A stretch of DNA of 64,000 nt from Candidatus Tectimicrobiota bacterium. GTDB lineage: Bacteria > JACPUC01. The position numbers were made by a program, and so were the translations under genes. The stretch is from contig JACPUC010000026.1 in the NCBI GenBank assembly GCA_016192455.1, positions 124,001-188,000 on the forward strand. The letters run 5' to 3'. Positions 1 to 64,000 of this stretch are shown here, piece after piece. The stretch's first letter is position 1; every line of letters begins with the position of its first letter. The notes beneath the pieces are model-generated. The model saw only the letters and a list, made by a program, of their open reading frames with translations. It ran no database searches and was not told the origin of the DNA.

Positions 1-447
1 AACGTTGATGAGGTGCAGGACTGGGTCGAGATGATCGTCTACTGCTCCCTCATCGACCGCGCCGGCAAGACGCACGTGGCGGTGCTGGCCGGGAACAGCT
101 ACGAGCCCTACGCCGCCATCATGGATAAGATCGTCGAGGATGAGGAGGGGCACGAGTCCTACGGCGAAGAGGCCATCGCCGAAATCTGCCAGGACCCGGC
201 TCAGCGCCAGCGCGTCGGTCAGCTCTTCCGCAAGTGGCTGCCGCGCTGCGTCAAGCTCCTCGGCAAACCGCGCAGCGCCGCCAACCGCTTCTGCGTTGAG
301 CACGGGCTGAAGAACCGCGACAGCGAAGAGGAAATCCGCGAGTACCTCGACTACTGCCGGCAGATCGCCAAGAACGTCGGCATTCCGTTCCCCACCGCCG
401 AGGAGCTGCGGGCCGAGGGGGTGATCCTGCCGCGGGGGTGGGTGTAG
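1..447 (+). CDS. PaaA/PaaC-like diiron monooxygenase component (5'-truncated)
   Basis: The frame is open to the first base, so the start lies outside the window and only the C-terminal ~148 residues are seen. The segment DKIVEDEEGHESYGE holds an E-x2-H iron-ligand motif in a helix, preceded by a YEPYAAIMDKI stretch like that of PaaA (phenylacetyl-CoA epoxidase catalytic subunit). The tail (LDYCRQIAKNVGIPFPTAEEL) also matches the PaaA C-terminus in style. The family uses a carboxylate-bridged diiron centre for O2-dependent epoxidation or hydroxylation of CoA thioesters. No paaB, paaC, paaD or paaE lies downstream, so the substrate is unknown. It could also be another ferritin-like oxygenase. 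Family membership is fairly safe, function is not. Confidence 0.7.
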   Translation, partial: NVDEVQDWVEMIVYCSLIDRAGKTHVAVLAGNSYEPYAAIMDKIVEDEEGHESYGEEAIAEICQDPAQRQRVGQLFRKWLPRCVKLLGKPRSAANRFCVEHGLKNRDSEEEIREYLDYCRQIAKNVGIPFPTAEELRAEGVILPRGWV

Positions 448-535
448 CGGCCCCGCCTGACGGCGTCCGCGGCGGGGCTCGGGCAGCGACACGATCGGCC
501 TCAATGCTCGTTTCGGCTCCCGCCGCGAGGGAGCC

Positions 536-1387
536 ATGGAACGCCTCACCATGCCCACCATTCTCCCCCCATGCCGGCTGCTGGTTGACGTAGCCTGGCT
601 GCGCGCCAACCTTGGGAGTTCCAGCCTCCTCTGCATTGATGCGCGCAACGCTGAGGAGTTCGCCAAGGGGCACCTGCCGGGCGCGGTGAACGTCGATACC
701 TACGCCTGGGGCTGGTACGACACCTCGCCGGCGGGCTTGCAGGCATACACGCGGAAGATGGCGGGTCTCATCGCCGGTCTGGGAGTGCGGCGGCAGGACG
801 CGGTGCTCTTCTACCAGGGCACCTCGGGGATGCTGGCGGCGCGGGGCGTCTGGCTCCTGCATTACCTCGGGCGCCAGCGCGTCGCCATGCTTGACGGCGG
901 CCTGCGCGACTGGGCAGAGACAGGCGGGGAGGTGACGATCGAGGTCCGTGAACCCCGCGCGGCCGTTGCCCCCGGCGATGCGCCCATCCCCGATGCCGCC
1001 TGCCTGGCGTCCTACACCTACGTGCGCGAGCGTATGGGAGACAAGGCCAGCATCATCCTGGACGTGCGCGCCGACGATGAGTACCGCGGCGAGAACGTGC
1101 GCGCCAGCCGCGGCGGCACCATCCCCGGCTCGGTCCACCTCGAGTGGCAGGAGTGCCTCGGCGCCGATCGCCGGTTCCTCCCGCCCCAGGCGCTGCGGGA
1201 GCTGTTTGTCGGGCGCGGCGTCACCCCGGAGCGGGAGGTCATTACCTTCTGCCAGGGGGGCGCGCGCTCCTCGCACACCTATCTTGCCCTGCGTCAGGCT
1301 GGCTATCCGAAGGTGCGGAACTTCATCGGCTCCTGGCACGAGTGGGCCGACCGCCACGAGCTGCCGATCGAAACTCCGCAGCGATGA
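536..1387 (+). CDS. Two-domain rhodanese (thiosulfate / 3-mercaptopyruvate sulfurtransferase)
   Basis: The 283-residue protein has two rhodanese folds, the usual size for this class. The N-terminal domain (about 15-130) has DARNAEEF and GHLPGAV but lacks the active-site cysteine (FYQGTSG there), as is normal for the inactive half. The C-terminal domain (about 150-280) carries the active loop CQGGARS with the catalytic cysteine near residue 239. It transfers sulfane sulfur to an acceptor such as cyanide or a thiol. GAGGGAG sits 4-5 bases before the ATG at 536; a second in-frame ATG lies at 551. The donor cannot be decided: mercaptopyruvate enzymes usually have CGSGVTA, thiosulfate enzymes CRKGVTA, and this loop fits neither exactly. 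Confidence 0.9.
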   Translation: MERLTMPTILPPCRLLVDVAWLRANLGSSSLLCIDARNAEEFAKGHLPGAVNVDTYAWGWYDTSPAGLQAYTRKMAGLIAGLGVRRQDAVLFYQGTSGMLAARGVWLLHYLGRQRVAMLDGGLRDWAETGGEVTIEVREPRAAVAPGDAPIPDAACLASYTYVRERMGDKASIILDVRADDEYRGENVRASRGGTIPGSVHLEWQECLGADRRFLPPQALRELFVGRGVTPEREVITFCQGGARSSHTYLALRQAGYPKVRNFIGSWHEWADRHELPIETPQR

Positions 1388-1456
1388 GCCGCGGGCGGGC
1401 GCCGCCGGTCCGCGCCGCGTGCCCACGGCGAGCTTGGGGATCGGGGAAGCACGGCC

Positions 1457-2368
1457 ATGACCCTCCCATCCAGCGTCAGCATTGTCGAGGTGGGGCCGCG
1501 CGACGGTTTGCAGGGAGAGGCGCGGCACGTCGCCACCGCCGACAAGATCGCCCTCATCAACCGCCTGAGCGCCTGCGGCCTGCGGCGCCTCGAGGTGTCG
1601 TCGTTCGTCAGCGCCAAGGCCATCCCGCAGCTTGCCGACGCGGCCGAGGTGCTGGCCGGCATCGAGCGCGCCCCGGGCGCGCGCTACAGCGTTCTGGTGG
1701 CGAACGAGCGCGGCTACGAGAGCGCCGCGGCGGCGGGCGCCGACGAGGTGGCCGTCTTCCTGTCGGCCAGCGAGGCCCACAACCAGCTCAACGTCGGCAA
1801 GAGCATCGCGGACACCCTGGCGAAGCTGCGGCCGGTGGCGCGGCGGGCGGCGGCGGACGGGGTGCCGGTGCGCGGCTACGTCTCCACGGTCTTCGGCTGC
1901 TCCCTCGCCGGCAAGGTGGAGGCGGCGCGGGTGGAGCGCATCTGCGGCGAGCTTGCCGACATGGGGGTGGGGGAAATCTCGCTGGGGGACACCATCGGCG
2001 TGGCGCACCCGCCGCAGGTTCAGGCCATGATCGAGGGGCTGCGCGCGCGGCTTGGCGACCTGCCACTGGCGCTGCATCTCCACGATACCCTCGGGCGCGG
2101 GCTGGCGAACGTCTGGGCGGGATTGCAGGCGGGGATTCGCGTCTTCGACAGCTCGGTCGGCGGGCTGGGAGGCTGCCCCAATACGCCGGGAGGGGCCGGC
2201 AACATCGCCACGGAGGACCTCGTGAGCCTGCTGCGGGCCATGGGCATCGCCTGCGGCGTGGAGGAGGAGGCGATCCGCGCGGTGGCGCGCTTCGCGGCGT
2301 CGCTCGTCGATCACCCCCTGGCCAGCCACTGCGCTTACGCCGGCGGCACCGCGGAGGAGAGAGCGTGA
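1457..2368 (+). CDS. mvaB: Hydroxymethylglutaryl-CoA lyase (MvaB-type)
   Basis: A 303-residue TIM-barrel of the DRE-TIM metallolyase family. VEVGPRDGLQGE at residues 9-20 gives the metal-binding Asp and catalytic Arg, LHLHDT the metal-ligand histidines, and VGGLGGCPNTPGG the signature with the catalytic cysteine near residue 240. It cleaves 3-hydroxy-3-methylglutaryl-CoA to acetoacetate and acetyl-CoA, the last step of leucine catabolism. It ends in a GTGA overlap with the enoyl-CoA hydratase gene, so the two are translationally coupled. It follows the rhodanese by 69 bases on the same strand. Confidence 0.93.
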   Translation: MTLPSSVSIVEVGPRDGLQGEARHVATADKIALINRLSACGLRRLEVSSFVSAKAIPQLADAAEVLAGIERAPGARYSVLVANERGYESAAAAGADEVAVFLSASEAHNQLNVGKSIADTLAKLRPVARRAAADGVPVRGYVSTVFGCSLAGKVEAARVERICGELADMGVGEISLGDTIGVAHPPQVQAMIEGLRARLGDLPLALHLHDTLGRGLANVWAGLQAGIRVFDSSVGGLGGCPNTPGGAGNIATEDLVSLLRAMGIACGVEEEAIRAVARFAASLVDHPLASHCAYAGGTAEERA

Positions 2369-3144
2369 GCGAGGCCCCCCTGCTCATCGAAGATCGCGAG
2401 ACCGTGCGCTGGCTCATCCTGAATCGGCCCGAGAGCCGCAATGCGCTGAGCCGCGACCTCGTGGCTCGGCTTGGCGAGGCGGTGGCAGCGACGGCCGCGG
2501 AGCACGGCGTGCGCGTGGTGGTGCTGCGCGGCGCCGGCGACGAGGCGTTCTGCGCCGGGGCTGACTTGAAGGAGCGGCGCAGCATGGGCGACGATGAGGT
2601 GCGCGCCTTCCTGCGTGGGCTGGGGGCGGTGATCACCGCCATCGAGGAGCTGCCGCAACCGGTGGTGGCGGCCATCAACGGTCACGCCCTCGGCGGTGGG
2701 CTGGAGCTGAGCCTCTGCTGCGACCTGCGGCTGGCGGCCGAGCATGCCCGCCTGGGGCTGCCGGAGGTGCGCCTGGGGATCATTCCCGGCGCCGGCGGCA
2801 CCCAGCGCCTGCCGCGCATTGTCGGGCCGGCGCGGGCACGCGAGCTGATCCTCACCGGGCGCCAGCTCAGCGCCATCGAGGCCCTGCCGTACGGCCTCGT
2901 GCACCGCGTGGTGGCCGCCGAGCGGCTTGACGAGGCGGTCGGGGATCTCTGCCAGGAGCTCCTCCTCGCCGCGCCTATCTCCCAGGCGCAGGCGAAACGA
3001 GCCCTGCGCGCCGCCGAGGCGGACCTCGCCACCGGCCTCGCCTTCGAGACCGCCGCCTACGAGCGCTGTCTGCACTCGGAGGACCGGCTTGAAGCCCTCG
3101 CCGCCTTCCGCGACAAGCGCCCTCCCCACTTCCAGGGACGCTAA
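2365..3144 (+). CDS. Enoyl-CoA hydratase/isomerase, probably methylglutaconyl-CoA hydratase
   Basis: A crotonase-fold protein of 259 residues starting at the GTG inside the GTGA overlap with HMG-CoA lyase. The oxyanion-hole segments are AFCAGADLKE (about 64-73) and GHALGGGLEL (about 109-118). LPEVRLGIIPGAGGTQRLPR (about 132-151) carries the second catalytic Glu region. Coupling with HMG-CoA lyase makes 3-methylglutaconyl-CoA to HMG-CoA hydration (AUH/LiuC role) the best guess for substrate, giving a two-enzyme end of leucine/isovalerate breakdown. The carboxylase and isovaleryl-CoA dehydrogenase genes are not in view. Family certain, substrate inferred from context. Confidence 0.88.
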   Translation: MSEAPLLIEDRETVRWLILNRPESRNALSRDLVARLGEAVAATAAEHGVRVVVLRGAGDEAFCAGADLKERRSMGDDEVRAFLRGLGAVITAIEELPQPVVAAINGHALGGGLELSLCCDLRLAAEHARLGLPEVRLGIIPGAGGTQRLPRIVGPARARELILTGRQLSAIEALPYGLVHRVVAAERLDEAVGDLCQELLLAAPISQAQAKRALRAAEADLATGLAFETAAYERCLHSEDRLEALAAFRDKRPPHFQGR

Positions 3145-3197
3145 TGCCGCCGAAGCTCGTTAACTAAATTGTGCGAGGGAGCGGTGCCCCTTCGCCT

Positions 3198-3211
3198 GCC
3201 TGCCGGCAGGC
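3198..3211. repeat. 14-bp perfect palindrome
   Basis: GCCTGCCGGCAGGC reads the same on both strands. It lies 13 bases before the larger REP-like palindrome, between two convergent genes, so the pair may act as a transcript end or as parts of one repetitive extragenic element. Confidence 0.7.
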
Positions 3212-3223
3212 GCATCCCGCCTT

Positions 3224-3251
3224 GTAGGGGCGGTTCGCGAACCGCCCCTAC
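3224..3251. repeat. REP-like 28-bp perfect palindrome
   Basis: GTAGGGGCGGTTCG followed by its exact reverse complement CGAACCGCCCCTAC, a perfect 28-bp dyad between the enoyl-CoA hydratase (+) and the diiron protein (-). The outer CCGCCCCTAC half recurs in the hairpin at 50993-51016, which suggests a dispersed repeat family. It has no T-run, so it is not a classical terminator. Confidence 0.85.
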
Positions 3252-3346
3252 GGGATGGGAGTGCGGGGGAAGAAGGGTCCGCCACAACAAATGGACCCCG
3301 CGGCGCAGCAACCTCGTCAGCGAATTTCCGCGGCGCATCTCACCCG

Positions 3347-4165
3347 CTAGATGACCGGGTCGCTGATTCCCATGGAGGCCAGCGTTTCCTGGAACGTGCC
3401 GAGGGCCTTCTCGATGCTCGCCAGCTTATCGATGCCGAAAATCTTCAGGGCATCAGCCTTGTGCGTCATGGCATCGACGTAGATCGGCGTCCACTCCTTG
3501 GCGACATCGCGGGCCAGGGCGGTATCTTCCGGATGGGTCTTGAGACGCTCGCGCAGCCAGGTGATGCCGAAGGCGACGTGGCGCCCTTCATCCTGGAGCT
3601 GGCGTTGCAGGATGGTGCGAGTCACCGGGTCCTTCCCCGACTCGCAGAGCGCATCGTAGTGCGCAGTGAACTGGCTGGCGGCCAGGAGCTCCCCCAGAAT
3701 ATTCAGGCTCATGACGGACTGCACCGGGTGCTCATAGGCGTAGCAGCCCGAGATGGCTTTCACCCAGGCGGAGTTGCCGCTCCGCACCGTATCCGGGTCG
3801 AGGCCCATCTTGCGCAGGCGCATGCGGTAGGCGTGGCAGTGGCGCGCCTCCTCGAAGCACTGGGTGGCCAGGAACTCGCGCGCCGCCAGGTCCTCCTTGG
3901 GGAGCTGGGTCATGATGCGCGCCGGCGCGTCGATGCCGACTTTCTCACCGATCTGATAGGTCGCCAGGATGCCGCGCAGGAGTTTGGTTTCGATGTCGCT
4001 CATCGGGCAGGGTTCATCCCAGTTAATGTCGGTGTTGGCGTTCCACTGATTCCGCTTCGCCATCTCGTAGAGCCGCCAGATTTCATTCTGGGTGTGGGCG
4101 TAATCGGTGAGGGCCATGCCGCTGCCTGAGCCGGCAGGGGCGTGCGTGGTGGCGTATTCTTCCAT
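3347..4165 (-). CDS. Ferritin-like (R2-type) diiron protein
   Basis: The 272-residue helical protein shows the diiron pattern E...ExxH...E...ExxH: Glu74, Glu106 with His109 (EEARH), Glu159 and Glu193 with His196 (DEGRH). This is the ligand set of ribonucleotide-reductase-R2-like and AurF-like oxidases and oxygenases. The reaction is unknown; candidates are oxidation of an amine, an aldehyde or an acyl chain. The start is supported by AGGAAAGGAG 7 bases before the ATG. It lies 33 bases downstream of the padR-like gene on the same strand and is probably co-transcribed and controlled by it. It is a second diiron enzyme within 4 kb of the PaaA-like fragment. Confidence 0.75.
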   Translation of the reverse strand: MEEYATTHAPAGSGSGMALTDYAHTQNEIWRLYEMAKRNQWNANTDINWDEPCPMSDIETKLLRGILATYQIGEKVGIDAPARIMTQLPKEDLAAREFLATQCFEEARHCHAYRMRLRKMGLDPDTVRSGNSAWVKAISGCYAYEHPVQSVMSLNILGELLAASQFTAHYDALCESGKDPVTRTILQRQLQDEGRHVAFGITWLRERLKTHPEDTALARDVAKEWTPIYVDAMTHKADALKIFGIDKLASIEKALGTFQETLASMGISDPVI

Positions 4166-4198
4166 GGGTGCTCCTTTCCTGTTGTCCGCGCAACCAGT

Positions 4199-4921
4199 TC
4201 AGCATCGCTCCCGAGTCTTGCGACTTCGCTTGGCAGGCGAGATGCCGGGTTCCTTCGCGTCGTGGTGTTGCTGCCGCCGTTCATGCAGAGGGCGCCGTGC
4301 ACGTGACGCGCGCTCCGGGGCAGCCAGGCCATAGAGGTCCAGCGTGGGTTGGGAGCCGTTCGGACCACCGCGGCCGCCTCGCTCCGCGAGGCGCTGCAGG
4401 GCCCAGGCGCACCAGTCACGGTACATCCGTTCGTAGCGCAATCCCCACTCCAGACAGAGGAGCGGCCCCAGCAGCGAGTCGTTCGGCAGGGCGCGCAGGA
4501 CGCCGTAGCGCGCCTCGATCTGCTCCTTGATCGCCTCGTAGGTCGCCAGTCGCTCGGCATGGGCGCGTGCGGCCAAGGCCAGCAACGCCTCGCCGTCCGC
4601 CGCGGCCATCGCGTCGATGCCATAAACGCGCAGGAGGAGGTCGTCCTTCATCTCGAAGCGAATGAGCGCCGCCTTCTGCCATGCCGCCAGCGCTTCGCGG
4701 CCGCGTCGGGTGATGGCGTAGATGGTCCTGTTCGGGCGATGGGTCTGGATCTCGCATTTCGAGCGCAGCAGCGCTTCGCGTTCCAGCCGGCGCAGCTCGG
4801 GATAAATCTGCGCCAGATGGGCGTGCCAGCAGAACATCACCGATTGCTGGAAGCGCTGACGGATGTCGTAGCCGGTCAGGGGCTTGCGGCGCAGCAGCTC
4901 GAGGAGGGCGTAGCGGAGCAT
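4199..4921 (-). CDS. PadR-family transcriptional regulator
   Basis: The N-terminal ~85 residues form a PadR winged helix: MLRYALLELLRRKPLTGYDI, then SVMFCWHAHLAQIYPELRRLE, then the TIYAITRRGREAL wing. The middle (about 90-180) is the helical C-terminal dimerisation region. The tail after about 190 is Arg-rich and low complexity. The ATG at 4921 is preferred over one at 4945: it gives the canonical PadR N-terminus, and the upstream ATG falls between the -35 and -10 boxes proposed here. There is no Shine-Dalgarno at either start. PadR proteins repress genes for phenolic or xenobiotic responses; the adjacent diiron protein is the likely target. Confidence 0.82.
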   Translation of the reverse strand: MLRYALLELLRRKPLTGYDIRQRFQQSVMFCWHAHLAQIYPELRRLEREALLRSKCEIQTHRPNRTIYAITRRGREALAAWQKAALIRFEMKDDLLLRVYGIDAMAAADGEALLALAARAHAERLATYEAIKEQIEARYGVLRALPNDSLLGPLLCLEWGLRYERMYRDWCAWALQRLAERGGRGGPNGSQPTLDLYGLAAPERASRARRPLHERRQQHHDAKEPGISPAKRSRKTRERC

Positions 4922-4932
4922 GCCAGGTTCCC

Positions 4933-4960
4933 ACAATAGGGACATTTTGTACTATGCAAA
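4933..4960 (-). promoter_or_regulatory. Promoter of padR-like gene with overlapping dyad
   Basis: On the minus strand TTTGCA (4955-4960), 16 bases, TATTGT (4933-4938). The predicted start point is only about 5 bases before the ATG at 4921, so the message would be nearly leaderless. A 15-bp dyad TTTG-N7-CAAA (4946-4960) overlaps the -35 box and could be an autoregulatory operator. Confidence 0.45.
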
Positions 4961-5329
4961 CTTTTCTCTATGAATGGCATGAAGGGGACCCTGCCGTCAA
5001 GAAAAAAATGTCTCCACCCCTGCAGCCGCGGCAGGATAGCGGCGGCCCGCTGCGGAGGAGACCATCCCGGCAGCCTCGACAGGGAGCAGCCCGCTCGGAG
5101 CAGGCGGGACCCAGCCACCACCCGCAGCGCCGAGGGGAGCGGCAGGCAGGAGCGCGGAGCGCTGGCGAGGGTTCGGAAAGGAACGGGGGGTGGTTCGGGG
5201 AGGTCGAGCTTTCCCACCCGGGGGCAAGGGGTTTGCCCCCGGGGCCACCATGCTCTCCTGGACCGGCGTCTGGGCGGCAAGAGACTGGCAGCCGGCGGGA
5301 GAACCCAGAGAGCTGCGTCCGTACGCAGC
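4946..5329. other. Intergenic region between padR-like gene and substrate-binding protein gene
   Basis: No gene is supported in these 384 bases. They hold the padR promoter, a run of seven A (5002-5008; a T-run on the minus strand preceded by a weak CCTGC/GCAGG hairpin, a possible terminator for the gene ending at 5330) and the hairpin at 5217-5243. Confidence 0.6.
5217..5243. repeat. 11-bp-stem inverted repeat
   Basis: CCCGGGGGCAA (5217-5227), a GGGGT loop, then TTGCCCCCGGG (5233-5243). It is a strong GC-rich hairpin about 90 bases past the stop of the substrate-binding protein gene. It has no U-tract, so it is either RNA 3'-end protection or an extragenic repeat. Confidence 0.6.
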
Positions 5330-6349
5330 CTACATCGCCGCCTTGGCCACGAAGCTGCCATCCCAGAGATCGTCGATGTTGAGCTTCTGCTTCACGAAAC
5401 CGTTCTCAAAGAGCCAATCCTGAAACTGCGCCACGCTCTTCATGTTCGGCTTGCCATCCGGAGCAATCCCGGTGGGCACCGCGGCTTTCACCAGCTCCGC
5501 GGGGACCTTCGTGTGCTTCGAGATGATTGCCGCCACCGTATCACCTCGCTCCCCGGTGCTGTGGTAGAAGCGCACCGCCTTCATATAGGCATTCATGAAG
5601 CGCTGCGCCGCCTCGCGGTTCTCCTTGATGAACTTGTCGGTGTAGATGATGTAGGCGATTTGGAAATCCCGCCCTTTCGGCAGCTCATCGCCGCGCACCA
5701 GGACCTTGGCGACGTTCTCGCGCTCGGCCCGGATGCACCACGGCTCGACGCAGATACCGACCTCCACCGCCTTCGTCTGCATACCCTGAAAAATCTGCGG
5801 CATCCCAAGGTAGGCGACCTTCGCGTGGTCGTACGGGACGCCCGCCTGCTCGAGAGCGAGCACGAGGAGGTAGCCGGCGCCGTTGAGCGGCGCCGTATTG
5901 ATAAGCTTGCGGCCCTTGAGATCAGCAATCTTGGTGATCTGGCCGCTGTCGTAGAGGTCTTTCCGCACCATGATCTGAGTGATGCCGTGGCCTTCGGACC
6001 AGCGCCCCTTATCGGCGACGATCTTCATCTTCAGGCCCTTGGCCACTGAGTTGTAGAAGCCGGCGCTGAGGGCGCCACCCACCACATCGAGCTGCCCCGC
6101 CGCCACCGGCGCCATCATCTTCTGCGCCGAGACGAAGCTCTCGACTTTCACCTCGAGCTGCTGCTCGGTGAACATCCCCTTCTCGAGAGCGATGAAGATC
6201 GGCGCATACGAGATGAAGGGCTGGATGCCCATATTCACCTTCTCCTGCTCTGCCGTGGCGGGGCCGCCCGCCAGCCCGGCGAGCAGAACCCCCACGCCGA
6301 CAACCAGGCCGACACCACGCAGCATTCGCCCTTTTGCTGGTCGATTCAT
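5330..6349 (-). CDS. ABC transporter substrate-binding protein (NMT1/SsuA/ThiY-like)
   Basis: The 339-residue precursor has a signal peptide (MNRPAKGR, hydrophobic core about 11-27, likely cut after ATA near residue 33). A periplasmic type-2 binding fold follows: SYAPIFIALEKGMF, then AAGQLDVVGGALSAGFYNSVAKG, typical of NMT1-like proteins that bind thiamine precursors, sulfonates or aromatic acids. A longer upstream frame exists, but GGAGGAAGGGAAG lies immediately before the ATG at 6349 and precedes the signal peptide. No permease or ATPase gene adjoins it, so its partners must be elsewhere. Ligand unknown. Confidence 0.87.
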   Translation of the reverse strand: MNRPAKGRMLRGVGLVVGVGVLLAGLAGGPATAEQEKVNMGIQPFISYAPIFIALEKGMFTEQQLEVKVESFVSAQKMMAPVAAGQLDVVGGALSAGFYNSVAKGLKMKIVADKGRWSEGHGITQIMVRKDLYDSGQITKIADLKGRKLINTAPLNGAGYLLVLALEQAGVPYDHAKVAYLGMPQIFQGMQTKAVEVGICVEPWCIRAERENVAKVLVRGDELPKGRDFQIAYIIYTDKFIKENREAAQRFMNAYMKAVRFYHSTGERGDTVAAIISKHTKVPAELVKAAVPTGIAPDGKPNMKSVAQFQDWLFENGFVKQKLNIDDLWDGSFVAKAAM

Positions 6350-6501
6350 CTTCCCTTCCTCCTCTGCGATGCTGAGGTTCACTCCGCGGACGACTCGGTT
6401 CATGGTAGGGAAGCGGCGGGGCCCCGGCACGAGGTGCAGGAGGCTTGCGCAAGGCTGCGACAGGTTCGGCTGCCGCTTCCTCCCCGCTTCTCCGCGGCCT
6501 C

Positions 6502-7509
6502 TCACCCCTGGGAAGCCCGACCTGCGGCGGAGTGGGCGGCGGCTACGCTCTGCTTCAGTTTCTGGCGCCAGAAGTTCAGGATGTCCAGCAGTGTCGTGTC
6601 GAAGCTGATGCGCGGCTGCCAGCCCGTCACCGTGCGGAAGAGGGTGTTATCGCCGAGCAGGACGGGCACGTCCGACGGGCGCAGGCGGGCGGCATCCTGC
6701 CGCACTTCGATCTTCTGCGAGCTCATTGCCAGGAGCTTCTCGAGCAGCTCCCGTATCGCAATGCACGACCCTGAGCAGATGTTGTACACCTGACCCGGCT
6801 CGCATTTCTCCAGGGCCAGCCAGTAGGCGCGCACCGTATCGCGCACATCGGTGAAATCCCGCTTCGCCTCGAGATTCCCCACGTGCAAGAGCGGCGGCCG
6901 GAGACCCAGCTCGATCTCGGCGATCTGCTTGGCGAAGTTCGAGCAGACGAAGACCTCGCCGCGGCGCGGCCCGGTGTGGTTGAAGGCGCGCGTGCGCACG
7001 ACATTGAGCTTGTAGCTCATGAAGTACTGGTAGGCGAGGAGGTCCTGCCCCACCTTGCTGACGGCGTACGGACTCATCGGTCGGAGCTGATTGGTCTCGC
7101 GGATCGGCAGCTCGTGCTCGTAGACCATGCCGTACTCTTCGCTCGAGCAGGCGATCTGAATGAAAGGGTTGATGCCGGCGCCGCGCACCGCCTCGAAGAT
7201 GTGCAGGTTGCCGAGGATGTTCGTGGTCAACGTTTCGGCCGGTGCGTTCCAGGAGGTGGGGACGAAGCTCTGCGCCGCGAGATGGAAGATTTTCTCCGGT
7301 TTCACCCTGGCGATGATCTCGGTGACCGAGGTCTGATCCCGCAGGTCGCACTCATGGATGGAGATGCGCTCGAGGTAGGGAGCGATCGCCTCGGTGTTGC
7401 TGCGCCAGCGCTTGATGCCGTGGACCTCGACATCCGACCGCGAGAGGAGGTACTCGACAAGGTGGCTGCCCGCGAACCCCGTGATGCCAGTGATGAGCAC
7501 TCGTTGCAT
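6502..7509 (-). CDS. GDP-mannose 4,6-dehydratase-like extended SDR
   Basis: The 335-residue protein has the NAD(P) motif TGITGFAGSH at residues 7-16, HLAAQSFVPTSW, the catalytic segment CSSEEYG and the YAVSK (YxxxK) motif, then RAFNHTGPRRGEVFV and RDFTDVRDTVRAYW, characteristic of the GDP-mannose 4,6-dehydratase / GDP-4-keto-6-deoxymannose reductase group. It would act in the cytosol on nucleotide sugars for deoxyhexose units of LPS or capsule. GGAGAGGGGAGG lies 5 bases before the ATG. No glycosyltransferase or mannose-activating gene is adjacent; a phosphohexomutase lies at 60-62 kb. Dehydratase and reductase cannot be told apart here. Confidence 0.83.
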   Translation of the reverse strand: MQRVLITGITGFAGSHLVEYLLSRSDVEVHGIKRWRSNTEAIAPYLERISIHECDLRDQTSVTEIIARVKPEKIFHLAAQSFVPTSWNAPAETLTTNILGNLHIFEAVRGAGINPFIQIACSSEEYGMVYEHELPIRETNQLRPMSPYAVSKVGQDLLAYQYFMSYKLNVVRTRAFNHTGPRRGEVFVCSNFAKQIAEIELGLRPPLLHVGNLEAKRDFTDVRDTVRAYWLALEKCEPGQVYNICSGSCIAIRELLEKLLAMSSQKIEVRQDAARLRPSDVPVLLGDNTLFRTVTGWQPRISFDTTLLDILNFWRQKLKQSVAAAHSAAGRASQG

Positions 7510-7630
7510 GCAAACCTCCCCTCTCCCCGGCGGCAGCGAGCTGAAGGAGCGCGGGCGCGGGCCCGGCCCCACCCTCCCCTTCCCGCCATGCTCGTTGCGA
7601 TCCTGCTCGGCGGCGATCGCTCACACGCAT

Positions 7631-7658
7631 AGTCTACTTCATCACCGCGCGCCTGCAA
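7631..7658 (-). promoter_or_regulatory. Sigma70-like promoter of the SDR gene
   Basis: On the minus strand TTGCAG (7653-7658), 16 bases, TAGACT (7631-7636), giving a leader of about 115 bases to the ATG at 7509. Confidence 0.55.
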
Positions 7659-7735
7659 AGATGCTGGGCCCAGGAGGGGCCCCACGACCTCCCGCGAGAT
7701 TACCCGGCACGGCGTACCCGCTCCCATATTTAGCG

Positions 7736-7764
7736 TTGTTCGAGTCCAAGCCACCCTGTATACT
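7736..7764 (+). promoter_or_regulatory. Sigma70-like promoter of the MltD gene
   Basis: TTGTTC (7736-7741), 17 bases, TATACT (7759-7764), with a leader of about 120 bases to the GTG at 7892. Confidence 0.65.
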
Positions 7765-7891
7765 GGGGTTGAGCGGAAATCTTGCTTGACCTTTCCTGGT
7801 CCCGGCACGGGCGGGAAGGGGTATGGGTGGGGGCAAGAATCCGTTCTGCCCCGCTGCGCATCATGGTTTCGCTCCAGAGAGGAGGACCCCT

Positions 7892-9211
7892 GTGAGTCGC
7901 CAATCTCCAGCCAGCTTCTGCGGCTTGCTGCTCATGGTGATGACCGCGTGGTTGAGTGGCCCTCTGCTTACCACCACGCAGGCGCAACAGAACAGCACCC
8001 TCCCCAAGGGCATGCCCACGGAGCAGGTATTGGAGGGTCTCACCAAGCGCCTCGATGAGCTCTTCGCACAGATGCAGCAACTGCGCGGCGAGAACGAGCG
8101 CCTGCGCGCTCAGGTGGACTTCATCGCGGCGCAGAAGCAGAAGCCTACCGCCAAGCAGGCGGCGCCGGGTCCGCTCCTGCCGGGTCACCTGATCAGCGCG
8201 GTTCATCTGCCGGAAAAGGTGACCTTTGCCGGCGAGCCCGTCCCTCTCGACCGCTGGGATGTTCGTGAACGGCTGGAGCGCGAGTTCTTCACCTTCTTGG
8301 GGGAGCCGGCGAAAGTTCTCCTGCTGATGAAACGGAGCGGACGGTTCTTCCCCTACCTCGAGGCGCAGCTCCGCAAGCACAGCTTGCCGGATGATCTCAA
8401 ATACCTCGCCGCCGTGGAGAGCTGGCTGAACACGAGTGCCTACTCCCACGCAGGCGCTTCCGGGGTGTGGCAGTTCATCAAGTCGACGGGCCGGCGCTAC
8501 GGCATGCGCTATGACACCTGGGTGGATGATCGCCGCGATCTGGAGAAGTCAACGCGCGCGGCGATGCGCTACTTGAGCGAGCTCCAGGCGCGGTTCAGCA
8601 ACTGGCCGCTGGTGATGGCGGCCTACAATGCCGGGGAGTCACGCGTCTCCCGCGAGCTCGGCGAGCAGAGGGTAACGAGCTACTACCAGCTTGACCTGCC
8701 GCTGGAGACGGAGCGCTACGTTTTCAAGATCATCGCCATCAAGCTCATCTTCGAGTATGGGCGGGAACTCGGTTTTCAGCTCGCCCGCAACGATTTCTAC
8801 GAACCCTACGATACGGAACCCGTGCAGGTGAAAATCCAGAAGCAGCGGGTGCACTTGAGCGAGGTGGCGAAGGCTGCGAAAACGTACTTCCGCCAGTTGA
8901 AACGGCTCAATCCATCATTCCGCCGCGACTCCCTGCCCCGAGGCACGTACCGGCTGCACATCCCCAAGGGGCACGCAGCGGACTTTGCCCGCACCTTCGC
9001 CGCGGCGCAAGGGGTGAAACCAGAGGTGCTGGCGGGACACCGCGTCGACCCGGAGCCGCAACGGCTTCTCCACGAGGTGCGCCCGGGCGAGACGCTTTGG
9101 GCTATCGCTGATCGTTACGACGTGACGGTGCCGCTCCTGCGGCAATGGAACGATCTCGCAAAGAAACCGCCCATCTTTCCTGGAGACGACATCGTCATCC
9201 TGACGCGCTGA
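7892..9211 (+). CDS. mltD: Membrane-bound lytic murein transglycosylase D-like protein with LysM
   Basis: The 439-residue precursor starts at GTG 7892 behind GAGAGGAGG; an upstream ATG at 7823 has no such site. A signal peptide (hydrophobic 10-27, likely cut after TQA) is followed by a short coiled-coil (LDELFAQMQQLRGENERLRAQV, about 50-75). The SLT domain has YLAAVES with catalytic Glu176, GASGVWQFIKSTGRRYGM and MAAYNAGESRV. One LysM domain ends the protein (HEVRPGETLWAIADRYDV...PGDDIVIL, about 390-438). It cleaves the MurNAc-GlcNAc bond non-hydrolytically in periplasmic peptidoglycan. No lipobox was seen, so periplasmic rather than lipid-anchored. The single LysM differs from the two or more of E. 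coli MltD. Confidence 0.92.
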   Translation: MSRQSPASFCGLLLMVMTAWLSGPLLTTTQAQQNSTLPKGMPTEQVLEGLTKRLDELFAQMQQLRGENERLRAQVDFIAAQKQKPTAKQAAPGPLLPGHLISAVHLPEKVTFAGEPVPLDRWDVRERLEREFFTFLGEPAKVLLLMKRSGRFFPYLEAQLRKHSLPDDLKYLAAVESWLNTSAYSHAGASGVWQFIKSTGRRYGMRYDTWVDDRRDLEKSTRAAMRYLSELQARFSNWPLVMAAYNAGESRVSRELGEQRVTSYYQLDLPLETERYVFKIIAIKLIFEYGRELGFQLARNDFYEPYDTEPVQVKIQKQRVHLSEVAKAAKTYFRQLKRLNPSFRRDSLPRGTYRLHIPKGHAADFARTFAAAQGVKPEVLAGHRVDPEPQRLLHEVRPGETLWAIADRYDVTVPLLRQWNDLAKKPPIFPGDDIVILTR

Positions 9212-9361
9212 GGAACCCCAGGGAATAGGCCCTATCTCCCGTCCCCGGGTCCGATGCGGCGCCATGCGGGGGCGAGTGCGCTGATGTGCTTGGCGTGCGG
9301 CGGCAGCCTGGACGCTGCGTGCCCGCCGGCGTGTGCAGCGGAGCTCCAAGGAAGCGTGGTC

Positions 9362-12337
9362 ATGCTGGTCGAGGCCATCACCGGCTTGAGCCGCGGCGAG
9401 GTGTTGCGCGGGCAGCTCGTCCACCATGAGATTCTTCCCGCCTGCACGCCGCTGTACGGCGCGCCTGCGGCGCCGCTGTCGCCGCTCCTCGCCACGACGC
9501 TCCGCGGCGCCGGCATCGAGCAGCTCTACGTCCACCAGGCCGCCGCCCTCGACGCCGCGCGCGCCGGCCGCAACGTGCTCCTCACCACGCCGACGGGGAG
9601 CGGCAAGACGCTGGCTTTCAACCTGCCGATCATCGAGGCGCTGCTCCGCGCCGGAGCGCCTGCCGCGGCCGGCGCCGCTCCAGCCCACGCCCTCTACCTC
9701 TTTCCCCTGAAAGCCCTCGAGCAGGACCAACTGCAAGGGCTGCGGGGCCTCCTGGCGCTCCTGCCGCCGGGCGCTCGTCCCTTGCGGGCCGACATCTACG
9801 ACGGCGACACCCCTCCGGCGCGGCGTCGCAAGCTGCGCGACAGCCCGCCGGACATCCTCATCAGCAACCCCGACATGCTGCACCGCAGCCTGCTGGCCTA
9901 CCATGCTCAATGGGCGGAGTTCTTCCGCCGCCTGCGCTTCGTGGTCCTCGACGAGCTGCATACCTACAAGGGCATCTTCGGCTCGCATGTCGCCCAGGTG
10001 CTGCGGCGGCTGCGCCGGCTCTGCGCCTTCTACGGCGCGCGGCCGCAGTTCATCGCCTGCTCCGCCACCATCGCCAACGCTCGCGAGTTCGCCCTGCGCC
10101 TGAGCGGGCTTGAGTTCGACGTGGTGGCCCGCAATGGCGCCCCGCAGACCGCTCGCCACCTCCTCTTCGTCAACCCCGCCGGCAGCCCTTACACGCTCGC
10201 CGCCAACCTCTTCAAGGCGTGCCTCCGCGCCGGCCTGAAGACGATCGCCTTCACGAAGGCGCGCAAGATCACCGAGCTGCTGCACGCCTGGTGCGTCCAG
10301 GGCGACCCGGAGCTGGCGCAGACCATCAGCTCCTACCGCGCCGGTTTCCTGCCGGAGGAGCGCCGCCAGATCGAGGCGAAGCTCTTCTCTGGAGAGCTGC
10401 ACGGCGTCATCTCAACCAGCGCCCTGGAAATGGGGGTCGATATCGGCGGCCTGGACGCCTGCCTCCTGGTCGGCTATCCCGGCACGATCACCACCACCTG
10501 GCAGCGCGCCGGGCGCGTCGGCCGCGCCGACCGCCCCGCCGTCATCTTCCTCATCGCGCAAGCGGACGCCCTCGACCAGTATTTCATGCGCCATCCGCGC
10601 AACTTCTTCGAGCGCGGCTACGAAAGCGCCACCCTCGATCCCGACAACCCCGAGGTGCTGGCGCCGCACCTCCTCTGCGCCGCCGCCGAGCTGCCGCTGC
10701 GCGCCGATGACGCGGTCTTCGCGCTGCCGCGGCACGCCCCCCTCCTGGCGGAGCTGGAGCGCTCCCACCAGCTCGTGCGCAGCGCCGCCGGCGACGAGTG
10801 GTACGCCGCCACCCGGCAGCCGCACCGGCAGACCGACATCCGCGCCATCGGGGAGTCGTTCACCATCTTCGGCCCCGGCGCCAGGGAGGTCGTCGGCACC
10901 ATCAGCGGCGGCCGCGTGCTGAGCGAGTGTCACGAGGGGGCGATCTACCTGCACCGCGCCCGCCAGCACCTCATCACCGACCTCGACCTGGAGCGGCGCA
11001 ACGTGCGCGGCAAACCGGTGGAGGTGAACTACTACACCCGCGCCCAGGGGGAAAAATCGACCTCCATCCTCAGCCGCGACGACTCCAAGCCGGTGGCCAA
11101 TTTCCTCGTCCGGCGGGGCCGCCTGCGCGTCACCTCGCAGATTCTCAGCTTCGAAAAGCGCCGCGTCTTCGGCGGCGATCTCCTCAGCACCCATCCCTTG
11201 AACCTGCCCCCCGAATCCTTTGAGACGGTGGGACTATGGATTGAGATCGAGAATGTCATCAAGCATGCCGTGCAGGCGAGGCAGCTCCACTTCATGGGCG
11301 CTATCCACGCTGTCGAGCATGCCGCCATCGCCCTCCTGCCTCTCTTCGTCCTCTGCGAGCGGGATGACATGGGGGGCATCTCCTACGCCGAGCACCCCGA
11401 GGTGGGCAAGGCGGCGATCTTCCTCTACGACGGCTACCCCGGCGGCGTGGGACTTGCCGCCCATGCCTACACGCTCATCGAGGAGCTGCTGCGGGCAACC
11501 CTCGAGCTGCTGCGCGACTGCCCCTGCGAGGAGGGCTGCCCTTCCTGCGTCCACTCGCCGAAGTGCGGCTCCGGGAACAAACCCCTCGACAAGCCGGGCG
11601 CCATCTTCGTGCTGCGGGCCTTGCTGGGCGACCTCAGCCTCGCCGAGTTGGCGCAGGTGCAGGCCGAACGGGGGCAGGTCGGCATGGGGGCGCGGTACGC
11701 GCTGTCGTCGGGGCAGGCGGCAGCCGATCACCAGCCGGCGGCGGTGACCGCCTCGCGGAGGCAAGAGGAGCCGCGCATCGTCACATTCGATCTGGAGACC
11801 CAGCGCAGCGCCGAGGAGGTGGGCGGTTGGCAGAACAAGCACCTCATGCGCGTCTCCCTGGCGGTCGCCTACGACAGCAGCACCGGACTTTACACGACCT
11901 ACCGCGAGGAGGAGCTCGACAAGCTCGTCGCCCTGCTTGCCGAGGCCGATCTCGTGCTGGGATTCAATATCGCGCAGTTCGATTTCGTCGTCCTCGGCGC
12001 CTACACCCCCTTCGACCTGCGCTCCCTGCCGGTCCTCGATCTCCTCCAGGAGGTGCAGGAGCGCCTCGGTTTCAGGCTGAGCCTCAACCACCTGGCGGAG
12101 AAGACCCTCGGCGATGCGAAGACCGCCGAAGGGCTGCAGGCCATCACCTGGTTCCGCGACGGCGCCTGGGAGGAACTGGAGGCCTACTGCCGGCACGATG
12201 TGGAGCTGACGCACCGCCTCTTCCGCTTCGGCTTGGAGCAGGGCTACCTGCTCTATGAGACGAAAGCGGGCCACCTCGTCCGCCTACCCCTCGACTGGGA
12301 CCTGCGGGCTCGCTGCCGTCAGCAGGCGAAGGGCTGA
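9362..12337 (+). CDS. MrfA (YprA)-type helicase fused to MrfB (YprB)-type DEDD exonuclease
   Basis: One 991-residue chain. Residues ~1-745 are a YprA/MrfA-family SF2 helicase: Walker A TTPTGSGKT (~75-83), DELH Walker B (~196), CSATIAN (~232), motif VI QRAGRVGR (~380), and a C-terminal cysteine cluster C-x-C-x3-C-x2-C-x5-C (~719-735), as in DUF1998-type helicases with a metal site. Residues ~800-990 are an RNase H-like DEDD exonuclease (RNase_H_2/YprB type): FDLE (~806), GFNIAQFD (~866) and YCRHDVELT (~941). In Bacillus subtilis these are two separate proteins acting together in mitomycin C lesion repair. An ATG at 9254 would add a Cys-rich stretch but lacks a ribosome site; ATG 9362 has AAGGA 9 bases upstream. 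The TPR tail of MrfB is absent. Confidence 0.88.
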   Translation: MLVEAITGLSRGEVLRGQLVHHEILPACTPLYGAPAAPLSPLLATTLRGAGIEQLYVHQAAALDAARAGRNVLLTTPTGSGKTLAFNLPIIEALLRAGAPAAAGAAPAHALYLFPLKALEQDQLQGLRGLLALLPPGARPLRADIYDGDTPPARRRKLRDSPPDILISNPDMLHRSLLAYHAQWAEFFRRLRFVVLDELHTYKGIFGSHVAQVLRRLRRLCAFYGARPQFIACSATIANAREFALRLSGLEFDVVARNGAPQTARHLLFVNPAGSPYTLAANLFKACLRAGLKTIAFTKARKITELLHAWCVQGDPELAQTISSYRAGFLPEERRQIEAKLFSGELHGVISTSALEMGVDIGGLDACLLVGYPGTITTTWQRAGRVGRADRPAVIFLIAQADALDQYFMRHPRNFFERGYESATLDPDNPEVLAPHLLCAAAELPLRADDAVFALPRHAPLLAELERSHQLVRSAAGDEWYAATRQPHRQTDIRAIGESFTIFGPGAREVVGTISGGRVLSECHEGAIYLHRARQHLITDLDLERRNVRGKPVEVNYYTRAQGEKSTSILSRDDSKPVANFLVRRGRLRVTSQILSFEKRRVFGGDLLSTHPLNLPPESFETVGLWIEIENVIKHAVQARQLHFMGAIHAVEHAAIALLPLFVLCERDDMGGISYAEHPEVGKAAIFLYDGYPGGVGLAAHAYTLIEELLRATLELLRDCPCEEGCPSCVHSPKCGSGNKPLDKPGAIFVLRALLGDLSLAELAQVQAERGQVGMGARYALSSGQAAADHQPAAVTASRRQEEPRIVTFDLETQRSAEEVGGWQNKHLMRVSLAVAYDSSTGLYTTYREEELDKLVALLAEADLVLGFNIAQFDFVVLGAYTPFDLRSLPVLDLLQEVQERLGFRLSLNHLAEKTLGDAKTAEGLQAITWFRDGAWEELEAYCRHDVELTHRLFRFGLEQGYLLYETKAGHLVRLPLDWDLRARCRQQAKG

Positions 12338-12371
12338 CCCCGATCGCGGCGCGGACGCCGGCCCCGCGGGC

Positions 12372-12400
12372 TTGACACCGAGGTTCCCCGCCGCTACATT
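12372..12400 (+). promoter_or_regulatory. Sigma70 promoter of yacG
   Basis: TTGACA (12372-12377), 17 bases, TACATT (12395-12400), 35 bases past the helicase stop. The leader to GTG 12512 is about 105 bases. Confidence 0.75.
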
Positions 12401-12511
12401 ACAGTCGCTCTTGGGTCGCGCCGGGGCAAGAGGTTGGTGGTGGCGCTCAAACGAGGAGGCGCCAACCGGAAGGCGGCTTCGGGAACGACATGCCCCGGGG
12501 GCGAGGGTCTT

Positions 12512-12742
12512 GTGGCGAAGGCTTCCACGACCAAGGAACGTCAGCGCCCCTGCCCGCAATGCGGCCAGCTCGCGGGCTGGGAAAACAATCCCTACCGGCC
12601 GTTCTGCTCGCAGCGCTGCAAACTCCTTGATCTTGGCGCCTGGATCGATGAGCGCTACGCGATCCCCAGCGAGGATGCGATCGCGGCCGAGGAGCGGGCT
12701 GACCGCGCCTCCTCTCCAGAAGAGGGAACGAAGTCAGAGTAA
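12512..12742 (+). CDS. yacG: DNA gyrase inhibitor YacG (zinc-binding)
   Basis: The 76-residue protein carries the YacG zinc finger: CPQCG (residues ~14-18) and FCSQRCK (~32-38), supplying four cysteines, then the conserved LDLGAWIDERYAIP. YacG binds GyrB and inhibits gyrase in E. coli; in other bacteria it often sits beside coaE, which is not seen here. GTG 12512 was chosen because it gives the usual family length; a GTG at 12434 would add 26 non-conserved residues. An acidic tail (EERADRASSPEEG) follows the domain. Confidence 0.9.
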   Translation: MAKASTTKERQRPCPQCGQLAGWENNPYRPFCSQRCKLLDLGAWIDERYAIPSEDAIAAEERADRASSPEEGTKSE

Positions 12743-12831
12743 CGCCGTCTTACCTCCTGGAGTGGCGAAGGCGCCTCACCCGGCGCTGGGTGGGTGGTGG
12801 CTTCTGATACGTGGTGGGGGGAAGACATCCC

Positions 12832-13554
12832 ATGGACCGTGCGATGCGGAACAGCACTGCAAGCCGAGCCTGGCGCGTCTGCCTGGTGGCGGGACTGATC
12901 ACCGTGCTCTGCCTCTTCGCGTCGCCGAGCTTCGCGGCCATCTATAGCTGGCTCGACCGTGGCGGAACCCGCTACTACACGAACGATCCGGACGAGGTCC
13001 CGGTGGAGCATCGGGCAGCGAACAAGCTCGAGGTCTACACCTGGACCGGTGTAGACGGCAAGCGCCAGTATACGCTGACCAAAGCCGAGGTGCCGCCGCG
13101 CTTCCGGCGCGAGGCCGGCATCACCATGCTCTACAAATGGGTCGATGAGAAGAAGGTCGTCCATTACGCCTTCGACCTCGACGATGTACCGCCACGCTGG
13201 CGGAACATGGCGACCAAGGAGACGGGTGAGGCGCTGATCAGCGCCAAGGTGGACACGCCGACGAAGGAGGAGTTGGCCTCGGCCAGCGCCAGGCCGCAAG
13301 CGGGCGCCGCGCAGAAGCAGCCGGCAGTCAATCCCTTCGTGGAAGCGCTGCAACGCGCCAAAGACCGTTCGGGTGCTCCCGGACCGGGAGCCGCAACCGG
13401 CAAGCCCCAGCCGGCCAACCCCTTTGTCGAAGCGCTGAAGCGAGCCAAGGAGAGGCGCCAGCAGGCCGCCCAAGAAACTCAAGGCCAGGAAGAGCAGCCG
13501 CAAGGCTCATCAAATCCCTTCCTCGACGCCATACGTCGCACGCGTGATCAATAG
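12832..13554 (+). CDS. Secreted DUF4124 triple-repeat protein with C-terminal NPF repeats
   Basis: The 240-residue precursor has a signal peptide (core 15-31, likely cut after SFA at ~35). Three degenerate DUF4124-like units follow: 37-61 (IYSWLDRGGTRYYTNDPDEVP), 69-92 (VYTWTGVDGKRQYTLTKAEVP) and 101-124 (YKWVDEKKVVHYAFDLDDVP). The Ala/Gln-rich tail holds three copies of a 12-residue motif, NPFVEALQRAKD, NPFVEALKRAKE and NPFLDAIRRTRD, at 167, 196 and 228, each a short amphipathic helix. DUF4124 has no known reaction; it is found on periplasmic and envelope proteins. The ATG at 12832 follows GGGGGGAAG. It lies 89 bases after yacG, with no promoter noticed between. Function unknown. Confidence 0.8.
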   Translation: MDRAMRNSTASRAWRVCLVAGLITVLCLFASPSFAAIYSWLDRGGTRYYTNDPDEVPVEHRAANKLEVYTWTGVDGKRQYTLTKAEVPPRFRREAGITMLYKWVDEKKVVHYAFDLDDVPPRWRNMATKETGEALISAKVDTPTKEELASASARPQAGAAQKQPAVNPFVEALQRAKDRSGAPGPGAATGKPQPANPFVEALKRAKERRQQAAQETQGQEEQPQGSSNPFLDAIRRTRDQ

Positions 13555-13721
13555 GAGGCCGGAGAGGAGGGTCGGGGGATCCCCCTCCCCACGCGCATCC
13601 CGCCATCTCCTGGGCGGCACCGTCTACCTCGTTCGTGAACGTCGGCACCCGGAACCAAGGAGCAAGAGCGAAGGAATGTCGAGCGCGCCGTAACAGGGCT
13701 GAGAAGGAGCTGAGAGTCCTC

Positions 13722-14528
13722 ATGGCAGAGCAGGTTGTCGATGTTCGTAGCGTGCGCAGGCGCCTCGAGCGCTTCCAGGAAGATGCCAGCCGGTTTACCA
13801 CTGAGCAGGTGAGCGACCTGGAGAAGCAGATTCTCGCCTGCGAGCCGGAGGACTCGGTCGAGTTCCAAAAGCACCTCATGGGTGCGATCATCCGCGAGCA
13901 GCGGCGGACTATCCGGGATGGCATCGTTACCTTCTTGTTGGCGGGGATCGTTGCGATCCTGAGCCTCTTCTTGCTGGTCAAGATCGTCGCCATCGAGAGC
14001 CCCGTGCTCCTCGTCGCCCGCCTGCTCCATCAGCCCTTGGGGGATGTGGATGCCGCCTTCAGCCTGTTGATCCTGGCAATCCCTCCGCTCCTCCTTGGTC
14101 TCTTCTCCCTCTACCTGTTGCGCCGCATCATCGAGGCAACGCGCGAGATCAGCCTGGTGCGCCGCTTCCAGGCGGAGCACAGCGGCCCCCTCACCATCTC
14201 GGCGTACCGCGCCTATCGCCAGAATGCCCGCAGCTTCACCGTCGCCCTCAGGAACCGCGAGTACCGCTGGAAGTTCAGCTCCACGAAGCGCAAGGCCATC
14301 CAGAGCATCTCGGAGGTCGCCGGTATTGAGCGCGAGGACCTGGATCGGTTGCGCGCCGTGCAGGCGGCTTACTTCCTCTTCGAGAACCGTTACATCCAGA
14401 ATAGCGAGAGCCGCTTCATCAACGAGGTGCTGCCGGAGGAGTGCAAGGCGTTCCGCTACGATCGCAACGTGGAGAAGTTCCTGCGCAGCGAGCGGGTGCA
14501 GAACTACCTCTACGCGCCAGTTGAGTAA
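13722..14528 (+). CDS. Two-TM membrane protein, unknown function
   Basis: A 268-residue protein with a charged, probably coiled-coil N-terminus (1-65), two transmembrane segments (about 68-88 FLLAGIVAILSLFLLVKIVAI and 112-134 FSLLILAIPPLLLGLFSLYLL) separated by a short loop, and a basic/mixed helical C-terminus of ~130 residues, probably cytoplasmic. No family is recognised. ATG 13722 was chosen (AAGGAG 12 bases upstream); an upstream GTG at 13635 has no ribosome site. It sits between the DUF4124 gene and a PH-domain-like membrane protein in the same direction, perhaps an envelope operon. Confidence 0.6.
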   Translation: MAEQVVDVRSVRRRLERFQEDASRFTTEQVSDLEKQILACEPEDSVEFQKHLMGAIIREQRRTIRDGIVTFLLAGIVAILSLFLLVKIVAIESPVLLVARLLHQPLGDVDAAFSLLILAIPPLLLGLFSLYLLRRIIEATREISLVRRFQAEHSGPLTISAYRAYRQNARSFTVALRNREYRWKFSSTKRKAIQSISEVAGIEREDLDRLRAVQAAYFLFENRYIQNSESRFINEVLPEECKAFRYDRNVEKFLRSERVQNYLYAPVE

Positions 14529-14702
14529 GCAAGGCGCCCGCGGCCCGGGGCCCGGTCAAAAGGGATCAGCGCGGCAGCGCTGTGGGGGGCGGGGCTGCGC
14601 GCAGCAGGGTCCTGCAGACGCGCGGCCGTCGCAAGCGACCTGGAGTGGCGCAGCCATCTTCCGCGCCACGCTGCTGGCGCGACGCGCGGCGGAGGAAGCC
14701 GC

Positions 14703-15308
14703 ATGGATGAACCACCTTTGCAGGCAACGCCCCAACAGCCTTCGGCCTCTCTTCCCGCGGCTGCCGGCGAGAGAGTGATTCTGGATCGGCAGCCGCATCC
14801 GATCCTCATCGTTCCGTCACTTTCCCTCGTGGCCATTTTTCTCTTCACCGCCCTGGCTTCTGGCGAGTCGTTCATTCACCTCCTGGCGGGAATCGCCGCG
14901 TTGAGCGCCCTCTGGCACGGCCGCCGCCGGCGGCGCTGCCGCTTCCTCCTCACGGGGACGCGCTTCGTCGTCACCCTCTCCCGCGGCTGGAACCAGCAGG
15001 ACGAACGCGCTTTCCCCTGGAGCGGCCTTTACAAGGCGGAGTGCCACCAGAGCGTTCTGGGGCGCCTCCTTGGCTACGGAACCCTGCTCCTCATGACTGA
15101 TCGGGCGTTGCCTCCCCTGCGCCTGTCGTTCGTCCCCAAGGTTCGCGAGTACGAACGCGCCATCACCGAGCAGCTCCGGGCGCACGCGAAGCGCCGCGTG
15201 AACGAGCTGCGCGAGCGCCTCGCCGAGGTTGGCTCGATCGTCGAGATCGAAGCGCGCGAGTTCGAGAAGCTCATGGAGGTGGAGCCGGCCACCCCCTCCC
15301 CTCAGTAG
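14703..15308 (+). CDS. Membrane protein with bacterial PH-like (DUF304/bPH2) domain
   Basis: The 201-residue protein has a Pro/Gln-rich N-terminus and an RQPHPILI segment typical of proteins preceding a bPH2 domain. Two short membrane spans follow (about 36-53 and 55-70), then RFLLTGTRFVVT...W.GLYKAECHQSVLGRLLGYGTLLL, which matches the YdbS/YdbT-type PH pattern, and a C-terminal coiled-coil (RAHAKRRVNELRERLAEV). Role unknown; YdbT proteins are linked to membrane stress in Bacillus. GGAGGAAG lies 5 bases before the ATG. Its stop overlaps by 7 bases the end of the convergent phosphoesterase gene. Confidence 0.7.
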   Translation: MDEPPLQATPQQPSASLPAAAGERVILDRQPHPILIVPSLSLVAIFLFTALASGESFIHLLAGIAALSALWHGRRRRRCRFLLTGTRFVVTLSRGWNQQDERAFPWSGLYKAECHQSVLGRLLGYGTLLLMTDRALPPLRLSFVPKVREYERAITEQLRAHAKRRVNELRERLAEVGSIVEIEAREFEKLMEVEPATPSPQ

Positions 15309-16045
15309 CCTGCCGCCAGCCGCTCGGCCAGAAACGCCGGCAACCCTGCCGCCAGAATCTTCTCCGCCGCAGCAGCAACGTCGTAGGCCACCCGCCGCAG
15401 CTCCACCCTCCCCTCCACCGTGTCGTAAAGAGCGTAGGAAGCAGCCGGGTCGCCGTCGCGCGGCTGCCCGACGCTGCCGACATTGACGATAGCGCGGCGG
15501 TTGGGTGGCGCGCTCGGCTTCAGCTCCAGGACGCCTCCAGGCTCGGCGCGCACGCGGCGGCGATCCTCATCGAAGAGGAAGATACCAGGCACGTGGGAGT
15601 GGCCCAGGAAGCAGAGCGGCTCCACGAAGTGGGAGAAGTTGAAGGCGGCGGAACGGAGATCAAGGATGTAGTGCCAGGCGGTCGGCTGGTAGGGCGTGGC
15701 ATGCACGAGGAAGGCATCGCCGAGGCGCGCTGTTACGGGGAGACCGGCGAGGTAGGCCGCTTCGTCAGGCGCGAGCTGGGCGCGCGTCCACGCGGCGGCG
15801 GCGGCGGCGGCAGGGTTGAAGTAGGAGGTGTCGGTCTCCCCGATCGCCGCCCAGTCGTGGTTGCCGGCGATGACGACCTCGCAGTGGCGGCGCACCCAAG
15901 CGATCAGGGCCGCGGGGTCGGCGCCATACCCCACCACATCACCGAGGCAAACAAAGGCTTCGGCGCCGGCCTCCCGCGCATCGCCTACCGCCGCCTGCAA
16001 AGCTTCCAGGTTGCTGTGGAGGTCGGAGATTACCGCATAGCGCAT
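15302..16045 (-). CDS. Calcineurin-like metallophosphoesterase
   Basis: The 247-residue protein carries the full dimetal phosphoesterase set: SDLHSN (7-12), GDVVGYG (~36-42), GNHD (~61-64), HATPY (~118) and GHSH (~153-156), ending with NVGSVGQPRDGDP as in MJ0936/YfcE-like phosphodiesterases. Substrate unknown; relatives act on cyclic nucleotides, bis-p-nitrophenyl phosphate or nucleotides. Cytosolic, no signal peptide. Convergent with the PH-domain gene, overlapping 7 bases at the stops. Confidence 0.85.
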   Translation of the reverse strand: MRYAVISDLHSNLEALQAAVGDAREAGAEAFVCLGDVVGYGADPAALIAWVRRHCEVVIAGNHDWAAIGETDTSYFNPAAAAAAAWTRAQLAPDEAAYLAGLPVTARLGDAFLVHATPYQPTAWHYILDLRSAAFNFSHFVEPLCFLGHSHVPGIFLFDEDRRRVRAEPGGVLELKPSAPPNRRAIVNVGSVGQPRDGDPAASYALYDTVEGRVELRRVAYDVAAAAEKILAAGLPAFLAERLAAGY

Positions 16046-16140
16046 CGCCGCCTCGATGCGGCGCAGGGGCCACGGCGCGGCCTCCCGCCTCGCGGCATGC
16101 GCGCCCGAGGTCGCTGGGCCGCGCCCTCCTCGGCCGTCGC

Positions 16141-16761
16141 TTAGATCACGCCCCAGACTTTCAGCACGTGGTCACACGTCGCGACGATGCCGAAGTGGAG
16201 ATTGATGTTCAGAAGCGTCGCCTCGTGCTCTTCCTTCGTGGTGGTGCCGCAGCAATCCTCGACGAAGACGACATTGTAGTCGAGCATGTAGCCTTGCCGG
16301 GCTGTCGACTCGACGCAGACATTCGTCGCCACACCGGTGCAGAGGATGCTTTCCACCCCGATGCTGCGCAGGACGAGATCGAGGTCCGTATCCTGGAAAG
16401 CGCTGTAGCGGTGCTTAATCACCACGAAATCATCGACATCCGGTGAGACCTTGTAGTACTCGCAGCCCCAGGTGCCGACCTGGCAGATCGGCGGGCCGGC
16501 CACGTTGCCCTTGCGGATGACCCACGACTTCGAGTTGGTCCACTTGCCGTGCTCGGTGCGGATGAAGATCACCGGCACCCCCGCCGCATGGGCGCCATCG
16601 ATGAGCTTCTGCAGGCGCGGGATCATATTCATCGACATGGTGGTGTCAAGCGCGCGTTTCCCGATGGCTCCTTCGGGATGGACGAAATCGTTCTGCACGT
16701 CGACGACGATGAGTGCCGCCTGCTTTGGATCAACCCGCTCTTTTAACAGCTCCTCGTGCAT
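16141..16761 (-). CDS. Isochorismatase-family cysteine hydrolase
   Basis: A 206-residue Rossmann-like hydrolase with the complete triad Asp21 (VVDVQNDF), Lys116 (IKHRYSAF) and Cys149 (GVATNVCVEST) and the usual cis-peptide GVATN. The family hydrolyses amides, ureides or vinyl ethers (nicotinamidase, RutB, biuret hydrolase, maleamate amidase). It resembles the ureidoacrylate/biuret group in the SAFQ.TDLD region, but the substrate is unproved. GGGGAGGAGACC precedes the ATG. It has its own promoter at 16827-16855. Two more paralogs lie at 49-51 kb. Confidence 0.85.
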   Translation of the reverse strand: MHEELLKERVDPKQAALIVVDVQNDFVHPEGAIGKRALDTTMSMNMIPRLQKLIDGAHAAGVPVIFIRTEHGKWTNSKSWVIRKGNVAGPPICQVGTWGCEYYKVSPDVDDFVVIKHRYSAFQDTDLDLVLRSIGVESILCTGVATNVCVESTARQGYMLDYNVVFVEDCCGTTTKEEHEATLLNINLHFGIVATCDHVLKVWGVI

Positions 16762-16826
16762 GCTGGTCTCCTCCCCTGGAGTACGCCGCGGCGCCAGGAC
16801 GCCGACGCCGCTGCCACTGCTGTCGC

Positions 16827-16855
16827 ATGGTACGGAAGGCCGCCGAGGTTGTCAA
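16827..16855 (-). promoter_or_regulatory. Sigma70 promoter of the cysteine hydrolase
   Basis: On the minus strand TTGACA (16850-16855), 17 bases, TACCAT (16827-16832), leader about 60 bases. Confidence 0.75.
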
Positions 16856-16973
16856 CGCTGCCACGCGCCGACGACTCTCCCCTCACCTCCGCACCTTTGG
16901 CCGCCAGCGAGGGCCGTGCCAAGGCCCCGGGGCCATGCCGCGGGCAACAGCCTCGCCGCCTTTTCTGTGTCTG

Positions 16974-18587
16974 TTAGCCCCGACCGGCCGGACACGGCGG
17001 AGCCGCGGGCGGCAGCCCGGCGCCATAGCGGGCGCGCAGCTCCTGCTTCAGCACTTTCCCGGAAGGGTTGTACGGCAGCGCCTCAACAAAATCGACGCCG
17101 CGCGGCTTCTTGTAGTCGGCCAGGCGGTCAGCGCAGTAATTGATGAGGTCCTGCGGATCGGGCCGCCACGCCGGGGCCGGCACCACGACGGCCCATACCA
17201 CTTCGCCCCAGTAGTCGTCCGGCACCCCGATGACGGCGACGTCCTGGACGCCTGGGTGCCCCGCCAGCACCTTCTCGATCTCTGCCGGGTAGATGTTCAC
17301 GCCGCCGCTCAGCAGCATGTCCTGGCTGCGGTCGACGACGTAGAGGTAGCCCGCCGCATCGAGGTAGCCGACATCACCCAAGGTGAAGTAGTCGCCGTGA
17401 AAGGCGGCGGCGGTCGTTTCGGGCTCGTTGTAGTAAGCATCGAGGAGCTGGAAGTTCTTCATATAGATGGCGCCCACCTCGCCGGGCGGCAGCTCGTTGC
17501 GGTCTTCGTCGAGAATCTTCAGGTCGTTGCCCGGCATGGGGCGCCCGCAGCAGCCCTCGCCGCGGAACTGCTCGTGGGGGTAGAGGATAGTGTTCATGCC
17601 GGTTTCGGTTGAACCATAGTATTCATGCAGGACGCCCTCGCCGAAGTGCTCGATGACGCGGCGCTTCAGCGCCAGGGGGCAGGGCGCCCCGCCGGTGAGC
17701 AGGAGCTTGAAGGAGTCGTTCCGGTAGCGGGCGCGCCTCTCCGCGGGCAGGCGAACGCAGGCGTTGAGGACGGTGGGCACGGTGGTGGTGGTGGTGACGC
17801 GGTAGGCGGCAATGAGGCGCAACATCTCCTCCGCGTCAAAGCGGGGCAGCGGCTGCAGGATCACCGTCCCCCCCAGGTAAAGGGTGTTGTTCGCCCAGGA
17901 CATGGGGGCGCTGTGGTAGAGCGGGCAGTGGCAAAGGTGGCGCTCATCCCGCGTCAGGTTGAAGAGCTTGGCGGCATCGATGAACTTGCGCAGGGGGTAG
18001 GAGTTGCGGCGCAGCACCCCCTTCGGCAGCCCGGTGGTCCCCGAGGTGTAGATCATGGTGTTGCTGACGGGGGTGCGGATCGGCCAGTCGGGCTCGGCGT
18101 CGCTCGCCCCGCCGGTAAACTCGGCAAAGCTGCGCCCCGCGCCGCCCTCGCGCTCACTGACGTGCACGATCAGCCGCGGGTCGAGCTGCGGCAGGTGCGG
18201 CAGCGCGGCGCTCACCTGCTCATGGAAGGCGCTGCCGTAGACCAGCCCCCGCGCCTCGGCGTTGGACACCACGTAGGCGATCTCCCGCGCCTTCAGGCGG
18301 TAATTGACGAGGACGCTGAGGGCATTCAGCTTGCCCAGGCCATGGACGGTGATGAGGTATTCCGGGCAGTTCCCCAGGAGGAGCGCGACATGCTCGCCAG
18401 GTCGCAGGCCGGCGTCCCGGAAGGCATGCGCCACGCGGTTGAGCGCCCGGTTGAACTCCCGCCACGCGAGGGGGTGATCGCGGTAGATGATGGCCGGCTT
18501 GTCGGGGGTTCGCTCGGCGTTGCGGACCAGGCCGATCTCCTGCTCCTGGAGGAGAGCGGGGGAAGCGCCGTAGGAGAGACTGACCAT
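16974..18587 (-). CDS. Acyl-CoA synthetase (AMP-dependent ligase)
   Basis: A 537-residue ANL-superfamily enzyme. The P-loop-like motif MIYTSGTTGLPKGV, YYGSTETG, the hinge region GDVGYLDAAGYLYVVDRSQDM.LSGGVNIYPAEIE and the C-terminal catalytic lysine in YNPSGKVLKQEL are all present. It activates a carboxylate to acyl-AMP then acyl-CoA; the sequence resembles FadD/long-chain or aryl acid ligases and the substrate is not decided. ATG 18587 is favoured over an in-frame ATG at 18680, because the latter would lie almost on the terminator at 18690-18714. First of three such ligases in the window. Confidence 0.85.
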   Translation of the reverse strand: MVSLSYGASPALLQEQEIGLVRNAERTPDKPAIIYRDHPLAWREFNRALNRVAHAFRDAGLRPGEHVALLLGNCPEYLITVHGLGKLNALSVLVNYRLKAREIAYVVSNAEARGLVYGSAFHEQVSAALPHLPQLDPRLIVHVSEREGGAGRSFAEFTGGASDAEPDWPIRTPVSNTMIYTSGTTGLPKGVLRRNSYPLRKFIDAAKLFNLTRDERHLCHCPLYHSAPMSWANNTLYLGGTVILQPLPRFDAEEMLRLIAAYRVTTTTTVPTVLNACVRLPAERRARYRNDSFKLLLTGGAPCPLALKRRVIEHFGEGVLHEYYGSTETGMNTILYPHEQFRGEGCCGRPMPGNDLKILDEDRNELPPGEVGAIYMKNFQLLDAYYNEPETTAAAFHGDYFTLGDVGYLDAAGYLYVVDRSQDMLLSGGVNIYPAEIEKVLAGHPGVQDVAVIGVPDDYWGEVVWAVVVPAPAWRPDPQDLINYCADRLADYKKPRGVDFVEALPYNPSGKVLKQELRARYGAGLPPAAPPCPAGRG

Positions 18588-18689
18588 TGCCGCGCCGGAG
18601 TCAGAAGGTGAGAGAAGTGGGAGGCCCGGCGGCAGGGTGCTCTTCCTGCAGCCTCCGCCTTGTGTCGGCATGATACACAAGCGCCGACG

Positions 18690-18714
18690 AAAAAGGGAGG
18701 GCCTTCGCCCTCCC
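18690..18714 (-). terminator. Rho-independent terminator of the oxidoreductase operon
   Basis: Read on the minus strand: GGGAGGGC (18714-18707), a GAAG loop, GCCCTCCC (18702-18695), then TTTTT (18694-18690). A perfect 8-bp stem with a tetraloop and U-tract, 27 bases past the stop of the beta-subunit gene. Confidence 0.93.
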
Positions 18715-18740
18715 TGCCTCGCGATCGGTGTGTGGCGCGC

Positions 18741-20387
18741 TTAGCGGATGCCGGCGAGCTCCTGCAAGAGGTGCCAGTAGGCGAGGCGATCGGCCTGCCC
18801 TTTCAGGAGGGTCTCGGTGGGTTCGCCGTTGCCGTTGAAGTGCTTGGCGAAGCGGCCTTCGGTGCGGGCCCAGTAAATGAAGTCCATGACCTCGCCGGTC
18901 TTCGGGTTCTTGTACCAGTCCTCGCGCTGCGCCGGGTTGCCTTGCAGGCTGAGGCGTTCGCTCATCTTCTCCCCCTTGCGCGGGTCGTAGAGGAAGATGG
19001 GGAAGGCGCGGGAGTCGGCGGCCAGCTTGGCCTGGTGCATAGCCATGTCATCGGCCACGCCGTGCTCCGGCTGGCAGGTGGTGTAGCAGTTGATGACGGC
19101 GGGCCCTTCATACTCGTTGGCGGCCATGATCGCCCGGTAGAAGTGGTTCGTGTGCGCCGCCGTCGTCTGCGCCACCAGGACGTCGGCGTGCATCATGGCG
19201 ATGAGGCCGATCTCCTTGCGGCGCTCGGTCTTCCCCTGCAGCACCTTGCCGTGCATCGACATCTTCGTCTCTTGCCCTAAGAAGGTGCTGGTGGAGGCCT
19301 GCCCGCCGGTGTTCGAGTAGACCTGCGTGTCGAGGATGAGGACGTTGATGTTCATGCCGGAAGCCAGCATGCGGGAGAGCGCCTGGAAGCCGATGTCGAG
19401 CATGGCCCCGTCGCCTCCCAGCACCCAGAGCTTCTTGTCGCGCCAGCCCATCTGGTTCCAGCGGGCGCGCACCCCCATGGCATCGGTCGGCGCGTTCTCG
19501 AAGAGGGAGTTCGTCCAGCAGACGAGGTAGGGGTTGTACGGGTAGGTCGAGCCGTAGACGGTGTTGCAGCCAGTGGCAGCCACGATGCCCATGCTGTTCT
19601 GACCATGGACGAAACCGGTGGCGGCGAGCATCATGCGCAGCACCGTCGCCTCGCCGCAGCCCATGCAGGAGCCGGCGCCGCCGACGTAGAGGAGCGAGCG
19701 CTCCGCCAGCATCATGTCGGCCAACACCTTCTCATTGATGTACTCGGGCGGGGTGGCCGGCAGCGCCTTGAAGAAACTGAAATCGCTCGCGTAGCGCTGC
19801 AGCAGGGGTGGCGTCTTGGTGACCATCTTCAGGGCGGCGTGATCGCCGCAGGCTTCGACGCACTCGGCGCAGCCCTTGCATTTCGTCGGGTCGATGAAGA
19901 TGCCGAACATGCCCGGCGCCTTGCCCTCTTTTTGCGCCTTGGCATGGTACTTCGTGGTGACGGCGAACTGCTCCTTCAGGTGTTGCCTGGTCTCCGCATC
20001 CGCCACCGAAGCCAGCCGCTCCTCCAGCACCCCCTCCTCGACAACCTTGCCGAGAATGGCGGTATCGGGGCACTGGGTGACGCAGTCCATGCAGCCGACG
20101 CAGTTCTCCTGGATGAACTCCGGGATCTCCGGGGTAATGTAGCTGAAGTCGCGCATGGCGCCCGTGCCGGCGGGGACGAAGCTGCGAGCCACGCCTGTGT
20201 CGGCCGGCAGCTCTGCCTCGGCCGTGCCATCGTTGTAGGAGCCGATGATGCGCTCGAAGAAGTCGGCCACGTCCACGCTGACAGCCGCCAGCTGCTCATC
20301 CCGCTCGTCTATGTCGTTTGGAAGTGAACTCACCTCGCAACCACCTTCCTGTTCAGCCTGATCCTCTCGCAGGCTGCATCGCGCCAC
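18741..20387 (-). CDS. 2-oxoacid:ferredoxin oxidoreductase, ferredoxin + TPP (beta) subunit
   Basis: The 548-residue protein matches the second half of NifJ-type pyruvate:ferredoxin oxidoreductase. A 2x[4Fe-4S] domain carries CVGCMDCVTQCP (~95-106) and CKGCAECVEACG (~168-179), followed by the TPP domain with GSCMGCGE (~240), the ATGCNTVYG segment, the TPP motif GGDGAMLDIGFQAL (~320) and YSNTGGQAS (~350). It would decarboxylate a 2-oxoacid and pass electrons to its own clusters. The start may be ATG 20387 (AGAGG 7 bases upstream) or GTG 20333 (AGGAAGG 10 bases upstream). It lies 19 bases after the alpha/gamma gene. Confidence 0.88.
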   Translation of the reverse strand: MARCSLREDQAEQEGGCEVSSLPNDIDERDEQLAAVSVDVADFFERIIGSYNDGTAEAELPADTGVARSFVPAGTGAMRDFSYITPEIPEFIQENCVGCMDCVTQCPDTAILGKVVEEGVLEERLASVADAETRQHLKEQFAVTTKYHAKAQKEGKAPGMFGIFIDPTKCKGCAECVEACGDHAALKMVTKTPPLLQRYASDFSFFKALPATPPEYINEKVLADMMLAERSLLYVGGAGSCMGCGEATVLRMMLAATGFVHGQNSMGIVAATGCNTVYGSTYPYNPYLVCWTNSLFENAPTDAMGVRARWNQMGWRDKKLWVLGGDGAMLDIGFQALSRMLASGMNINVLILDTQVYSNTGGQASTSTFLGQETKMSMHGKVLQGKTERRKEIGLIAMMHADVLVAQTTAAHTNHFYRAIMAANEYEGPAVINCYTTCQPEHGVADDMAMHQAKLAADSRAFPIFLYDPRKGEKMSERLSLQGNPAQREDWYKNPKTGEVMDFIYWARTEGRFAKHFNGNGEPTETLLKGQADRLAYWHLLQELAGIR

Positions 20388-20406
20388 CTCTGCTTGCGGC
20401 GCCGCC

Positions 20407-22386
20407 TTACGACACGACGCTGAGGCCGGTTACCGACGAGGCGCCGTGCTCCATCACCTCGGGGGGCACCTCGAACACCTCGTCGTAGCCGCGACGCACG
20501 CAGGTGAGGTTATCCTGGATGACCTGCTCGCCGCGGTTGCCGAAGTACTTGCGGAGCGAGCGCTCCACCCCCTCCATGAGCTGCTCGTCATCGAGACCCA
20601 TGGCGCGCTGGTAGGGGGTGACGCGCAAGAAGACCCCCAACAGGACGATCCCCTGCATACGCTGGATGAGGGAGGCGCTCGTGGCGGTCTCCTTGGCGAT
20701 CTTCACCGTATCGAGGCCGAGCACCCGCACCTGCTTCCTGCGAATGAGCGACTGCGCCATGGGCGGAATGTCGGCCCACACCTCCTCGGGGGTGGTGCGC
20801 GACGTCTGCACAAAGACGACGCCGTGATCGTCCAAACCACTCAGGGGATTGCCGAGGTTGAACGCATTCACATCGTTGAGGACGACGAAATCAACATGCT
20901 CCAGCTCGCAGTGGGTGCGGATCTTCTCCTGGCCGATGGAGAGGTAGTAGGTGGTGGGCAGGCCCTTTTTCTCGGAGCCGTACTTGGGATAGGCCTGCAC
21001 CTCGAGTCCGAAGAGGTCCCCCGTCAGCGAGGCGATGATCTTGTTCGTCGTCACCGAGCCGTAGCCGCCCACCGAGTGCCCGCGCATGGAGAAGCTGCCC
21101 TTGGGCCGGATGTCCGGATCGCGGGTGCGCTTCAGGGCCAGCGGATGATCGATCCCCACGGCGAAGTAGGGAGCGCGGCTGCCGTTGCTGATGTGCTCGA
21201 AGATGGCGATGAAGTCGCCCGGTCGCACGTCCCGGCTGCCCAAGCCACCCGAGCCGGCGATGATCCGCGGCAGGCGGGTGATCGCCGGGTAGCCCTCGAG
21301 GCCGGTGAGGGCATCGGCGAAGGCGGCCTTCAGCTCGCACGCGAGGGGATTGGACTGCGCCAGGGGGTTGTCCATGCGCTCCAGCACAGCGATGCTCTGC
21401 ACATGTTTGAGGGCCTCGACGAGGCGCTGCGACGGGAAGGGACGGAAGCAGGTGAGGGAAACCACCCCGACCTTCATCCCTTCCTGGCTGCGCAGGTAGT
21501 CCACCGTCGCCGCCGCCGTCTCCATGTACGATCCCATGCCGATGATGGCGTACTCGGCGTCCTCCAGCCGGTAGGTGTCGAAGAAGTCGTAGCGGCGCCC
21601 GGTCAGGCGGTAGAACTCATCGAAGGCGCGCCGCAGCTTCGGCGCCACCTGATCGTAGAAGTAGCGCTGGGCGATCTTGCCCTTCATGTAGCTGTCCTGG
21701 TTCTGCACCACTCCCGTCATGATCGGGTTGTTGACGTCCATGAGGTTGCGCAGCTTGCCGGCGGGACTGCCAATGTACTCCTGCATCATCTCCGGTTCCG
21801 ACAACTGCACCTTTTCGACGGTATGCGTCGTCAGGAAACCATCCTGGACGTTCAGGAAGGGCGTCTCGGAGTCCTCGGCGGCGCGCCGGGCAATCAACGC
21901 CAGGTCGCCGGTTTCCTGCGCCGTGCGGGCGAAGAGCATGCCCCAGCCGCAGTCAGCCACGGCCATGACATCATCGTGACCGGCGTGCACGTTGAGCGAG
22001 TGCGAGGTGAGCGCGCGGGCGCCGATGTGGAAGACCGCCGGCAGGCGCTTGCCGGAGATGGTGTAGAGCACCTCCTTCATGAGCACCAGCCCTTGACCGG
22101 AGGTGAAGTTCGACACCCGCCCGCCGGCCAGGGCGAACCCCTCGCAGGTGGAGGCGGAACTGTGCTCCGACTCCAGTTCGAGGAACACCAGCGGCTCACC
22201 CCAGAGGTTGGTGCGCCCATTCGAGACTTCAATCTGGTAGCCCTGTCCCATGGTGGTTGAGGAGGTGATCGGATAGGCGCACGCTCCCTGGGTGATATGC
22301 GTCTCCACCCACACGACGGCGCCCGCGCCGTCCGTGGTGGTCGTAATTCCCGGATACGGAACCCGTTTGAGGTTTGCCTGTTCCAT
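20407..22386 (-). CDS. 2-oxoacid:ferredoxin oxidoreductase, alpha+gamma subunit
   Basis: The 659-residue protein matches NifJ domains I-III in order: substrate/pyrimidine domain (TDGAGAVVWVETHITQGACAYPITSSTTMGQG, written in part), transketolase-C-like domain II (~250-400), and gamma domain III with MRGHSVGGYGSVTTNK (~435-450). With the next gene it makes a NifJ cut between domains III and V. In domain I the usual NifJ segment with IFGDHQD is here LNVHAGHDD, and YPITPS is YPITSS, so pyruvate may not be the substrate. An electron donor for the Fe-S reductases of this window is conceivable. A promoter lies ~310 bases upstream. Confidence 0.87.
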   Translation of the reverse strand: MEQANLKRVPYPGITTTTDGAGAVVWVETHITQGACAYPITSSTTMGQGYQIEVSNGRTNLWGEPLVFLELESEHSSASTCEGFALAGGRVSNFTSGQGLVLMKEVLYTISGKRLPAVFHIGARALTSHSLNVHAGHDDVMAVADCGWGMLFARTAQETGDLALIARRAAEDSETPFLNVQDGFLTTHTVEKVQLSEPEMMQEYIGSPAGKLRNLMDVNNPIMTGVVQNQDSYMKGKIAQRYFYDQVAPKLRRAFDEFYRLTGRRYDFFDTYRLEDAEYAIIGMGSYMETAAATVDYLRSQEGMKVGVVSLTCFRPFPSQRLVEALKHVQSIAVLERMDNPLAQSNPLACELKAAFADALTGLEGYPAITRLPRIIAGSGGLGSRDVRPGDFIAIFEHISNGSRAPYFAVGIDHPLALKRTRDPDIRPKGSFSMRGHSVGGYGSVTTNKIIASLTGDLFGLEVQAYPKYGSEKKGLPTTYYLSIGQEKIRTHCELEHVDFVVLNDVNAFNLGNPLSGLDDHGVVFVQTSRTTPEEVWADIPPMAQSLIRRKQVRVLGLDTVKIAKETATSASLIQRMQGIVLLGVFLRVTPYQRAMGLDDEQLMEGVERSLRKYFGNRGEQVIQDNLTCVRRGYDEVFEVPPEVMEHGASSVTGLSVVS

Positions 22387-23091
22387 GTGCGGTGCAGCCT
22401 CTCAGTGCAAGCCTTTCGTCCTACCCCGGCAGCGGCGATCGCCTCTCTGCCCAACTCTCCGCAGGCGACTGCCTTGCCACGCCTCCTCTCAGTAGAACGC
22501 CAAAGCCCTCCGCTTCATTTCCCCGCGCCAGACGCTATCTCCGCCCTGAGGCTGACGCCTCGAAGCCGGGCTGCGCAGGGAGCGCCCTCGCCGCTTCCCG
22601 CCCGGCGGCTCTTCCTCGCCAACCCTCCCCCGGCATCCCAGCGCGGCGGCGCGCCCTCGTCGGCGGAAAACATCTCAAGTCTGGACTATTCCAACCCCAT
22701 AAAAGTTAGGTTAGCCCGCATTGCTTGTCAATGACAGGTAATTTGCCGCCCGGATGACGCTCGCCTGCCGCCTCCTGCGGCCTGCCAGCCCCTCATCGCG
22801 CCGTCTCACCGCCAAGACGCTCCAAGGCCGATCCGTGCGGTTTCCTTGACCCCTGGCGCGGCGCGTGGAGCAGTTCTTCGCCGGCCCCCTCGGTCCTCAT
22901 CGACATACAGGGTTATACTATCTCCAGGAGGCCGCGCCGGCTATCCTGCGAAGAGCGGCAAGAACGGCAAGACCTCATTCCAGAGCGCGGCCAAAGCGGC
23001 ATGCCCTGATGCAATCCGCGCGGCAGGCCACCTTTCGCGGCAGCGGCGGGCACTCTCAGCAGTACTCTCTCTTCGAGCAGAGAAGGCGCTC
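22387..23091. other. 705-base divergent intergenic region
   Basis: No credible gene. It contains the minus-strand promoter at 22703-22731 with a ~310-base leader toward the oxidoreductase operon. On the plus strand a TATACT at 22914-22919 ahead of lipB has no good -35 partner. No riboswitch was recognised in either leader. Confidence 0.5.
22703..22731 (-). promoter_or_regulatory. Sigma70 promoter of the 2-oxoacid oxidoreductase operon
   Basis: On the minus strand TTGACA (22726-22731), 17 bases, TAACTT (22703-22708). An AT-rich patch in an otherwise GC-rich gap supports it. Confidence 0.65.
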
Positions 23092-23916
23092 ATGATAGAA
23101 GCCAGGTGGCTTGGCAGGCGGGAGATCGGCGAGGTGCTGGCGCTCCAGGAGGCGGCCGCCGCGGCTCTCGCGCGGGCCAGGAGCCACGGGGCGGGCCTGG
23201 ACCCGGCTGACCCCGCGGGCGCCGGCCCCGGCGTGACCACGCAAGGGATGCTTCTCGTCGCCGAGCACCCCAGCGTCTATACCCTGAACGGCCGCCGCCA
23301 GCGCATCTCCGATGCCGACTGCCTGGCCGACCCCGAGCTGTTCTGGCGGCGCGTCGAGGCGGAGGGTATCCCCATCGTGCCGTGCGACCGTGGCGGCAAG
23401 CTCACCTACCACGGCCCCGGCCAGCTCGTCGTCTACTGCGTGCTGGACCTGGCTGAGGCGTTCCCGCAACGCGCCATGGGGCTGGAGACGCTCGCCGAAG
23501 AGATCCTGGCGCGCAGCCTGCGCGACTGTGGCATCACCGCCCTGCCGCACTGCGACGAGCCGTGGTGCAAGCGCAAGCACGGCCCCGCCCGCGGCGCCTG
23601 GGTAGACTGGCGGGGGGAGCGCAGGAAGCTCGCCTCCTGCGGCTTCCGCATCAGCAACCGCGTGTCGAAGTTCGGCTTCGCGCTGAACGTCTCGACCGAC
23701 CTCGCCTACTTCGCGCCGATCTACCCCTGCGGCCTGCGCGGCATCCGCCTGGTAACGATGGAAATGGTCCTGGGAAGGATTCTGCCACTCCAGGAGGTGG
23801 CGCGCAGCCTCGTCCAGCACGCCGGGGCGGTGCTGGGAGCATCAATCCGCCTTCTTGGAAAGGAGAACGCCTCAGCTTGCGGTACGAATGTGCGGAGCGA
23901 GGATCAACGGTTGTGA
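23092..23916 (+). CDS. lipB: Octanoyl-[ACP]:protein N-octanoyltransferase LipB
   Basis: The 274-residue protein has the LipB signature RGGKLTYHGPGQLVVY (~98-113), the catalytic Lys (RRKLASCG, ~178) and the catalytic Cys (YPCGLRG, ~213). It moves octanoate from ACP to lipoyl domains of 2-oxoacid dehydrogenases and GcvH. AGAAGG precedes ATG 23092. Oddities: a Gly/Ala/Pro-rich insertion at ~30-45 (HGAGLDPADPAGAGPG), an insertion HCDEPWCKRKHG (~154-165) before the GAWV strand with two cysteines and two histidines, and a non-conserved ~20-residue tail. LipA is not nearby. Assignment firm despite the insertions. Confidence 0.9.
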   Translation: MIEARWLGRREIGEVLALQEAAAAALARARSHGAGLDPADPAGAGPGVTTQGMLLVAEHPSVYTLNGRRQRISDADCLADPELFWRRVEAEGIPIVPCDRGGKLTYHGPGQLVVYCVLDLAEAFPQRAMGLETLAEEILARSLRDCGITALPHCDEPWCKRKHGPARGAWVDWRGERRKLASCGFRISNRVSKFGFALNVSTDLAYFAPIYPCGLRGIRLVTMEMVLGRILPLQEVARSLVQHAGAVLGASIRLLGKENASACGTNVRSEDQRL

Positions 23917-24218
23917 GGAGGTTCTACCGAGGGACCACTCCTCCCCCGCGTCTCCGGCCCTGTTCTGGGGGGCGGCAGGCAGGCGCATCCTTGTCGCGCC
24001 AACTGCAAGGCGGCTCGCCTGGTTGCGAGGCCTGAACCCGGAAGCGCGAACGGGTTTTGCCCTGGGAGAGGGAAGGAGAGACCTGTCTGCGTGCAGCGCG
24101 CAGGTGAGATGGGCGCGGGGAGCATGAGCTCCCCGCAGGCGTGGGAAAGAACGACACCTCTCTGAGGTGGTTCACCATCGCGGCAACCGCCGCCCGTCCG
24201 AGGCGCGACCTGGCGGCG
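23917..24218. other. Convergent intergenic region
   Basis: Between lipB (+) and the 2Fe-2S subunit gene (-). It holds the hairpin at 24115-24136 and no gene. Confidence 0.5.
24115..24136. terminator. Strong hairpin between convergent genes (no U-tract)
   Basis: GCGGGGAGC (24115-24123), ATGA loop, GCTCCCCGC (24128-24136), a perfect 9-bp stem about 80 bases past the stop of the 2Fe-2S gene. It has no T-run on either strand, so intrinsic termination would be weak; it may protect the 3' end. Confidence 0.5.
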
Positions 24219-24707
24219 CTACGCCGCCTGCGCCGCGCCTTGCAGCTTCTTCGCCGCGGCCAGGATCGACAGCACGATGTGGTGGTAGCCGGTGCAGCGG
24301 CAGAGGTTGCCGGAGATGGCGAGGCGCACCTCCTGCTCGGTCGGGTTCTTGTTCTCCCGTAGCAGCTCCTCGGCGCAAATGAGCATGCCGGGGGTGCAGA
24401 AGCCGCACTGCAGGCCGTGGTTTTCCCAGAAGGCCTCCTGCAGGGGGGAGAGCTTGCCGTCCTTGGCGAGGGACTCCACCGTCTCGATGGAGGTGCCGTC
24501 GGCCTGCACCGCGAAGGTCAGGCAGGAGCGCACGCCCACCCCATCGATGAAAACGGTGCAGGCGCCGCACATGCCATGCTCGCAGCCGACGTGCGTGCCG
24601 GTGAGGCCGATGTCCTCGCGGATGAAATCGCTCAGGAGCTTGCGCGCCTCCGCCTGGCCCTCGAACTTCTTGCCGTTGATTGTCAGGCTGATCGAATGCA
24701 TCGACAC
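24219..24707 (-). CDS. Molybdenum hydroxylase 2Fe-2S subunit (CoxS-like), operon A
   Basis: About 162 residues with two 2Fe-2S sites: the plant-ferredoxin type CEHGMCGACTVFIDG...SC (~41-63) and the helical type CGFCTPGM...CRCTGY (~102-142). It passes electrons from the Mo centre to FAD. GTG 24707 has GGAGG 8 bases upstream; an ATG two codons later (24701) is an alternative. The start overlaps the ribosome-site region after the FAD-subunit stop at 24709, so the genes are coupled. Last gene of the L-G-M-S operon. Confidence 0.92.
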   Translation of the reverse strand: MSMHSISLTINGKKFEGQAEARKLLSDFIREDIGLTGTHVGCEHGMCGACTVFIDGVGVRSCLTFAVQADGTSIETVESLAKDGKLSPLQEAFWENHGLQCGFCTPGMLICAEELLRENKNPTEQEVRLAISGNLCRCTGYHHIVLSILAAAKKLQGAAQAA

Positions 24708-24708
24708 G

Positions 24709-25584
24709 TTACTTCCCTCCCTGCACCCGGCTGAGGGCTTTCTTAAGGGCACGCTCGGTGAAGACCTTCGACATGGCCCGGCGATACTCCGTGGAAGCGT
24801 GCATATCCCCTTCCGGCTCCACCTCTTCGCTGATCTTCTGGCCGGCCTCGCTGATGAGCTTGTCGGTGAGCTTCTGCCCCTTCAGCATCGCCTCGGCGTC
24901 GGGGGAGCGGTGCGGGAAGGGTCCCACGCCGATCAGCGCCAGGCGGGCCTCCTGGCACGTTCCCTTGCCGTTCATGGTCACCTGGGCGGCGCAGCCGACG
25001 AGGGCGAAATCGCCGTGGCGGCGCGCCAGCTCCACGAAGGCATACCCCGACCCCGGCTTGGGGAGCGGAAAGCGCAGCTCGGTGAGGACCTCGAAGGGCT
25101 GCAGGGAGGTCGTCAGGTAAGTGACGAAAAACTCATCCCAGGTGGTGGTGCGGCTGCCATCCGGCCCCTGGATGGTCAGCTCGGCGTCGCTCAGCACGAC
25201 GAGCGCCGGGTACTCCGAGGCGGGGTCGGCGTGGGCGACGCTGCCGCCGATGGTGCCGCGATTGCGAATCTGCACGTGGCCGATCCACTCCGTGGCTTCC
25301 GTCAGCAGCGGGAATTTCTGCCGCACGAGAGCGGAGCGCTCGATGGTGCGCTCGCGCGTCAGGGCGCCGATCGCCAGCTTGCCGTCCTTTTCCCGGATGT
25401 AGTCGAGCTCGCTCACCTTGTTGATGTCGATGAGGTGGGACGGACGGGTGAGGCGGAAATTCAGCATCGGCACGAGACTCTGCCCGCCGGCCAGGATCTT
25501 GGCATCCTCTCCCGCCTCCTGGAGCAGGCTCACAGCCTCTTCCACCGTGCGCGCGGCGCGGTACTCGAACTTTGGCGGTTTCAT
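24709..25584 (-). CDS. Molybdenum hydroxylase FAD subunit (CoxM-like), operon A
   Basis: The 291-residue FAD-binding protein of the xanthine dehydrogenase/CO dehydrogenase medium-subunit family. FAD motifs are AGGQSLVPMLNFRL (~31-44) and TIGGSVAHADPASE (~111-124); the C-terminal CODH-like domain spans ~180-285. It takes electrons from the 2Fe-2S subunit and hands them to the acceptor. It follows the coxG-like gene by 19 bases. Confidence 0.92.
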   Translation of the reverse strand: MKPPKFEYRAARTVEEAVSLLQEAGEDAKILAGGQSLVPMLNFRLTRPSHLIDINKVSELDYIREKDGKLAIGALTRERTIERSALVRQKFPLLTEATEWIGHVQIRNRGTIGGSVAHADPASEYPALVVLSDAELTIQGPDGSRTTTWDEFFVTYLTTSLQPFEVLTELRFPLPKPGSGYAFVELARRHGDFALVGCAAQVTMNGKGTCQEARLALIGVGPFPHRSPDAEAMLKGQKLTDKLISEAGQKISEEVEPEGDMHASTEYRRAMSKVFTERALKKALSRVQGGK

Positions 25585-25603
25585 GTCGCGCTCCTCTCTC
25601 AGC

Positions 25604-26038
25604 TCATTGAATCTTCTTTTCCATCGCCTTAAAGAACTGGTTGACCATGAGCTTGGTCACGCCGCCCAGCATGCGTTGGCCGATGCTGGCGACCAGGCCG
25701 CCGATCTGGGCCTCGCCGCTGTACAGGATATCCGTCTTGTCGCCCTTGTCCTCCAAGCTGATCGTGGCCTCCCCTTTCACGAAACCTGGAGCGCCGCTGC
25801 CCTCAACCTCCATGCGATAGCTGCTGATGGGGTGCTTTTCCAGGATGCGGACCTTCCCGTCGTAGGTCCCCTTCACCGACGCCACGCCGATCTTCAGGCG
25901 CGCCTCGAACTGATCGGGGGCCACCTCCTCCAGCCGTTCACATCCCGGCAGACAGGAGGCCAACACCTTCTGGTCGAGGAGCACGTCCCAGACCTTCTGG
26001 CGCGCGGCTTTGAACGTGTACTTGCCCTCCAGCTTCAT
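25604..26038 (-). CDS. CoxG-like SRPBCC protein, operon A
   Basis: The 144-residue protein begins MKLEGKYTFKAARQKVWDVLLDQKVLASCLPGCE, the typical CoxG start, and ends with GQRMLGGVTKLMVNQFFKAMEKK, the amphipathic C-terminal helix. CoxG in Oligotropha helps attach CO dehydrogenase to the membrane; relatives accompany many CODH-like hydroxylases of other specificity. GGAGGCGAAT precedes the ATG. Placed between large and medium subunit genes. Confidence 0.9.
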   Translation of the reverse strand: MKLEGKYTFKAARQKVWDVLLDQKVLASCLPGCERLEEVAPDQFEARLKIGVASVKGTYDGKVRILEKHPISSYRMEVEGSGAPGFVKGEATISLEDKGDKTDILYSGEAQIGGLVASIGQRMLGGVTKLMVNQFFKAMEKKIQ

Positions 26039-26162
26039 ATTCGCCTCCGACTTGTCCTCGCCAGCGCATCCGTGGCATCGAGTTCTGCGCGGCGTCCTCG
26101 TCTCGTCTCTGGTGCGTGGGAAGCTCGTTTCCCTGTACGGTCGACGGCGGACGGCGCCCGCA

Positions 26163-28613
26163 TCAGGCAACCCCCTTCGCCTTCTGCTCCTGCAACAGCT
26201 TCCAGACCTTGTTCGGCGTCATCGGCAGCTCCCGCACCGCGATGTTGAGCGGCCGCAGCGCGTCGGCGATGGCGTTGGCAACGACCGCCGGCGCCGTCAT
26301 CGTGCTGCTCTCTCCGCAGCCTTTCGAGCCGAGCACCGTAAACGGCGAGGGCGACACCACGTGACCGATCTCGATGGGGGGAGCCTCCATCGCCGTGGGA
26401 CAGAGGTAGTCCATGAAGCTGGCGGCAAGGAACTGGCCGGACTCATCGTACGCCATTTCCTCGTAGAGCGCCCCCGCCACGCCGTGCAGGGCGCCGCCCA
26501 TCACCTGCCCCTCGACGATCATGGGGTTGATAAGGGTGCCGACGTCGTGCACGGTGACGTACTTGTCGATGCGCACCTCGCCGGTGGCCGGATCGATTTC
26601 CACCCCCATGACTTCGGCGATGAAGCCGTAGGTCTGCGAGGAGTCGACGCGATCCTTCTCATCGGGTGGTTTGGCGTTGGGGAAGTTGAACATGCAGGTG
26701 GCCTGGAGACCCGGCTCCAGCCCCTCCGGCAGCAGCGTCGCCGACCAGTGGGCCTGGCCGGCAATGCGCCGGATCGGCACGGAGCGTTCCGGCGACCCTT
26801 TCACAAAGACCTTGCTGTCCCGCACGTCCAGGTCCTGTGGATTCACCTCCAGCATGGGGGCGGCGATCTTCAGGACCTTCTCCTTCACCCGGCGCGCCGC
26901 CGTGGCCACGGCGCTCGCGCCCACCGAGGCGAAGCGGCTCGAGTAGGAGCCGGAGGTGATGCTCCAGGTGCGCGTGAAGGTGTCGAACTCGGTGATGACG
27001 TGCACGTCGCCGATCGCCATCCCCAGCTCATCGGCGACGATCTGCGACACGGCGGTCTCATGCCCCTGTCCTTCCGGCGTGGTGTTCACCATGCAGAACG
27101 CTTTACCGGAAGGATCGATACGCACCGAGCCGGTTTCCGAGGAGCCGGCCTTTGGGAGGTAGCCTTTGCGCGCGCGCTCTTCCGGCGTCCAGGCGACGGT
27201 GATGTACGCCATGTTCGTCACCGAGGGGTCCACCGCGGTCGCCACGCCGATGCCGTAGAGCTTGCCGCTGGCGCGCGCCGCGGTCTGGCGCTTGCGCAGC
27301 TCGTCGTACTTCGCCATGTCGAGGGCGAGCCGCACCGACTTGGAGTAGTCGCCGCTGTCGTAGATGCCACCGGAGGGGGTGGTGTACGGAAAGGCGCCGG
27401 CGGGAATGAGGTTCTTCAGGCGCACCTCGGCGACATCCATCCCCAGGTCGTAGGCGACCTGATCGACGAGGCGCTCCAGGCCGAAGTAGAGCTGCTGGCA
27501 GCCGTAGCCGCGGTTCGGGCCGGTCAGTGACTTGTTCGTCATGACGGCGTACTGGTCCATCTTCAGGTTCTGGAAGAGGTAGGCGCCGCTGTAGTTGCCC
27601 GTGGCGCGGTAGAGGCAGGCGGGCTCCGGGGTGCGGATGTAGCCGCCGCAGTTGTCGTAAATCTTCATGCGCACGCCGAGGATGGTGCCGTCCTTCTTCA
27701 CTGCCGCTTCCAGGTAGGAGACGCGGTCGGTGCCGCTGGAGCTGGCGACGAGGTGCTCGCGCCGATCTTCGATCCACTTCACCGGCAGGCCGGTGACGCG
27801 GGCGCAGATCGCCATCAGGGTCATGTAGGGGTAGACGCTCGACTTGATGCCGAAGCCGCCGCCGATGTCGGGCGGCACGATGAAACGCAGGCGGTCCTCC
27901 GTCACCCCCAGGGCCCTGCACATCACCGGGTGCATGATGAAGGGACCGTGGAAGTTGGACCAGATGGTGTAGGCCTGGTTCAAGGGGTCCCACTGCGCCG
28001 CCGCGGCATAGCCTTCCACCGGCGTGGAGCCGTACTTCGGGAAGACGAGGCGCCCCGTCTTCACGATCAGGTCCGCCTCCGCCCAGGCTTTGTCGGTATC
28101 GCCGTAGTGCAGGACGCGGTGGTTGGCGACGTTGCTGCCGACGTTCTCATGCAGGATGGGGGCGGTGGGGTCCTCGACCGCCTTCTCGGGATCGAGGACG
28201 CAGGGGAGGGGTTCGTAGTCCACCTCGATGAGATCGCAGGCGTCCTCGGCCGTGTAGCGGTCCTTCGCCACCACCACCGCCACCGGCTCGCCGACAAAGA
28301 GCACCTTGCCTACGGCGCAACTGTAGTAGCGCACCGGCGCCGCGACGCCGAGGGGAAAGGCTTCCGAGAGCTCCGCAACCTGCTTGCCGCGCACCACCCC
28401 CACCACGCCCGGCAGGGCTTCGGCCTTGCTTGCGTCGATGCCGCGGATGCGGGCGTGGGCATGCGGGCTGCGCAGGATCGCCGCCTGGTGCAGATTCGCC
28501 AGGTGCAGGTCGTCCACGTAGGTGCCGCGGCCCGTCAGGAGACGGGGGTCTTCCACCCGCTTCACACTCCGTCCCACCCATCTCTGCGCCGTCTCCGTTG
28601 TGGTTGCTGCCAT
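26163..28613 (-). CDS. CODH-like molybdenum hydroxylase large subunit, operon A
   Basis: An 816-residue Mo-cofactor subunit. IGGGFGIK binds the cofactor region, GQGHET (~514-519) is the conserved glutamine loop and GSKGCGES (~758-765) holds the catalytic Glu. The active-site loop reads GPNRGYGCQQLYF (~365-377) where true CO dehydrogenase has AYRCSFR and form II has AYRGAGR, so this is not a CO dehydrogenase and the substrate is unknown. It is very similar throughout to the protein at 44014. ATG 28613 follows GGAAGGAAG. First gene of operon A, with a promoter 370 bases upstream. A hydroxylase acting on an aromatic or N-heterocyclic ring is plausible. Confidence 0.9.
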   Translation of the reverse strand: MAATTTETAQRWVGRSVKRVEDPRLLTGRGTYVDDLHLANLHQAAILRSPHAHARIRGIDASKAEALPGVVGVVRGKQVAELSEAFPLGVAAPVRYYSCAVGKVLFVGEPVAVVVAKDRYTAEDACDLIEVDYEPLPCVLDPEKAVEDPTAPILHENVGSNVANHRVLHYGDTDKAWAEADLIVKTGRLVFPKYGSTPVEGYAAAAQWDPLNQAYTIWSNFHGPFIMHPVMCRALGVTEDRLRFIVPPDIGGGFGIKSSVYPYMTLMAICARVTGLPVKWIEDRREHLVASSSGTDRVSYLEAAVKKDGTILGVRMKIYDNCGGYIRTPEPACLYRATGNYSGAYLFQNLKMDQYAVMTNKSLTGPNRGYGCQQLYFGLERLVDQVAYDLGMDVAEVRLKNLIPAGAFPYTTPSGGIYDSGDYSKSVRLALDMAKYDELRKRQTAARASGKLYGIGVATAVDPSVTNMAYITVAWTPEERARKGYLPKAGSSETGSVRIDPSGKAFCMVNTTPEGQGHETAVSQIVADELGMAIGDVHVITEFDTFTRTWSITSGSYSSRFASVGASAVATAARRVKEKVLKIAAPMLEVNPQDLDVRDSKVFVKGSPERSVPIRRIAGQAHWSATLLPEGLEPGLQATCMFNFPNAKPPDEKDRVDSSQTYGFIAEVMGVEIDPATGEVRIDKYVTVHDVGTLINPMIVEGQVMGGALHGVAGALYEEMAYDESGQFLAASFMDYLCPTAMEAPPIEIGHVVSPSPFTVLGSKGCGESSTMTAPAVVANAIADALRPLNIAVRELPMTPNKVWKLLQEQKAKGVA

Positions 28614-28983
28614 CGTCAACGCTTCCTTCCAACCAAGGATTGGGCGCGGCACGCTGTCGCGCGTGTCGTCTCGGTCGCCCTTCATCTGCAACAGCGGGGT
28701 CGGCGCCGCCGCGCGGTGACCCACTCTCTCCGCTCTACCCCTCCTGCATCAGAGCTGTCCTGCACCTACGGCGCCTACGGTCGCGCCGCTCTTCAGCGGC
28801 CTAGGCTCCGCCAGCGCGCCCACCCCCGAGCACCCGCCCGGACCATGAACCCCATCACCCCGTCCACTGGCCACCGACACGCACCGGCCCGACCTTCCCA
28901 GAACCGGCGAGACAGTCCTTCAGCCTGCTGCCGCGCGCATTCCATGGCGGGAATGGAACGGAGGATGTTCTCGAATCTTCCCG

Positions 28984-29012
28984 ACTATAGAGAAGTGGGC
29001 CGCGGATGACAA
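28984..29012 (-). promoter_or_regulatory. Sigma70 promoter of molybdenum hydroxylase operon A
   Basis: On the minus strand TTGTCA (29007-29012), 17 bases, TATAGT (28984-28989). Confidence 0.72.
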
Positions 29013-29401
29013 GTGCTATCGGCGACGCCGTCACCATTTCGCCTCGCGGCGCCTCACCGGCGCCGGCGCCGGAGGAGACCGCCGCACCTTCAGGGCTCCT
29101 CGGATCTTAATGAGACCTGGCCGGAAAGTCAAGTACTGGATAGTCCTCTACTTGAATAGTTCCCCCATGCCACGTTCTGGAATTGGGAGTCGCAAGCAGA
29201 CATCCCAGCGCCGGCTTCCTCTCCACCGGGTGGTCGGGCCCCATCCTGCCACCAAGGCGCCTGAGCATCACCCCGCACCCCTTCGCCGCCCCTTGCCGCC
29301 TCGCTCGGTCCCCGGTCGCCCACACCTGCCTCCTTCCTTCCTTTCCCCTCCTGTTTCCCCTTCTTGCCACAGTACTGAAGAAATCCTTTGAAGCTGACAC
29401 C

Positions 29402-29430
29402 TTGACACATTCTGGAGCCCTTCGTAGGAT
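29402..29430 (+). promoter_or_regulatory. Sigma70 promoter of the ligase/Fe-S protein operon
   Basis: TTGACA (29402-29407), 17 bases, TAGGAT (29425-29430). Confidence 0.75.
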
Positions 29431-29605
29431 TGACCAGGGGGCGCCTTCTTTGGTGAGCTCTGCGGGAGAGGCAGAGGGAGAGAGGTCGAGGCGGAGCTTC
29501 AGAGCCAGGGGTGAGGCCGCATTCAGGGCAACGGGGGATCGCGGAGCAGGGCCGCCGGCTGCTGACGGGATGCGCCCTACCCGCAACGAGCAGGAGTCGA
29601 GAAGC

Positions 29606-31228
29606 GTGAAGGTTACCGCACACCTCCCGCCGGAACGGCTGCAGCGCTGCGTCGCCTCGCAGGATTGGCTGCACCTCTTCATGCATGAGTACGTGGATCG
29701 CTGGGAGCGGGAACGCCCCGAGCGCGTCGCCTTCACGGACGGCGAGCGCACCATGACCTGGCGCCAGGTGGCCGCCGTCACCCGCAGCCTGGCCCGCAGC
29801 CTGGCGGCGCTTGGGGTCGGCCGCGGCGACGTCGTCTCGGTGCAGCTCCCGAATATCCTCGAGTTCCCCCTCCTGCACCTGGCGCTGTCGCGCCTGGGCG
29901 CCGTGATCAACCCGGTCCACATGGCCTTTCGCCAGGCGGAGATCGCCGGCGTCGCCAAGCACGCCGAGGCGAAAGTTCTGATCTGCACCGACACGTACAA
30001 GGGTGTGAAGTACCTGGAGATGATCCAGGGAATGCGCGACCGCCTGCCGACGGTGCAGCATCTCGTGGTGCTCGGCGAGCCGCGGGGCGAGAGCTGTCAC
30101 AGCCTCGCCTCCCTTCTCGAAGCGCCGGGGGGGCAGGAGCCGAGCCTTGTGCCCCTCGATGACGGCGCCGCGCTCGCCCTCTTCTACACCTCCGGGACCA
30201 CCGGCGACCCCAAGGGTGTCATCCACACCCATTTCGCCCCTCTCAGCAATGCCGGCTACTGCCTCGACGAATGGCACATGGACGAGCACACCGTCCTGAT
30301 GACCCTGGCGCCCTACACCTTTGCCTTTGGAACGTGGGCCATTTACTGCAGCGTTGCCCGCGGCATCACCCAGGTGCTCTTGGAGACCTTCGAGGTGGAG
30401 CGCTTCTGCGACAAGGTGCAGCGGCACAAGGTCAGCCTGCTCTACTGGTCGCCGGCGCACGCCATCATGGTTTTCGCCGACGAGACCTGGCGGCGGTACG
30501 ATTTCTCCCGCTTGGGCACCGTCCTCTTCAGCGGCACCTCGGTGCCGCCGTCGCTCGTCAAGCAGGTGGGGAGCAGGCTCGGCGGCAAGGTGATCGTGCT
30601 GTGGGGGATGTCGGAGTGCTACGGCACCCTCATCACCCGCCTGGAGGACGCCACGGAGATCATCGAGCGCACCGTGGGCCGCGCCGCGCGCGGCTGCGAG
30701 GTGGCGATCATCGACGCCGAGGGCAGGGAGGTGCCGCGCCGCGAGGTGGGCGAGCTGGCCCAACGCGGCGCCAACCTCTTCACCCACTACTACAAGAACC
30801 CGGCGGTAACCGCCGCCTCCTTCACCGCCGACGGCTGGTTCCGCTCCGGCGACCTGGCCACCATGGACGCCGCCGGCAACGTCACCATCGTCTCTCGCCT
30901 GAAGGATATGATCAACCGCGGCGGCACGAAGATCTACCCCGCGGAGCTGGAGGCGATGCTCATGGAGTACCCCAAAATCCAGGCGGCGGCCATCGTCGCC
31001 ATGCCGGACGAGCGGCTGGGCGAGAAGTCCTGCCTCTACGCCGTGCCGCGCCCCCGGCAAACCATCACCCTGGAAGACATCACCGCCTTCTTGAGCGAAC
31101 GGGGCGTCGCCAAGTTCAAGTTTCCCGAGCGCCTGGAGATTCTTGAGCGCCTGCCGCTCAACCCTTCCAACAAGGTGGATAAGATGACGCTGCGGCGTTG
31201 GGCCGCCGAGGCCGCGGCGAAGACATAG
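29606..31228 (+). CDS. Acyl-CoA synthetase (AMP-dependent), second copy
   Basis: A 540-residue ANL ligase with ALFYTSGTTGDPKGV (~190-204), GMSECYG (~333), the hinge GDLATMDAAGNVTIVSRLKDMINRGGTKIYPAE split over ~415-445, and the catalytic Lys in NPSNKVDK (~521). It resembles cyclohexanecarboxylate/aryl-acid CoA ligases in layout; the substrate is unproved. GTG 29606 with AGGAG 10 bases upstream is preferred; the frame is open upstream but reads as low-complexity non-coding sequence. The next gene starts 15 bases on, so ligase and Fe-S proteins form one operon. Confidence 0.85.
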   Translation: MKVTAHLPPERLQRCVASQDWLHLFMHEYVDRWERERPERVAFTDGERTMTWRQVAAVTRSLARSLAALGVGRGDVVSVQLPNILEFPLLHLALSRLGAVINPVHMAFRQAEIAGVAKHAEAKVLICTDTYKGVKYLEMIQGMRDRLPTVQHLVVLGEPRGESCHSLASLLEAPGGQEPSLVPLDDGAALALFYTSGTTGDPKGVIHTHFAPLSNAGYCLDEWHMDEHTVLMTLAPYTFAFGTWAIYCSVARGITQVLLETFEVERFCDKVQRHKVSLLYWSPAHAIMVFADETWRRYDFSRLGTVLFSGTSVPPSLVKQVGSRLGGKVIVLWGMSECYGTLITRLEDATEIIERTVGRAARGCEVAIIDAEGREVPRREVGELAQRGANLFTHYYKNPAVTAASFTADGWFRSGDLATMDAAGNVTIVSRLKDMINRGGTKIYPAELEAMLMEYPKIQAAAIVAMPDERLGEKSCLYAVPRPRQTITLEDITAFLSERGVAKFKFPERLEILERLPLNPSNKVDKMTLRRWAAEAAAKT

Positions 31229-31243
31229 AGAGGAGCGCCGTTC

Positions 31244-32203
31244 GTGGGAGCCCTACGCGTTGTCAAGAGAACGCCGCCGGGAGACGCGCCCGCGGCCCCT
31301 CCGGGGCATGACCCCGCGCACCCTCCAGCGCCTGCCTCCGGGCCTTCCCAGGAGGTTGTGCAGACCGTCGAACAGGAGCTGAAAGAGGTCGGCCACAAGG
31401 CCGGCGCCGCCGTGGTCGGCATCGTGGCGGCGAACGCCTTCGACGATCTCGTGCCGGAGGGGCATCGGCCGCGGGACCTGCTTCCCGGCTGCGCGAGCGT
31501 CATCGTCGCCGGCGGCGTGGGACCCTCGGCCGGCCAGTGGCGCTCGCCTGATAACGAGACCATCGAGATCGTCGGCTACGACCTGCGCGAGAACGTGGCG
31601 GCGCACGTCATCGCCGATTACATCGAGCGCGTGCACGGCTACTACGCCATCCAGGCCCCGTCCCTCTCCCTGGAGGGCTGGAACCCGCCGATGAGCATGA
31701 TGCTGCCGGCGGAGCTGGCGGGCCTGGGCAATCGCAGCCTGGCGGCGCAGATCATCCTGAACCCCGAGTACGGCCTCCTCTACTACGCCGCCCTGCTGAC
31801 CACCATGCCGCTAACGCCGGATGCGCCGCTCGATGCCGAGGAGTACGCCTGCCCTTCGAAGGGCTGCGCCCAGATGTTCAGGAAGACTGGCACCACCCCC
31901 TGCCTGCGGGCCTGCCCCGATTGCCTCGACGGCGAGATCGACGCCAACGGTCGCATCGTCTGGAGCTCATACAACCGCGAGGTCTGCAGCACGCGGGCCC
32001 AGAACTACTCTCCCCAGGCGTTCCAGAAGATGCTCCTGCAGATCATCGAGGAAGAGGACCCGATGCGGCGCAAGATGATGATCTACAGCGAGTTCTTCAC
32101 GCGCGCCATCTCCGCCGTCGGGTTCTACAAGGAGAGCATCGGCCAGTGCTTCGAGTGCATGCGCGTCTGCCCGGTGGGACGGGTGCAGCGCATGAAGAAG
32201 TGA
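31244..32203 (+). CDS. Fe-S protein, QueG/reductive-dehalogenase-like, copy 1
   Basis: A 319-residue cytosolic protein with a Pro/Ala-rich N-terminal extension (~1-35). The core has AGLGNRSLAAQ (~163), similar to the cobalamin/substrate-domain region of epoxyqueuosine reductase and reductive dehalogenases. The cysteine pattern is C-x4-C-x11-C-x3-C-x2-C (~204-227) plus CFECMRVCP near the C-terminus (~304-312), with a lone Cys between. The last motif is a [4Fe-4S]-type set; the first is not the normal CxxCxxCxxxCP. No twin-Arg signal, unlike respiratory dehalogenases. GTG start behind GAGAGGAG. Function unknown; a CoA-ester or halogen-removing reductase fed by the upstream ligase is a guess. 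Confidence 0.7.
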   Translation: MGALRVVKRTPPGDAPAAPPGHDPAHPPAPASGPSQEVVQTVEQELKEVGHKAGAAVVGIVAANAFDDLVPEGHRPRDLLPGCASVIVAGGVGPSAGQWRSPDNETIEIVGYDLRENVAAHVIADYIERVHGYYAIQAPSLSLEGWNPPMSMMLPAELAGLGNRSLAAQIILNPEYGLLYYAALLTTMPLTPDAPLDAEEYACPSKGCAQMFRKTGTTPCLRACPDCLDGEIDANGRIVWSSYNREVCSTRAQNYSPQAFQKMLLQIIEEEDPMRRKMMIYSEFFTRAISAVGFYKESIGQCFECMRVCPVGRVQRMKK

Positions 32204-32297
32204 GGGCGGAGCCGCCCGACCGTAGTCGCCGCGCCGCCCCCCCCAGACGCCGGACGGAACCGCCGGGACTCACCGGGATCCCGGCAAGGAATAGACC

Positions 32298-33146
32298 ATG
32301 ACGCACGAGGAGAAGATCAAGGAATTCGGCAAGCGAGCCGGCGCCCACGAGGTGGGGATCGCCGCCGCCGCGGACTTCGATGCCTACGCTCCCGAGGGGT
32401 TTCGTCCCACCGACCTTTTACCGGGCGCGAAAGCGGTCGTGGCGGCGGCCGGGGCGCCTCACAAGGCGGGCGACTGGATCAGCCCGAATCCCTTCACCAT
32501 GGAGGCGACGAGCACCGCGGACCGCATCAACGGCGCGGGCCGGCGGATCACCTCGTTCATCGAGGAAGAGTTCGGCTACTACGCCCTCTACGTGCCGCCC
32601 GGGCCGCGCTCCGGGCACACGCCCTTCCTCAGCCTGCAGCTCTGCGCCGAGCTGGCGGGCTTGGGCACCCGCTCCATCGCCGGGCCGACCCTGCACGCCA
32701 AGTGGGGCATGCTCTACTTCACCGCCGTGGTCACCACGATGCCGCTGGCCGCCGACGGCCCCCTGCCGGAGCCGGTCTGCCCGGCGCCCGCCTGCATCGA
32801 GATGTTCAAGGTCGAGCGGCGCACCCCCTGCACGAAAGTCTGCCCCGACTGCCTGCACGCCGACCTCGACGTGACGAAGGAGCGCGCCAACGGCCTCATC
32901 AAGCTGCGCACCTACGACCGCGAACGCTGCCACACCCGCTCGCAGGGCTTCTGGATCGGTGGTTTCCAGAAGGCCCTTGAAGAGGTGCTCAACGAGCCCG
33001 ACAAGGAGCGCCGCAAAATGATGCTTTACGGCGACTACTTCACCCGCACCTTGTGGGCGATCACCTTCTCGGCGCAGAACATCGGCCAGTGTTTCGAGTG
33101 CATGCGCGTCTGCCCGGTGGGGCTTGAGGCGCGCATCTTGAAGTAG
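32298..33146 (+). CDS. Fe-S protein, QueG/reductive-dehalogenase-like, copy 2
   Basis: The 282-residue tandem paralog of the preceding gene, without its N-terminal extension. All cysteines are kept in the same spacing (C-x4-C-x11-C-x3-C-x2-C at ~163-186, a lone Cys at ~215, CFECMRVCPVG at ~266-276). Also shared are PEG.RP.DLLPGA, ELAGLGTRSIAG and the KMM.Y.(D/E)(Y/F)FTR segment. The two may form a heterodimer or be a recent duplication that diverged. ATG 32298 has AAGGAA upstream; the 94-base gap to copy 1 shows no promoter. Confidence 0.7.
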   Translation: MTHEEKIKEFGKRAGAHEVGIAAAADFDAYAPEGFRPTDLLPGAKAVVAAAGAPHKAGDWISPNPFTMEATSTADRINGAGRRITSFIEEEFGYYALYVPPGPRSGHTPFLSLQLCAELAGLGTRSIAGPTLHAKWGMLYFTAVVTTMPLAADGPLPEPVCPAPACIEMFKVERRTPCTKVCPDCLHADLDVTKERANGLIKLRTYDRERCHTRSQGFWIGGFQKALEEVLNEPDKERRKMMLYGDYFTRTLWAITFSAQNIGQCFECMRVCPVGLEARILK

Positions 33147-33907
33147 CGGCTGGAGTGGCAACGAGCCCCTCCGCAAGCGCTTGGCGCGGGGAAGAACTCA
33201 GCCCTACCCTGGCGCCTCATCCTTTCCCTGCCAGTCCCCTGCCTGAAGCGCCGACGGTCCCAGACCCGGGTTCCCGCAACGATCCTAACAAACGCCCCTC
33301 GGTCCTCCTCCTTTGGCGCTCTCCTCATCTTGTACTCTCCTGTCTAACTACATCGAGTATCGATTGATGAGGCACACGCCTTGCATAGGGTAGCATCAGA
33401 TCGAGCGCTCAACTCCGGGTGTGGGTTTTCGACACACGTCCGGCGCCCACAAGCACCTGGCGGTCCCCGCGGCAGGCCACACCCGCGGGGCGGACTTGCG
33501 AAATGAGCGCTCGGTACGATCAGCAGGCAGGCGGAGAGAAGAGGAGTCCCTGCGTCCTGGCCGCGAGAACCGAGAAGCCGGGAGGAGCGGAGACGCCGTC
33601 GCCACTCTCCCGATGCGTGCTCCTGAAGGGGCGTCTCCGATAGGTTAGACGCTCAGAGCGTTAGAACATTGGCGAGGTAGCGGTCTGTCCTTGGCAGGCG
33701 CCGGCACAGGAGGCGGCGGTCAACTGTGACGGCATCCCGGGAGGCGCAGCTCCCAAGGTTTCAGCATGCGGCGGCACAGCGTCAGAGGGGCGGTCTCCCT
33801 GGTGATGAGATGGCCACGGGAGAAGGAAGGCGCCATCTTCTCTGATCCCTGTTCCTTCCTCGCTCTCCCGTCCAAGGAGAGGGACGCCGCCGAAAAGGAC
33901 GTAGGAG
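33147..33907. other. 761-base intergenic region
   Basis: Only a likely promoter (33364-33391) is visible. Small open frames here lack ribosome sites and show no family resemblance. No terminator with a U-tract was seen after the Fe-S genes. Confidence 0.5.
33364..33391 (+). promoter_or_regulatory. Sigma70-like promoter ahead of the sensor kinase
   Basis: TTGATG (33364-33369), 16 bases, TAGGGT (33386-33391). The leader to the kinase ATG would be ~510 bases, which is long, so a nearer promoter may have been missed. Confidence 0.4.
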
Positions 33908-35956
33908 ATGCCCAGCTCGCGGCGGCTTAAGCGCCTCATCCTCGGCATCAGCGTGGTGCTCGTCGCCATCACGGCGTTGGCGGTCTGGCAGTACTACGAT
34001 GACCTTTTGGCGCACGAGCATTACCAGCTTGTTATGGATCAACACCAGGCCCTGCATCAGGTAGGGAGCTCGTTGGCCGCGTATGTGGAAACCCTCCGCC
34101 GTGAAATCAGCGAGCTGACAACCAACGAGGCCTTTGTCCTCTTCCCCGAGGTGCGCCGCGGCGTCCTGCAGCAAAAGTTCACTTCCTGGCGGGACAGACA
34201 GGATCAGTTCTCCAACATCGCCATCGCCTTCATCAATGCGGCTGGACGGGTGGACATCGCTCTCCCCGAGCTCCCCAGCGCGGTGGAGGGAAGCTCTCTC
34301 CTTGAACGGCCCTACTTCCGCAAGGCGCGCCAGGATCTCCAACCATCGCTAAGCTTTGTGATGGAGAGCCTGGCGGGAGCCCGCTGGCTGACGATCGCCG
34401 TGCCGGCCGTCAGCTTCGAAGGAACCTTCGAGGGACTCATCCAGGTGATGATCCCCTTGAATTACCTGGTGAATCGGTTTTTCCTGCCAGCCCGACTTCG
34501 TCAGCATGGCGACATCCTCCTGGCCAACAAGGAGGGCAGGATTCTCCTGTATACCAAAGCGGAATCCATCGGCAAGAACCTGCGTGAAGGTACCGAAGAA
34601 CTGTCCGGCGAAGCGCGGCAGGCTCTTCAACGCCTGCTTCAAGAAGCCTTGGCGAACCTCTCAGGCCAGGCGATCCTTGAGTGGGATGCCGACGGGAAGG
34701 CGGCTCCGCTGCAGAAGTACGTCAGCTACGAACGCCTCCTCCTCCTGGAACAGGAATTCATCCTCTTTGCTGCCAATGGCGAAACCGACCTTGCGGGAGG
34801 TCTGCGAGGCTCCCTGTGGAGGTTCGTGCTCATCCTGACGGCCATCGCCGGGCTTGGCGTGGCGCTCGCTTCCATCGGCCTCAATGCCGTCGAGAAGCGC
34901 ACCGCCGCGGCCGACGCGCTTCGTGAGCGCGAGAACCTGGCTGAGCTGATGTCCATCATGGGCACGCGCCTCTACTTGATTGATCGGCGCATGCGCGTCC
35001 TCTGGTCCTTTACCGGCGGCGCCGAAAAGACCGCGGAGGGACCATGTCAAACCGTGATCTGGGGCCACAAGCGGCTGTGCGAGACCTGTTCCGTGCCCTT
35101 GGTCTTCGAGAGCGGCAAGACGCAGACGATGGAGTTCCGCGACGACGAACAGACTTGGTGGCGCGCCACGGCATTTCCGGTGCGGAGAGACGACGAGATC
35201 GTGGCGGTGTTTGAGCTCCTCGTCGAGATCACGGCCGAAAAGAGCCGCGAGATGGAGATGGAGCGGAGTCGCGTCATGGCGCAGCGGGCCGAGCAGCTCG
35301 CCATCGTCAGCCAGCTTGCCAGCGGCATCGTCCACGATGCCATCAACCCGCTCAACCTGATCTCCCTGCGGGCGCAGTCCCAGCTCCTGATGAACCCGAC
35401 TGGAGAAGAGGCCGAGTTCCTGCACCGGGTCGTGGCAACCGTGGAACGCGTGGCCGGACTGCTCGACAAGTTGCGGCGCCTCTCCAAGACCCAGCATCCC
35501 GAGCGAACCGCTGTTGACCTTGTTGCGCTGGCGAGCCGCTGTCTCGAGCTGGTGCAACCCAAGCTGCGCGAAAAGGGAATCCAGGTCGTGCAGCACTTCC
35601 TCCACAACCTGCCGATGGTCCACGCCGATGCGAGCGCCCTGGAGCAGGTCCTGCTCAACCTCATCCTCAACGCTCTCGACGCCATGCCCGAAGGGGGCAT
35701 CCTGACCCTTGCCGCTGAAGTGGAGGCGACGAACGGCCACAGGTCCGCCCTTCTCTCCGTAGCGGACACGGGAGTCGGCATTCCCGCGGAGAACCTGCGG
35801 AGAATCTTCGAACCCTTCTTCACCACGAAGGGCGAGAGGGGAACCGGTCTGGGGTTGTTCATGAGCAAGAGCCTCATCGAGGCGAATCACGGCGAGATAC
35901 GCGTGGAAAGCGAACCAAACAAGGGAACCGCGTTCCATCTGGCGCTGCCGATCTGA
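33908..35956 (+). CDS. Membrane sensor histidine kinase (dCache-PAS-HisKA-HATPase)
   Basis: The 682-residue protein has TM1 at ~10-27, a periplasmic double-Cache-type sensor (~30-300; it includes RPYFRKARQ and WLTIAVPAVS), TM2 at ~304-325 and a cytosolic PAS-like domain (~350-440) with a C-x10-C-x2-C set. The dimerisation helix carries the H-box LASGIVHDAINPLN, phospho-acceptor His near 476. The ATPase domain has the N-box LNLILNALDAMPEGG, DTGVGI, FEPFFTTKGERGTGLGL. It belongs to the NtrB/NtrY-like group by H-box style, with HDAINPL instead of HELNNPL. No response regulator gene is adjacent. The ligand may be a small carboxylate or amine, as for other dCache sensors. Confidence 0.9.
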   Translation: MPSSRRLKRLILGISVVLVAITALAVWQYYDDLLAHEHYQLVMDQHQALHQVGSSLAAYVETLRREISELTTNEAFVLFPEVRRGVLQQKFTSWRDRQDQFSNIAIAFINAAGRVDIALPELPSAVEGSSLLERPYFRKARQDLQPSLSFVMESLAGARWLTIAVPAVSFEGTFEGLIQVMIPLNYLVNRFFLPARLRQHGDILLANKEGRILLYTKAESIGKNLREGTEELSGEARQALQRLLQEALANLSGQAILEWDADGKAAPLQKYVSYERLLLLEQEFILFAANGETDLAGGLRGSLWRFVLILTAIAGLGVALASIGLNAVEKRTAAADALRERENLAELMSIMGTRLYLIDRRMRVLWSFTGGAEKTAEGPCQTVIWGHKRLCETCSVPLVFESGKTQTMEFRDDEQTWWRATAFPVRRDDEIVAVFELLVEITAEKSREMEMERSRVMAQRAEQLAIVSQLASGIVHDAINPLNLISLRAQSQLLMNPTGEEAEFLHRVVATVERVAGLLDKLRRLSKTQHPERTAVDLVALASRCLELVQPKLREKGIQVVQHFLHNLPMVHADASALEQVLLNLILNALDAMPEGGILTLAAEVEATNGHRSALLSVADTGVGIPAENLRRIFEPFFTTKGERGTGLGLFMSKSLIEANHGEIRVESEPNKGTAFHLALPI

Positions 35957-36054
35957 GCCGCCGACCCGGAAGTTCGGCAAAGCCCACCGCCGCCCCGCCA
36001 GGGGACACAGTCCCGCCGCGTCACCCCTGCCCCCGCAACGACAGCCCGCACCAC

Positions 36055-36083
36055 TTGAACCAGCACCGCCGAGTTGTTATATC
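36055..36083 (+). promoter_or_regulatory. Sigma70 promoter of the small HTH-like gene
   Basis: TTGAAC (36055-36060), 17 bases, TATATC (36078-36083), leader about 80 bases. Confidence 0.65.
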
Positions 36084-36116
36084 TAGGGATGGCGTGGAGG
36101 CTCGCGCGTGCCATTC

Positions 36117-36147
36117 CCCGGGCGCTGCGCGCGAGAATGCGCCCGGG
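36117..36147 (+). promoter_or_regulatory. Leader hairpin upstream of the small HTH-like gene
   Basis: CCCGGGCGC (36117-36125), 13-base loop, GCGCCCGGG (36139-36147). It lies inside the predicted 5' leader and ends about 10 bases before the AAAGGAGG ribosome site, a place where a stem could pause transcription or affect translation. Confidence 0.5.
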
Positions 36148-36168
36148 ACATTCTGAAAGGAGGCAGGG

Positions 36169-36432
36169 GTGGGGCTTTACCTGACCGACCCGGAACTCTA
36201 CAAGAAGTACAAGGATGAGGTGCTGAAACGCTCGCCGTCATTCCAGCGCAGCGACAAGCGCGCCATGAGCGACAAGGAGATCGCCGCCGAGCTGGGGTTG
36301 GAGGTGCGCGACGTGACGCAGATTCGCTGCATCGCCGAGCGCGACTGCTACCCGATCGAGATGTACCAGGAGTCGATGGACTTCAAGCGCGCCGCCGCGA
36401 AAGAGTATGCCGAGAAACGTTTGCGGTCGTGA
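36169..36432 (+). CDS. Small HTH-like protein, unknown function
   Basis: An 87-residue protein starting at GTG with AAAGGAGG 5 bases upstream, an excellent ribosome site. The central part SDKEIAAELGLEVRDVTQIRCIAE (in part) looks like a helix-turn-helix. The N-terminus (YLTDPELYKKYKDEVLKRS) and C-terminus (FKRAAAKEYAEKRL) are helical and charged. It could be a small DNA-binding regulator. No family is recognised. It has its own promoter and is convergent with the methyltransferase gene. Confidence 0.65.
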   Translation: MGLYLTDPELYKKYKDEVLKRSPSFQRSDKRAMSDKEIAAELGLEVRDVTQIRCIAERDCYPIEMYQESMDFKRAAAKEYAEKRLRS

Positions 36433-36474
36433 ACGCTGCGGGCGCAATACCCCGGCAGGGAGCAGGGTGGCGGA

Positions 36475-36504
36475 AGCCGGCGGCGTGCAGGGGAGTCGCC
36501 GGCT
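36475..36504. terminator. Hairpin between convergent genes
   Basis: AGCCGGCG (36475-36482) and CGCCGGCT (36497-36504) with a 14-base loop, lying between the stops of the small HTH-like gene and the methyltransferase. No U-tract, so termination is uncertain. Confidence 0.35.
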
Positions 36505-36530
36505 CCACTGCCGGCGGTGCGCTGGGCGGT

Positions 36531-37445
36531 TTAATCACCTCGGCGCCGCAAGAGCCGCCGCCCTGCCGACTTCATGATCTCGGGCGCAAACCACGGGACG
36601 ACGTAGCGCCGATGAGAGAAAAAATACCTGAAATAGAACTTGGTCCACGGCCAAGAAAAGAATCTTCCTTTGCGCTGGTAAGGAGAGCCAGGCTTGGCGA
36701 GAAGGTAAGCAACATGCTCCTGCAAGGCAGGATGCACCCCTACGTGGATAGGTCCTAGATCCTTAAGAATAACCAAGCCCGCTCCGCTGATGATCTCCTC
36801 ATAGGTTCCCTTCCTGAGCTTCCAGGATAACTGCCTTCCCTCCACGTGGCGTCCAAAACCTTCCTCGTCGTCGTTATAGACGGGAATCTCGACGTAAGCC
36901 AGGCCGTCCGGAAGAAGGAGATCCCGCATGGTGCGAAACGCCGCCACGGGGTTTTCAAGGTGCTCGAAGACACCGAGACTCAGGACATAGTCGAAGCATT
37001 TCTTGAACTCCAGCGTCATCAAGTCAGCAACCACGTATTGCACCTTCTTCGTGCGCTGCTTCGCCACTTTGATGCCTTCGAGGGCAAAGTCGACGCCGAA
37101 GAGTTTCAGCTTTGCGGTCCTCTCCTTGTTTTGCAACAATTCCTCGATTACCGCGAGCGTGTACCCGCTGCCACAACCGAGATCGATCAGCGTTCCGGCC
37201 GGCGGACCCTGCCCCGCCCCTTCGCTGAAGGCCCGCAACGCCTGAAAGGCGAAACCCGGCTTGCCGTGATCATCCCAGCGATAGGGGCTGCGCCTCAAGT
37301 GGGCATCGTACCAGGCCACAAGGTTCCGCGCCTGGCTGCCACGTTGATAGCGTTCGAGCTGAGGATCAGGGGTGGCATGGTACGCGGCATAGAGTCGTGT
37401 CAGGCGCTCTTCGACGGCAGTTTGTTGCACCTCCAAGGTCCTCAC
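36531..37445 (-). CDS. Class I SAM-dependent methyltransferase
   Basis: The 304-residue protein has motif I LIDLGCGSGYTLAV (~86-99), an acidic post-I residue (FGVDFA), VVADLM, and LSLGVFEHLENPVAAFRTMRDLLLPDGLAYVEIPVY (split), typical of the Methyltransf_23/UbiE-like group often found in cell-surface glycan clusters. The basic C-terminus (SAGRRLLRRRG) is unremarkable. It starts at GTG 37445 with a weak ribosome site, 69 bases past the lactonase-like gene on the same strand. Its base use seems a little less GC-rich than its neighbours (stretches such as 36600-36700), a possible sign of different origin. Substrate unknown. Confidence 0.8.
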   Translation of the reverse strand: MRTLEVQQTAVEERLTRLYAAYHATPDPQLERYQRGSQARNLVAWYDAHLRRSPYRWDDHGKPGFAFQALRAFSEGAGQGPPAGTLIDLGCGSGYTLAVIEELLQNKERTAKLKLFGVDFALEGIKVAKQRTKKVQYVVADLMTLEFKKCFDYVLSLGVFEHLENPVAAFRTMRDLLLPDGLAYVEIPVYNDDEEGFGRHVEGRQLSWKLRKGTYEEIISGAGLVILKDLGPIHVGVHPALQEHVAYLLAKPGSPYQRKGRFFSWPWTKFYFRYFFSHRRYVVPWFAPEIMKSAGRRLLRRRGD

Positions 37446-37514
37446 CCGAAAGCCGATGTGGAGCCACGGTCAAGAGCCGGCTCGCACGACGACCCACAGG
37501 TCACGCCCGGGCCC

Positions 37515-38258
37515 CTACCCGATCGACTGCATCTCCTTCAGGCGCGGCTCGTGCAAGGGGATGACGAAATCGCCCAGGCGCTTTGCCTTCAGGGTGCTCG
37601 CGTACGCCAGCTCGGCGTTCAGGTGGATGCCGGGACAGATGACCGGTTGATAGGCGGCGATTTCCGGCGGCGGATTGAAGTTGATGTCGATGCTGCAGAA
37701 ACCGGAGATCACCGCCGCCCCTTGCGCCGTCTTCACCACCACCGCCTGGCAGGCTTCGGTGTGGCCGGGAACCGGCACGAGGTTGATGCCGGGAGCCACC
37801 TCGTACTCGCCCCGCACCGGATGGTAGTTCAGGTCCTTCCCGTGCTCGTTGAACCAGCGGTACATCTTCGCGGTGATGGGGTGCGGCGCGCCGGCGTGCC
37901 GCAGCTCGTCTTCCTGCACGATGATCTCGGCGTTGCGGCATTTTTGGGTGTTGAGAACGTGGTCGAAGTGCAGGTGGGTTTGAATGACGATCTCGACGTC
38001 GTCCGGCGTGAGGCCGTGCTTGCCGAGCAGGTCCTCGAAGGCGTGCACGTGCCGCCAGGGGGCGCCGAACTGTGAGTTGTTCCGCATATCCTCCTGCGAG
38101 CCCGCCGAGTCCACGATGATCGCCTTCTTCCCCCCCTCGATGAGGAAGGACACGGCGGGAACCGTCAGCATCTCGCCGGGATAGAGGAGGTAGGTAAAGA
38201 CCGACTTCGCCAAGGGTGTTTCAACCGTCACCATCGGGTGAATCTTGTAGTACGGCAT
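37515..38258 (-). CDS. Metallo-beta-lactamase-fold hydrolase, AHL-lactonase-like
   Basis: A 247-residue protein with all zinc ligands of the AiiA-type lactonases: THLHFDH (His95, His97, Asp99, His100), His166 (PGHTEACQ), Asp191 and His236 (PLHEP). N-acyl homoserine lactonases and other lactone hydrolases share this set. Position as the last gene of molybdenum hydroxylase operon B (126 bases after the large subunit) argues for hydrolysis of a lactone or ester intermediate of that pathway rather than quorum quenching, but the sequence alone cannot separate these. Confidence 0.85.
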   Translation of the reverse strand: MPYYKIHPMVTVETPLAKSVFTYLLYPGEMLTVPAVSFLIEGGKKAIIVDSAGSQEDMRNNSQFGAPWRHVHAFEDLLGKHGLTPDDVEIVIQTHLHFDHVLNTQKCRNAEIIVQEDELRHAGAPHPITAKMYRWFNEHGKDLNYHPVRGEYEVAPGINLVPVPGHTEACQAVVVKTAQGAAVISGFCSIDINFNPPPEIAAYQPVICPGIHLNAELAYASTLKAKRLGDFVIPLHEPRLKEMQSIG

Positions 38259-38383
38259 CGTGGGATCCTCATCGCTCTTCGCCGCTGCAACGGCGGCACC
38301 GCCGGGCGGGGAACCGTCGCCGGCTCCCCGCTGGGACGCTGCGCCGCACGCGCGCCGGCGCCTTCGCCGGGCGCCGCCTCCCC

Positions 38384-40720
38384 CTACCTCTTCTTCACCG
38401 TCTTCATGGCCGCCAGCACCCGCTCCGGCAGGAGTGGCAGCTCGGTGACCTGCACGCCGATGGCGTCGGCGACAGCATTGGCCACGGCCCCGGTGGTCGG
38501 CACGATGGGAGGCTCGCCGATCCCCTTGCTGCCGTACGGCCCGTCGATGTTGTTCGTCTCGATGATGTCGAACTTGATGGGCGGCACATCGCAGCAGAGG
38601 GGAATCTTATAGTCGAGGAAGCTGGGATTCTGCATGCGGCCCTCGCCGTCGAATCCGACGCGCTCCGAGAGGGCGATGCCCAAGCCCATCACCGCGCCGC
38701 CCTCGATCTGACCTTCCACGCACATGGGGTTGATCGAGTAGCCCACGTCGTGGGCAGCGGCGAAATCGGTCACCTTGACGTTGCCCGTTTCGCCATCAAC
38801 CTCCACCACCGCGGCCTGGGCGGCGTAGGAGAGCTGCGCCGAGACGAAGAGGCTCCCCTCCACCAGGCCATACTTGGGATCAAAGGGTGGGGCCATGGTG
38901 TTGAAGGAGCCGCGCCCGACGATGGGGCCAAGGGCAAACGGCGCCGCCTGGGCAACGATGGCGAAGGGAATGCCCTTCTCCGGCGTCCCCTTCACGAAGA
39001 TCATGCCCTGCGCGATGTCGAGGTCATCGGGGTTGGCTTCGATCATCGCCGCGGCGTTCGCCATGAGCTGGCGGCGCGCGTCCTGGGTCGCCTGGCGCAA
39101 CGCATGCCCCAGGTTGAAGGTGGTGCGGCTGCCCACGCCGCCGTAATCGAAGGGAGCAATCCCCGTATCGGAGGCGTGCACGCGCACCTGGCTCACATCG
39201 ACCCCCAGCTCCTCGGCGACGATCATCGGGGCCGTGCCGAAGGTCGAGCCGGTGCCGTGTTCGACGGTGCCGGTGGTGATGTGGACGGTGCCGTCCTGCT
39301 CGATGGAGACGAGGGCGCCGGTGCCGAACCCGACCGCCGTGATCCACCAGGCGCACGACAGGCCCCGGCCGACGAGCGCGCCATCGCCGCCCGCCGCCTT
39401 CGGCTGCTTCCAGCCGATGCGCTCGGCAGCCTTCACGAGACACTGCTTCAGCCCCACCGCGTGCAGCTTCTGGCCGTTATGGGCGATGTCCCCCTCCTCG
39501 TAGGCGTTCTTCAGGCGCAGCGCCAACGGGTCCATGCCGATCTTGCGCGCCAGCTCGTCCATGTGCGACTCGATGCAGAAGTTGAGCTGCGGGCCGGACG
39601 GGCCGCGCACCGCCGAGCAGCTCGGCTTGTTCGTGTAGACGCAGTAAACATCGATCTTCAGGTTCGCAATCTTGTAGGGGCCCGCCGCCGTCAAGGCGCC
39701 GAGGGAGCCCTGCACCGCTGAGAGCATGGACGTGAAGCCGGTATCGAAATAGATGGTGGCCTCCCGGGCGACGATGGTGCCGTCCTTCTTGATGCCCGAC
39801 TTGACGTACATCTTGGCCGGGTGCCGCGGCTGCGCCATGCTGAACTCTTCTTCGCGGTTGAAAACGAGCTTCACCGGGCGCCCCGTCTTGCGCGCCAAGG
39901 CCGCCGCGTGCGGCTCCACCCAAGCCTGGCACTTGGCCCCGAAGCCGCCCCCGATGGCCGGCGCAATCACCCGTACCTGGGAGATCGGGATATCGAGGAA
40001 GGCGGCAACCGTCATCCGCACCACGTAGGGAACCTGGGTGGCGGTCCAGATTGTCACGCTGCCGTCGTCATGAGGCTGGGCGAGAACGCTGTGGTTCTCG
40101 ATCGGCGAGCCGTGCACCATCGGCGTGGTATAGACCCCTTTGACGACGACGTCGGCCTCCTTGAAGCCCTTCTCCACGTCTCCCTTGCGGACGATGCTGG
40201 ACCAGGAGCAGTTGCGGCGCGGGTTCTCCTTCTGCCACTGCCACACCGGCATCACTTTCGGGGAGGGGAGGCAGGCGTAGCTCTTCCACTTCTCGTGGAT
40301 GAGGGGAGCGCTCGGCTTCATCGCTTGCTCGGCATCGAAGACGGCCTTCAGCGGCTCGTAGTCCACCTTCACGAGTTTCGCCGCCGCATCGGCCGTCGCC
40401 TGGTCCTCCGCCGCCACGATGGCGATGATGTCACCCTGGTAGCGCACCTTCTCCTTGGCGAAGAGGCGTTCATCCCAGATGAGCTCGCCGTGGAGGTGGT
40501 CCGGCACGTCCTTGTGGGTGACCACGCCGATCACCCCGGGGTGCTTCTCCGCCCGCGAAGTGTCGATGCGTTTGATGCGGGCGTGCGGATGGGACGAGTG
40601 CACCAGTTTGGCGTACGCCATGCCCGGCAGGATCATGTCGCCCACGAACTTCGTTCTGCCGGTCGTTTTATCTACGGCGTCCAGTCGTGGGACGCGCGTG
40701 CCGAATACTTTCGTCGTCAT
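38384..40720 (-). CDS. Xanthine dehydrogenase-family large (Mo) subunit, operon B
   Basis: A 778-residue Mo-cofactor subunit: IGGGFGAK (~257), AVRGPSGPQ (~371-379; the xanthine dehydrogenase counterpart is AFRGFGGPQ) and SKGIGEPP with the catalytic Glu (~733). The loop that normally reads GQG is EHGTGS (~489), so the conserved cofactor-side glutamine is missing. It is of a different branch from the two large subunits at 26-28 and 44-46 kb and lacks their GYGCQQ loop. Substrate unknown; 4-hydroxybenzoyl-CoA reductase- or nicotinate/carnitine-type hydroxylases are possible. Third in the order FAD - 2Fe-2S - Mo. Confidence 0.9.
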   Translation of the reverse strand: MTTKVFGTRVPRLDAVDKTTGRTKFVGDMILPGMAYAKLVHSSHPHARIKRIDTSRAEKHPGVIGVVTHKDVPDHLHGELIWDERLFAKEKVRYQGDIIAIVAAEDQATADAAAKLVKVDYEPLKAVFDAEQAMKPSAPLIHEKWKSYACLPSPKVMPVWQWQKENPRRNCSWSSIVRKGDVEKGFKEADVVVKGVYTTPMVHGSPIENHSVLAQPHDDGSVTIWTATQVPYVVRMTVAAFLDIPISQVRVIAPAIGGGFGAKCQAWVEPHAAALARKTGRPVKLVFNREEEFSMAQPRHPAKMYVKSGIKKDGTIVAREATIYFDTGFTSMLSAVQGSLGALTAAGPYKIANLKIDVYCVYTNKPSCSAVRGPSGPQLNFCIESHMDELARKIGMDPLALRLKNAYEEGDIAHNGQKLHAVGLKQCLVKAAERIGWKQPKAAGGDGALVGRGLSCAWWITAVGFGTGALVSIEQDGTVHITTGTVEHGTGSTFGTAPMIVAEELGVDVSQVRVHASDTGIAPFDYGGVGSRTTFNLGHALRQATQDARRQLMANAAAMIEANPDDLDIAQGMIFVKGTPEKGIPFAIVAQAAPFALGPIVGRGSFNTMAPPFDPKYGLVEGSLFVSAQLSYAAQAAVVEVDGETGNVKVTDFAAAHDVGYSINPMCVEGQIEGGAVMGLGIALSERVGFDGEGRMQNPSFLDYKIPLCCDVPPIKFDIIETNNIDGPYGSKGIGEPPIVPTTGAVANAVADAIGVQVTELPLLPERVLAAMKTVKKR

Positions 40721-40799
40721 TCCTTGCTCCTCCTGGAGAGTCAGCTTGCGCCGCCGCCGCTAGCCGCTGCGTTCCCCGGCGCCGCCGCAGCGTCCGCCG

Positions 40800-41261
40800 C
40801 TAGGCGGGGCTCGCCGCGGCCCGCACCGCTTCAACGATCTTGGCGTAACCGGTGCAGCGACAGAGGTTCCCCGACAACCCCAGCCGAATCGCCGCCTCGC
40901 TGGGCTTGGGATTGCGCTCCAGCAGGGCGGTGGCCGACATGAGCATGCCGGGGATGCAGAAGCCGCACTGCACCGCGCCGTGCTCGACGAACGCCTCCTG
41001 GAGAGGGCTCAGCTTGCCGTTGCTGGCCAGGCCCTCGACGGTGCGCACCTTCTTCCCCTGCGCCTCCCCGGCGGGGTAGATGCAGGAGTCCACGGTACGG
41101 CCATCGATGATGACCGTGCAGGCGCCGCAGTCCCCTTCCCCGCAGCCCTCCTTGGCGCCCGTCAGGCCCAACCCCAGACGCAGGGCGCTGAGGAGCGACT
41201 CCCCCGGCCGGACATTCACTTTGTGCGTGGCGCCGTTCACATTGAGCGTTATCGTGATCAC
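40800..41261 (-). CDS. Molybdenum hydroxylase 2Fe-2S subunit, operon B
   Basis: A 153-residue protein with CGEGDCGACTVIIDG...SC (~40-60) and CGFCIPGM...CRCTGY (~99-139), the two 2Fe-2S sites of this family. It sits 23 bases after the FAD subunit gene and 79 before the large subunit gene, in the usual order of this branch. Electron carrier between Mo and FAD. Confidence 0.93.
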   Translation of the reverse strand: MITITLNVNGATHKVNVRPGESLLSALRLGLGLTGAKEGCGEGDCGACTVIIDGRTVDSCIYPAGEAQGKKVRTVEGLASNGKLSPLQEAFVEHGAVQCGFCIPGMLMSATALLERNPKPSEAAIRLGLSGNLCRCTGYAKIVEAVRAAASPA

Positions 41262-41284
41262 GTCTCTCTCCCTCCTGCGGCAGG

Positions 41285-42157
41285 CTATCCGGCTTGAGCC
41301 ACCTTGGCGGCCTGCTGGAGTGCGCGCCGCGTGAACACCTCGACCATCTCGCGGCGGTACTCCGCAGAGCAGCGGAAATCAGTGATGGGCTTGCACTCCT
41401 TGGCCGCGGATGCGGCCGCCTCGCGGCAAAGGCCGTCGCTGAACGGCTGCCCGGTGAGCAGCTTCTCGGCCTTCTCGGCGCGCATCGGCACGGGGGCCAC
41501 CGCGCCAAGGGCAATGCGGGCACGGGCAACGGCGCCGTTGCGCATGGTGAGGCTGACGCCGGCGCTCACCATGGCGATCTCGAGCTGGCCGCGCAGGCCG
41601 TGCTTCAGGAAGCAACTCCCGGAGGCGCGCGCCGGCGGCGGCACGAGCACCGCCGTCACCATCTCCCCGGCCCGCAAGGCCGTCTGGTTGGGGCCGACGA
41701 AGAACTTCTGCAAGGGGAGGGTGCGCGCGCCCGCCGGCCCGCTGATCTCGACCTGCGCGTCCAGGGCCAGCAGGGGCGGTCCCATGTCAGCCGATGGGGA
41801 GGCGTGGCAGAGGTTGCCGACAATGGTGCCGACGTTCTGCACCTGGCGCGCCCCGATGAGGCCGGCCGCCTGCGCCAGGATCGGGTAGTGCTCGCACACC
41901 ACCGCCCTCTCCAGCAGGTCGCTGTAAGTCACCAGCGGGCCGATACTGAGGCCAGCCTTGGCGGTGAAGGTGAGCTTCCGCAGCGCTGGGATGGCGTTGA
42001 TGCTCACCAGGTGCTCAGGGGTCACCTTCTCGGCGCGCAGCAGCACCATCACGTCGGTGCCCCCGGCGATGAGCTTGGCCTTCTTCCCATGACGCTTGAG
42101 GAGTTCGACTGCCTCTTTGACCGTTTTCGGCCTGTGGTACTCTTTCATCCCAACCAT
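41285..42157 (-). CDS. Molybdenum hydroxylase FAD subunit, operon B
   Basis: A 290-residue FAD-binding subunit with LIAGGTDVMVLLRA (~29-42) and the second FAD motif NVGTIVGNLCHASPSADM (~108-125), C-terminal CODH domain to ~285. The start may be MVGMKEYH at 42157 or the Met three codons on. Its closest relatives by pattern are the medium subunits of operon-B-type aromatic hydroxylases. Confidence 0.92.
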   Translation of the reverse strand: MVGMKEYHRPKTVKEAVELLKRHGKKAKLIAGGTDVMVLLRAEKVTPEHLVSINAIPALRKLTFTAKAGLSIGPLVTYSDLLERAVVCEHYPILAQAAGLIGARQVQNVGTIVGNLCHASPSADMGPPLLALDAQVEISGPAGARTLPLQKFFVGPNQTALRAGEMVTAVLVPPPARASGSCFLKHGLRGQLEIAMVSAGVSLTMRNGAVARARIALGAVAPVPMRAEKAEKLLTGQPFSDGLCREAAASAAKECKPITDFRCSAEYRREMVEVFTRRALQQAAKVAQAG

Positions 42158-42360
42158 ACCTACCTCCTCAGACGTTCCAGTGGAGTGCCCTTCCCCCTGC
42201 CGCCGTGTTGACTACCCCGTCGGCTCCGACCATCGCTCGCCCCCTTTCGCAGAGGACCCCTCGCGCCTGCTCCTCCGCGCCGCCACCTCGGCGCCTGAAG
42301 AATTTCCGCTCCTCCCTCTTCAGGCTTGCCGCACAAGACGGCGCCACCTCCTCGCGGCAG

Positions 42361-43653
42361 CTAGCCGGCGGCCGGCGCCAGCGCGGGCTCGGCGGCCTGC
42401 TCGCGGATGCAGAAGCTGACGGCTGCGGCGGCCAGGGCTACGAAGCCGGCGATGAGAAACGCCACGTCATACCTGCCAAGCGAGTCGTAAATCACGCCGC
42501 CGAAGAAACCGCCGAGAGCGGCGCCAAGTTGATGGATGAAGGTGATGCCGCCGAAGATCGCGCCGCTGTGCCGCAGCCCGAAGGCACGATGGGCGATGGC
42601 CGTGGTGAGCGGCACGGTGGCGAGCAAGCCGAAGCCGGCCACCACGCAGAAAAGAAAGATGGCGACGAGGCTCTGGGCGTAGACCAGGTAGAGCAGCGCC
42701 AGGCCACGCACGAGGTAGCTGACGCCAAGGGGCCGCGAGCAGCCGACGCGGTCCGAGATCGCACCCATGGAGATATTGCCGACGATGTTGGCCGCCCCCA
42801 GCAGGGAGAGGGCCTGGGCGCCAAGGCTGCTGGCGTACCCCTGATCCGTTACGAAGGCAGCGAGATGCGTGATGATGAACATCCAGGTGAAGCCGCAGGC
42901 GAACTGCCCGGACGAGAGGAGCCAGAAGAGCGGCGTCCGGGCGGCCGCCGTGGCGGTATAGGAAACCCCCTCGCCCACCTCCGCCGGGGCCGTCCGCCGC
43001 GGCGTGGCGGCGCGCCTCCCGGGCTCGACGCGAGGACGGTCCTGGATCGGGGCCCTCGACTGCCGCTGCGGCGGCGGATCAACGAGGACGAAGAGCGCCA
43101 GCGGAATGGCGATCAGGCCCAGGACGATTCCCTGGCCGACATACGTCGCGCTCCACCCCCAACTGACGATGCCGAGGTTGAGGACGGGGAACCAGAGGAA
43201 CGTGCCTAAAGAGGATCCCGCTGAGCTCACGCTCAGGGCCAGCCCCCGGCGCTCGTCAAAGAAGCGCCCCAGGAGGGTGAAGTGGGTCACGAACGAGGAG
43301 CAGCCCGAGCCGATCCCGACGCCGATCCCGTAGTAGAGGTAGAGCTGCCAGAGGCGTGTGACGGTTCCCAGGAGAAGACCCGAAAGCGCCATCACCACCA
43401 CCCCGAAGAGGATGACGCGGCGGGGCCCCACGCGGTCGGCCAGCCGGCCGACCAGGGGCAGGCTGATGCCGTAGACGAGCATGTTGATCGAGACCGCCAG
43501 GGAGATCGTCGAGCGGCTCCAGGGGAAGTCGCTTTGCAGGGGTTTGAGGAAGAGCCCAAAGGACGTCCACGTTCCCGCCCCGAAGAAGAGAATGAAGAAC
43601 GAGCCGCCGACGAGCAGCCATCGCAAGCGCTGGTCCATGGTGCCACTCTGCAT
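42361..43653 (-). CDS. MFS transporter (monocarboxylate/oxalate-formate type)
   Basis: A 430-residue protein with 12 predicted membrane spans in two halves joined by a ~50-residue Arg/Pro-rich cytosolic loop (~195-245). GRLADRVGPRRV (~73) is the MFS A-motif of the first half and GAISDRVGCSRP its counterpart in the second. It resembles the OFA/MCT group that takes up small carboxylates. GGAAG lies 9 bases before ATG 43653. As first gene of operon B it may import the substrate of the hydroxylase. Confidence 0.85.
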   Translation of the reverse strand: MQSGTMDQRLRWLLVGGSFFILFFGAGTWTSFGLFLKPLQSDFPWSRSTISLAVSINMLVYGISLPLVGRLADRVGPRRVILFGVVVMALSGLLLGTVTRLWQLYLYYGIGVGIGSGCSSFVTHFTLLGRFFDERRGLALSVSSAGSSLGTFLWFPVLNLGIVSWGWSATYVGQGIVLGLIAIPLALFVLVDPPPQRQSRAPIQDRPRVEPGRRAATPRRTAPAEVGEGVSYTATAAARTPLFWLLSSGQFACGFTWMFIITHLAAFVTDQGYASSLGAQALSLLGAANIVGNISMGAISDRVGCSRPLGVSYLVRGLALLYLVYAQSLVAIFLFCVVAGFGLLATVPLTTAIAHRAFGLRHSGAIFGGITFIHQLGAALGGFFGGVIYDSLGRYDVAFLIAGFVALAAAAVSFCIREQAAEPALAPAAG

Positions 43654-43786
43654 CGGTGCAACTTCCGGGCGCGGAGCCGCGGCGAGACAAAGCCCGCCTT
43701 CGTCGCAACCCCGATCCGCGGCGCGGAGGAGGCGGCACGGCCCAGCTCGCCACGCTGGCCGACTGGCTGTCGTGCGCGTTTCGTGC

Positions 43787-43815
43787 ATCGTAGTGAAGCG
43801 CCGGAACTCTGTCAA
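43787..43815 (-). promoter_or_regulatory. Sigma70 promoter of operon B
   Basis: On the minus strand TTGACA (43810-43815), 17 bases, TACGAT (43787-43792), leader about 125 bases. Confidence 0.78.
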
Positions 43816-43881
43816 TATCCGCGGCGGAGCTTGCGCCGCGAAGCCGGGTTCGGTAGGCGATGCCGCCGGCGGCATTCCTCC

Positions 43882-43910
43882 TTGTCGAATCGGCTGAGAT
43901 GGCGTACATT
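43882..43910 (+). promoter_or_regulatory. Sigma70 promoter of the orphan large-subunit gene
   Basis: TTGTCG (43882-43887), 17 bases, TACATT (43905-43910), leader about 95 bases. Confidence 0.65.
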
Positions 43911-44013
43911 GGCCTGCACATTTCCTCAGGGTTCCCGTCGGCGTCAGGTCTGCGACGGCCGCGGTGCAGCTCGCTGCCGCCCTGGGTCGGAGGTCGCGAG
44001 AAGGATTGCCGGC

Positions 44014-46455
44014 ATGGCTACGCTTGAAGACCGCGCGGCGACGATGCAGTGGATCGGACAGAGTATCAAGCGCGTCGAAGATTCTCGTCTGTTGACCGGC
44101 AAGGGGAGCTACGTCGATGACCTGCGCATCCCGAACCTGCACCATGCGGCCATCCTGCGCAGCCCGCACGGGCACGCGCGCATCCTCGGCATCAGCAGTG
44201 CGGAGGCCCTGAAGCAGCCCGGCGTCGTGGCGGTGCTCACCGGCGAGGACGTCGCCGCCATGGCGCGGCCGTTCCCCACCGGCGTCGCCACCGAGGTCCA
44301 CTACTACCCCCTGGCGGTGGGCTCGGCCCGCTTCGTGGGCGAGCCGGTGGCGGTGGTGGTGGCCCGCACGCGCTATGAAGCGGAAGATGCGCTCGACTCC
44401 ATCGAGGTGGACTACGAGCCGCTGCCGGTCGTCACCGACCCCGAGGAGGCCACCGGCGAGTCGGCCCCCCTCCTGCACGACTACGCCGGTACGAACATCG
44501 CCAACCACCGCCTCCTGACGTACGGCGATCTGGAGCAAGCCTTCAGCCAGGCCGACCAGGTGGTGCGGGAGCGCTTCGTCTTCCCGAAATACGCCTCCAC
44601 GCCGATGGAGACCTACGCCGTCGCGGCGCACCACAACCCCATCGACGGCACCTTCACCGTGTGGTCGAACTTCCATGGGCCGTTCATCATGCACCCCGTG
44701 GTGGCCAAGGCCCTGAAGGTTCCGGAGACCAAGCTGCGCTTCATCGTGCCGCCCGACATCGGAGGCGCCTTCGGCATCAAGGTGAGCATCTACCCCTACA
44801 TCGCTCTGCTGGCGCTGGCCGCGAAGAAAGCCGGCGTGGCGGTGAAGTGGATCGAGGACCGCCGCGAGCACCTGCTCGCCAGCTCCAGCGGCGCCGACCG
44901 CGTCTCCTACCTGGAGGCGGCGGTAAAGCAGGACGGGACCATCCTCGGGATGCGCGGGCGCATCTACGACAACGTCGGCGGCTACCTGCGCACGCCCGAG
45001 CCGGGCTGCCTCTACCGCCCCACCGGCAACTTCGTCGGCGCCTACAACTTCAAGAACCTGCAGCTCGACAACTACGCCGTGATGACGAATAAGTCGCTCA
45101 CCGGGCCGAACCGCGGCTACGGCTGCCAGCAGCTCTACTTCGGGCTGGAGCGCCTGATCGACCGCGTGGCGCGCACCCTGAAGCGCGACCCCGTGGAGGT
45201 GCGCATGCGGAACTTCATCCGCCCGGAGGAGTTCCCGTACACCACCCCCACCGGCGGCATCTACGACAGCGGCGACTACCCGGCCGCCATGCGGAAGGCG
45301 GTGGAGCTGGCGCGCTACGAGGAGCTGAAGAAGGAGCGCCAGGCGGCCCGCCGCGCCGGGCGGCTCTTTGGCATCGGCGTGGCCACCGCCGTCGATCCCT
45401 CCGTCACCAACATGGCCTACATCACCCTAGCGCTGGAGCCGGAGGTGCGCGCCCGCAAAGGATTCCTCTCGAAATCGGGATCGAGCGAATCGGCGACGAT
45501 CAAGATCGACCCTCTCGGCAAGGTGAACATCACCCTCAGCACCACGCCGCAGGGGCAGGGGCATGAGACGGTGGTGGGGCAGATCGTGGCGGACGAGCTG
45601 GGGGTCTCCTTCGAGGACGTGCGCGTGACGACCCAGATGGATACCTTCACGAACCTCTGGTCGATCACCTCGGGCGCCTACTCGAGCCGCTTCGCCGCCG
45701 CCGGCGCCAGCGCCTTCGCGCTGTCGGCGCGCAAGCTGAAGGAGAAGGTGAAGGAGATCGCCGCCCACCTCCTGGAAGCCCACGGCGCCGATCTCGAAAT
45801 CGAGAACGGCACCATCCGGGTCGTCGGCAGTCCCGAGAAGAGCATGCCGGTCAAGCAGGTCGCCGGCATCGTCCATTGGAGCCCGCACCTGCTGCCGCGC
45901 GGCCTGGAACCGAACCTCACCGCCACCGCCACCTTCAACTTCCCGAACGCCACGGCGCCGGACCAGCAGGACCGCGTCGATTCCTCCAACACCTACGGCT
46001 TCATCGCCGAGATCGTGGCGGTGGAAATCGATCCGGAAACCTGCGAGGTGAAGATCGTGCGCTACGCCTCGGTGCACGACGCCGGGCGCATCCTCAACCC
46101 CCTCATCGTGGAGGGGCAGATCATCGGCAGCATCGTGCACGGCATCGGCGGGGCGCTCTACGAAGAGCTGGCCTACGACGACAACGCCCAGCTCATGGCG
46201 GCCACCTTCATGGATTACCTCTGTCCCACGGTGGACGAGGTGCCGAAGTTCGACCTCGACCACCTCGAGTCGCCCTCCCCCTTCTCGATCCTCGGCGCCA
46301 AGGGCTGCGGCGAGAGCAGCTCGATGGTCGCCCCGGCGGTGATCGCCAACGCGGTGGAGGACGCCCTTTGGCACCGCGGCGTGCGCATCACCACGCTGCC
46401 GCTGTCGCCCAACCGCGTCTGGCACTTGTTACAGGCCGCCAGGCGACAGGGGTAG
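44014..46455 (+). CDS. CODH-like molybdenum hydroxylase large subunit, orphan copy
   Basis: The 813-residue close paralog of the operon A large subunit, co-linear and with long identical stretches. It keeps IGGGFG (written IGGAFG here), the unusual loop GPNRGYGCQQLYF (~366-378), GQGHET (~514) and GAKGCGES with catalytic Glu (~765). It has no FAD or 2Fe-2S gene of its own beside it, so it must borrow those of operon A (most similar) or B. AAGGA lies 10 bases before ATG 44014. The amidase gene follows by 147 bases on the same strand. Substrate unknown; the neighbours suggest an aromatic amide or N-heterocycle. Confidence 0.9.
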   Translation: MATLEDRAATMQWIGQSIKRVEDSRLLTGKGSYVDDLRIPNLHHAAILRSPHGHARILGISSAEALKQPGVVAVLTGEDVAAMARPFPTGVATEVHYYPLAVGSARFVGEPVAVVVARTRYEAEDALDSIEVDYEPLPVVTDPEEATGESAPLLHDYAGTNIANHRLLTYGDLEQAFSQADQVVRERFVFPKYASTPMETYAVAAHHNPIDGTFTVWSNFHGPFIMHPVVAKALKVPETKLRFIVPPDIGGAFGIKVSIYPYIALLALAAKKAGVAVKWIEDRREHLLASSSGADRVSYLEAAVKQDGTILGMRGRIYDNVGGYLRTPEPGCLYRPTGNFVGAYNFKNLQLDNYAVMTNKSLTGPNRGYGCQQLYFGLERLIDRVARTLKRDPVEVRMRNFIRPEEFPYTTPTGGIYDSGDYPAAMRKAVELARYEELKKERQAARRAGRLFGIGVATAVDPSVTNMAYITLALEPEVRARKGFLSKSGSSESATIKIDPLGKVNITLSTTPQGQGHETVVGQIVADELGVSFEDVRVTTQMDTFTNLWSITSGAYSSRFAAAGASAFALSARKLKEKVKEIAAHLLEAHGADLEIENGTIRVVGSPEKSMPVKQVAGIVHWSPHLLPRGLEPNLTATATFNFPNATAPDQQDRVDSSNTYGFIAEIVAVEIDPETCEVKIVRYASVHDAGRILNPLIVEGQIIGSIVHGIGGALYEELAYDDNAQLMAATFMDYLCPTVDEVPKFDLDHLESPSPFSILGAKGCGESSSMVAPAVIANAVEDALWHRGVRITTLPLSPNRVWHLLQAARRQG

Positions 46456-46602
46456 CAGCTTGATCCGCTTCCACGCAGCGTTGCGCCCCCAGCCGCGCGG
46501 CGGCGCGCCTGCGAGATGCCCGTGACCATGTCCGCCCACCCAGGAGCCTGATCACCACGACACGTTGAGCCGCCGGAACATCAGCTCAGAGAGGAGAACG
46601 CG

Positions 46603-47661
46603 ATGATCGGACAGTACACCGCGCTGGCCATCCAATCGAATATCCCCGTGGCGCGCAGCCGGGAAGAATTCCCTGATCACATCAAGCATCTTGGAAAGAT
46701 TCTCGACTCGGCCGTCAACACCCTGAACATCGAGTTCCCGGTGCGCTTGGCGGTGTTTCCGGAGGCCTCGTTCCAGGGATTTCGCGACGAGTACATCGAT
46801 CAGGATCATGTGGACTATGTGAACCGCATGGCCATCGACATCCCCGGCCCCGAAACCGATCTCTTCGGCCAGAAGGCGAAGCAGTACAACACTTACATCG
46901 TGGCCACCGCCAAGGCGAAGCACCCGAAGTTCCCGAACCGCTTCTTCAACGTCGCCTTCATCGTCTCCCCCGAGGGCGAGGTGGTGCATCAGCACTACAA
47001 GTGCCAGCTCTGGGTGAAGGAGCACTCGACGACGCCGCACGACGTCTACGACAAGTGGGTGGAGCTGTACGGCGACGGCCTCGATGCCTTCTTCCCGGTG
47101 GCGAAGCTGCCCATCGGCAACATCGGCACCACGATCTGCATGGAGGGGAGCTTCCCGGAGCCGTACCGCGCCCTGGCGATGAACGGCGCCGAGATCATCA
47201 CCCGTGTCGCCTACCCCGAGCCGTGGGTTTCCCAGGGGCAGTGGGAGGTGCAGAACCGCGCCCGCGCCCTGGATAACACCTGCTACGTCGTCTCCCCGAA
47301 CCACGGCACGATGCTGCGGCGCCACGGCCGGGCTGACCAGATCGGCGGCGGCAACGGCGGGCAGACGATGATCGTGGACTATCGCGGCGTCGTCACGGCA
47401 AAGGTGAGCTACGCCACCGAGTCCTTCATCGGCGCCTCCATCAACCTCGCGGCCCTGCGCGAGCATCGCGCCAGGGCCAAGTTCTGCAACTTCCTGCCCT
47501 ACCTGAAGACGGAGATCTACCAGAAGGTTTACGAGCGTCCCATCTGGCCGAAGAACCTGGCGGCCCAGGAGCCGCCGGGGAAGCACGCCGAGGTGGAAGG
47601 CATTTTCATGGACACCGTCACCGATCTGCAGAAGCGCGGCTGCTTCTTCAGCCCGGCGTAG
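46603..47661 (+). CDS. Nitrilase-superfamily amidase/nitrilase
   Basis: The 352-residue protein has the full carbon-nitrogen hydrolase triad: Glu54 (FPEASF), Lys133 (HYKCQLW) and Cys179 (TTICMEGSFPE). The sequence around Cys (CMEG) differs from the CWE of aromatic nitrilases and is nearer to aliphatic amidase/formamidase types, which act on acyl amides or formamide. GAGAGGAG precedes the ATG. A terminator-like hairpin follows (47712-47744). It would release ammonia from an amide or nitrile produced in the catabolic cluster; exact substrate unknown. Confidence 0.88.
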   Translation: MIGQYTALAIQSNIPVARSREEFPDHIKHLGKILDSAVNTLNIEFPVRLAVFPEASFQGFRDEYIDQDHVDYVNRMAIDIPGPETDLFGQKAKQYNTYIVATAKAKHPKFPNRFFNVAFIVSPEGEVVHQHYKCQLWVKEHSTTPHDVYDKWVELYGDGLDAFFPVAKLPIGNIGTTICMEGSFPEPYRALAMNGAEIITRVAYPEPWVSQGQWEVQNRARALDNTCYVVSPNHGTMLRRHGRADQIGGGNGGQTMIVDYRGVVTAKVSYATESFIGASINLAALREHRARAKFCNFLPYLKTEIYQKVYERPIWPKNLAAQEPPGKHAEVEGIFMDTVTDLQKRGCFFSPA

Positions 47662-47711
47662 TGCTGCGTGCTGATCCCCGCCGGGGGCCGTGTTCGCCCG
47701 CCATGAAACCC

Positions 47712-47744
47712 AGCAGCGCCGGAGAAAACATCTCCGGCGCTGCT
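47712..47744 (+). terminator. Terminator-like hairpin after the amidase gene
   Basis: AGCAGCGCCGGAGA (47712-47725), AAACA loop, TCTCCGGCGCTGCT (47731-47744), a perfect 14-bp stem 50 bases past the stop. It is followed by TGTCGG with no real U-run, so it may need a factor. Confidence 0.7.
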
Positions 47745-47940
47745 TGTCGGCCGACCAAGCCCCGCCCCGCTGCATCCTCTTTCAGCCCTCTGGGGGCCCG
47801 ATTCTGAACGGCCCTCGCTCCAGCAGCCGCAACCGGCGGTCAGACGGCTCGCTCCAGCTCATCCGCCGGGCGGCAGCGCGCCGCATTGCGCAGCGACCCT
47901 GGCGCCCTGGCAGCCGCTCCCGACCTCGGCCAGAAGCAAT

Positions 47941-47953
47941 TTCACAGTGTGAA
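47941..47953. promoter_or_regulatory. Operator-like palindrome TTCACAGTGTGAA
   Basis: A perfect 13-bp dyad with central G. Flanking CAATT and AATTG extend it to CAATT(T)CACAGTGTGAATTG with one extra T. It is AT-rich against its surroundings and lies ~35-50 bases upstream of the -10 of the ligA promoter, the position of an activator or upstream repressor site. Confidence 0.55.
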
Positions 47954-47987
47954 TTGAAACAACTCCTACCCACCATTCCCGGGGCTG

Positions 47988-47996
47988 TGATATAAA
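47988..47996 (+). promoter_or_regulatory. Extended -10 promoter of ligA/ligB
   Basis: TGATATAAA: TG, one base, TATAAA (47991-47996), with no recognisable -35. Weak -35 plus an upstream palindrome suggests an activated promoter. Confidence 0.55.
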
Positions 47997-48088
47997 GATG
48001 GGCGGGGAGTGATGCCGCGCGCGCCCAAGCGCAAGCCGCGAAGCTCCCCTTCAGCACGTGCCCGAGCAGGAGGGCGATGGAGGAGATC

Positions 48089-48400
48089 ATGGGAATCGAC
48101 AACACCGATCGCACGCTGGCATCCAACCGGCTGGTCTTCGAGGTGCGGCGCGATATGGCCGCGTACCGTCGTTTCAGAGAGAACTTCGAGCTGGTCATGG
48201 GAGAGTATGGCCTCACGGAGGAAGAGAAAGAGGCTTGGCGCACCTTGGACCTCAAGAAGCTCGGCGACCTTGGGGTGCACCCGTACTTCCTGCCGCAGAT
48301 CAGCCGTCTATTCCATGGAGGTGGTTACAACCACAATCGCAGCGAGGCATGCAAAGCCTATGCGGCGTCGGTGCTTGCCGGGCCCGCCGGCGACCAGTAG
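48089..48400 (+). CDS. Extradiol dioxygenase alpha subunit (LigA-like)
   Basis: A ~103-residue helical protein of the protocatechuate 4,5-dioxygenase LigA family: RDMAAYRRFRENFE, YGLTEEEKEAW and the C-terminal HGGGYNHNRSEA that lines the LigB active site in the partner complex. ATG 48089 (GGAGG 5 bases upstream) or ATG 48077 four codons earlier can be the start. LigB follows by 48 bases. Identity firm by size, pattern and neighbour. Confidence 0.88.
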   Translation: MGIDNTDRTLASNRLVFEVRRDMAAYRRFRENFELVMGEYGLTEEEKEAWRTLDLKKLGDLGVHPYFLPQISRLFHGGGYNHNRSEACKAYAASVLAGPAGDQ

Positions 48401-48448
48401 GAGAACGAAAGGACGACCACGGCGACAACCGTGAGGAAGGAGGGAGTG

Positions 48449-49291
48449 ATGGGCGAGATCGTCCTCACCATCGCGCTGGCGCACGCTCCCGGCCTGACGG
48501 GCTGGCTGGACCAGGCGCCGCAAGACCAGCAGCAACGGCTGCGCGACGGCTACCAGGAGATGGGGCGGATTGTCCGCGCCGCCAAGCCCGATACCATCAT
48601 CGGCCTTGCCAACGACCATATCCTGAACTTCCAGTTCGACAACCCGCCCAACTTCTGCATCGGCACCGCCGACATCTGGCACGGCCCGGCCCCTTGGTTC
48701 AAGGACTGGCTCAACGTCCCCGATTACACGGTGAAGGGGAATCGCGACCTCGCCCATACCCTGGTGCGCGAGGGAGACCGGGCCGGGGTTCGCTTCGCCT
48801 ACTCCGACTCGCTCCTCTTCGATGATAACTGGTCGGTGCCGCTCTTCTACCTCACCCCCGACCACGATGTGCCGCTCGTGCCCATCCACATGAACTGCAT
48901 CCTGCCGCCCCTGCCCACCCCGGCGGAATGTTTTCGCGTCGGCGAGGTGATCGCCGAGATCGTGCGCACCCGTCGGCCGGCACGCGAGCGCATCATCCTC
49001 ATGGCGACCGGGGGTCTCTCCCACGATCCGGGTGGGCCGGCTTACTTCAATGTTGATGAAGCGTTCGACCGCTGGTTCCTCAGCCTGCTCGAGGAGGGGA
49101 ACCCCCAGCGTGTCCTCAAGGAAGCGACGATCGAGCGCATGAAGCAGGCGGGCGACGGCGGCACCAGCGAGCTCCTCGCCTGGATCGCGGCGATGGGGGC
49201 CGTCGGCGGGCGACGCGCCAGAACCATCTGCTACGAGCCGGCCGTGGAGCTGCGCTGCGGCATGGGTGGCGTCGTCTGGGAGATGGCGTAG
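48449..49291 (+). CDS. Class III extradiol ring-cleavage dioxygenase (LigB-like)
   Basis: The 280-residue catalytic subunit has the iron ligands His12 (LAHAPG), His57 (ANDHIL) and Glu241 (GGTSELLAW), plus the general base His192 (GGLSHDP), closely matching His12, His61, Glu242 and His195 of Sphingomonas LigB. With LigA it would cleave a catecholic (or dihydroxypyridine-like) ring next to the hydroxyls. AAGGAGGGAG precedes ATG 48449. The isochorismatase-like amidases downstream make an N-containing ring an attractive substrate; protocatechuate or gallate are the conventional alternatives. Confidence 0.9.
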   Translation: MGEIVLTIALAHAPGLTGWLDQAPQDQQQRLRDGYQEMGRIVRAAKPDTIIGLANDHILNFQFDNPPNFCIGTADIWHGPAPWFKDWLNVPDYTVKGNRDLAHTLVREGDRAGVRFAYSDSLLFDDNWSVPLFYLTPDHDVPLVPIHMNCILPPLPTPAECFRVGEVIAEIVRTRRPARERIILMATGGLSHDPGGPAYFNVDEAFDRWFLSLLEEGNPQRVLKEATIERMKQAGDGGTSELLAWIAAMGAVGGRRARTICYEPAVELRCGMGGVVWEMA

Positions 49292-49411
49292 GCGCGCAAC
49301 CGCGCGGCTGGTGCGAAGCCCCGCCACCAGCCGCCGATGCATCCACGGGCGGGCTGCGCCCTGGCGACCTGCGTCAGGTCGGTCTGGCGGATCGGCCCGT
49401 TGGGAGGTACC

Positions 49412-50044
49412 ATGCGTAACGTGCTTCCTGATCTGGCGGCAAGAGTTGACCCCAAGCACACCGCCCTGGTCGTCATCGACATGCAGAACGACTTCTGCGC
49501 TCCAGAGGGATACATCGACAAGCTCGGCCTCGACGTCTCGCGCTGCCAACAGGTTGCCGCGCCGCTGACCGACCTCGTCGAGACGGCGCGCCGAGCCGAT
49601 GTGCCGGTGATCTGGGTGCAGGCCATCTACGACGAGGTCTACCTCGCCGCCCCCATGCTCGCCAAGCGCCAGGAGATGGGGGCGCGTTTCGGCTGCTGCG
49701 AGACGGGCTCCTGGGGGGCTGAATTCTTCGGCGTCAAACCGCTGCCCGGCGAGTTCGTGGTGCAGAAGCATCGCTACAGCGCCTTTTCGGGCACCGAACT
49801 CGATAGCCTCCTGCGCGATCACGGCATCAAGACCATCGTCGTCACCGGCGTGCAGACCAACGTCTGCGTCGAGTCCACGCTGCGCGACGGCTTCTTCCAT
49901 GGCTACTACATCGCCGTGCCGCGCGACTGCGTCGCCTCGCACTCGCCGGAGCTGCACGACGCCACCCTGAAGAACGTCGATCTCTGCTTCGGCAACGTGA
50001 CGAGCGGCGCCGAGCTGCGGCGCCTCTGGAGCGGCGCTTCGTAG
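49412..50044 (+). CDS. Isochorismatase-family amidohydrolase, tandem copy 1
   Basis: 210 residues, triad Asp23 (VIDMQNDF), Lys119 (VQKHRYSAF) and Cys152 (GVQTNVCVEST). TGGGAGG lies 5 bases before the ATG. Relatives act as N-carbamoylsarcosine, biuret, ureidoacrylate or maleamate amidohydrolases. It is 120 bases downstream of ligB and probably in the same transcript, which suggests hydrolysis of an amide formed after ring opening. Substrate inferred only from context. Confidence 0.87.
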   Translation: MRNVLPDLAARVDPKHTALVVIDMQNDFCAPEGYIDKLGLDVSRCQQVAAPLTDLVETARRADVPVIWVQAIYDEVYLAAPMLAKRQEMGARFGCCETGSWGAEFFGVKPLPGEFVVQKHRYSAFSGTELDSLLRDHGIKTIVVTGVQTNVCVESTLRDGFFHGYYIAVPRDCVASHSPELHDATLKNVDLCFGNVTSGAELRRLWSGAS

Positions 50045-50190
50045 TATCCAGTCATGCCGAAGGGAGTCGAACGGCCGGCGCGGCAGGCGGCGGTGGCGAC
50101 GAGTTCACGTGCGGGAGTGCCGACGATTCCAGCCGGAGCGTCGCCGCCAACCTCTTGGTACGCCCAGGAACCAGTGGCAAAGGAGAGCCG

Positions 50191-50823
50191 ATGCGCGAGA
50201 TTCTCACGGAGTTGGCAGAGATCGTGAAGCCGGAGCATACCGCGCTGCTCGTCATCGACATGCAGAATGATTTCTGCGCCCCGGGCGGCTACGTCCAGGC
50301 CGTCATGGGCAAGGACGTGAGCGGCGCGCCGCGACTGGCCGAAATCATCATGGACCTGGTGGAAGCGGCGCGACGGCTGCGCATCCCCCCCATCTGGATT
50401 CAGGCCATCTACGATGATCACTACTTGCAGCCACCCATGATCGCCAAGCGCCTGCCGAGGGGGTCGGAGGTCTTCTGCTGCCGCACCGGCACGTGGGGCG
50501 CCGACTTCTTCGGGGTGAAACCGCTCCCCGGCGAGTTCATCGTGCAGAAGCACCGCTTCAGCGGCTTCAACGGCACGCCGCTCGATAACCTCCTGCGCGA
50601 CCACGGCGTCAAGACCATCGTCACCACCGGCGTGACGACCAACGTCTGCGTCGAGTCCACCCTGCGCGACGGCTTCTTCAATGGCTACTACACGGTCGTG
50701 CCGAGCGACTGCGTGGCGGCGAACTCGCCGGACCTGCACGCCTCCTCGCTGAAGAACATCGAGCTCTTTTTCGGCTACATCAGCACCAGCGCCGAGCTGC
50801 AGGAGCTGTGGGAAAGGGGCTGA
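50191..50823 (+). CDS. Isochorismatase-family amidohydrolase, tandem copy 2
   Basis: 210 residues, a clear duplicate of the preceding gene (same FFGVKPLPGEF.VQKHR and NVCVESTLRDGFF segments), triad Asp23, Lys120 and Cys153. AAAGGAG precedes the ATG. Retention of all catalytic residues in both copies suggests two related substrates or a hetero-oligomer rather than decay. Confidence 0.87.
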   Translation: MREILTELAEIVKPEHTALLVIDMQNDFCAPGGYVQAVMGKDVSGAPRLAEIIMDLVEAARRLRIPPIWIQAIYDDHYLQPPMIAKRLPRGSEVFCCRTGTWGADFFGVKPLPGEFIVQKHRFSGFNGTPLDNLLRDHGVKTIVTTGVTTNVCVESTLRDGFFNGYYTVVPSDCVAANSPDLHASSLKNIELFFGYISTSAELQELWERG

Positions 50824-50955
50824 CGGGACATCCCAAAAGTTCAGTGACGAATTCAATGCGCTGGAGGAGGCATCGGCGAGGGGATTTTTTCGGGACCCTG
50901 GCTCCCCCACACCCCCATTCCCCGCGGCTGCGCGGCGGCTCGCCTAGGTAGGGTG

Positions 50956-50980
50956 CGCGAGGGGAGAAGGCCCCCTCGCG
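50956..50980. terminator. Hairpin after the tandem amidases
   Basis: CGCGAGGGG (50956-50964), 7-base loop, CCCCTCGCG (50972-50980), between convergent genes; no U-tract. Confidence 0.45.
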
Positions 50981-50992
50981 GACTTCGGTTTC

Positions 50993-51016
50993 GGGCGGGG
51001 CAAGCCCCGCCCCTAC
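50993..51016. repeat. REP-like inverted repeat, second copy
   Basis: GGGCGGGGC, AA, GCCCCGCCC followed by CTAC. The right half CCGCCCCTAC is shared with the perfect palindrome at 3224-3251. Both lie between convergent genes, the usual place of REP elements. Confidence 0.65.
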
Positions 51017-51121
51017 GATCAGCTCCCGCGGAGGGGCGCGAGGGACGAGGGTCCCGGCAAGGGTGCTCTCCCCGAATCAGCACCCCCATCAGACGATGGA
51101 AGGAACATCCGAGAGGCGACC

Positions 51122-51574
51122 CTAGCGCCCCGCCTCCGCTGTCTCCCAGGGGGCCTGCTCGATGCGCTGCGCAATATAGTCGGGGAGAGGGATGCCCTTG
51201 TGCGCATCGCCGAGGCCGCTGGTGCAGCAGTCGATCTTCTCGCCGCGCGCCACCTCCTCGCCGTTCTTGCTGAAGGAGAAGGTGAACGTCAGGCTCTTCG
51301 TGCCCTTGCGCTTCACCCAGACGTGGGTCTCGATGACATCATCGAACACCACGATCTTTTTGTACTCGCAGGTCGCCTTCACCACGGTCCAGTCGTAGTT
51401 GTACTTGCCGGTGGCTCCCCAGTGATCCACCAGCGGCCCCGGCAGGTTCAGCGAGCGGAAGAACTCCCCCTCCATCTCATCCATCCACTTGAAGTAGTTC
51501 GCAAAGAAAATGATGCCCGCGGCATCAGTCTCGTGGAACTGCACGCGGCGTGTGTGGCGAATTTCGTAGGCCAT
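51122..51574 (-). CDS. 4-hydroxybenzoyl-CoA thioesterase-like (hotdog) protein
   Basis: A 150-residue hotdog-fold protein with VQFHETDAAGIIFFANYFKWMDE, the YbgC/4-HBA-CoA thioesterase signature with catalytic Asp17. It hydrolyses aryl- or acyl-CoA thioesters. ATG 51574 has AGAAGG 8 bases upstream; the open frame further upstream reads as non-coding. It lies 223 bases downstream of the CoA ligase gene on the same strand. Confidence 0.88.
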   Translation of the reverse strand: MAYEIRHTRRVQFHETDAAGIIFFANYFKWMDEMEGEFFRSLNLPGPLVDHWGATGKYNYDWTVVKATCEYKKIVVFDDVIETHVWVKRKGTKSLTFTFSFSKNGEEVARGEKIDCCTSGLGDAHKGIPLPDYIAQRIEQAPWETAEAGR

Positions 51575-51797
51575 GCATTGCACCTTCTCAGACGTGTGGC
51601 GGTCGCGCGGGGGATGTCGGCCCCCCTCCCCGGTTGCACGCAGCTCGGCCTGCCGCCCGCTTCCCTGCACGGCGTCGCCGCGCCGAGCCGAGTACGGCGG
51701 CGAACCACTCCCCTCCTCCTGCGCATCCATGGAGAGCGGCGCAGCGGCAGGTGATTGAAAGGCGGGGGGCGCGCGTCGGCAGCGCACCCGCAGCCCC

Positions 51798-53444
51798 TCA
51801 GGACTGCGGGTGTTTCGCCTGCTCGCGCTGGCGCAGCTCGGTGCGGCGGATTTTGCCGGTCGGGGTGCGCGGCAGGTCGTCCACGAACTCGATGAGGCGA
51901 GGGTACTTGAACGGCGCCAGGCGCTCCTTGACGAAGCGCCGCAGCTCCTGCTTCAGAGGCTCCGCCGCCGCGGCCGGCTCCTTCAGCATGACGAAGGCCT
52001 TCACCACCATGCCGCGCTGCGAGTCGGGAGCGCCGATGACCGCCGCCTCGAGCACCCGCGGGTGCTGCATGAGGGCGTGCTCCACCTCCGGCGCGCCGAT
52101 GTTGTAGCCGCCGCTGATGATCAGGTCGTCGTTGCGGCAGACGTAGGTGTAGAAGCCGTCCTCGCCGCGCCGGTACATATCGCCGGTGAAGTTCCACCCC
52201 TGGCGCACCACCGCCTGCTGGCGCTCCGGCTTGCGCCAGTAGACGATCCCCAGCGGGCCGCGCACGGCGAGCATGCCGGGTTCACCGAGGGGCACATCGT
52301 TGAGCTGTTCATCCACCAGCCGCACCTCGTAGCCCGGCACGGGCACGCCGGTGGTGCCGGCCTTGACGTGCCCCGGGCGGTTGCTGAGGAAGGTGTAGTA
52401 CATCTCGGTACTGCCGATGCCGTCGAGGAGCTCGATGCCGAGGCGCTCCCGGTAGGCGTGGAAGAGGCTGGCGGGCAGCGGCTCGCCGGCGCTGATGCAG
52501 GCGCGCAGGCTGCTCAGGTCGTAGGCGGCGCCGAAGCCGGGATGCTGCAGCATGAAGTTGTACGCGGTCGGCACGGCGAAAAGCACCGTGATGCGGTGGC
52601 GGTGGATGGTCTCGAGCATCGTCTCGGGCGTGAACGTCCCCACCATCGAGGTGGCGGCGCCGAAGCGCAGCGGGATGATCAGCAACCCTCCCAGTCCGTA
52701 GGTGAAGGCCAGCGGCGGGTGCCCGCCGAAGATGTCATCCTGCCGAGGCTCGACGACGTGGCGGCCGAAGGCGTCCGCGATGATATTGTTATCGATATGG
52801 AAGTGGGCCGCTCCCTTCGGCTCGCCGGTGGTGCCGGAGGTGTAGGCGATGAGGGCGAGGTCGTTGGCATCGCAGAACACCGGGTCAAGCTGGTCCGACT
52901 CGGCCGCCTGCAGCTCGTCCAGCCGCAGGAAGCCCTCCCGCGCGGGACCCGTGGCGAGGCAGTGGCGCACCGTCGTGAAGCGGCCGCGGCCCCGCTCCAC
53001 CTCCTCGGTGAGATCGCCGGCGCAGAGGATGGCACTCACCTCGGCGTCGTTGGCAATGTAAGTGAGCTCGTGGGCGCGGAACAGCGGCATGGTGGAGACG
53101 CAGACGGCGCCGAGGCGCAGCACGGCCAGCCAGGCGATGATGAAGTCCGGCTCGTTGCGGTAGCGCAGCAGCACGCGGTCAAGCCGCCTGATGCCGAGGC
53201 GCCGCAGGGCATTCCCCAGCCGGTTCACCGCCGCCGCAAGCTGGCCGTAAGTCATCGTGGTCTGCCGGTAGTAGACCGCAACCTTGTTCCCCCGCCCCGC
53301 CTCGAGGTGATCATCCAGCAGGTAGGTCACCGAGTTGAAGCGCTCCGGGTAGCGGAACTCCGGCAGGGGGTAGCGCCGCTCCGGCCACAGCTCCGGCGCC
53401 GGCAGAAACCGCTCCATGATCTCCTGCATCGTCTGCACGCTCAT
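51798..53444 (-). CDS. Benzoate/2-aminobenzoate-type CoA ligase
   Basis: A 548-residue ANL ligase: IAYTSGTTGEPKGAAH (~197-212), DGIGSTEMYYTF (~331), TGDMYRRGEDGFYTYVCRNDDLIISGGYNI in the hinge region (split, ~410-440) and the catalytic Lys in TPTGKIRR. The DGIGSTEM motif and the N-terminal FNSVTYLLDDHL are shared with benzoate-CoA and anthranilate-CoA ligases. It would activate an aromatic acid, with the thioesterase downstream. Third CoA ligase of the window. Its promoter is at 53508-53536. Confidence 0.87.
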   Translation of the reverse strand: MSVQTMQEIMERFLPAPELWPERRYPLPEFRYPERFNSVTYLLDDHLEAGRGNKVAVYYRQTTMTYGQLAAAVNRLGNALRRLGIRRLDRVLLRYRNEPDFIIAWLAVLRLGAVCVSTMPLFRAHELTYIANDAEVSAILCAGDLTEEVERGRGRFTTVRHCLATGPAREGFLRLDELQAAESDQLDPVFCDANDLALIAYTSGTTGEPKGAAHFHIDNNIIADAFGRHVVEPRQDDIFGGHPPLAFTYGLGGLLIIPLRFGAATSMVGTFTPETMLETIHRHRITVLFAVPTAYNFMLQHPGFGAAYDLSSLRACISAGEPLPASLFHAYRERLGIELLDGIGSTEMYYTFLSNRPGHVKAGTTGVPVPGYEVRLVDEQLNDVPLGEPGMLAVRGPLGIVYWRKPERQQAVVRQGWNFTGDMYRRGEDGFYTYVCRNDDLIISGGYNIGAPEVEHALMQHPRVLEAAVIGAPDSQRGMVVKAFVMLKEPAAAAEPLKQELRRFVKERLAPFKYPRLIEFVDDLPRTPTGKIRRTELRQREQAKHPQS

Positions 53445-53507
53445 GCGCTGCCATCCTGCTTCTAAAGCCCAGTCACGAGAGAGAACCTAGACGCGACGCG
53501 GAGCTTT

Positions 53508-53536
53508 ACTATACCATAAGCGGCGGCAAGGCCCAA
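53508..53536 (-). promoter_or_regulatory. Extended -10 sigma70 promoter of the aryl-CoA ligase
   Basis: On the minus strand TTGGGC (53531-53536), 17 bases, TATAGT (53508-53513), with TGG directly before the -10. Confidence 0.65.
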
Positions 53537-53665
53537 AACGGCGGGGCCGGCCCCGCGCCGACCGCACGGCGATGCCGGCAGGGCCATCACGGCGGCCCAT
53601 CCACCGCGGACTCAGCGCCGGCGCTTACCACGCGCGCGCCGCGAATTTCTCAGAGGTGGTCTGAC

Positions 53666-54676
53666 ATGGACAGGACGATCGACATCCACTCGCACCTCTT
53701 CACACACGAGTGCGCCGCCGCCTGCTCGCGGGTCGATGCCGACTGGCAGTTCTCCATTCAGGCCAATGAGCGCGGTCTGCACTACATCCATATCCGCGAC
53801 CAGATCATCGGTCCCGTGCGGCCGGGCATGTTCGACCTGGCGGCGCGCCGGGAGGACATGCAGCGCAGCCGCCTCGAGCGCCACGTCCTCAGCGTCATGC
53901 CCTTCGCCTTCCTCTACCACGCCCCGGTTTCCTGCGCCATCGCCTTCTCCCGGCTGCAGAACGAGATGCTCGCCGCGGCGGTGCAGCGCCACCCGCGCCA
54001 GTTCGTCGGCCTCGCCACGGTGCCGCTCCAGGACCCGGACGCCGCCGTCAAGGAGCTGCACCACGCCGTGACGCAGCTCGGCCTGCGCGGCGTGGAGATC
54101 GGCACGAACGTGCAGGGCGCCTACCTCGACGACCCGCGCTTCTTCCCTTTCTACGAGGCGGTGCAGGACCTCCAGGCGCCGATCCTCGTCCATCCCCAGG
54201 ATGTGGCGGGAGGGGAGGCGCTGAACCCCTATTTCCTGCGCAACCTCATCGGCAACCCCCTGGACACGGCGATCGCCATGGCGCGCCTCATCCTTGGGGG
54301 GGTGATCGAGCGCTTTCCGCGCCTGCGCCTCTGCTTCGTGCACGGCGGCGGTTTCCTGCCGTACCAGATCGGGCGGCTGGACTTCGCCTACCGCTCGCGC
54401 CCGGAGCTGCAGGGAACCCTGCCGAAACCGCCGAGCGAGTACTTCAGCTCCCTCTACTTCGACACCGTTCTTTTCCACGAGCCGGCCATCGAGTACCTCA
54501 TCAACCAGGTGGGGGCCGACCACGTGCTCCTTGGCACGGATTACCCCTTCCGGCTCTCCGACCCCAACCCGGTGGCTACGGTGAACCGCTGCACGGGGCT
54601 GGGGGTTGACGAGCGCCGGGAGGTGCTTGGCCGCAACGCGCAGCGGTTCTTGAACCTTCCTGACGATGAGGCGTAG
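53666..54676 (+). CDS. ACMSD-like amidohydrolase (decarboxylase/hydrolase)
   Basis: A 336-residue TIM-barrel of the Amidohydro_2 family. Metal ligands are IDIHSH (His8, His10), LVHPQD (~175), a His in CFVHGGG (~227) and Asp in GTDYPF (~291). Relatives are 2-amino-3-carboxymuconate-6-semialdehyde decarboxylase, gamma-resorcylate decarboxylase and OMA hydratase, all acting on aromatic acids or their ring-fission products. AGAGGTGG precedes the ATG. Divergent from the aryl-CoA ligase. Fits the aromatic-catabolic setting; exact reaction unknown. Confidence 0.85.
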   Translation: MDRTIDIHSHLFTHECAAACSRVDADWQFSIQANERGLHYIHIRDQIIGPVRPGMFDLAARREDMQRSRLERHVLSVMPFAFLYHAPVSCAIAFSRLQNEMLAAAVQRHPRQFVGLATVPLQDPDAAVKELHHAVTQLGLRGVEIGTNVQGAYLDDPRFFPFYEAVQDLQAPILVHPQDVAGGEALNPYFLRNLIGNPLDTAIAMARLILGGVIERFPRLRLCFVHGGGFLPYQIGRLDFAYRSRPELQGTLPKPPSEYFSSLYFDTVLFHEPAIEYLINQVGADHVLLGTDYPFRLSDPNPVATVNRCTGLGVDERREVLGRNAQRFLNLPDDEA

Positions 54677-54729
54677 CGGGCGCGCACGGCGCCGGTCGGC
54701 CTGGGCGCGGAGAGCACGCGGGAGCAGTG

Positions 54730-56943
54730 ATGAGCCTCGTCGTCCAGGGCGAAGTCGAGAACGTCGTCTACCGCAACCCGGAGAACAACTATACGGTGCT
54801 GCGGCTGCGCCTCGAGGGACGCCAGGGCCTCGCCACCGCCGTCGGGCACCTGCACGAGGTGGCGTGCGGGGAGTTCCTGCGGCTTACGGGCGACTGGGTG
54901 TCGCATAAGCGCTACGGCGAACAGTTCAAGGTGGAGCGCTATGAGACGGTGGCGCCCACCAGCCAGAGCGGCATCGAGCGCTTCCTCGCCTCCGGGCTCC
55001 TGAAGGGGATCGGCCCCGAGCTGGCCCGGCGCATCACGGCGGCGTTCGGCGAGCAGACCTTCGAGGTCCTCGACACGCAGATCGAGCGCCTCCTCGAAGT
55101 GGAGGGGATCGGCGAGATTCGCCTGGGCCAGATCGCGGCGAACTGGCACGAGCATCAGCAGACCCGCAGCATCATGTTCGGCCTGCAGGAGATGGGCGTC
55201 AGCATCGCCTACGCGACGCGCATCTTCAAGAAGTACGGCGCCGAGAGCCTAGCGGTGGTAAGCGCCAACCCCTACGTGTTGGCGGAGGAAATCTTCGGCA
55301 TCGGCTTCAAGCGCGCCGACGCCATCGCCATGCACCTCGGCATCGAGCGCGACGCGGCGCTGCGTCTGCAGGCGGGGGTCGTCTACACGCTGACACAGTT
55401 CGTCGAGGAGGGGCATGTTTACTGCCCCTACGAGACCCTCATCGAACGCGCTCAGAGCCTCCTCGGCTGCGAGCGCGAGGCGGTCGCCATGGCCGTCGCC
55501 CAGGAGGTGCAGGCGCGGCACCTCCTCATCGTCGACCTCAACCTCGACGCCGAGCAGCCGCAGGTCAACCACAAGGCCGTCTACCTCCCCTTCCTCTACC
55601 ATGCCGAGACGGCCATCGCCGAGCGCTTGGCGAAGCTCCTGCGCGCCGACTGCCCCCTCGTCATCGACGAGGAGGAGCGCGTCATGGCCGCCTGCCTCGA
55701 CGGCTGGTCGATTGAGCTGGCGCCGGCGCAGCGCCGCGCCATCGCGGCGGCCCTGCGGGAGAAGCTCCTCATCATCACCGGCGGGCCGGGCACCGGCAAG
55801 ACCACCATCGTCAACGCCATCATCACCATCTTCCAGGCCTACCGGGCGCGCATCCTCCTGGCGGCGCCGACAGGGCGCGCCGCCAAGCGCCTCACGGAGA
55901 CCACCGGCCGCGAGGCGCGCACCATCCACATGCTCCTCGAGTACACCTTCCAGGCTGGCTTCCAGCGCCACGCCAAGCGGCCCCTGGAGGCCGACCTCCT
56001 GATCATCGACGAGGCGTCGATGATCGACACCTCCCTCATGCACCACCTCCTGAAGGCCATCCCCGCCCAGGCGCGCCTCATCCTGGTGGGGGACGTGAAC
56101 CAGCTCCCCTCCGTGGGACCGGGGAACATCCTGCACGACCTCATCAGCTCGCAGCGCCTGCGTGTGACCGAGCTGCACGACATCTTCCGCCAGGAGGCCA
56201 GAAGCCTCATCGTCCTCAACGCCCACCGCATCAACGAGGGACGCCTACCCGTGTACGACGTGGAGGGGGGCGAGCGCCTGGCCGATTTCTTTTTCATCGA
56301 GGAGGAGGATGCCGCCAAGGTCCTGGAGGTCGTGAAACGCCTCTGCAGCGAGCGCATCCCGGAGAAGTTCCAGCTCCACCCGACGCACGACATCCAGGTG
56401 ATGACGCCGATGTACAAAGGGCTCGTCGGCGTCGACAACCTCAACAGCGAGCTACAGGCCCTCTTCAATCCCAATGCGCCACCGGTGGCGACAGGTCGCG
56501 GCAACCTGCGCCTGGGCGACAAGGTGATGCAGATTCGCAACAACTACGAGAAGGGGGTGTTCAACGGCGATATCGGCTGGGTGGCGGAGGTGCGCGGCGA
56601 GGATGAGCTGCTGCGCATTGATTTCGACGACCGCGCCGTGACCTACGAGTTCGGCGATCTCAATGAGGTCGTCCTCGCCTACGCCGTCTCCGTGCACAAG
56701 GCGCAGGGGAGCGAGTACCCCGCCGTCGTGCTCCCCCTTCTGCCGCAGCACTACCTGCTTCTGCAGCGCAACCTCCTCTACACCGCCGTGACGCGCGCCC
56801 GCCAGCTCGTCGTCATCGTCGGCTCCAAGAAAGCCCTGGCGATGGCGGTGCAGAACGACCGCGTCATGCACCGCTACACCGGCCTCGAGCGCTGGCTGCG
56901 CGAGGAGGTCGCGCCGCTCGCCGATCCGCAGCTCCTCCGCTGA
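54730..56943 (+). CDS. recD2: ATP-dependent DNA helicase RecD2
   Basis: The 737-residue SF1B helicase has an N-terminal OB-like domain (GEVENVVYRNPENNYTVL), tandem helix-hairpin-helix region (~85-190), Walker A GGPGTGKTT (~352-360), DEAS (~427), GDVNQLPSVGPG (~455) and the C-terminal YAVSVHKAQGSEYP motif with ALLYTAVTRA-type ending (written NLLYTAVTRAR). RecD2 is the RecBC-independent form, a 5'-3' helicase for recombination and repair. ATG 54730 follows GGGAG; an ATG/GTG pair at 54727 is one codon earlier. No recB or recC is near. Confidence 0.93.
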   Translation: MSLVVQGEVENVVYRNPENNYTVLRLRLEGRQGLATAVGHLHEVACGEFLRLTGDWVSHKRYGEQFKVERYETVAPTSQSGIERFLASGLLKGIGPELARRITAAFGEQTFEVLDTQIERLLEVEGIGEIRLGQIAANWHEHQQTRSIMFGLQEMGVSIAYATRIFKKYGAESLAVVSANPYVLAEEIFGIGFKRADAIAMHLGIERDAALRLQAGVVYTLTQFVEEGHVYCPYETLIERAQSLLGCEREAVAMAVAQEVQARHLLIVDLNLDAEQPQVNHKAVYLPFLYHAETAIAERLAKLLRADCPLVIDEEERVMAACLDGWSIELAPAQRRAIAAALREKLLIITGGPGTGKTTIVNAIITIFQAYRARILLAAPTGRAAKRLTETTGREARTIHMLLEYTFQAGFQRHAKRPLEADLLIIDEASMIDTSLMHHLLKAIPAQARLILVGDVNQLPSVGPGNILHDLISSQRLRVTELHDIFRQEARSLIVLNAHRINEGRLPVYDVEGGERLADFFFIEEEDAAKVLEVVKRLCSERIPEKFQLHPTHDIQVMTPMYKGLVGVDNLNSELQALFNPNAPPVATGRGNLRLGDKVMQIRNNYEKGVFNGDIGWVAEVRGEDELLRIDFDDRAVTYEFGDLNEVVLAYAVSVHKAQGSEYPAVVLPLLPQHYLLLQRNLLYTAVTRARQLVVIVGSKKALAMAVQNDRVMHRYTGLERWLREEVAPLADPQLLR

Positions 56944-57004
56944 GGCCTCGCCCGCCCCCGCCGCTCCCGACTGGTCACCCACTCCGCACCCGTGAGGCGC
57001 GCCG

Positions 57005-57033
57005 TTGACACTCCTCGTACCCCCCGCTAGAGT
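57005..57033 (+). promoter_or_regulatory. Sigma70 promoter of the small membrane protein
   Basis: TTGACA (57005-57010), 17 bases, TAGAGT (57028-57033), leader ~150 bases to ATG 57191. Confidence 0.72.
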
Positions 57034-57190
57034 GACGGAGGGCGTCAGGCGCAGGAGAAGCTCCCTCGGCAGGCGGCCTCCTCCTGGCGAGGGCGCCGGA
57101 CATGCCGCGCCGGCCTCGGGGAGCTGAGGCGGGGAACCCGCGGCAGGGAGTTCCAGGCGCCGCAGCGGCGTGGGCAAGGCGGAGGCGGCC

Positions 57191-57589
57191 ATGCCGATCT
57201 GGGTGCTACAGATCTTGCAGATTGTCGTCTGGCCTCTGGCGGTGCTGGGGGTGGCGTTCGTCCTGCGCTCGGCGGTTCTTGGCTGGGCGCGCAGCCGCTC
57301 GCAGGTGGCGCTCGGTCGCCGCCTGCGCGCGCACGTCGAGGCGCTGGAGCAGCGCCTGTCCGGCAACGAAGAGCAGGAACGCCTGGCAACCCACATCGCC
57401 GCGCAGTTCGACCCCTCCAGTGAAGCCATCCGCATCGCCAATGCCGTGGCGGAGATTCCCCCCGTGGCGCGGGAGAAGATGAAGCCGCGCCTGCAGGAAT
57501 ACCTGGGCGAGGCGGTGCGCCGCAGCAGCCGACTGGCCGCCGGCTGCGTGGTCGAGACCCTGCGCAAGAGCGAGAACGGGATCAGGTGA
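57191..57589 (+). CDS. Small single-TM protein, unknown
   Basis: 132 residues: one N-terminal membrane span (~2-24, IWVLQILQIVVWPLAVLGVAF), a basic stretch and a coiled-coil-like segment (RRLRAHVEALEQRLSGNEEQERLATHIAAQ, in part), then a mixed C-terminus ending VETLRKSENGIR. GGAGG 5 bases before ATG 57191. No family is recognised. It would be anchored in the inner membrane with the helix in the cytosol. Confidence 0.6.
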   Translation: MPIWVLQILQIVVWPLAVLGVAFVLRSAVLGWARSRSQVALGRRLRAHVEALEQRLSGNEEQERLATHIAAQFDPSSEAIRIANAVAEIPPVAREKMKPRLQEYLGEAVRRSSRLAAGCVVETLRKSENGIR

Positions 57590-57937
57590 ACCGTGTCAGG
57601 ACGAAAGGGTTGCAACGCTGGTGGCATCGACGTAGACTAGGTTTTGTGCTGGCGCGCGGTTGAGTCCGCCGATGTGGATGACGCGAGGGAGGCGCGGCGG
57701 CCGTCAGGCGCCGGCATGGCGGCGTGGTCCCCCTTCCCGAGCGAATCCCACGGCCCAGGGGTGCGATGGCGGCTCTGTTGAAGCGCGCCGTAATGAGCTG
57801 AGGGGGGGCCCCTGCCTCGGTGGGAGGAGGAGCGAGGAGTCTGCTCGCCCTAGGGTGCGGCTGATTGTTCAGGTTGGCCATGGAATAGAGGCAGGGAAGC
57901 AGGCAGGTGGAAGTCCGTTTGCTCAGGGTGGAGTCCA
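57590..57937. other. Intergenic leader with promoter
   Basis: Promoter at 57610-57638, then about 290 bases without a recognisable gene before the small protein at 57938. Confidence 0.45.
57610..57638 (+). promoter_or_regulatory. Sigma70-like promoter
   Basis: TTGCAA (57610-57615), 17 bases, TAGACT (57633-57638), 10 bases past the stop of the small membrane protein gene. Confidence 0.55.
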
Positions 57938-58219
57938 ATGGAGCAAGTAGTGTTCGAGTTGGCTGGTGGGAAGTACTCGGTGCGTGAGACCTATTGGAAT
58001 GACGAGACGAAGGCGCTCTTTCGCATTATCAACGAAAAGGAGGGGCGAACGGAGGTTTCGGATTTCTACGTCAGCGCCAAGCGGCGGCGCGGCAAATCCA
58101 CCCCCCTCGAGGAGCTGATTGGCTTTCTGGAGAAGATCCTCAATCATTCAAAGTCGCGCGATCGACAACCGTTTCCTACACCGGGGCACGAGGAAGGGCG
58201 CGCGTTCACCTCGCGGTAG
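57938..58219 (+). CDS. Small hypothetical protein
   Basis: 93 residues, start ATG behind GGTGGAG. The N-terminal part (VVFELAGGKYSVRETYWNDETKALFRII, in part) alternates like a small beta sheet; TPLEELIGFLEKILNH is an amphipathic helix; the tail is disordered and basic. No family recognised. It ends ahead of a strong hairpin and is convergent with the MFS transporter gene. Confidence 0.55.
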   Translation: MEQVVFELAGGKYSVRETYWNDETKALFRIINEKEGRTEVSDFYVSAKRRRGKSTPLEELIGFLEKILNHSKSRDRQPFPTPGHEEGRAFTSR

Positions 58220-58609
58220 CACCGGCACGCTCGATCCCATGGGAGCGTTACGAGGGCTGAGTCGGGACCAGTGAGCGCCCAGGGGTGAGAACCGCAGCAT
58301 CGCTTCACCCTCGGCATGCCATCGGAGGCTGGTCCTGGCGTTAAGGTTCAACCACCCTGTTGCGCACGCTTTCCATTCCGGGGACAGCCCGCCGTTTTTG
58401 GGCCCTGATGCGGGAATGCGGGAACGGCGCCGCCCTCTGACAGCGCCGTTCCTTGATGCCTCTGCCGATCCTTGCAGTCTACAACCTGGCCTCCTCCCCA
58501 AAGCCCCTGTGGCAGTGGCGTCTCAACTAAGCCCACCCAGCTTTTCCCATCGAGGCGCACCGTCGAGATGGCGCTGGCCGGCCGCCGATGGCTCCCTCCG
58601 CGCCGCCCC
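58220..58609. other. Convergent intergenic region
   Basis: It holds the hairpin at 58421-58452. No gene supported. Confidence 0.5.
58421..58452. terminator. Hairpin between convergent genes
   Basis: GGAACGGCGC (58421-58430), 12-base loop, GCGCCGTTCC (58443-58452), a perfect 10-bp stem, followed on the plus strand by TTGATG only. Probably a shared 3' end for both flanking genes. Confidence 0.6.
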
Positions 58610-59836
58610 TTACGCCTTCGCAGGGGCCTCCTGACCGCTGCTCACCGGCAGGGGCTCAACCTGGGCGCGATGCTGCCGTGCCGGGTAGGCGACAATGGTG
58701 AGCACCGCTCCCAGCACCAGGGCGAGGGCCGCGAAGTAGAAGATGACGCGGATCGACCAGGCATCGGCGACCAGCCCGGCGAGCGCGGCTCCCAGCGTCG
58801 AGCAGGCTAGGTTGGCGGTGAAGAGGAGCCCCACCAGGCTCCCTCCCAGCTCCTTCGGGGTCACGTCGAAGGCGGTCGCGAAGATCACCGGCCGGATCGA
58901 GTAGAGAAACACCCCAATCATAAAGAGCATGATCTGGAACGCGAGCCCCACGGGGGCCAGGCCCAGCAGCGCGACGCAGGCGCCGGCCGCGAAGAGACCG
59001 GCCACGAGGACCGGCCCCCGCCCGATGCGATCGGAGAGCCAGCCCGCCAGCGGCGCTGAGAAGAAGCTCGCCACGGTCAGGGAGGAGACGTAGATGCCGA
59101 GCTGCGTGGAGGAGAAGTTCAGCTCCCTGGCGAGGTAGAGCGGCAGGAAGGTGACGAGCACCACCTGGCCCACGGTCCGCAGCGCCGACACGCCCGCCAT
59201 CGCCACCACCTGGCGATCCCGGACCATCGCCCGCACCGCAGTGCCATAGGCCCGCAGCGCCATCCCCTTGCCGTAGCCGGCGTCGCTGTCACGGATGATC
59301 AGGAAGAGCGCCGCGGCCATGATGAAGGCGGGGATCGCCATGAACTGCGTGGTGGTCCGCCACCCCATCGCCGCGATCATGGCGGTCAAAATGAGCGGCG
59401 TGAGGAAGTCGCCGGAGTTGGCTCCCAGCTCGTGCGCGGAGAGAGCGAACCCCTTGCGCTGCGGGTAGAGCGAGGAGAGCAGGGACATCGACGGCGAGTG
59501 CCAGAACGAGGCGCCGAATCCCAGCAGGGCCAGGCTTGGGAACACCCACAGGTAGGTCGGCGCAAAGCCAACCGTGAGGTAGCCCAGCGCCGGGATGAGG
59601 AGCGCCCCCATCATGAAGAGGCGTCGGGTGCCGAGCACATCGACGGCGACGCTGCTGGGGATGTTCAGGCTGGCGGCCATCAGGGAGGCAAAGGAGATGA
59701 TGAGGCCGCTCTGGAAGTAATTCAGCCCGAACTCCTTGGCGATGAACGGCACCACCAGGGCCAGGGCTGTGAAGTGCCAATGCTCCACCGCATGCCCAAA
59801 GGAGATGGCAAAGACCTTGGGTAGCTTCGTGCGCAT
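58610..59836 (-). CDS. MFS transporter, second copy
   Basis: 408 residues, 12 predicted spans. NIPSSVAVDVLGTRRLFMMG is the first-half A-motif region and GWLSDRIGRGPVL the second-half A-motif. A conserved AHELGANSGDFLTP segment lies in TM5 and charged HWHF in TM1. Typical of small-molecule importers or exporters of the YfmO/NarK-like branch of MFS, substrate unknown. It has its own promoter and is not in an operon. Confidence 0.83.
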   Translation of the reverse strand: MRTKLPKVFAISFGHAVEHWHFTALALVVPFIAKEFGLNYFQSGLIISFASLMAASLNIPSSVAVDVLGTRRLFMMGALLIPALGYLTVGFAPTYLWVFPSLALLGFGASFWHSPSMSLLSSLYPQRKGFALSAHELGANSGDFLTPLILTAMIAAMGWRTTTQFMAIPAFIMAAALFLIIRDSDAGYGKGMALRAYGTAVRAMVRDRQVVAMAGVSALRTVGQVVLVTFLPLYLARELNFSSTQLGIYVSSLTVASFFSAPLAGWLSDRIGRGPVLVAGLFAAGACVALLGLAPVGLAFQIMLFMIGVFLYSIRPVIFATAFDVTPKELGGSLVGLLFTANLACSTLGAALAGLVADAWSIRVIFYFAALALVLGAVLTIVAYPARQHRAQVEPLPVSSGQEAPAKA

Positions 59837-59984
59837 CGCTGCATTCCCCCGCTCTATCGTCTACCAGCCCACTGAAAACCTGCTGGCGCCCGTTTTCACT
59901 CCAGGAAGGAGAGATCGACCTTTCACCCTGCGGCTCCATGCCCGAGCGTGCATCAAGCAGCGCCTCGGTCCCAACCGCGGCGCT

Positions 59985-60014
59985 ATTGTAGGCACGCTCC
60001 CCCAGGGGAAGCAA
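59985..60014 (-). promoter_or_regulatory. Sigma70 promoter of the MFS transporter
   Basis: On the minus strand TTGCTT (60009-60014), 18 bases, TACAAT (59985-59990), leader ~140 bases. Confidence 0.6.
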
Positions 60015-60129
60015 GCAACTTGCAGCCGGCGAGCGCCCCCACCGGCATAAAGAGAGAGCTGGCAACGAGTGTGGTCGCGGGAATGAGGGCAGCGCGGGGA
60101 GAGGGCTGCGGCCACCGCCTCCGCTGGGC

Positions 60130-62031
60130 CTACGCCGCATCTTCCTGGTAGCGCAGCGTCAGGCGTTCGAACTCATCAAGGAGCGCGCGGGTGCGCTCCT
60201 GCACTTGCCGCTGCACCCCAGCCAGCGTCGCGTCGTCCGCCGTCGCCGGCACGTCGGCGTTGCCGAAGCCGTAGATTTTCAGCTTCGGCTCGGTGCCGGA
60301 GGGTCGGATGACGATCTTCGTGAAGCCATCCTCGGAGAGCTGGTAGACCAGGACATTGCCGCGCGCGCCGACCACCACGCCGCGTTGGGCGCCGTCGCGC
60401 GGATCGCTGATGGCGCCGGTTTGACGGTCGATGACCGCCCGCAGCGGCAGCCCGCCGAGGCGCTGCGGCGGCTCGCGTCGCAGCCGTTCCATGACCCTGA
60501 CCATGGTGCGCTCCCCGGCGCTGCCGGTCATGAAGAAGTTGCGCGTCTCCTCGAAGAAGTAGCCGTACCTGCGGTAGAGCTTGTGGAGATAGTCATCAAG
60601 GGTTGCTCCCTCGGCCTTCAGCTCGGCCGCGAGCTCCGCCGTCAGCAAGGCCGCGCTCGCCGCGTCCTTGTCCCGCACCGCCGCGCCGCGCAGGTAGCCG
60701 AAACTCTCCTCGAAGCCGAAGATGAAGCGCTCTGGATCATCGAGCTTGCCGATGAGCTCGGCGATATACTTGAAGCCGACGAGGAGATCGCCGACCAGCC
60801 GCACCTGGAAATCGGCGGCGATGCGGGTGACGAGATCGGTGCTCACCATGGTCTTGACGAGCAGCCCATCTTTCGGCAGCCTGCCGACGTCGCGCAGGGT
60901 TCGCAGCACGTAGTGGCTGAGGAGCGCCCCGAGCTGGTTGCCGGAGAGGTGTCGCCAGGAGCCGTCCCGCAGCGGCACGGCGACGCCGAGGCGATCCGCA
61001 TCGGGATCGCTGGCCATGGCGAGGTCCGCATCGATCTCGCGCGCCAAAGCAATGGCCTCGGTCAACGCTGCCGGCGATTCGGGGTTGGGGATGTGCCCCG
61101 CCACGTTTGGGAAGTCGCCGTCCGGGGTGCTTTGGGCGGCCACCAGGTGCAGGTCCGTGAAGCCGGCCCGGCGCAAGACCGGGACCACATTGGTGACGCC
61201 GGCGCCGTGCAGCGGCGTGTAGACGAGACGCAGGCGGCGGCTGGCGCCGAGGGCCGTCGCCGCCACGGCGTCCACGTAGGCCCGGTCCACCTCCCGGGCG
61301 GCGCGCTCGGCGAAGCCGGGCGAGCCAACCGGCGCTGATGCCGCCGCCTCCTCGGCGCCCAAGAGGACGATGAGGCCGCGCTCGCAAGCCGCTTGGTACG
61401 GCAGGCGTTGGATGTCGTCGACCCGCTGCACCTCGTCGATGATGCCGGTATCATGCGGCGGCAGCACCTGCCCACCATCCCGCCAGTAGACTTTGAAGCC
61501 GTTGTCCGTGGGAGGGTTGTGCGAGGCGCTGATGACGATGCCGGCATCCGCTCCGAGGTGGCGCACCGCGAAGGAGACCTCGGGGGTGGAGCGGCAGCCA
61601 TCGAAGAGGTAGGCCATGAAGCCATGGGCGGCCACGATGCAGGCGCACTCCTCGGCGAAACGGCGGGCCTGGTGGCGGGTGTCGTGACCAATGACGATGC
61701 GGTGGCTCAGGGAGGCGCCGCTCTCCGCGTGCCCCCCGCTTTCCCGCCCTTGCTTCAGGAGGTAGCGCGCCAGGCCTTGCGCCGACTCGCCGATGGTGCG
61801 CAAGTTCATGCGATTCGGGCCGACCCCCATCTTCCCTCGTCTGCCGCCGGTGCCGAAGGGAATGATGGTGTAGAAGCTGTCGTTGAGTTCCTGCCAGTCC
61901 TGCGCGGCGATGAGCTGCTCGATCTGCTCCCGTTCCGCCGCGGGGGATGGCCGCCGCAGCCAGCGCCGCAGGGCCTCCAGGCTGCCCGCTTCGATGGCTG
62001 CGGCAGGAATCCGCGCGGTGATTTCCACCAT
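60130..62031 (-). CDS. Alpha-D-phosphohexomutase (phosphoglucomutase/phosphomannomutase)
   Basis: 633 residues with the phosphoserine loop ISASHNPPTDNGFKVY (~168-183), the metal loop SDPDADR (~341-347), the sugar-specificity loop GFEESFGYLRG (~437-447; it resembles the PGM/PMM type 2 class) and the phosphate-binding RPSGTEPKLKIYGF near the C-terminus. It interconverts hexose 1- and 6-phosphates, feeding glycogen or nucleotide sugars such as GDP-mannose used by the SDR at 6.5 kb. ATG 62031 is chosen because the family N-terminus (W..DP....E) starts shortly after; the ribosome site is weak. Confidence 0.9.
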   Translation of the reverse strand: MVEITARIPAAAIEAGSLEALRRWLRRPSPAAEREQIEQLIAAQDWQELNDSFYTIIPFGTGGRRGKMGVGPNRMNLRTIGESAQGLARYLLKQGRESGGHAESGASLSHRIVIGHDTRHQARRFAEECACIVAAHGFMAYLFDGCRSTPEVSFAVRHLGADAGIVISASHNPPTDNGFKVYWRDGGQVLPPHDTGIIDEVQRVDDIQRLPYQAACERGLIVLLGAEEAAASAPVGSPGFAERAAREVDRAYVDAVAATALGASRRLRLVYTPLHGAGVTNVVPVLRRAGFTDLHLVAAQSTPDGDFPNVAGHIPNPESPAALTEAIALAREIDADLAMASDPDADRLGVAVPLRDGSWRHLSGNQLGALLSHYVLRTLRDVGRLPKDGLLVKTMVSTDLVTRIAADFQVRLVGDLLVGFKYIAELIGKLDDPERFIFGFEESFGYLRGAAVRDKDAASAALLTAELAAELKAEGATLDDYLHKLYRRYGYFFEETRNFFMTGSAGERTMVRVMERLRREPPQRLGGLPLRAVIDRQTGAISDPRDGAQRGVVVGARGNVLVYQLSEDGFTKIVIRPSGTEPKLKIYGFGNADVPATADDATLAGVQRQVQERTRALLDEFERLTLRYQEDAA

Positions 62032-62200
62032 CTCAGTGCAAGCTCCGCCGCGGTCCTGCCGGCGACGCGCCAGCCGGCTCCTCGGCTCGAAGAAGGGCGC
62101 AGGTGTGGGGTGGGCACCTGCGGGCGCCGCCGCGGCGCGCTTTGAGTTCTGGGACCGCAAGCGGCTCCGACAGGCAGCCTGGCACTGAGCGACCGAGTGG

Positions 62201-62228
62201 AATATAGCTTATGCCATCTCAGCGGCAA
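62201..62228 (-). promoter_or_regulatory. Sigma70-like promoter of the phosphohexomutase
   Basis: On the minus strand TTGCCG (62223-62228), 16 bases, TATATT (62201-62206), leader ~165 bases. Confidence 0.55.
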
Positions 62229-62295
62229 GCGGAAGGGGGCCGGCGGCCAGGGGCGGGGCAGGCAGGTCTGTCTGCCGTGCCGGTACGGGCAGGCG

Positions 62296-62538
62296 TTAGC
62301 TGGAAGGAGGAGGCTGCAGGCGCAGGCGCAGAAGTTCGCGCTTCATCTCGTCCTGGCGGCGCACCAGGAGACGAGCGCTGGAGTGGAGGAGCAGCCGGTG
62401 CAGGAGAGACAGGGCAAGGACAAGGACGACGGTCAGACCTGCCAACCGCGGCAGCCAAGCGCCGACCGTGCCGAGGTAGGGGCTCGCCCCTGACCACGAG
62501 AGCTTGAGTACAGCAAGGAGCAGGGTCTGGACGTCCAT
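62296..62538 (-). CDS. Possible small membrane protein
   Basis: 80 residues on the minus strand: a weakly hydrophobic N-terminus, one clear membrane span (~31-50, LAGLTVVLVLALSLLHRLLL) and a basic helical tail (ARLLVRRQDEMKRELLRLRLQ). AAGGCGGG lies 6 bases before the ATG. The topology resembles the small protein at 57191 (span followed by a basic helix). No family; could be a chance frame. A 16-bp palindrome lies 20 bases upstream. Confidence 0.45.
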   Translation of the reverse strand: MDVQTLLLAVLKLSWSGASPYLGTVGAWLPRLAGLTVVLVLALSLLHRLLLHSSARLLVRRQDEMKRELLRLRLQPPPSS

Positions 62539-62557
62539 ACCGTCCCGCCTTAAGGTT

Positions 62558-62573
62558 CTCTCGCGCGCGAGAG
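62558..62573. promoter_or_regulatory. 16-bp perfect palindrome CTCTCGCGCGCGAGAG
   Basis: A self-complementary 16-mer with no loop, so poor as an RNA hairpin and better suited as a dimeric protein site. It lies 20 bases upstream of the small minus-strand gene and ~60 bases upstream of the plus-strand -35 box. Confidence 0.5.
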
Positions 62574-62632
62574 CATCATGACTCTCCTTGGCTCTGCCTC
62601 TCTGGTACTGCATCGGCAGAGCGTGCAGAACC

Positions 62633-62661
62633 TTGAGCGACACGCTGGGGCAGCCTACACT
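62633..62661 (+). promoter_or_regulatory. Sigma70-like promoter of the PfkB-like gene
   Basis: TTGAGC (62633-62638), 17 bases, TACACT (62656-62661), leader ~250 bases. Confidence 0.55.
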
Positions 62662-62914
62662 GTCGCCGGTCGCTTCTGCCTCTTTACCCTGTGTCGGGAT
62701 GCCCCAGGGGCAAGCGCGGGCGGGGAGATGGCGGGCGCCGCAAAACGGAGATGCCGCCGGCGCCCATCCCTTCGAGAGCTACCGGTGGGATGCGTCGCGG
62801 CGCCGCAGGATGCGTGGTAAACGGAGGTGAGTCCAGGGGAATGTCTTCCCCATCCGGCGATGGGCGACGTTCCGAAGCTGTCCCAAGGAACGCCAGCGGA
62901 GAACGAGTTTAGCC

Positions 62915-63889
62915 ATGCAGGTGCAAGACCTCTTGCCCCGCTTCTCGCAGCAGTCGGTGATGGTGCTGGGTGATCTGGTGGTGGAGAAGTACGTTTGGGG
63001 CACGGCGCGAGGTCTGGCGAATGATGCGCCCGTACCCGTGCTGCGGGTCGAAGGCGAGGAGTACCAACTCGGCGGGGCCGCGAACGTGGCGCGTCACCTC
63101 GCGGCCTTGGGGGCACAGGTGCGCCTCTGCGGCTTGGTGGGGTACGACGACGCGGCGCACGCCTTGCGGCGCTCGGTGCGCCAGTCCGGCATTGACACCA
63201 GTGGCATCTTCCCGGCCCAGGGCCGGCAGACAGCCTCCAAGGTCAGGGTGCTCTCGCACCAGCACGGCCAGCAACTCCTGCAGCTCGACTATGAGCCGCC
63301 GCGCAGCACCACGGACCTCGAGCGCGGCAGCCTGCGCACGTACATTGAAGCCACGCTGGAGAGCACCGACTGCCTGATCCTGTGCGACTACGAGAAAGAG
63401 ACGTATGGCTCGCTGGAGTTCGTCCAGGAGCTGGCGCGCCTGGCCGCCGCCCAGAAGGTCCTGACGGTTGCCGATGCTCACCCCGCCGGCGTGTCGCTGC
63501 TCCGTGACACGCACCTCACCTTGGTGAGCGATGCCGCCGCGCGTGACCTCCACGCCACGCTCTACGAGCACTCCGGAGTCAGCCGCGGGGAGCTGGCCCG
63601 CGACCTCCTCGAGTTCCTGCACTGCGGCGCGATCGTCCTCATCGACGCGGCAGAGGGGATGCTGGGGGTGCGCCAGGAGGGTGAAGCGGCGAGCATCCCC
63701 TGCAGCCTCGGTGCGCCGTTTTCGGTCCTCGGCCTGCGCGAGCCCCTGCTCGGCACCCTAACCCTCTGCCTCCTCGCGGGAGGCGATCTTGGCTTGGCCC
63801 TGCGCGTGGCTGGGCGTGCCGGCGCGAAGCTCGTCAGCAAACCCGGACCGGCGTCGCTGCGCCCCGAGGAGCTTTTGGACGATTCCTGA
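62915..63889 (+). CDS. PfkB/HldE-N-like protein, probable pseudokinase
   Basis: 324 residues with the ribokinase-like fold of the HldE (RfaE) kinase half: VMVLGDLVVEKYVWG at ~15-29 (HldE: GDVMLDRYWYG), LGGAANVARHLAALGAQVRLCGLVG (~52-76, in part) and LILCDYEKETY (~150; HldE has SDYGKG). The essential C-terminal GAGD anion-hole/catalytic-Asp motif is absent; the aligned stretch reads SVLGLREPLLGTLTL (~270-284). The D(P/A)K and TPN..E substrate region reads VADAHPAG...LVSDAAA. No nucleotidyltransferase half follows. It therefore probably binds but does not phosphorylate heptose phosphate, or has a new role. Start ATG 62915, weak ribosome site. Confidence 0.72.
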   Translation: MQVQDLLPRFSQQSVMVLGDLVVEKYVWGTARGLANDAPVPVLRVEGEEYQLGGAANVARHLAALGAQVRLCGLVGYDDAAHALRRSVRQSGIDTSGIFPAQGRQTASKVRVLSHQHGQQLLQLDYEPPRSTTDLERGSLRTYIEATLESTDCLILCDYEKETYGSLEFVQELARLAAAQKVLTVADAHPAGVSLLRDTHLTLVSDAAARDLHATLYEHSGVSRGELARDLLEFLHCGAIVLIDAAEGMLGVRQEGEAASIPCSLGAPFSVLGLREPLLGTLTLCLLAGGDLGLALRVAGRAGAKLVSKPGPASLRPEELLDDS

Positions 63890-64000
63890 GGAGGCAACCG
63901 TACCTCCTGGCAGGCAGAGCGCCGCTTGCTGGCGGCGGGCGTCCTCCGCGTGGCTGGAGTCTGGCCCACGCCGTGCGTGGCCGGCGGGCACCAAAGACAT

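Follow-up and report, generated by a model that had tools for sequence, protein, structure and literature searches.

A LigAB-type extradiol dioxygenase paired with amide hydrolases: a candidate module for opening nitrogen-containing rings in a Candidatus Tectimicrobiota bacterium

Genes and features at the locus

The window, that is, the whole stretch of 64,000 nucleotides analysed here, comes from a Candidatus Tectimicrobiota bacterium. It lies on contig 31 of a draft genome (4.46 Mb, 31 contigs, 88% complete), which is the sole member of its phylum in the genome set compared. The region from 44014 to 50823 carries six genes on the plus strand and two short sequence elements:

44014-46455, plus strand: orphan molybdenum hydroxylase large subunit, MoL_A, 813 aa (PF01315, PF02738, PF20256; Ald_Xan_dh_C, MoCoBD_1/2)
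46603-47661, plus strand: nitrilase-superfamily C-N hydrolase, formamidase-like (PF00795)
47712-47744: perfect 14-bp hairpin in the nitrilase-LigA gap, terminator-like, without a T tract
47941-47953: 13-bp odd palindrome TTCACAGTGTGAA upstream of LigA, a putative operator-like element judged by its sequence and place
48077-48400, plus strand: LigA, small subunit of a class III extradiol dioxygenase (PF07746, 33.1 bits against a cut-off of 25.3)
48449-49291, plus strand: LigB, catalytic subunit (PF02900, above cut-off)
49412-50044, plus strand: Iso1, isochorismatase-fold amide hydrolase, RutB-like (PF00857, triad Asp23-Lys119-Cys152)
50191-50823, plus strand: Iso2, isochorismatase-fold amide hydrolase (PF00857, triad Asp23-Lys120-Cys153)

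All of the genes and catalytic residues that a preliminary description had placed on the plus strand were found by Pfam matches and residue positions. Its count of five genes, however, becomes six, because LigA is a gene of its own. The spacers measure 147 bp between the Mo subunit and the nitrilase, 415 bp between the nitrilase and LigA, and then 48, 120 and 146 bp. The 415-bp spacer contains both the hairpin (the segment holding it has a z of -3.05) and the palindrome, which suggests that the genes probably form two transcription units, Mo-nitrilase and LigA-LigB-Iso1-Iso2. No sigma-70 consensus stands out on the plus strand, and no monooxygenase was recognised in the cluster.

In LigB, the residues His12, His57 and Glu241 are exactly where they had been reported, and His192 can be added to them; all four are invariant across 18 diverse homologs. 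The 2-His-1-Glu Fe site, the catalytic His and the LigA partner together identify a class III (LigAB-type) enzyme. An AlphaFold model of LigB is confident (pLDDT 91, pTM 0.92), and its nearest structures are DesB (Z 35.2) and LigAB (Z 33.7). The Asp-Lys-Cys triads of both isochorismatases are complete at the residue level, as first described. Iso2 is 64% identical to Iso1, and the two are probably a tandem duplicate. The closest solved structure to both is RutB (Iso1 against 8bkd, E 2e-36), although their scores against the RutB equivalog model, 145.5 and 140.8 bits, do not reach its cut-off of 378 bits.

Pairing of LigAB with amide hydrolases

In a profile scan of 84,980 genomes, relatives of the window LigB, at most 66% identical, were found in Alpha- and Betaproteobacteria; no relative was found on viral contigs. 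In a maximum-likelihood tree of LigB, a split (97/88) separates 53 rows, the window LigB among them, from 46 others. The plasmid references lie on the latter side: CarBb from two degraders of carbazole (L125, L128), proteins that carry a protocatechuate 4,5-dioxygenase annotation (L126, L127), and PydA-like enzymes from symbionts of legumes (L124, L129), which from their gene context we infer to be PydA. Note that the window LigB does not belong with PydA in this tree: both PydA-like enzymes, one of them from a Leucaena symbiont, lie outside its clade.

LigA accompanies LigB at 50 of the 51 loci of the clade. A same-strand amide hydrolase lies within 3 kb of LigB at 38 of these 51 loci, as against 3 of 43 outside the clade (tblastn), with amidase seeds that came from the same loci as were counted; the Fisher value of 1e-11 overstates the case, since related loci are not independent. 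Within the clade loci, the density of amidase matches falls from 0.143 per kb close to LigB to 0.016 per kb at a distance of 4-10 kb. Genes of high-GC loci were called with a model based on the codon usage of the window, whereas these context counts were made by tblastn and are independent of the gene calls. As a check on the choice of seeds, 18 further loci, most of them from one family, were added: an amidase lies within 3 kb in 11 of them, on the same strand in 9, while five carry an ABC transporter and an alpha/beta hydrolase without a recognised amidase. Alpha/beta hydrolases at loci of the Pigmentiphaga type were considered as arylformamidases on the basis of likeness by eye, but they match lipase/esterase models and were therefore left out of the amidase counts.

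The slot next to LigAB is occupied by four unrelated amidase families (PF00857, PF03069, PF04199 and PF01425), a variety that suggests a common requirement for amide hydrolysis. The subclade of the window has an isochorismatase at 11 of 14 loci, and a mostly Rokubacterial subclade has FmdA at 14 of 16. In the third, the slot holds FmdA, an isochorismatase or a cyclase (the cyclase-family match in L083 is arylformamidase-like). An amidase-signature enzyme occurs once. By parsimony, the amidase state changes at least 14 times on the tree. A tight LigA-LigB-isochorismatase run is found at no fewer than nine loci in Alpha- and Betaproteobacteria (L042, L044, L045, L046, L048, L049, L051, L052 and L053), and the same genes are found on a plasmid of Bosea Tri-49. 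Thus, as a pairing of genes, LigAB ring opening with amide hydrolysis is conserved and recurs across bacteria.

This recurrence bears on an alternative interpretation of the locus, namely that the enzyme is a standard protocatechuate/gallate 4,5-dioxygenase with amidases nearby by chance. The window enzyme shares with LigAB protocatechuate 4,5-dioxygenase and DesB the LigA plus LigB make-up, the Fe ligands and the catalytic His, and its fold and profile are nearest to theirs. However, it is only about 20-24% identical to them, and LigB scores far below the cut-offs of the curated NCBIfam models (116 against 290 bits for the class III extradiol subfamily, 68 against 412 bits for gallate dioxygenase). 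Moreover, amidase neighbours recur through the whole clade, and the annotated neighbours include no gene recognised as belonging to a lower pathway for 4,5-cleavage. Because of the scores and the wrong neighbours, we set canonical protocatechuate/gallate cleavage aside as improbable.

The Mo subunit and the nitrilase

Whether the two upstream genes belong to the same pathway is a separate question. MoL_A has the large-subunit domains and the conserved catalytic Glu (in GCGES) of the xanthine oxidase family. No gene for an Fe-S or FAD subunit occurs near it on the plus strand; such sets lie elsewhere in the window, at 24219-25584 and 40800-42148. MoL_A is 63-64% identical to close paralogs, including the one at 26163-28565, which is part of a complete set (24219-28565), and the source genome has about 30 Mo large subunits. 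For the nitrilase, the residues Glu54-Lys133-Cys179 given previously are exact. Its best NCBIfam model is formamidase, at 70.6 bits far under the cut-off of 406, and its best solved structure is also a formamidase (5g3o). Ten nitrilase matches, itself included, are found in the source genome.

The preliminary description had joined all of these genes in one pathway and suggested looking for their order in other genomes. The order Mo-nitrilase-LigAB-isochorismatase was found at none of the other loci examined. In the LigB clade of the window, a nitrilase beside LigAB, or a Mo subunit on the same strand within 3 kb of LigB, occurs at no other locus. At five Rokubacterial loci, a divergently oriented Mo subunit does occur some 2 kb away from LigAB, and on plasmid p1 of Rhizobium rosettiformans LigAB shares one strand with a full Mo hydroxylase, an FAD monooxygenase and two alpha/beta hydrolases. 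The combination of LigAB with a Mo hydroxylase is therefore not unprecedented. In addition, a RidA gene occurs within 2.5 kb of three of six close copies of the Mo subunit; the probability of this by chance is about 5e-5, although the association was noticed post hoc. It gives a hint that the group of MoL_A acts on N-compounds.

The Mo subunit and the nitrilase are weakly linked to the LigAB module, because the nitrilase adjoins LigAB only here, both genes belong to large paralog families, and the 415-bp gap with its hairpin precedes LigA. The chances are evenly balanced that only LigAB and the isochorismatases form a unit, with the Mo subunit and the nitrilase as unrelated neighbours, an arrangement that would fit either an N-heterocycle or a benzenoid ring as substrate. 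The numbers of paralogs in the genome, the gap and the clade-wide counts favour such independence; the shared direction of the two genes with LigAB, the Rokubacterial and Rhizobium gene arrangements, and the RidA genes near related Mo paralogs are evidence against it. Participation of the Mo subunit or the nitrilase in the pathway has about an even chance.

Candidate substrates and proposed pathway

Several known systems resemble the LigAB-isochorismatase core in part. PydA of mimosine degraders, which is annotated as LigB family, has been assigned to 3,4-dihydroxypyridine cleavage (PMC7356986), so that the action of a LigB-type enzyme on a dihydroxypyridine is not without precedent. In the PydA route, ring opening by a LigB-family enzyme is likewise followed by a hydrolase, and RidA genes occur in PydA-like clusters (in L124, the likely cluster of the route) as well as near some relatives of the window LigAB (L047, L051, L079 and L082). 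On the other hand, PydA-like LigB proteins are 29-34% identical to the window LigB and sit in another part of the tree, the route uses a hydrolase of the alpha/beta fold, and the annotation shows no LigA gene next to PydA.

The nicotinate and picolinate pathways (NicX/NicD/NicF; PicA-PicG) likewise combine a Mo hydroxylase, a ring-opening dioxygenase and amide hydrolases, and NicF belongs to the same superfamily as the window isochorismatases. Their ring opener, NicX/PicD, is unrelated to LigAB, which the window cluster uses, and no enzyme of the NicX/PicD type was recognised beside the cluster. Since NicX opens a non-vicinal diol and LigB-type enzymes open vicinal ones, this comparison says little. 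In the Rut uracil pathway, RutB, the enzyme nearest to the window isochorismatases, acts after ring opening; its substrate is the N-carbamoyl enamine ureidoacrylate, and the product of this hydrolysis is deaminated by RutC, a member of the Rid family (PMC8113886). However, no other rut gene was recognised beside the window isochorismatases, and the ring opener here is an extradiol dioxygenase. Finally, CarBaBb of carbazole degradation is also a LigA/LigB-type pair that acts on an N-containing compound; it differs in that CarBb, 34% identical to the window LigB, falls outside the clade and has an alpha/beta hydrolase downstream.

CarBb cleaves aminobiphenyl-diols, and 2-aminophenol 1,6-dioxygenase (Z 26 to the LigB model) is an example of a LigB-fold enzyme that cleaves aminophenols. 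Both facts would suit a reading in which LigAB cleaves an N-bearing benzenoid ring, such as an aminophenol or a catechol carboxamide, and the amidases strip an amide side chain or act earlier. Three genes downstream, whose membership in the pathway is uncertain, should be considered here:

51122-51574, minus strand: 4HBT thioesterase (PF03061/PF13279)
51798-53444, minus strand: benzoate-CoA ligase family protein (TIGR02262, 448 bits against a cut-off of 375)
53666-54676, plus strand: ACMSD-like amidohydrolase-2 decarboxylase (PF04909; ACMSD structures, E 5e-60)

The known substrate of ACMSD is an aminocarboxymuconate semialdehyde, so that the ACMSD-like gene would suit a benzenoid ring bearing an amino or amide group, and the nearby benzoate-CoA ligase homolog is also compatible with such a ring. 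LigAB is flanked by 4HBT thioesterases in L052 as well, and also in L033 (tblastn) and L047, where they were recognised from similarity or from the start of the sequence. However, two 3-hydroxyanthranilate dioxygenases elsewhere in the genome could feed ACMSD, the cited CarBb is not a member of the clade, and the recurring formamidase-like and RutB-like families fit N-formyl or N-acyl products better than an aryl amide. A benzenoid substrate that carries nitrogen is the main alternative, though on balance a rather unlikely one.

The conserved LigAB-amidase pairing and the RutB-like isochorismatases favour a route in which an N-containing ring is opened and an amide or N-formyl group is then hydrolysed. 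We judge the chances to be only just short of even that LigA-LigB-Iso1-Iso2 is a catabolic module that, as predicted from its sequence, would open a vicinal dihydroxylated N-containing ring and then hydrolyse an amide or N-acyl group. With the genes, their residues and the conserved pairing established, we infer the substrate, the product and every reaction step as follows. LigAB, a two-subunit Fe(II) extradiol dioxygenase, would cleave the ring; its likeliest substrate would be an N-heterocycle of the 3,4-dihydroxypyridine type, cut next to the ring nitrogen, and the product would bear an N-formyl or N-acyl enamine. For C2-C3 cleavage of 3,4-dihydroxypyridine, the product proposed is 3-(N-formyl)-formiminopyruvate (PMC7356986). 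The RutB-like isochorismatase would then hydrolyse the amide, and the resulting enamine would lose ammonia, either spontaneously or by a RidA-type deaminase. Iso2 or the formamidase-like nitrilase might act on a second amide or on freed formamide, and the upstream Mo subunit might supply a ring hydroxyl with small subunits from elsewhere, for example from 24219-26038. By analogy, FmdA, a formamidase, and the arylformamidase-like cyclase family found at related loci would also suit N-formyl groups.

Several points weigh against an N-heterocycle as substrate: the PydA-like references lie outside the clade, the amidase seeds and the relatedness of the loci affect the counts, five added loci show no recognised amidase, RidA is absent from the window's own cluster, and the placing of the Mo subunit and the nitrilase next to LigAB is not conserved. 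Of the N-heteroaromatic pathway proposed previously, the pairing of LigAB with amidases thus fits an N-containing ring, whereas the Mo and nitrilase steps are not supported by gene order or by the paralog counts.

Among extradiol ring-cleavage pathways, the core stands as an uncharacterised variant. No description of a LigAB-isochorismatase or LigAB-formamidase module was found in the open-access papers covered by the search. With a probability a little below even, we suggest that a widespread LigAB clade opens N-heteroaromatic rings, and that unrelated hydrolases (isochorismatase, FmdA, cyclase and amidase-signature enzymes) have repeatedly been swapped into the next step. The pairing makes the substrate directly testable with small soluble enzymes. 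If the suggestion is true, many vaguely named LigB genes, such as those annotated 'hypothetical protein' on Bosea and Corynebacterium plasmids, would be reassigned to heterocycle degradation, which would matter for the turnover of nitrogen in soil and for pollutants of the pyridine type.

Catabolic genes and paralogs in the genome

The genes discussed here encode a molybdenum hydroxylase (Mo) subunit, a nitrilase, LigA, LigB and two isochorismatases. Three further features of the window are listed below.

47712-47744: inverted repeat between the nitrilase and LigA genes, its 14-bp arms matching perfectly around a loop of 5 bases
24219-28565, minus strand: full Mo hydroxylase set (Fe-S, FAD, CoxG-like, Mo subunit)
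16141-22386, minus strand: single run in which an isochorismatase and an AMP-binding CoA ligase accompany a 2-oxoacid:ferredoxin oxidoreductase pair

The large subunit of the full set is 63% identical to the Mo subunit at 44014-46455, and the run at 16141-22386 is an additional catabolic cluster with an amidase link. A RidA gene lies no more than 2.5 kb from three of the six close copies of the Mo subunit (G000:C31:242261, C23:58417 and C22:111362, where G000 is the window's own genome and C a contig); the copy at C22:111362 has a TGA in frame.

A second, distant LigB is encoded on contig 23 of the same genome (L033, 7525-9793), where no LigA was seen; two genes resembling the 4HBT thioesterase of the window stand ahead of it. 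The LigAB genes of the window and of locus L052 are also near 4HBT-type genes.

LigB clusters in other genomes

Several of the compared LigB loci are plasmid-borne.

L130, Rhizobium rosettiformans p1, 5672-16257, one strand: beta-keto acid cleavage protein, LigA, LigB, FAD monooxygenase, alpha/beta hydrolases, complete Mo hydroxylase, MFS transporter
L124, 8001-16996, and L129, 7001-14996: LigB, alpha/beta hydrolase, ABC transporter, FAH, RidA, pyruvate carboxylase
L123, Corynebacterium glutamicum p48A, 8111-14179: hyuA-hyuB-LigB-LigA-FmdA, with recombinase genes on either side

The first looks like a complete gene run for aromatic degradation. L124, from a Leucaena symbiont, and L129, from a bean-nodule Sinorhizobium, probably represent the mimosine/dihydroxypyridine (pyd) cluster. 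L123, whose gene order is identical in Skermania (L088), is perhaps a mobile form of the LigAB-formamidase pairing. A further uncharacterised cluster, mostly in Actinomycetota (L027, L107, L109 and L115), has a conserved order of LigB with an FrsA-like hydrolase, a DHDPS-family aldolase and a Rieske oxygenase.

An ACMSD-like gene downstream

The nearest relative of the amidohydrolase-2 gene at 53666-54676 is ACMSD (E 5e-60). Since the genome encodes two 3-hydroxyanthranilate dioxygenases, both on other contigs, this gene may instead have a role in kynurenine-type catabolism.
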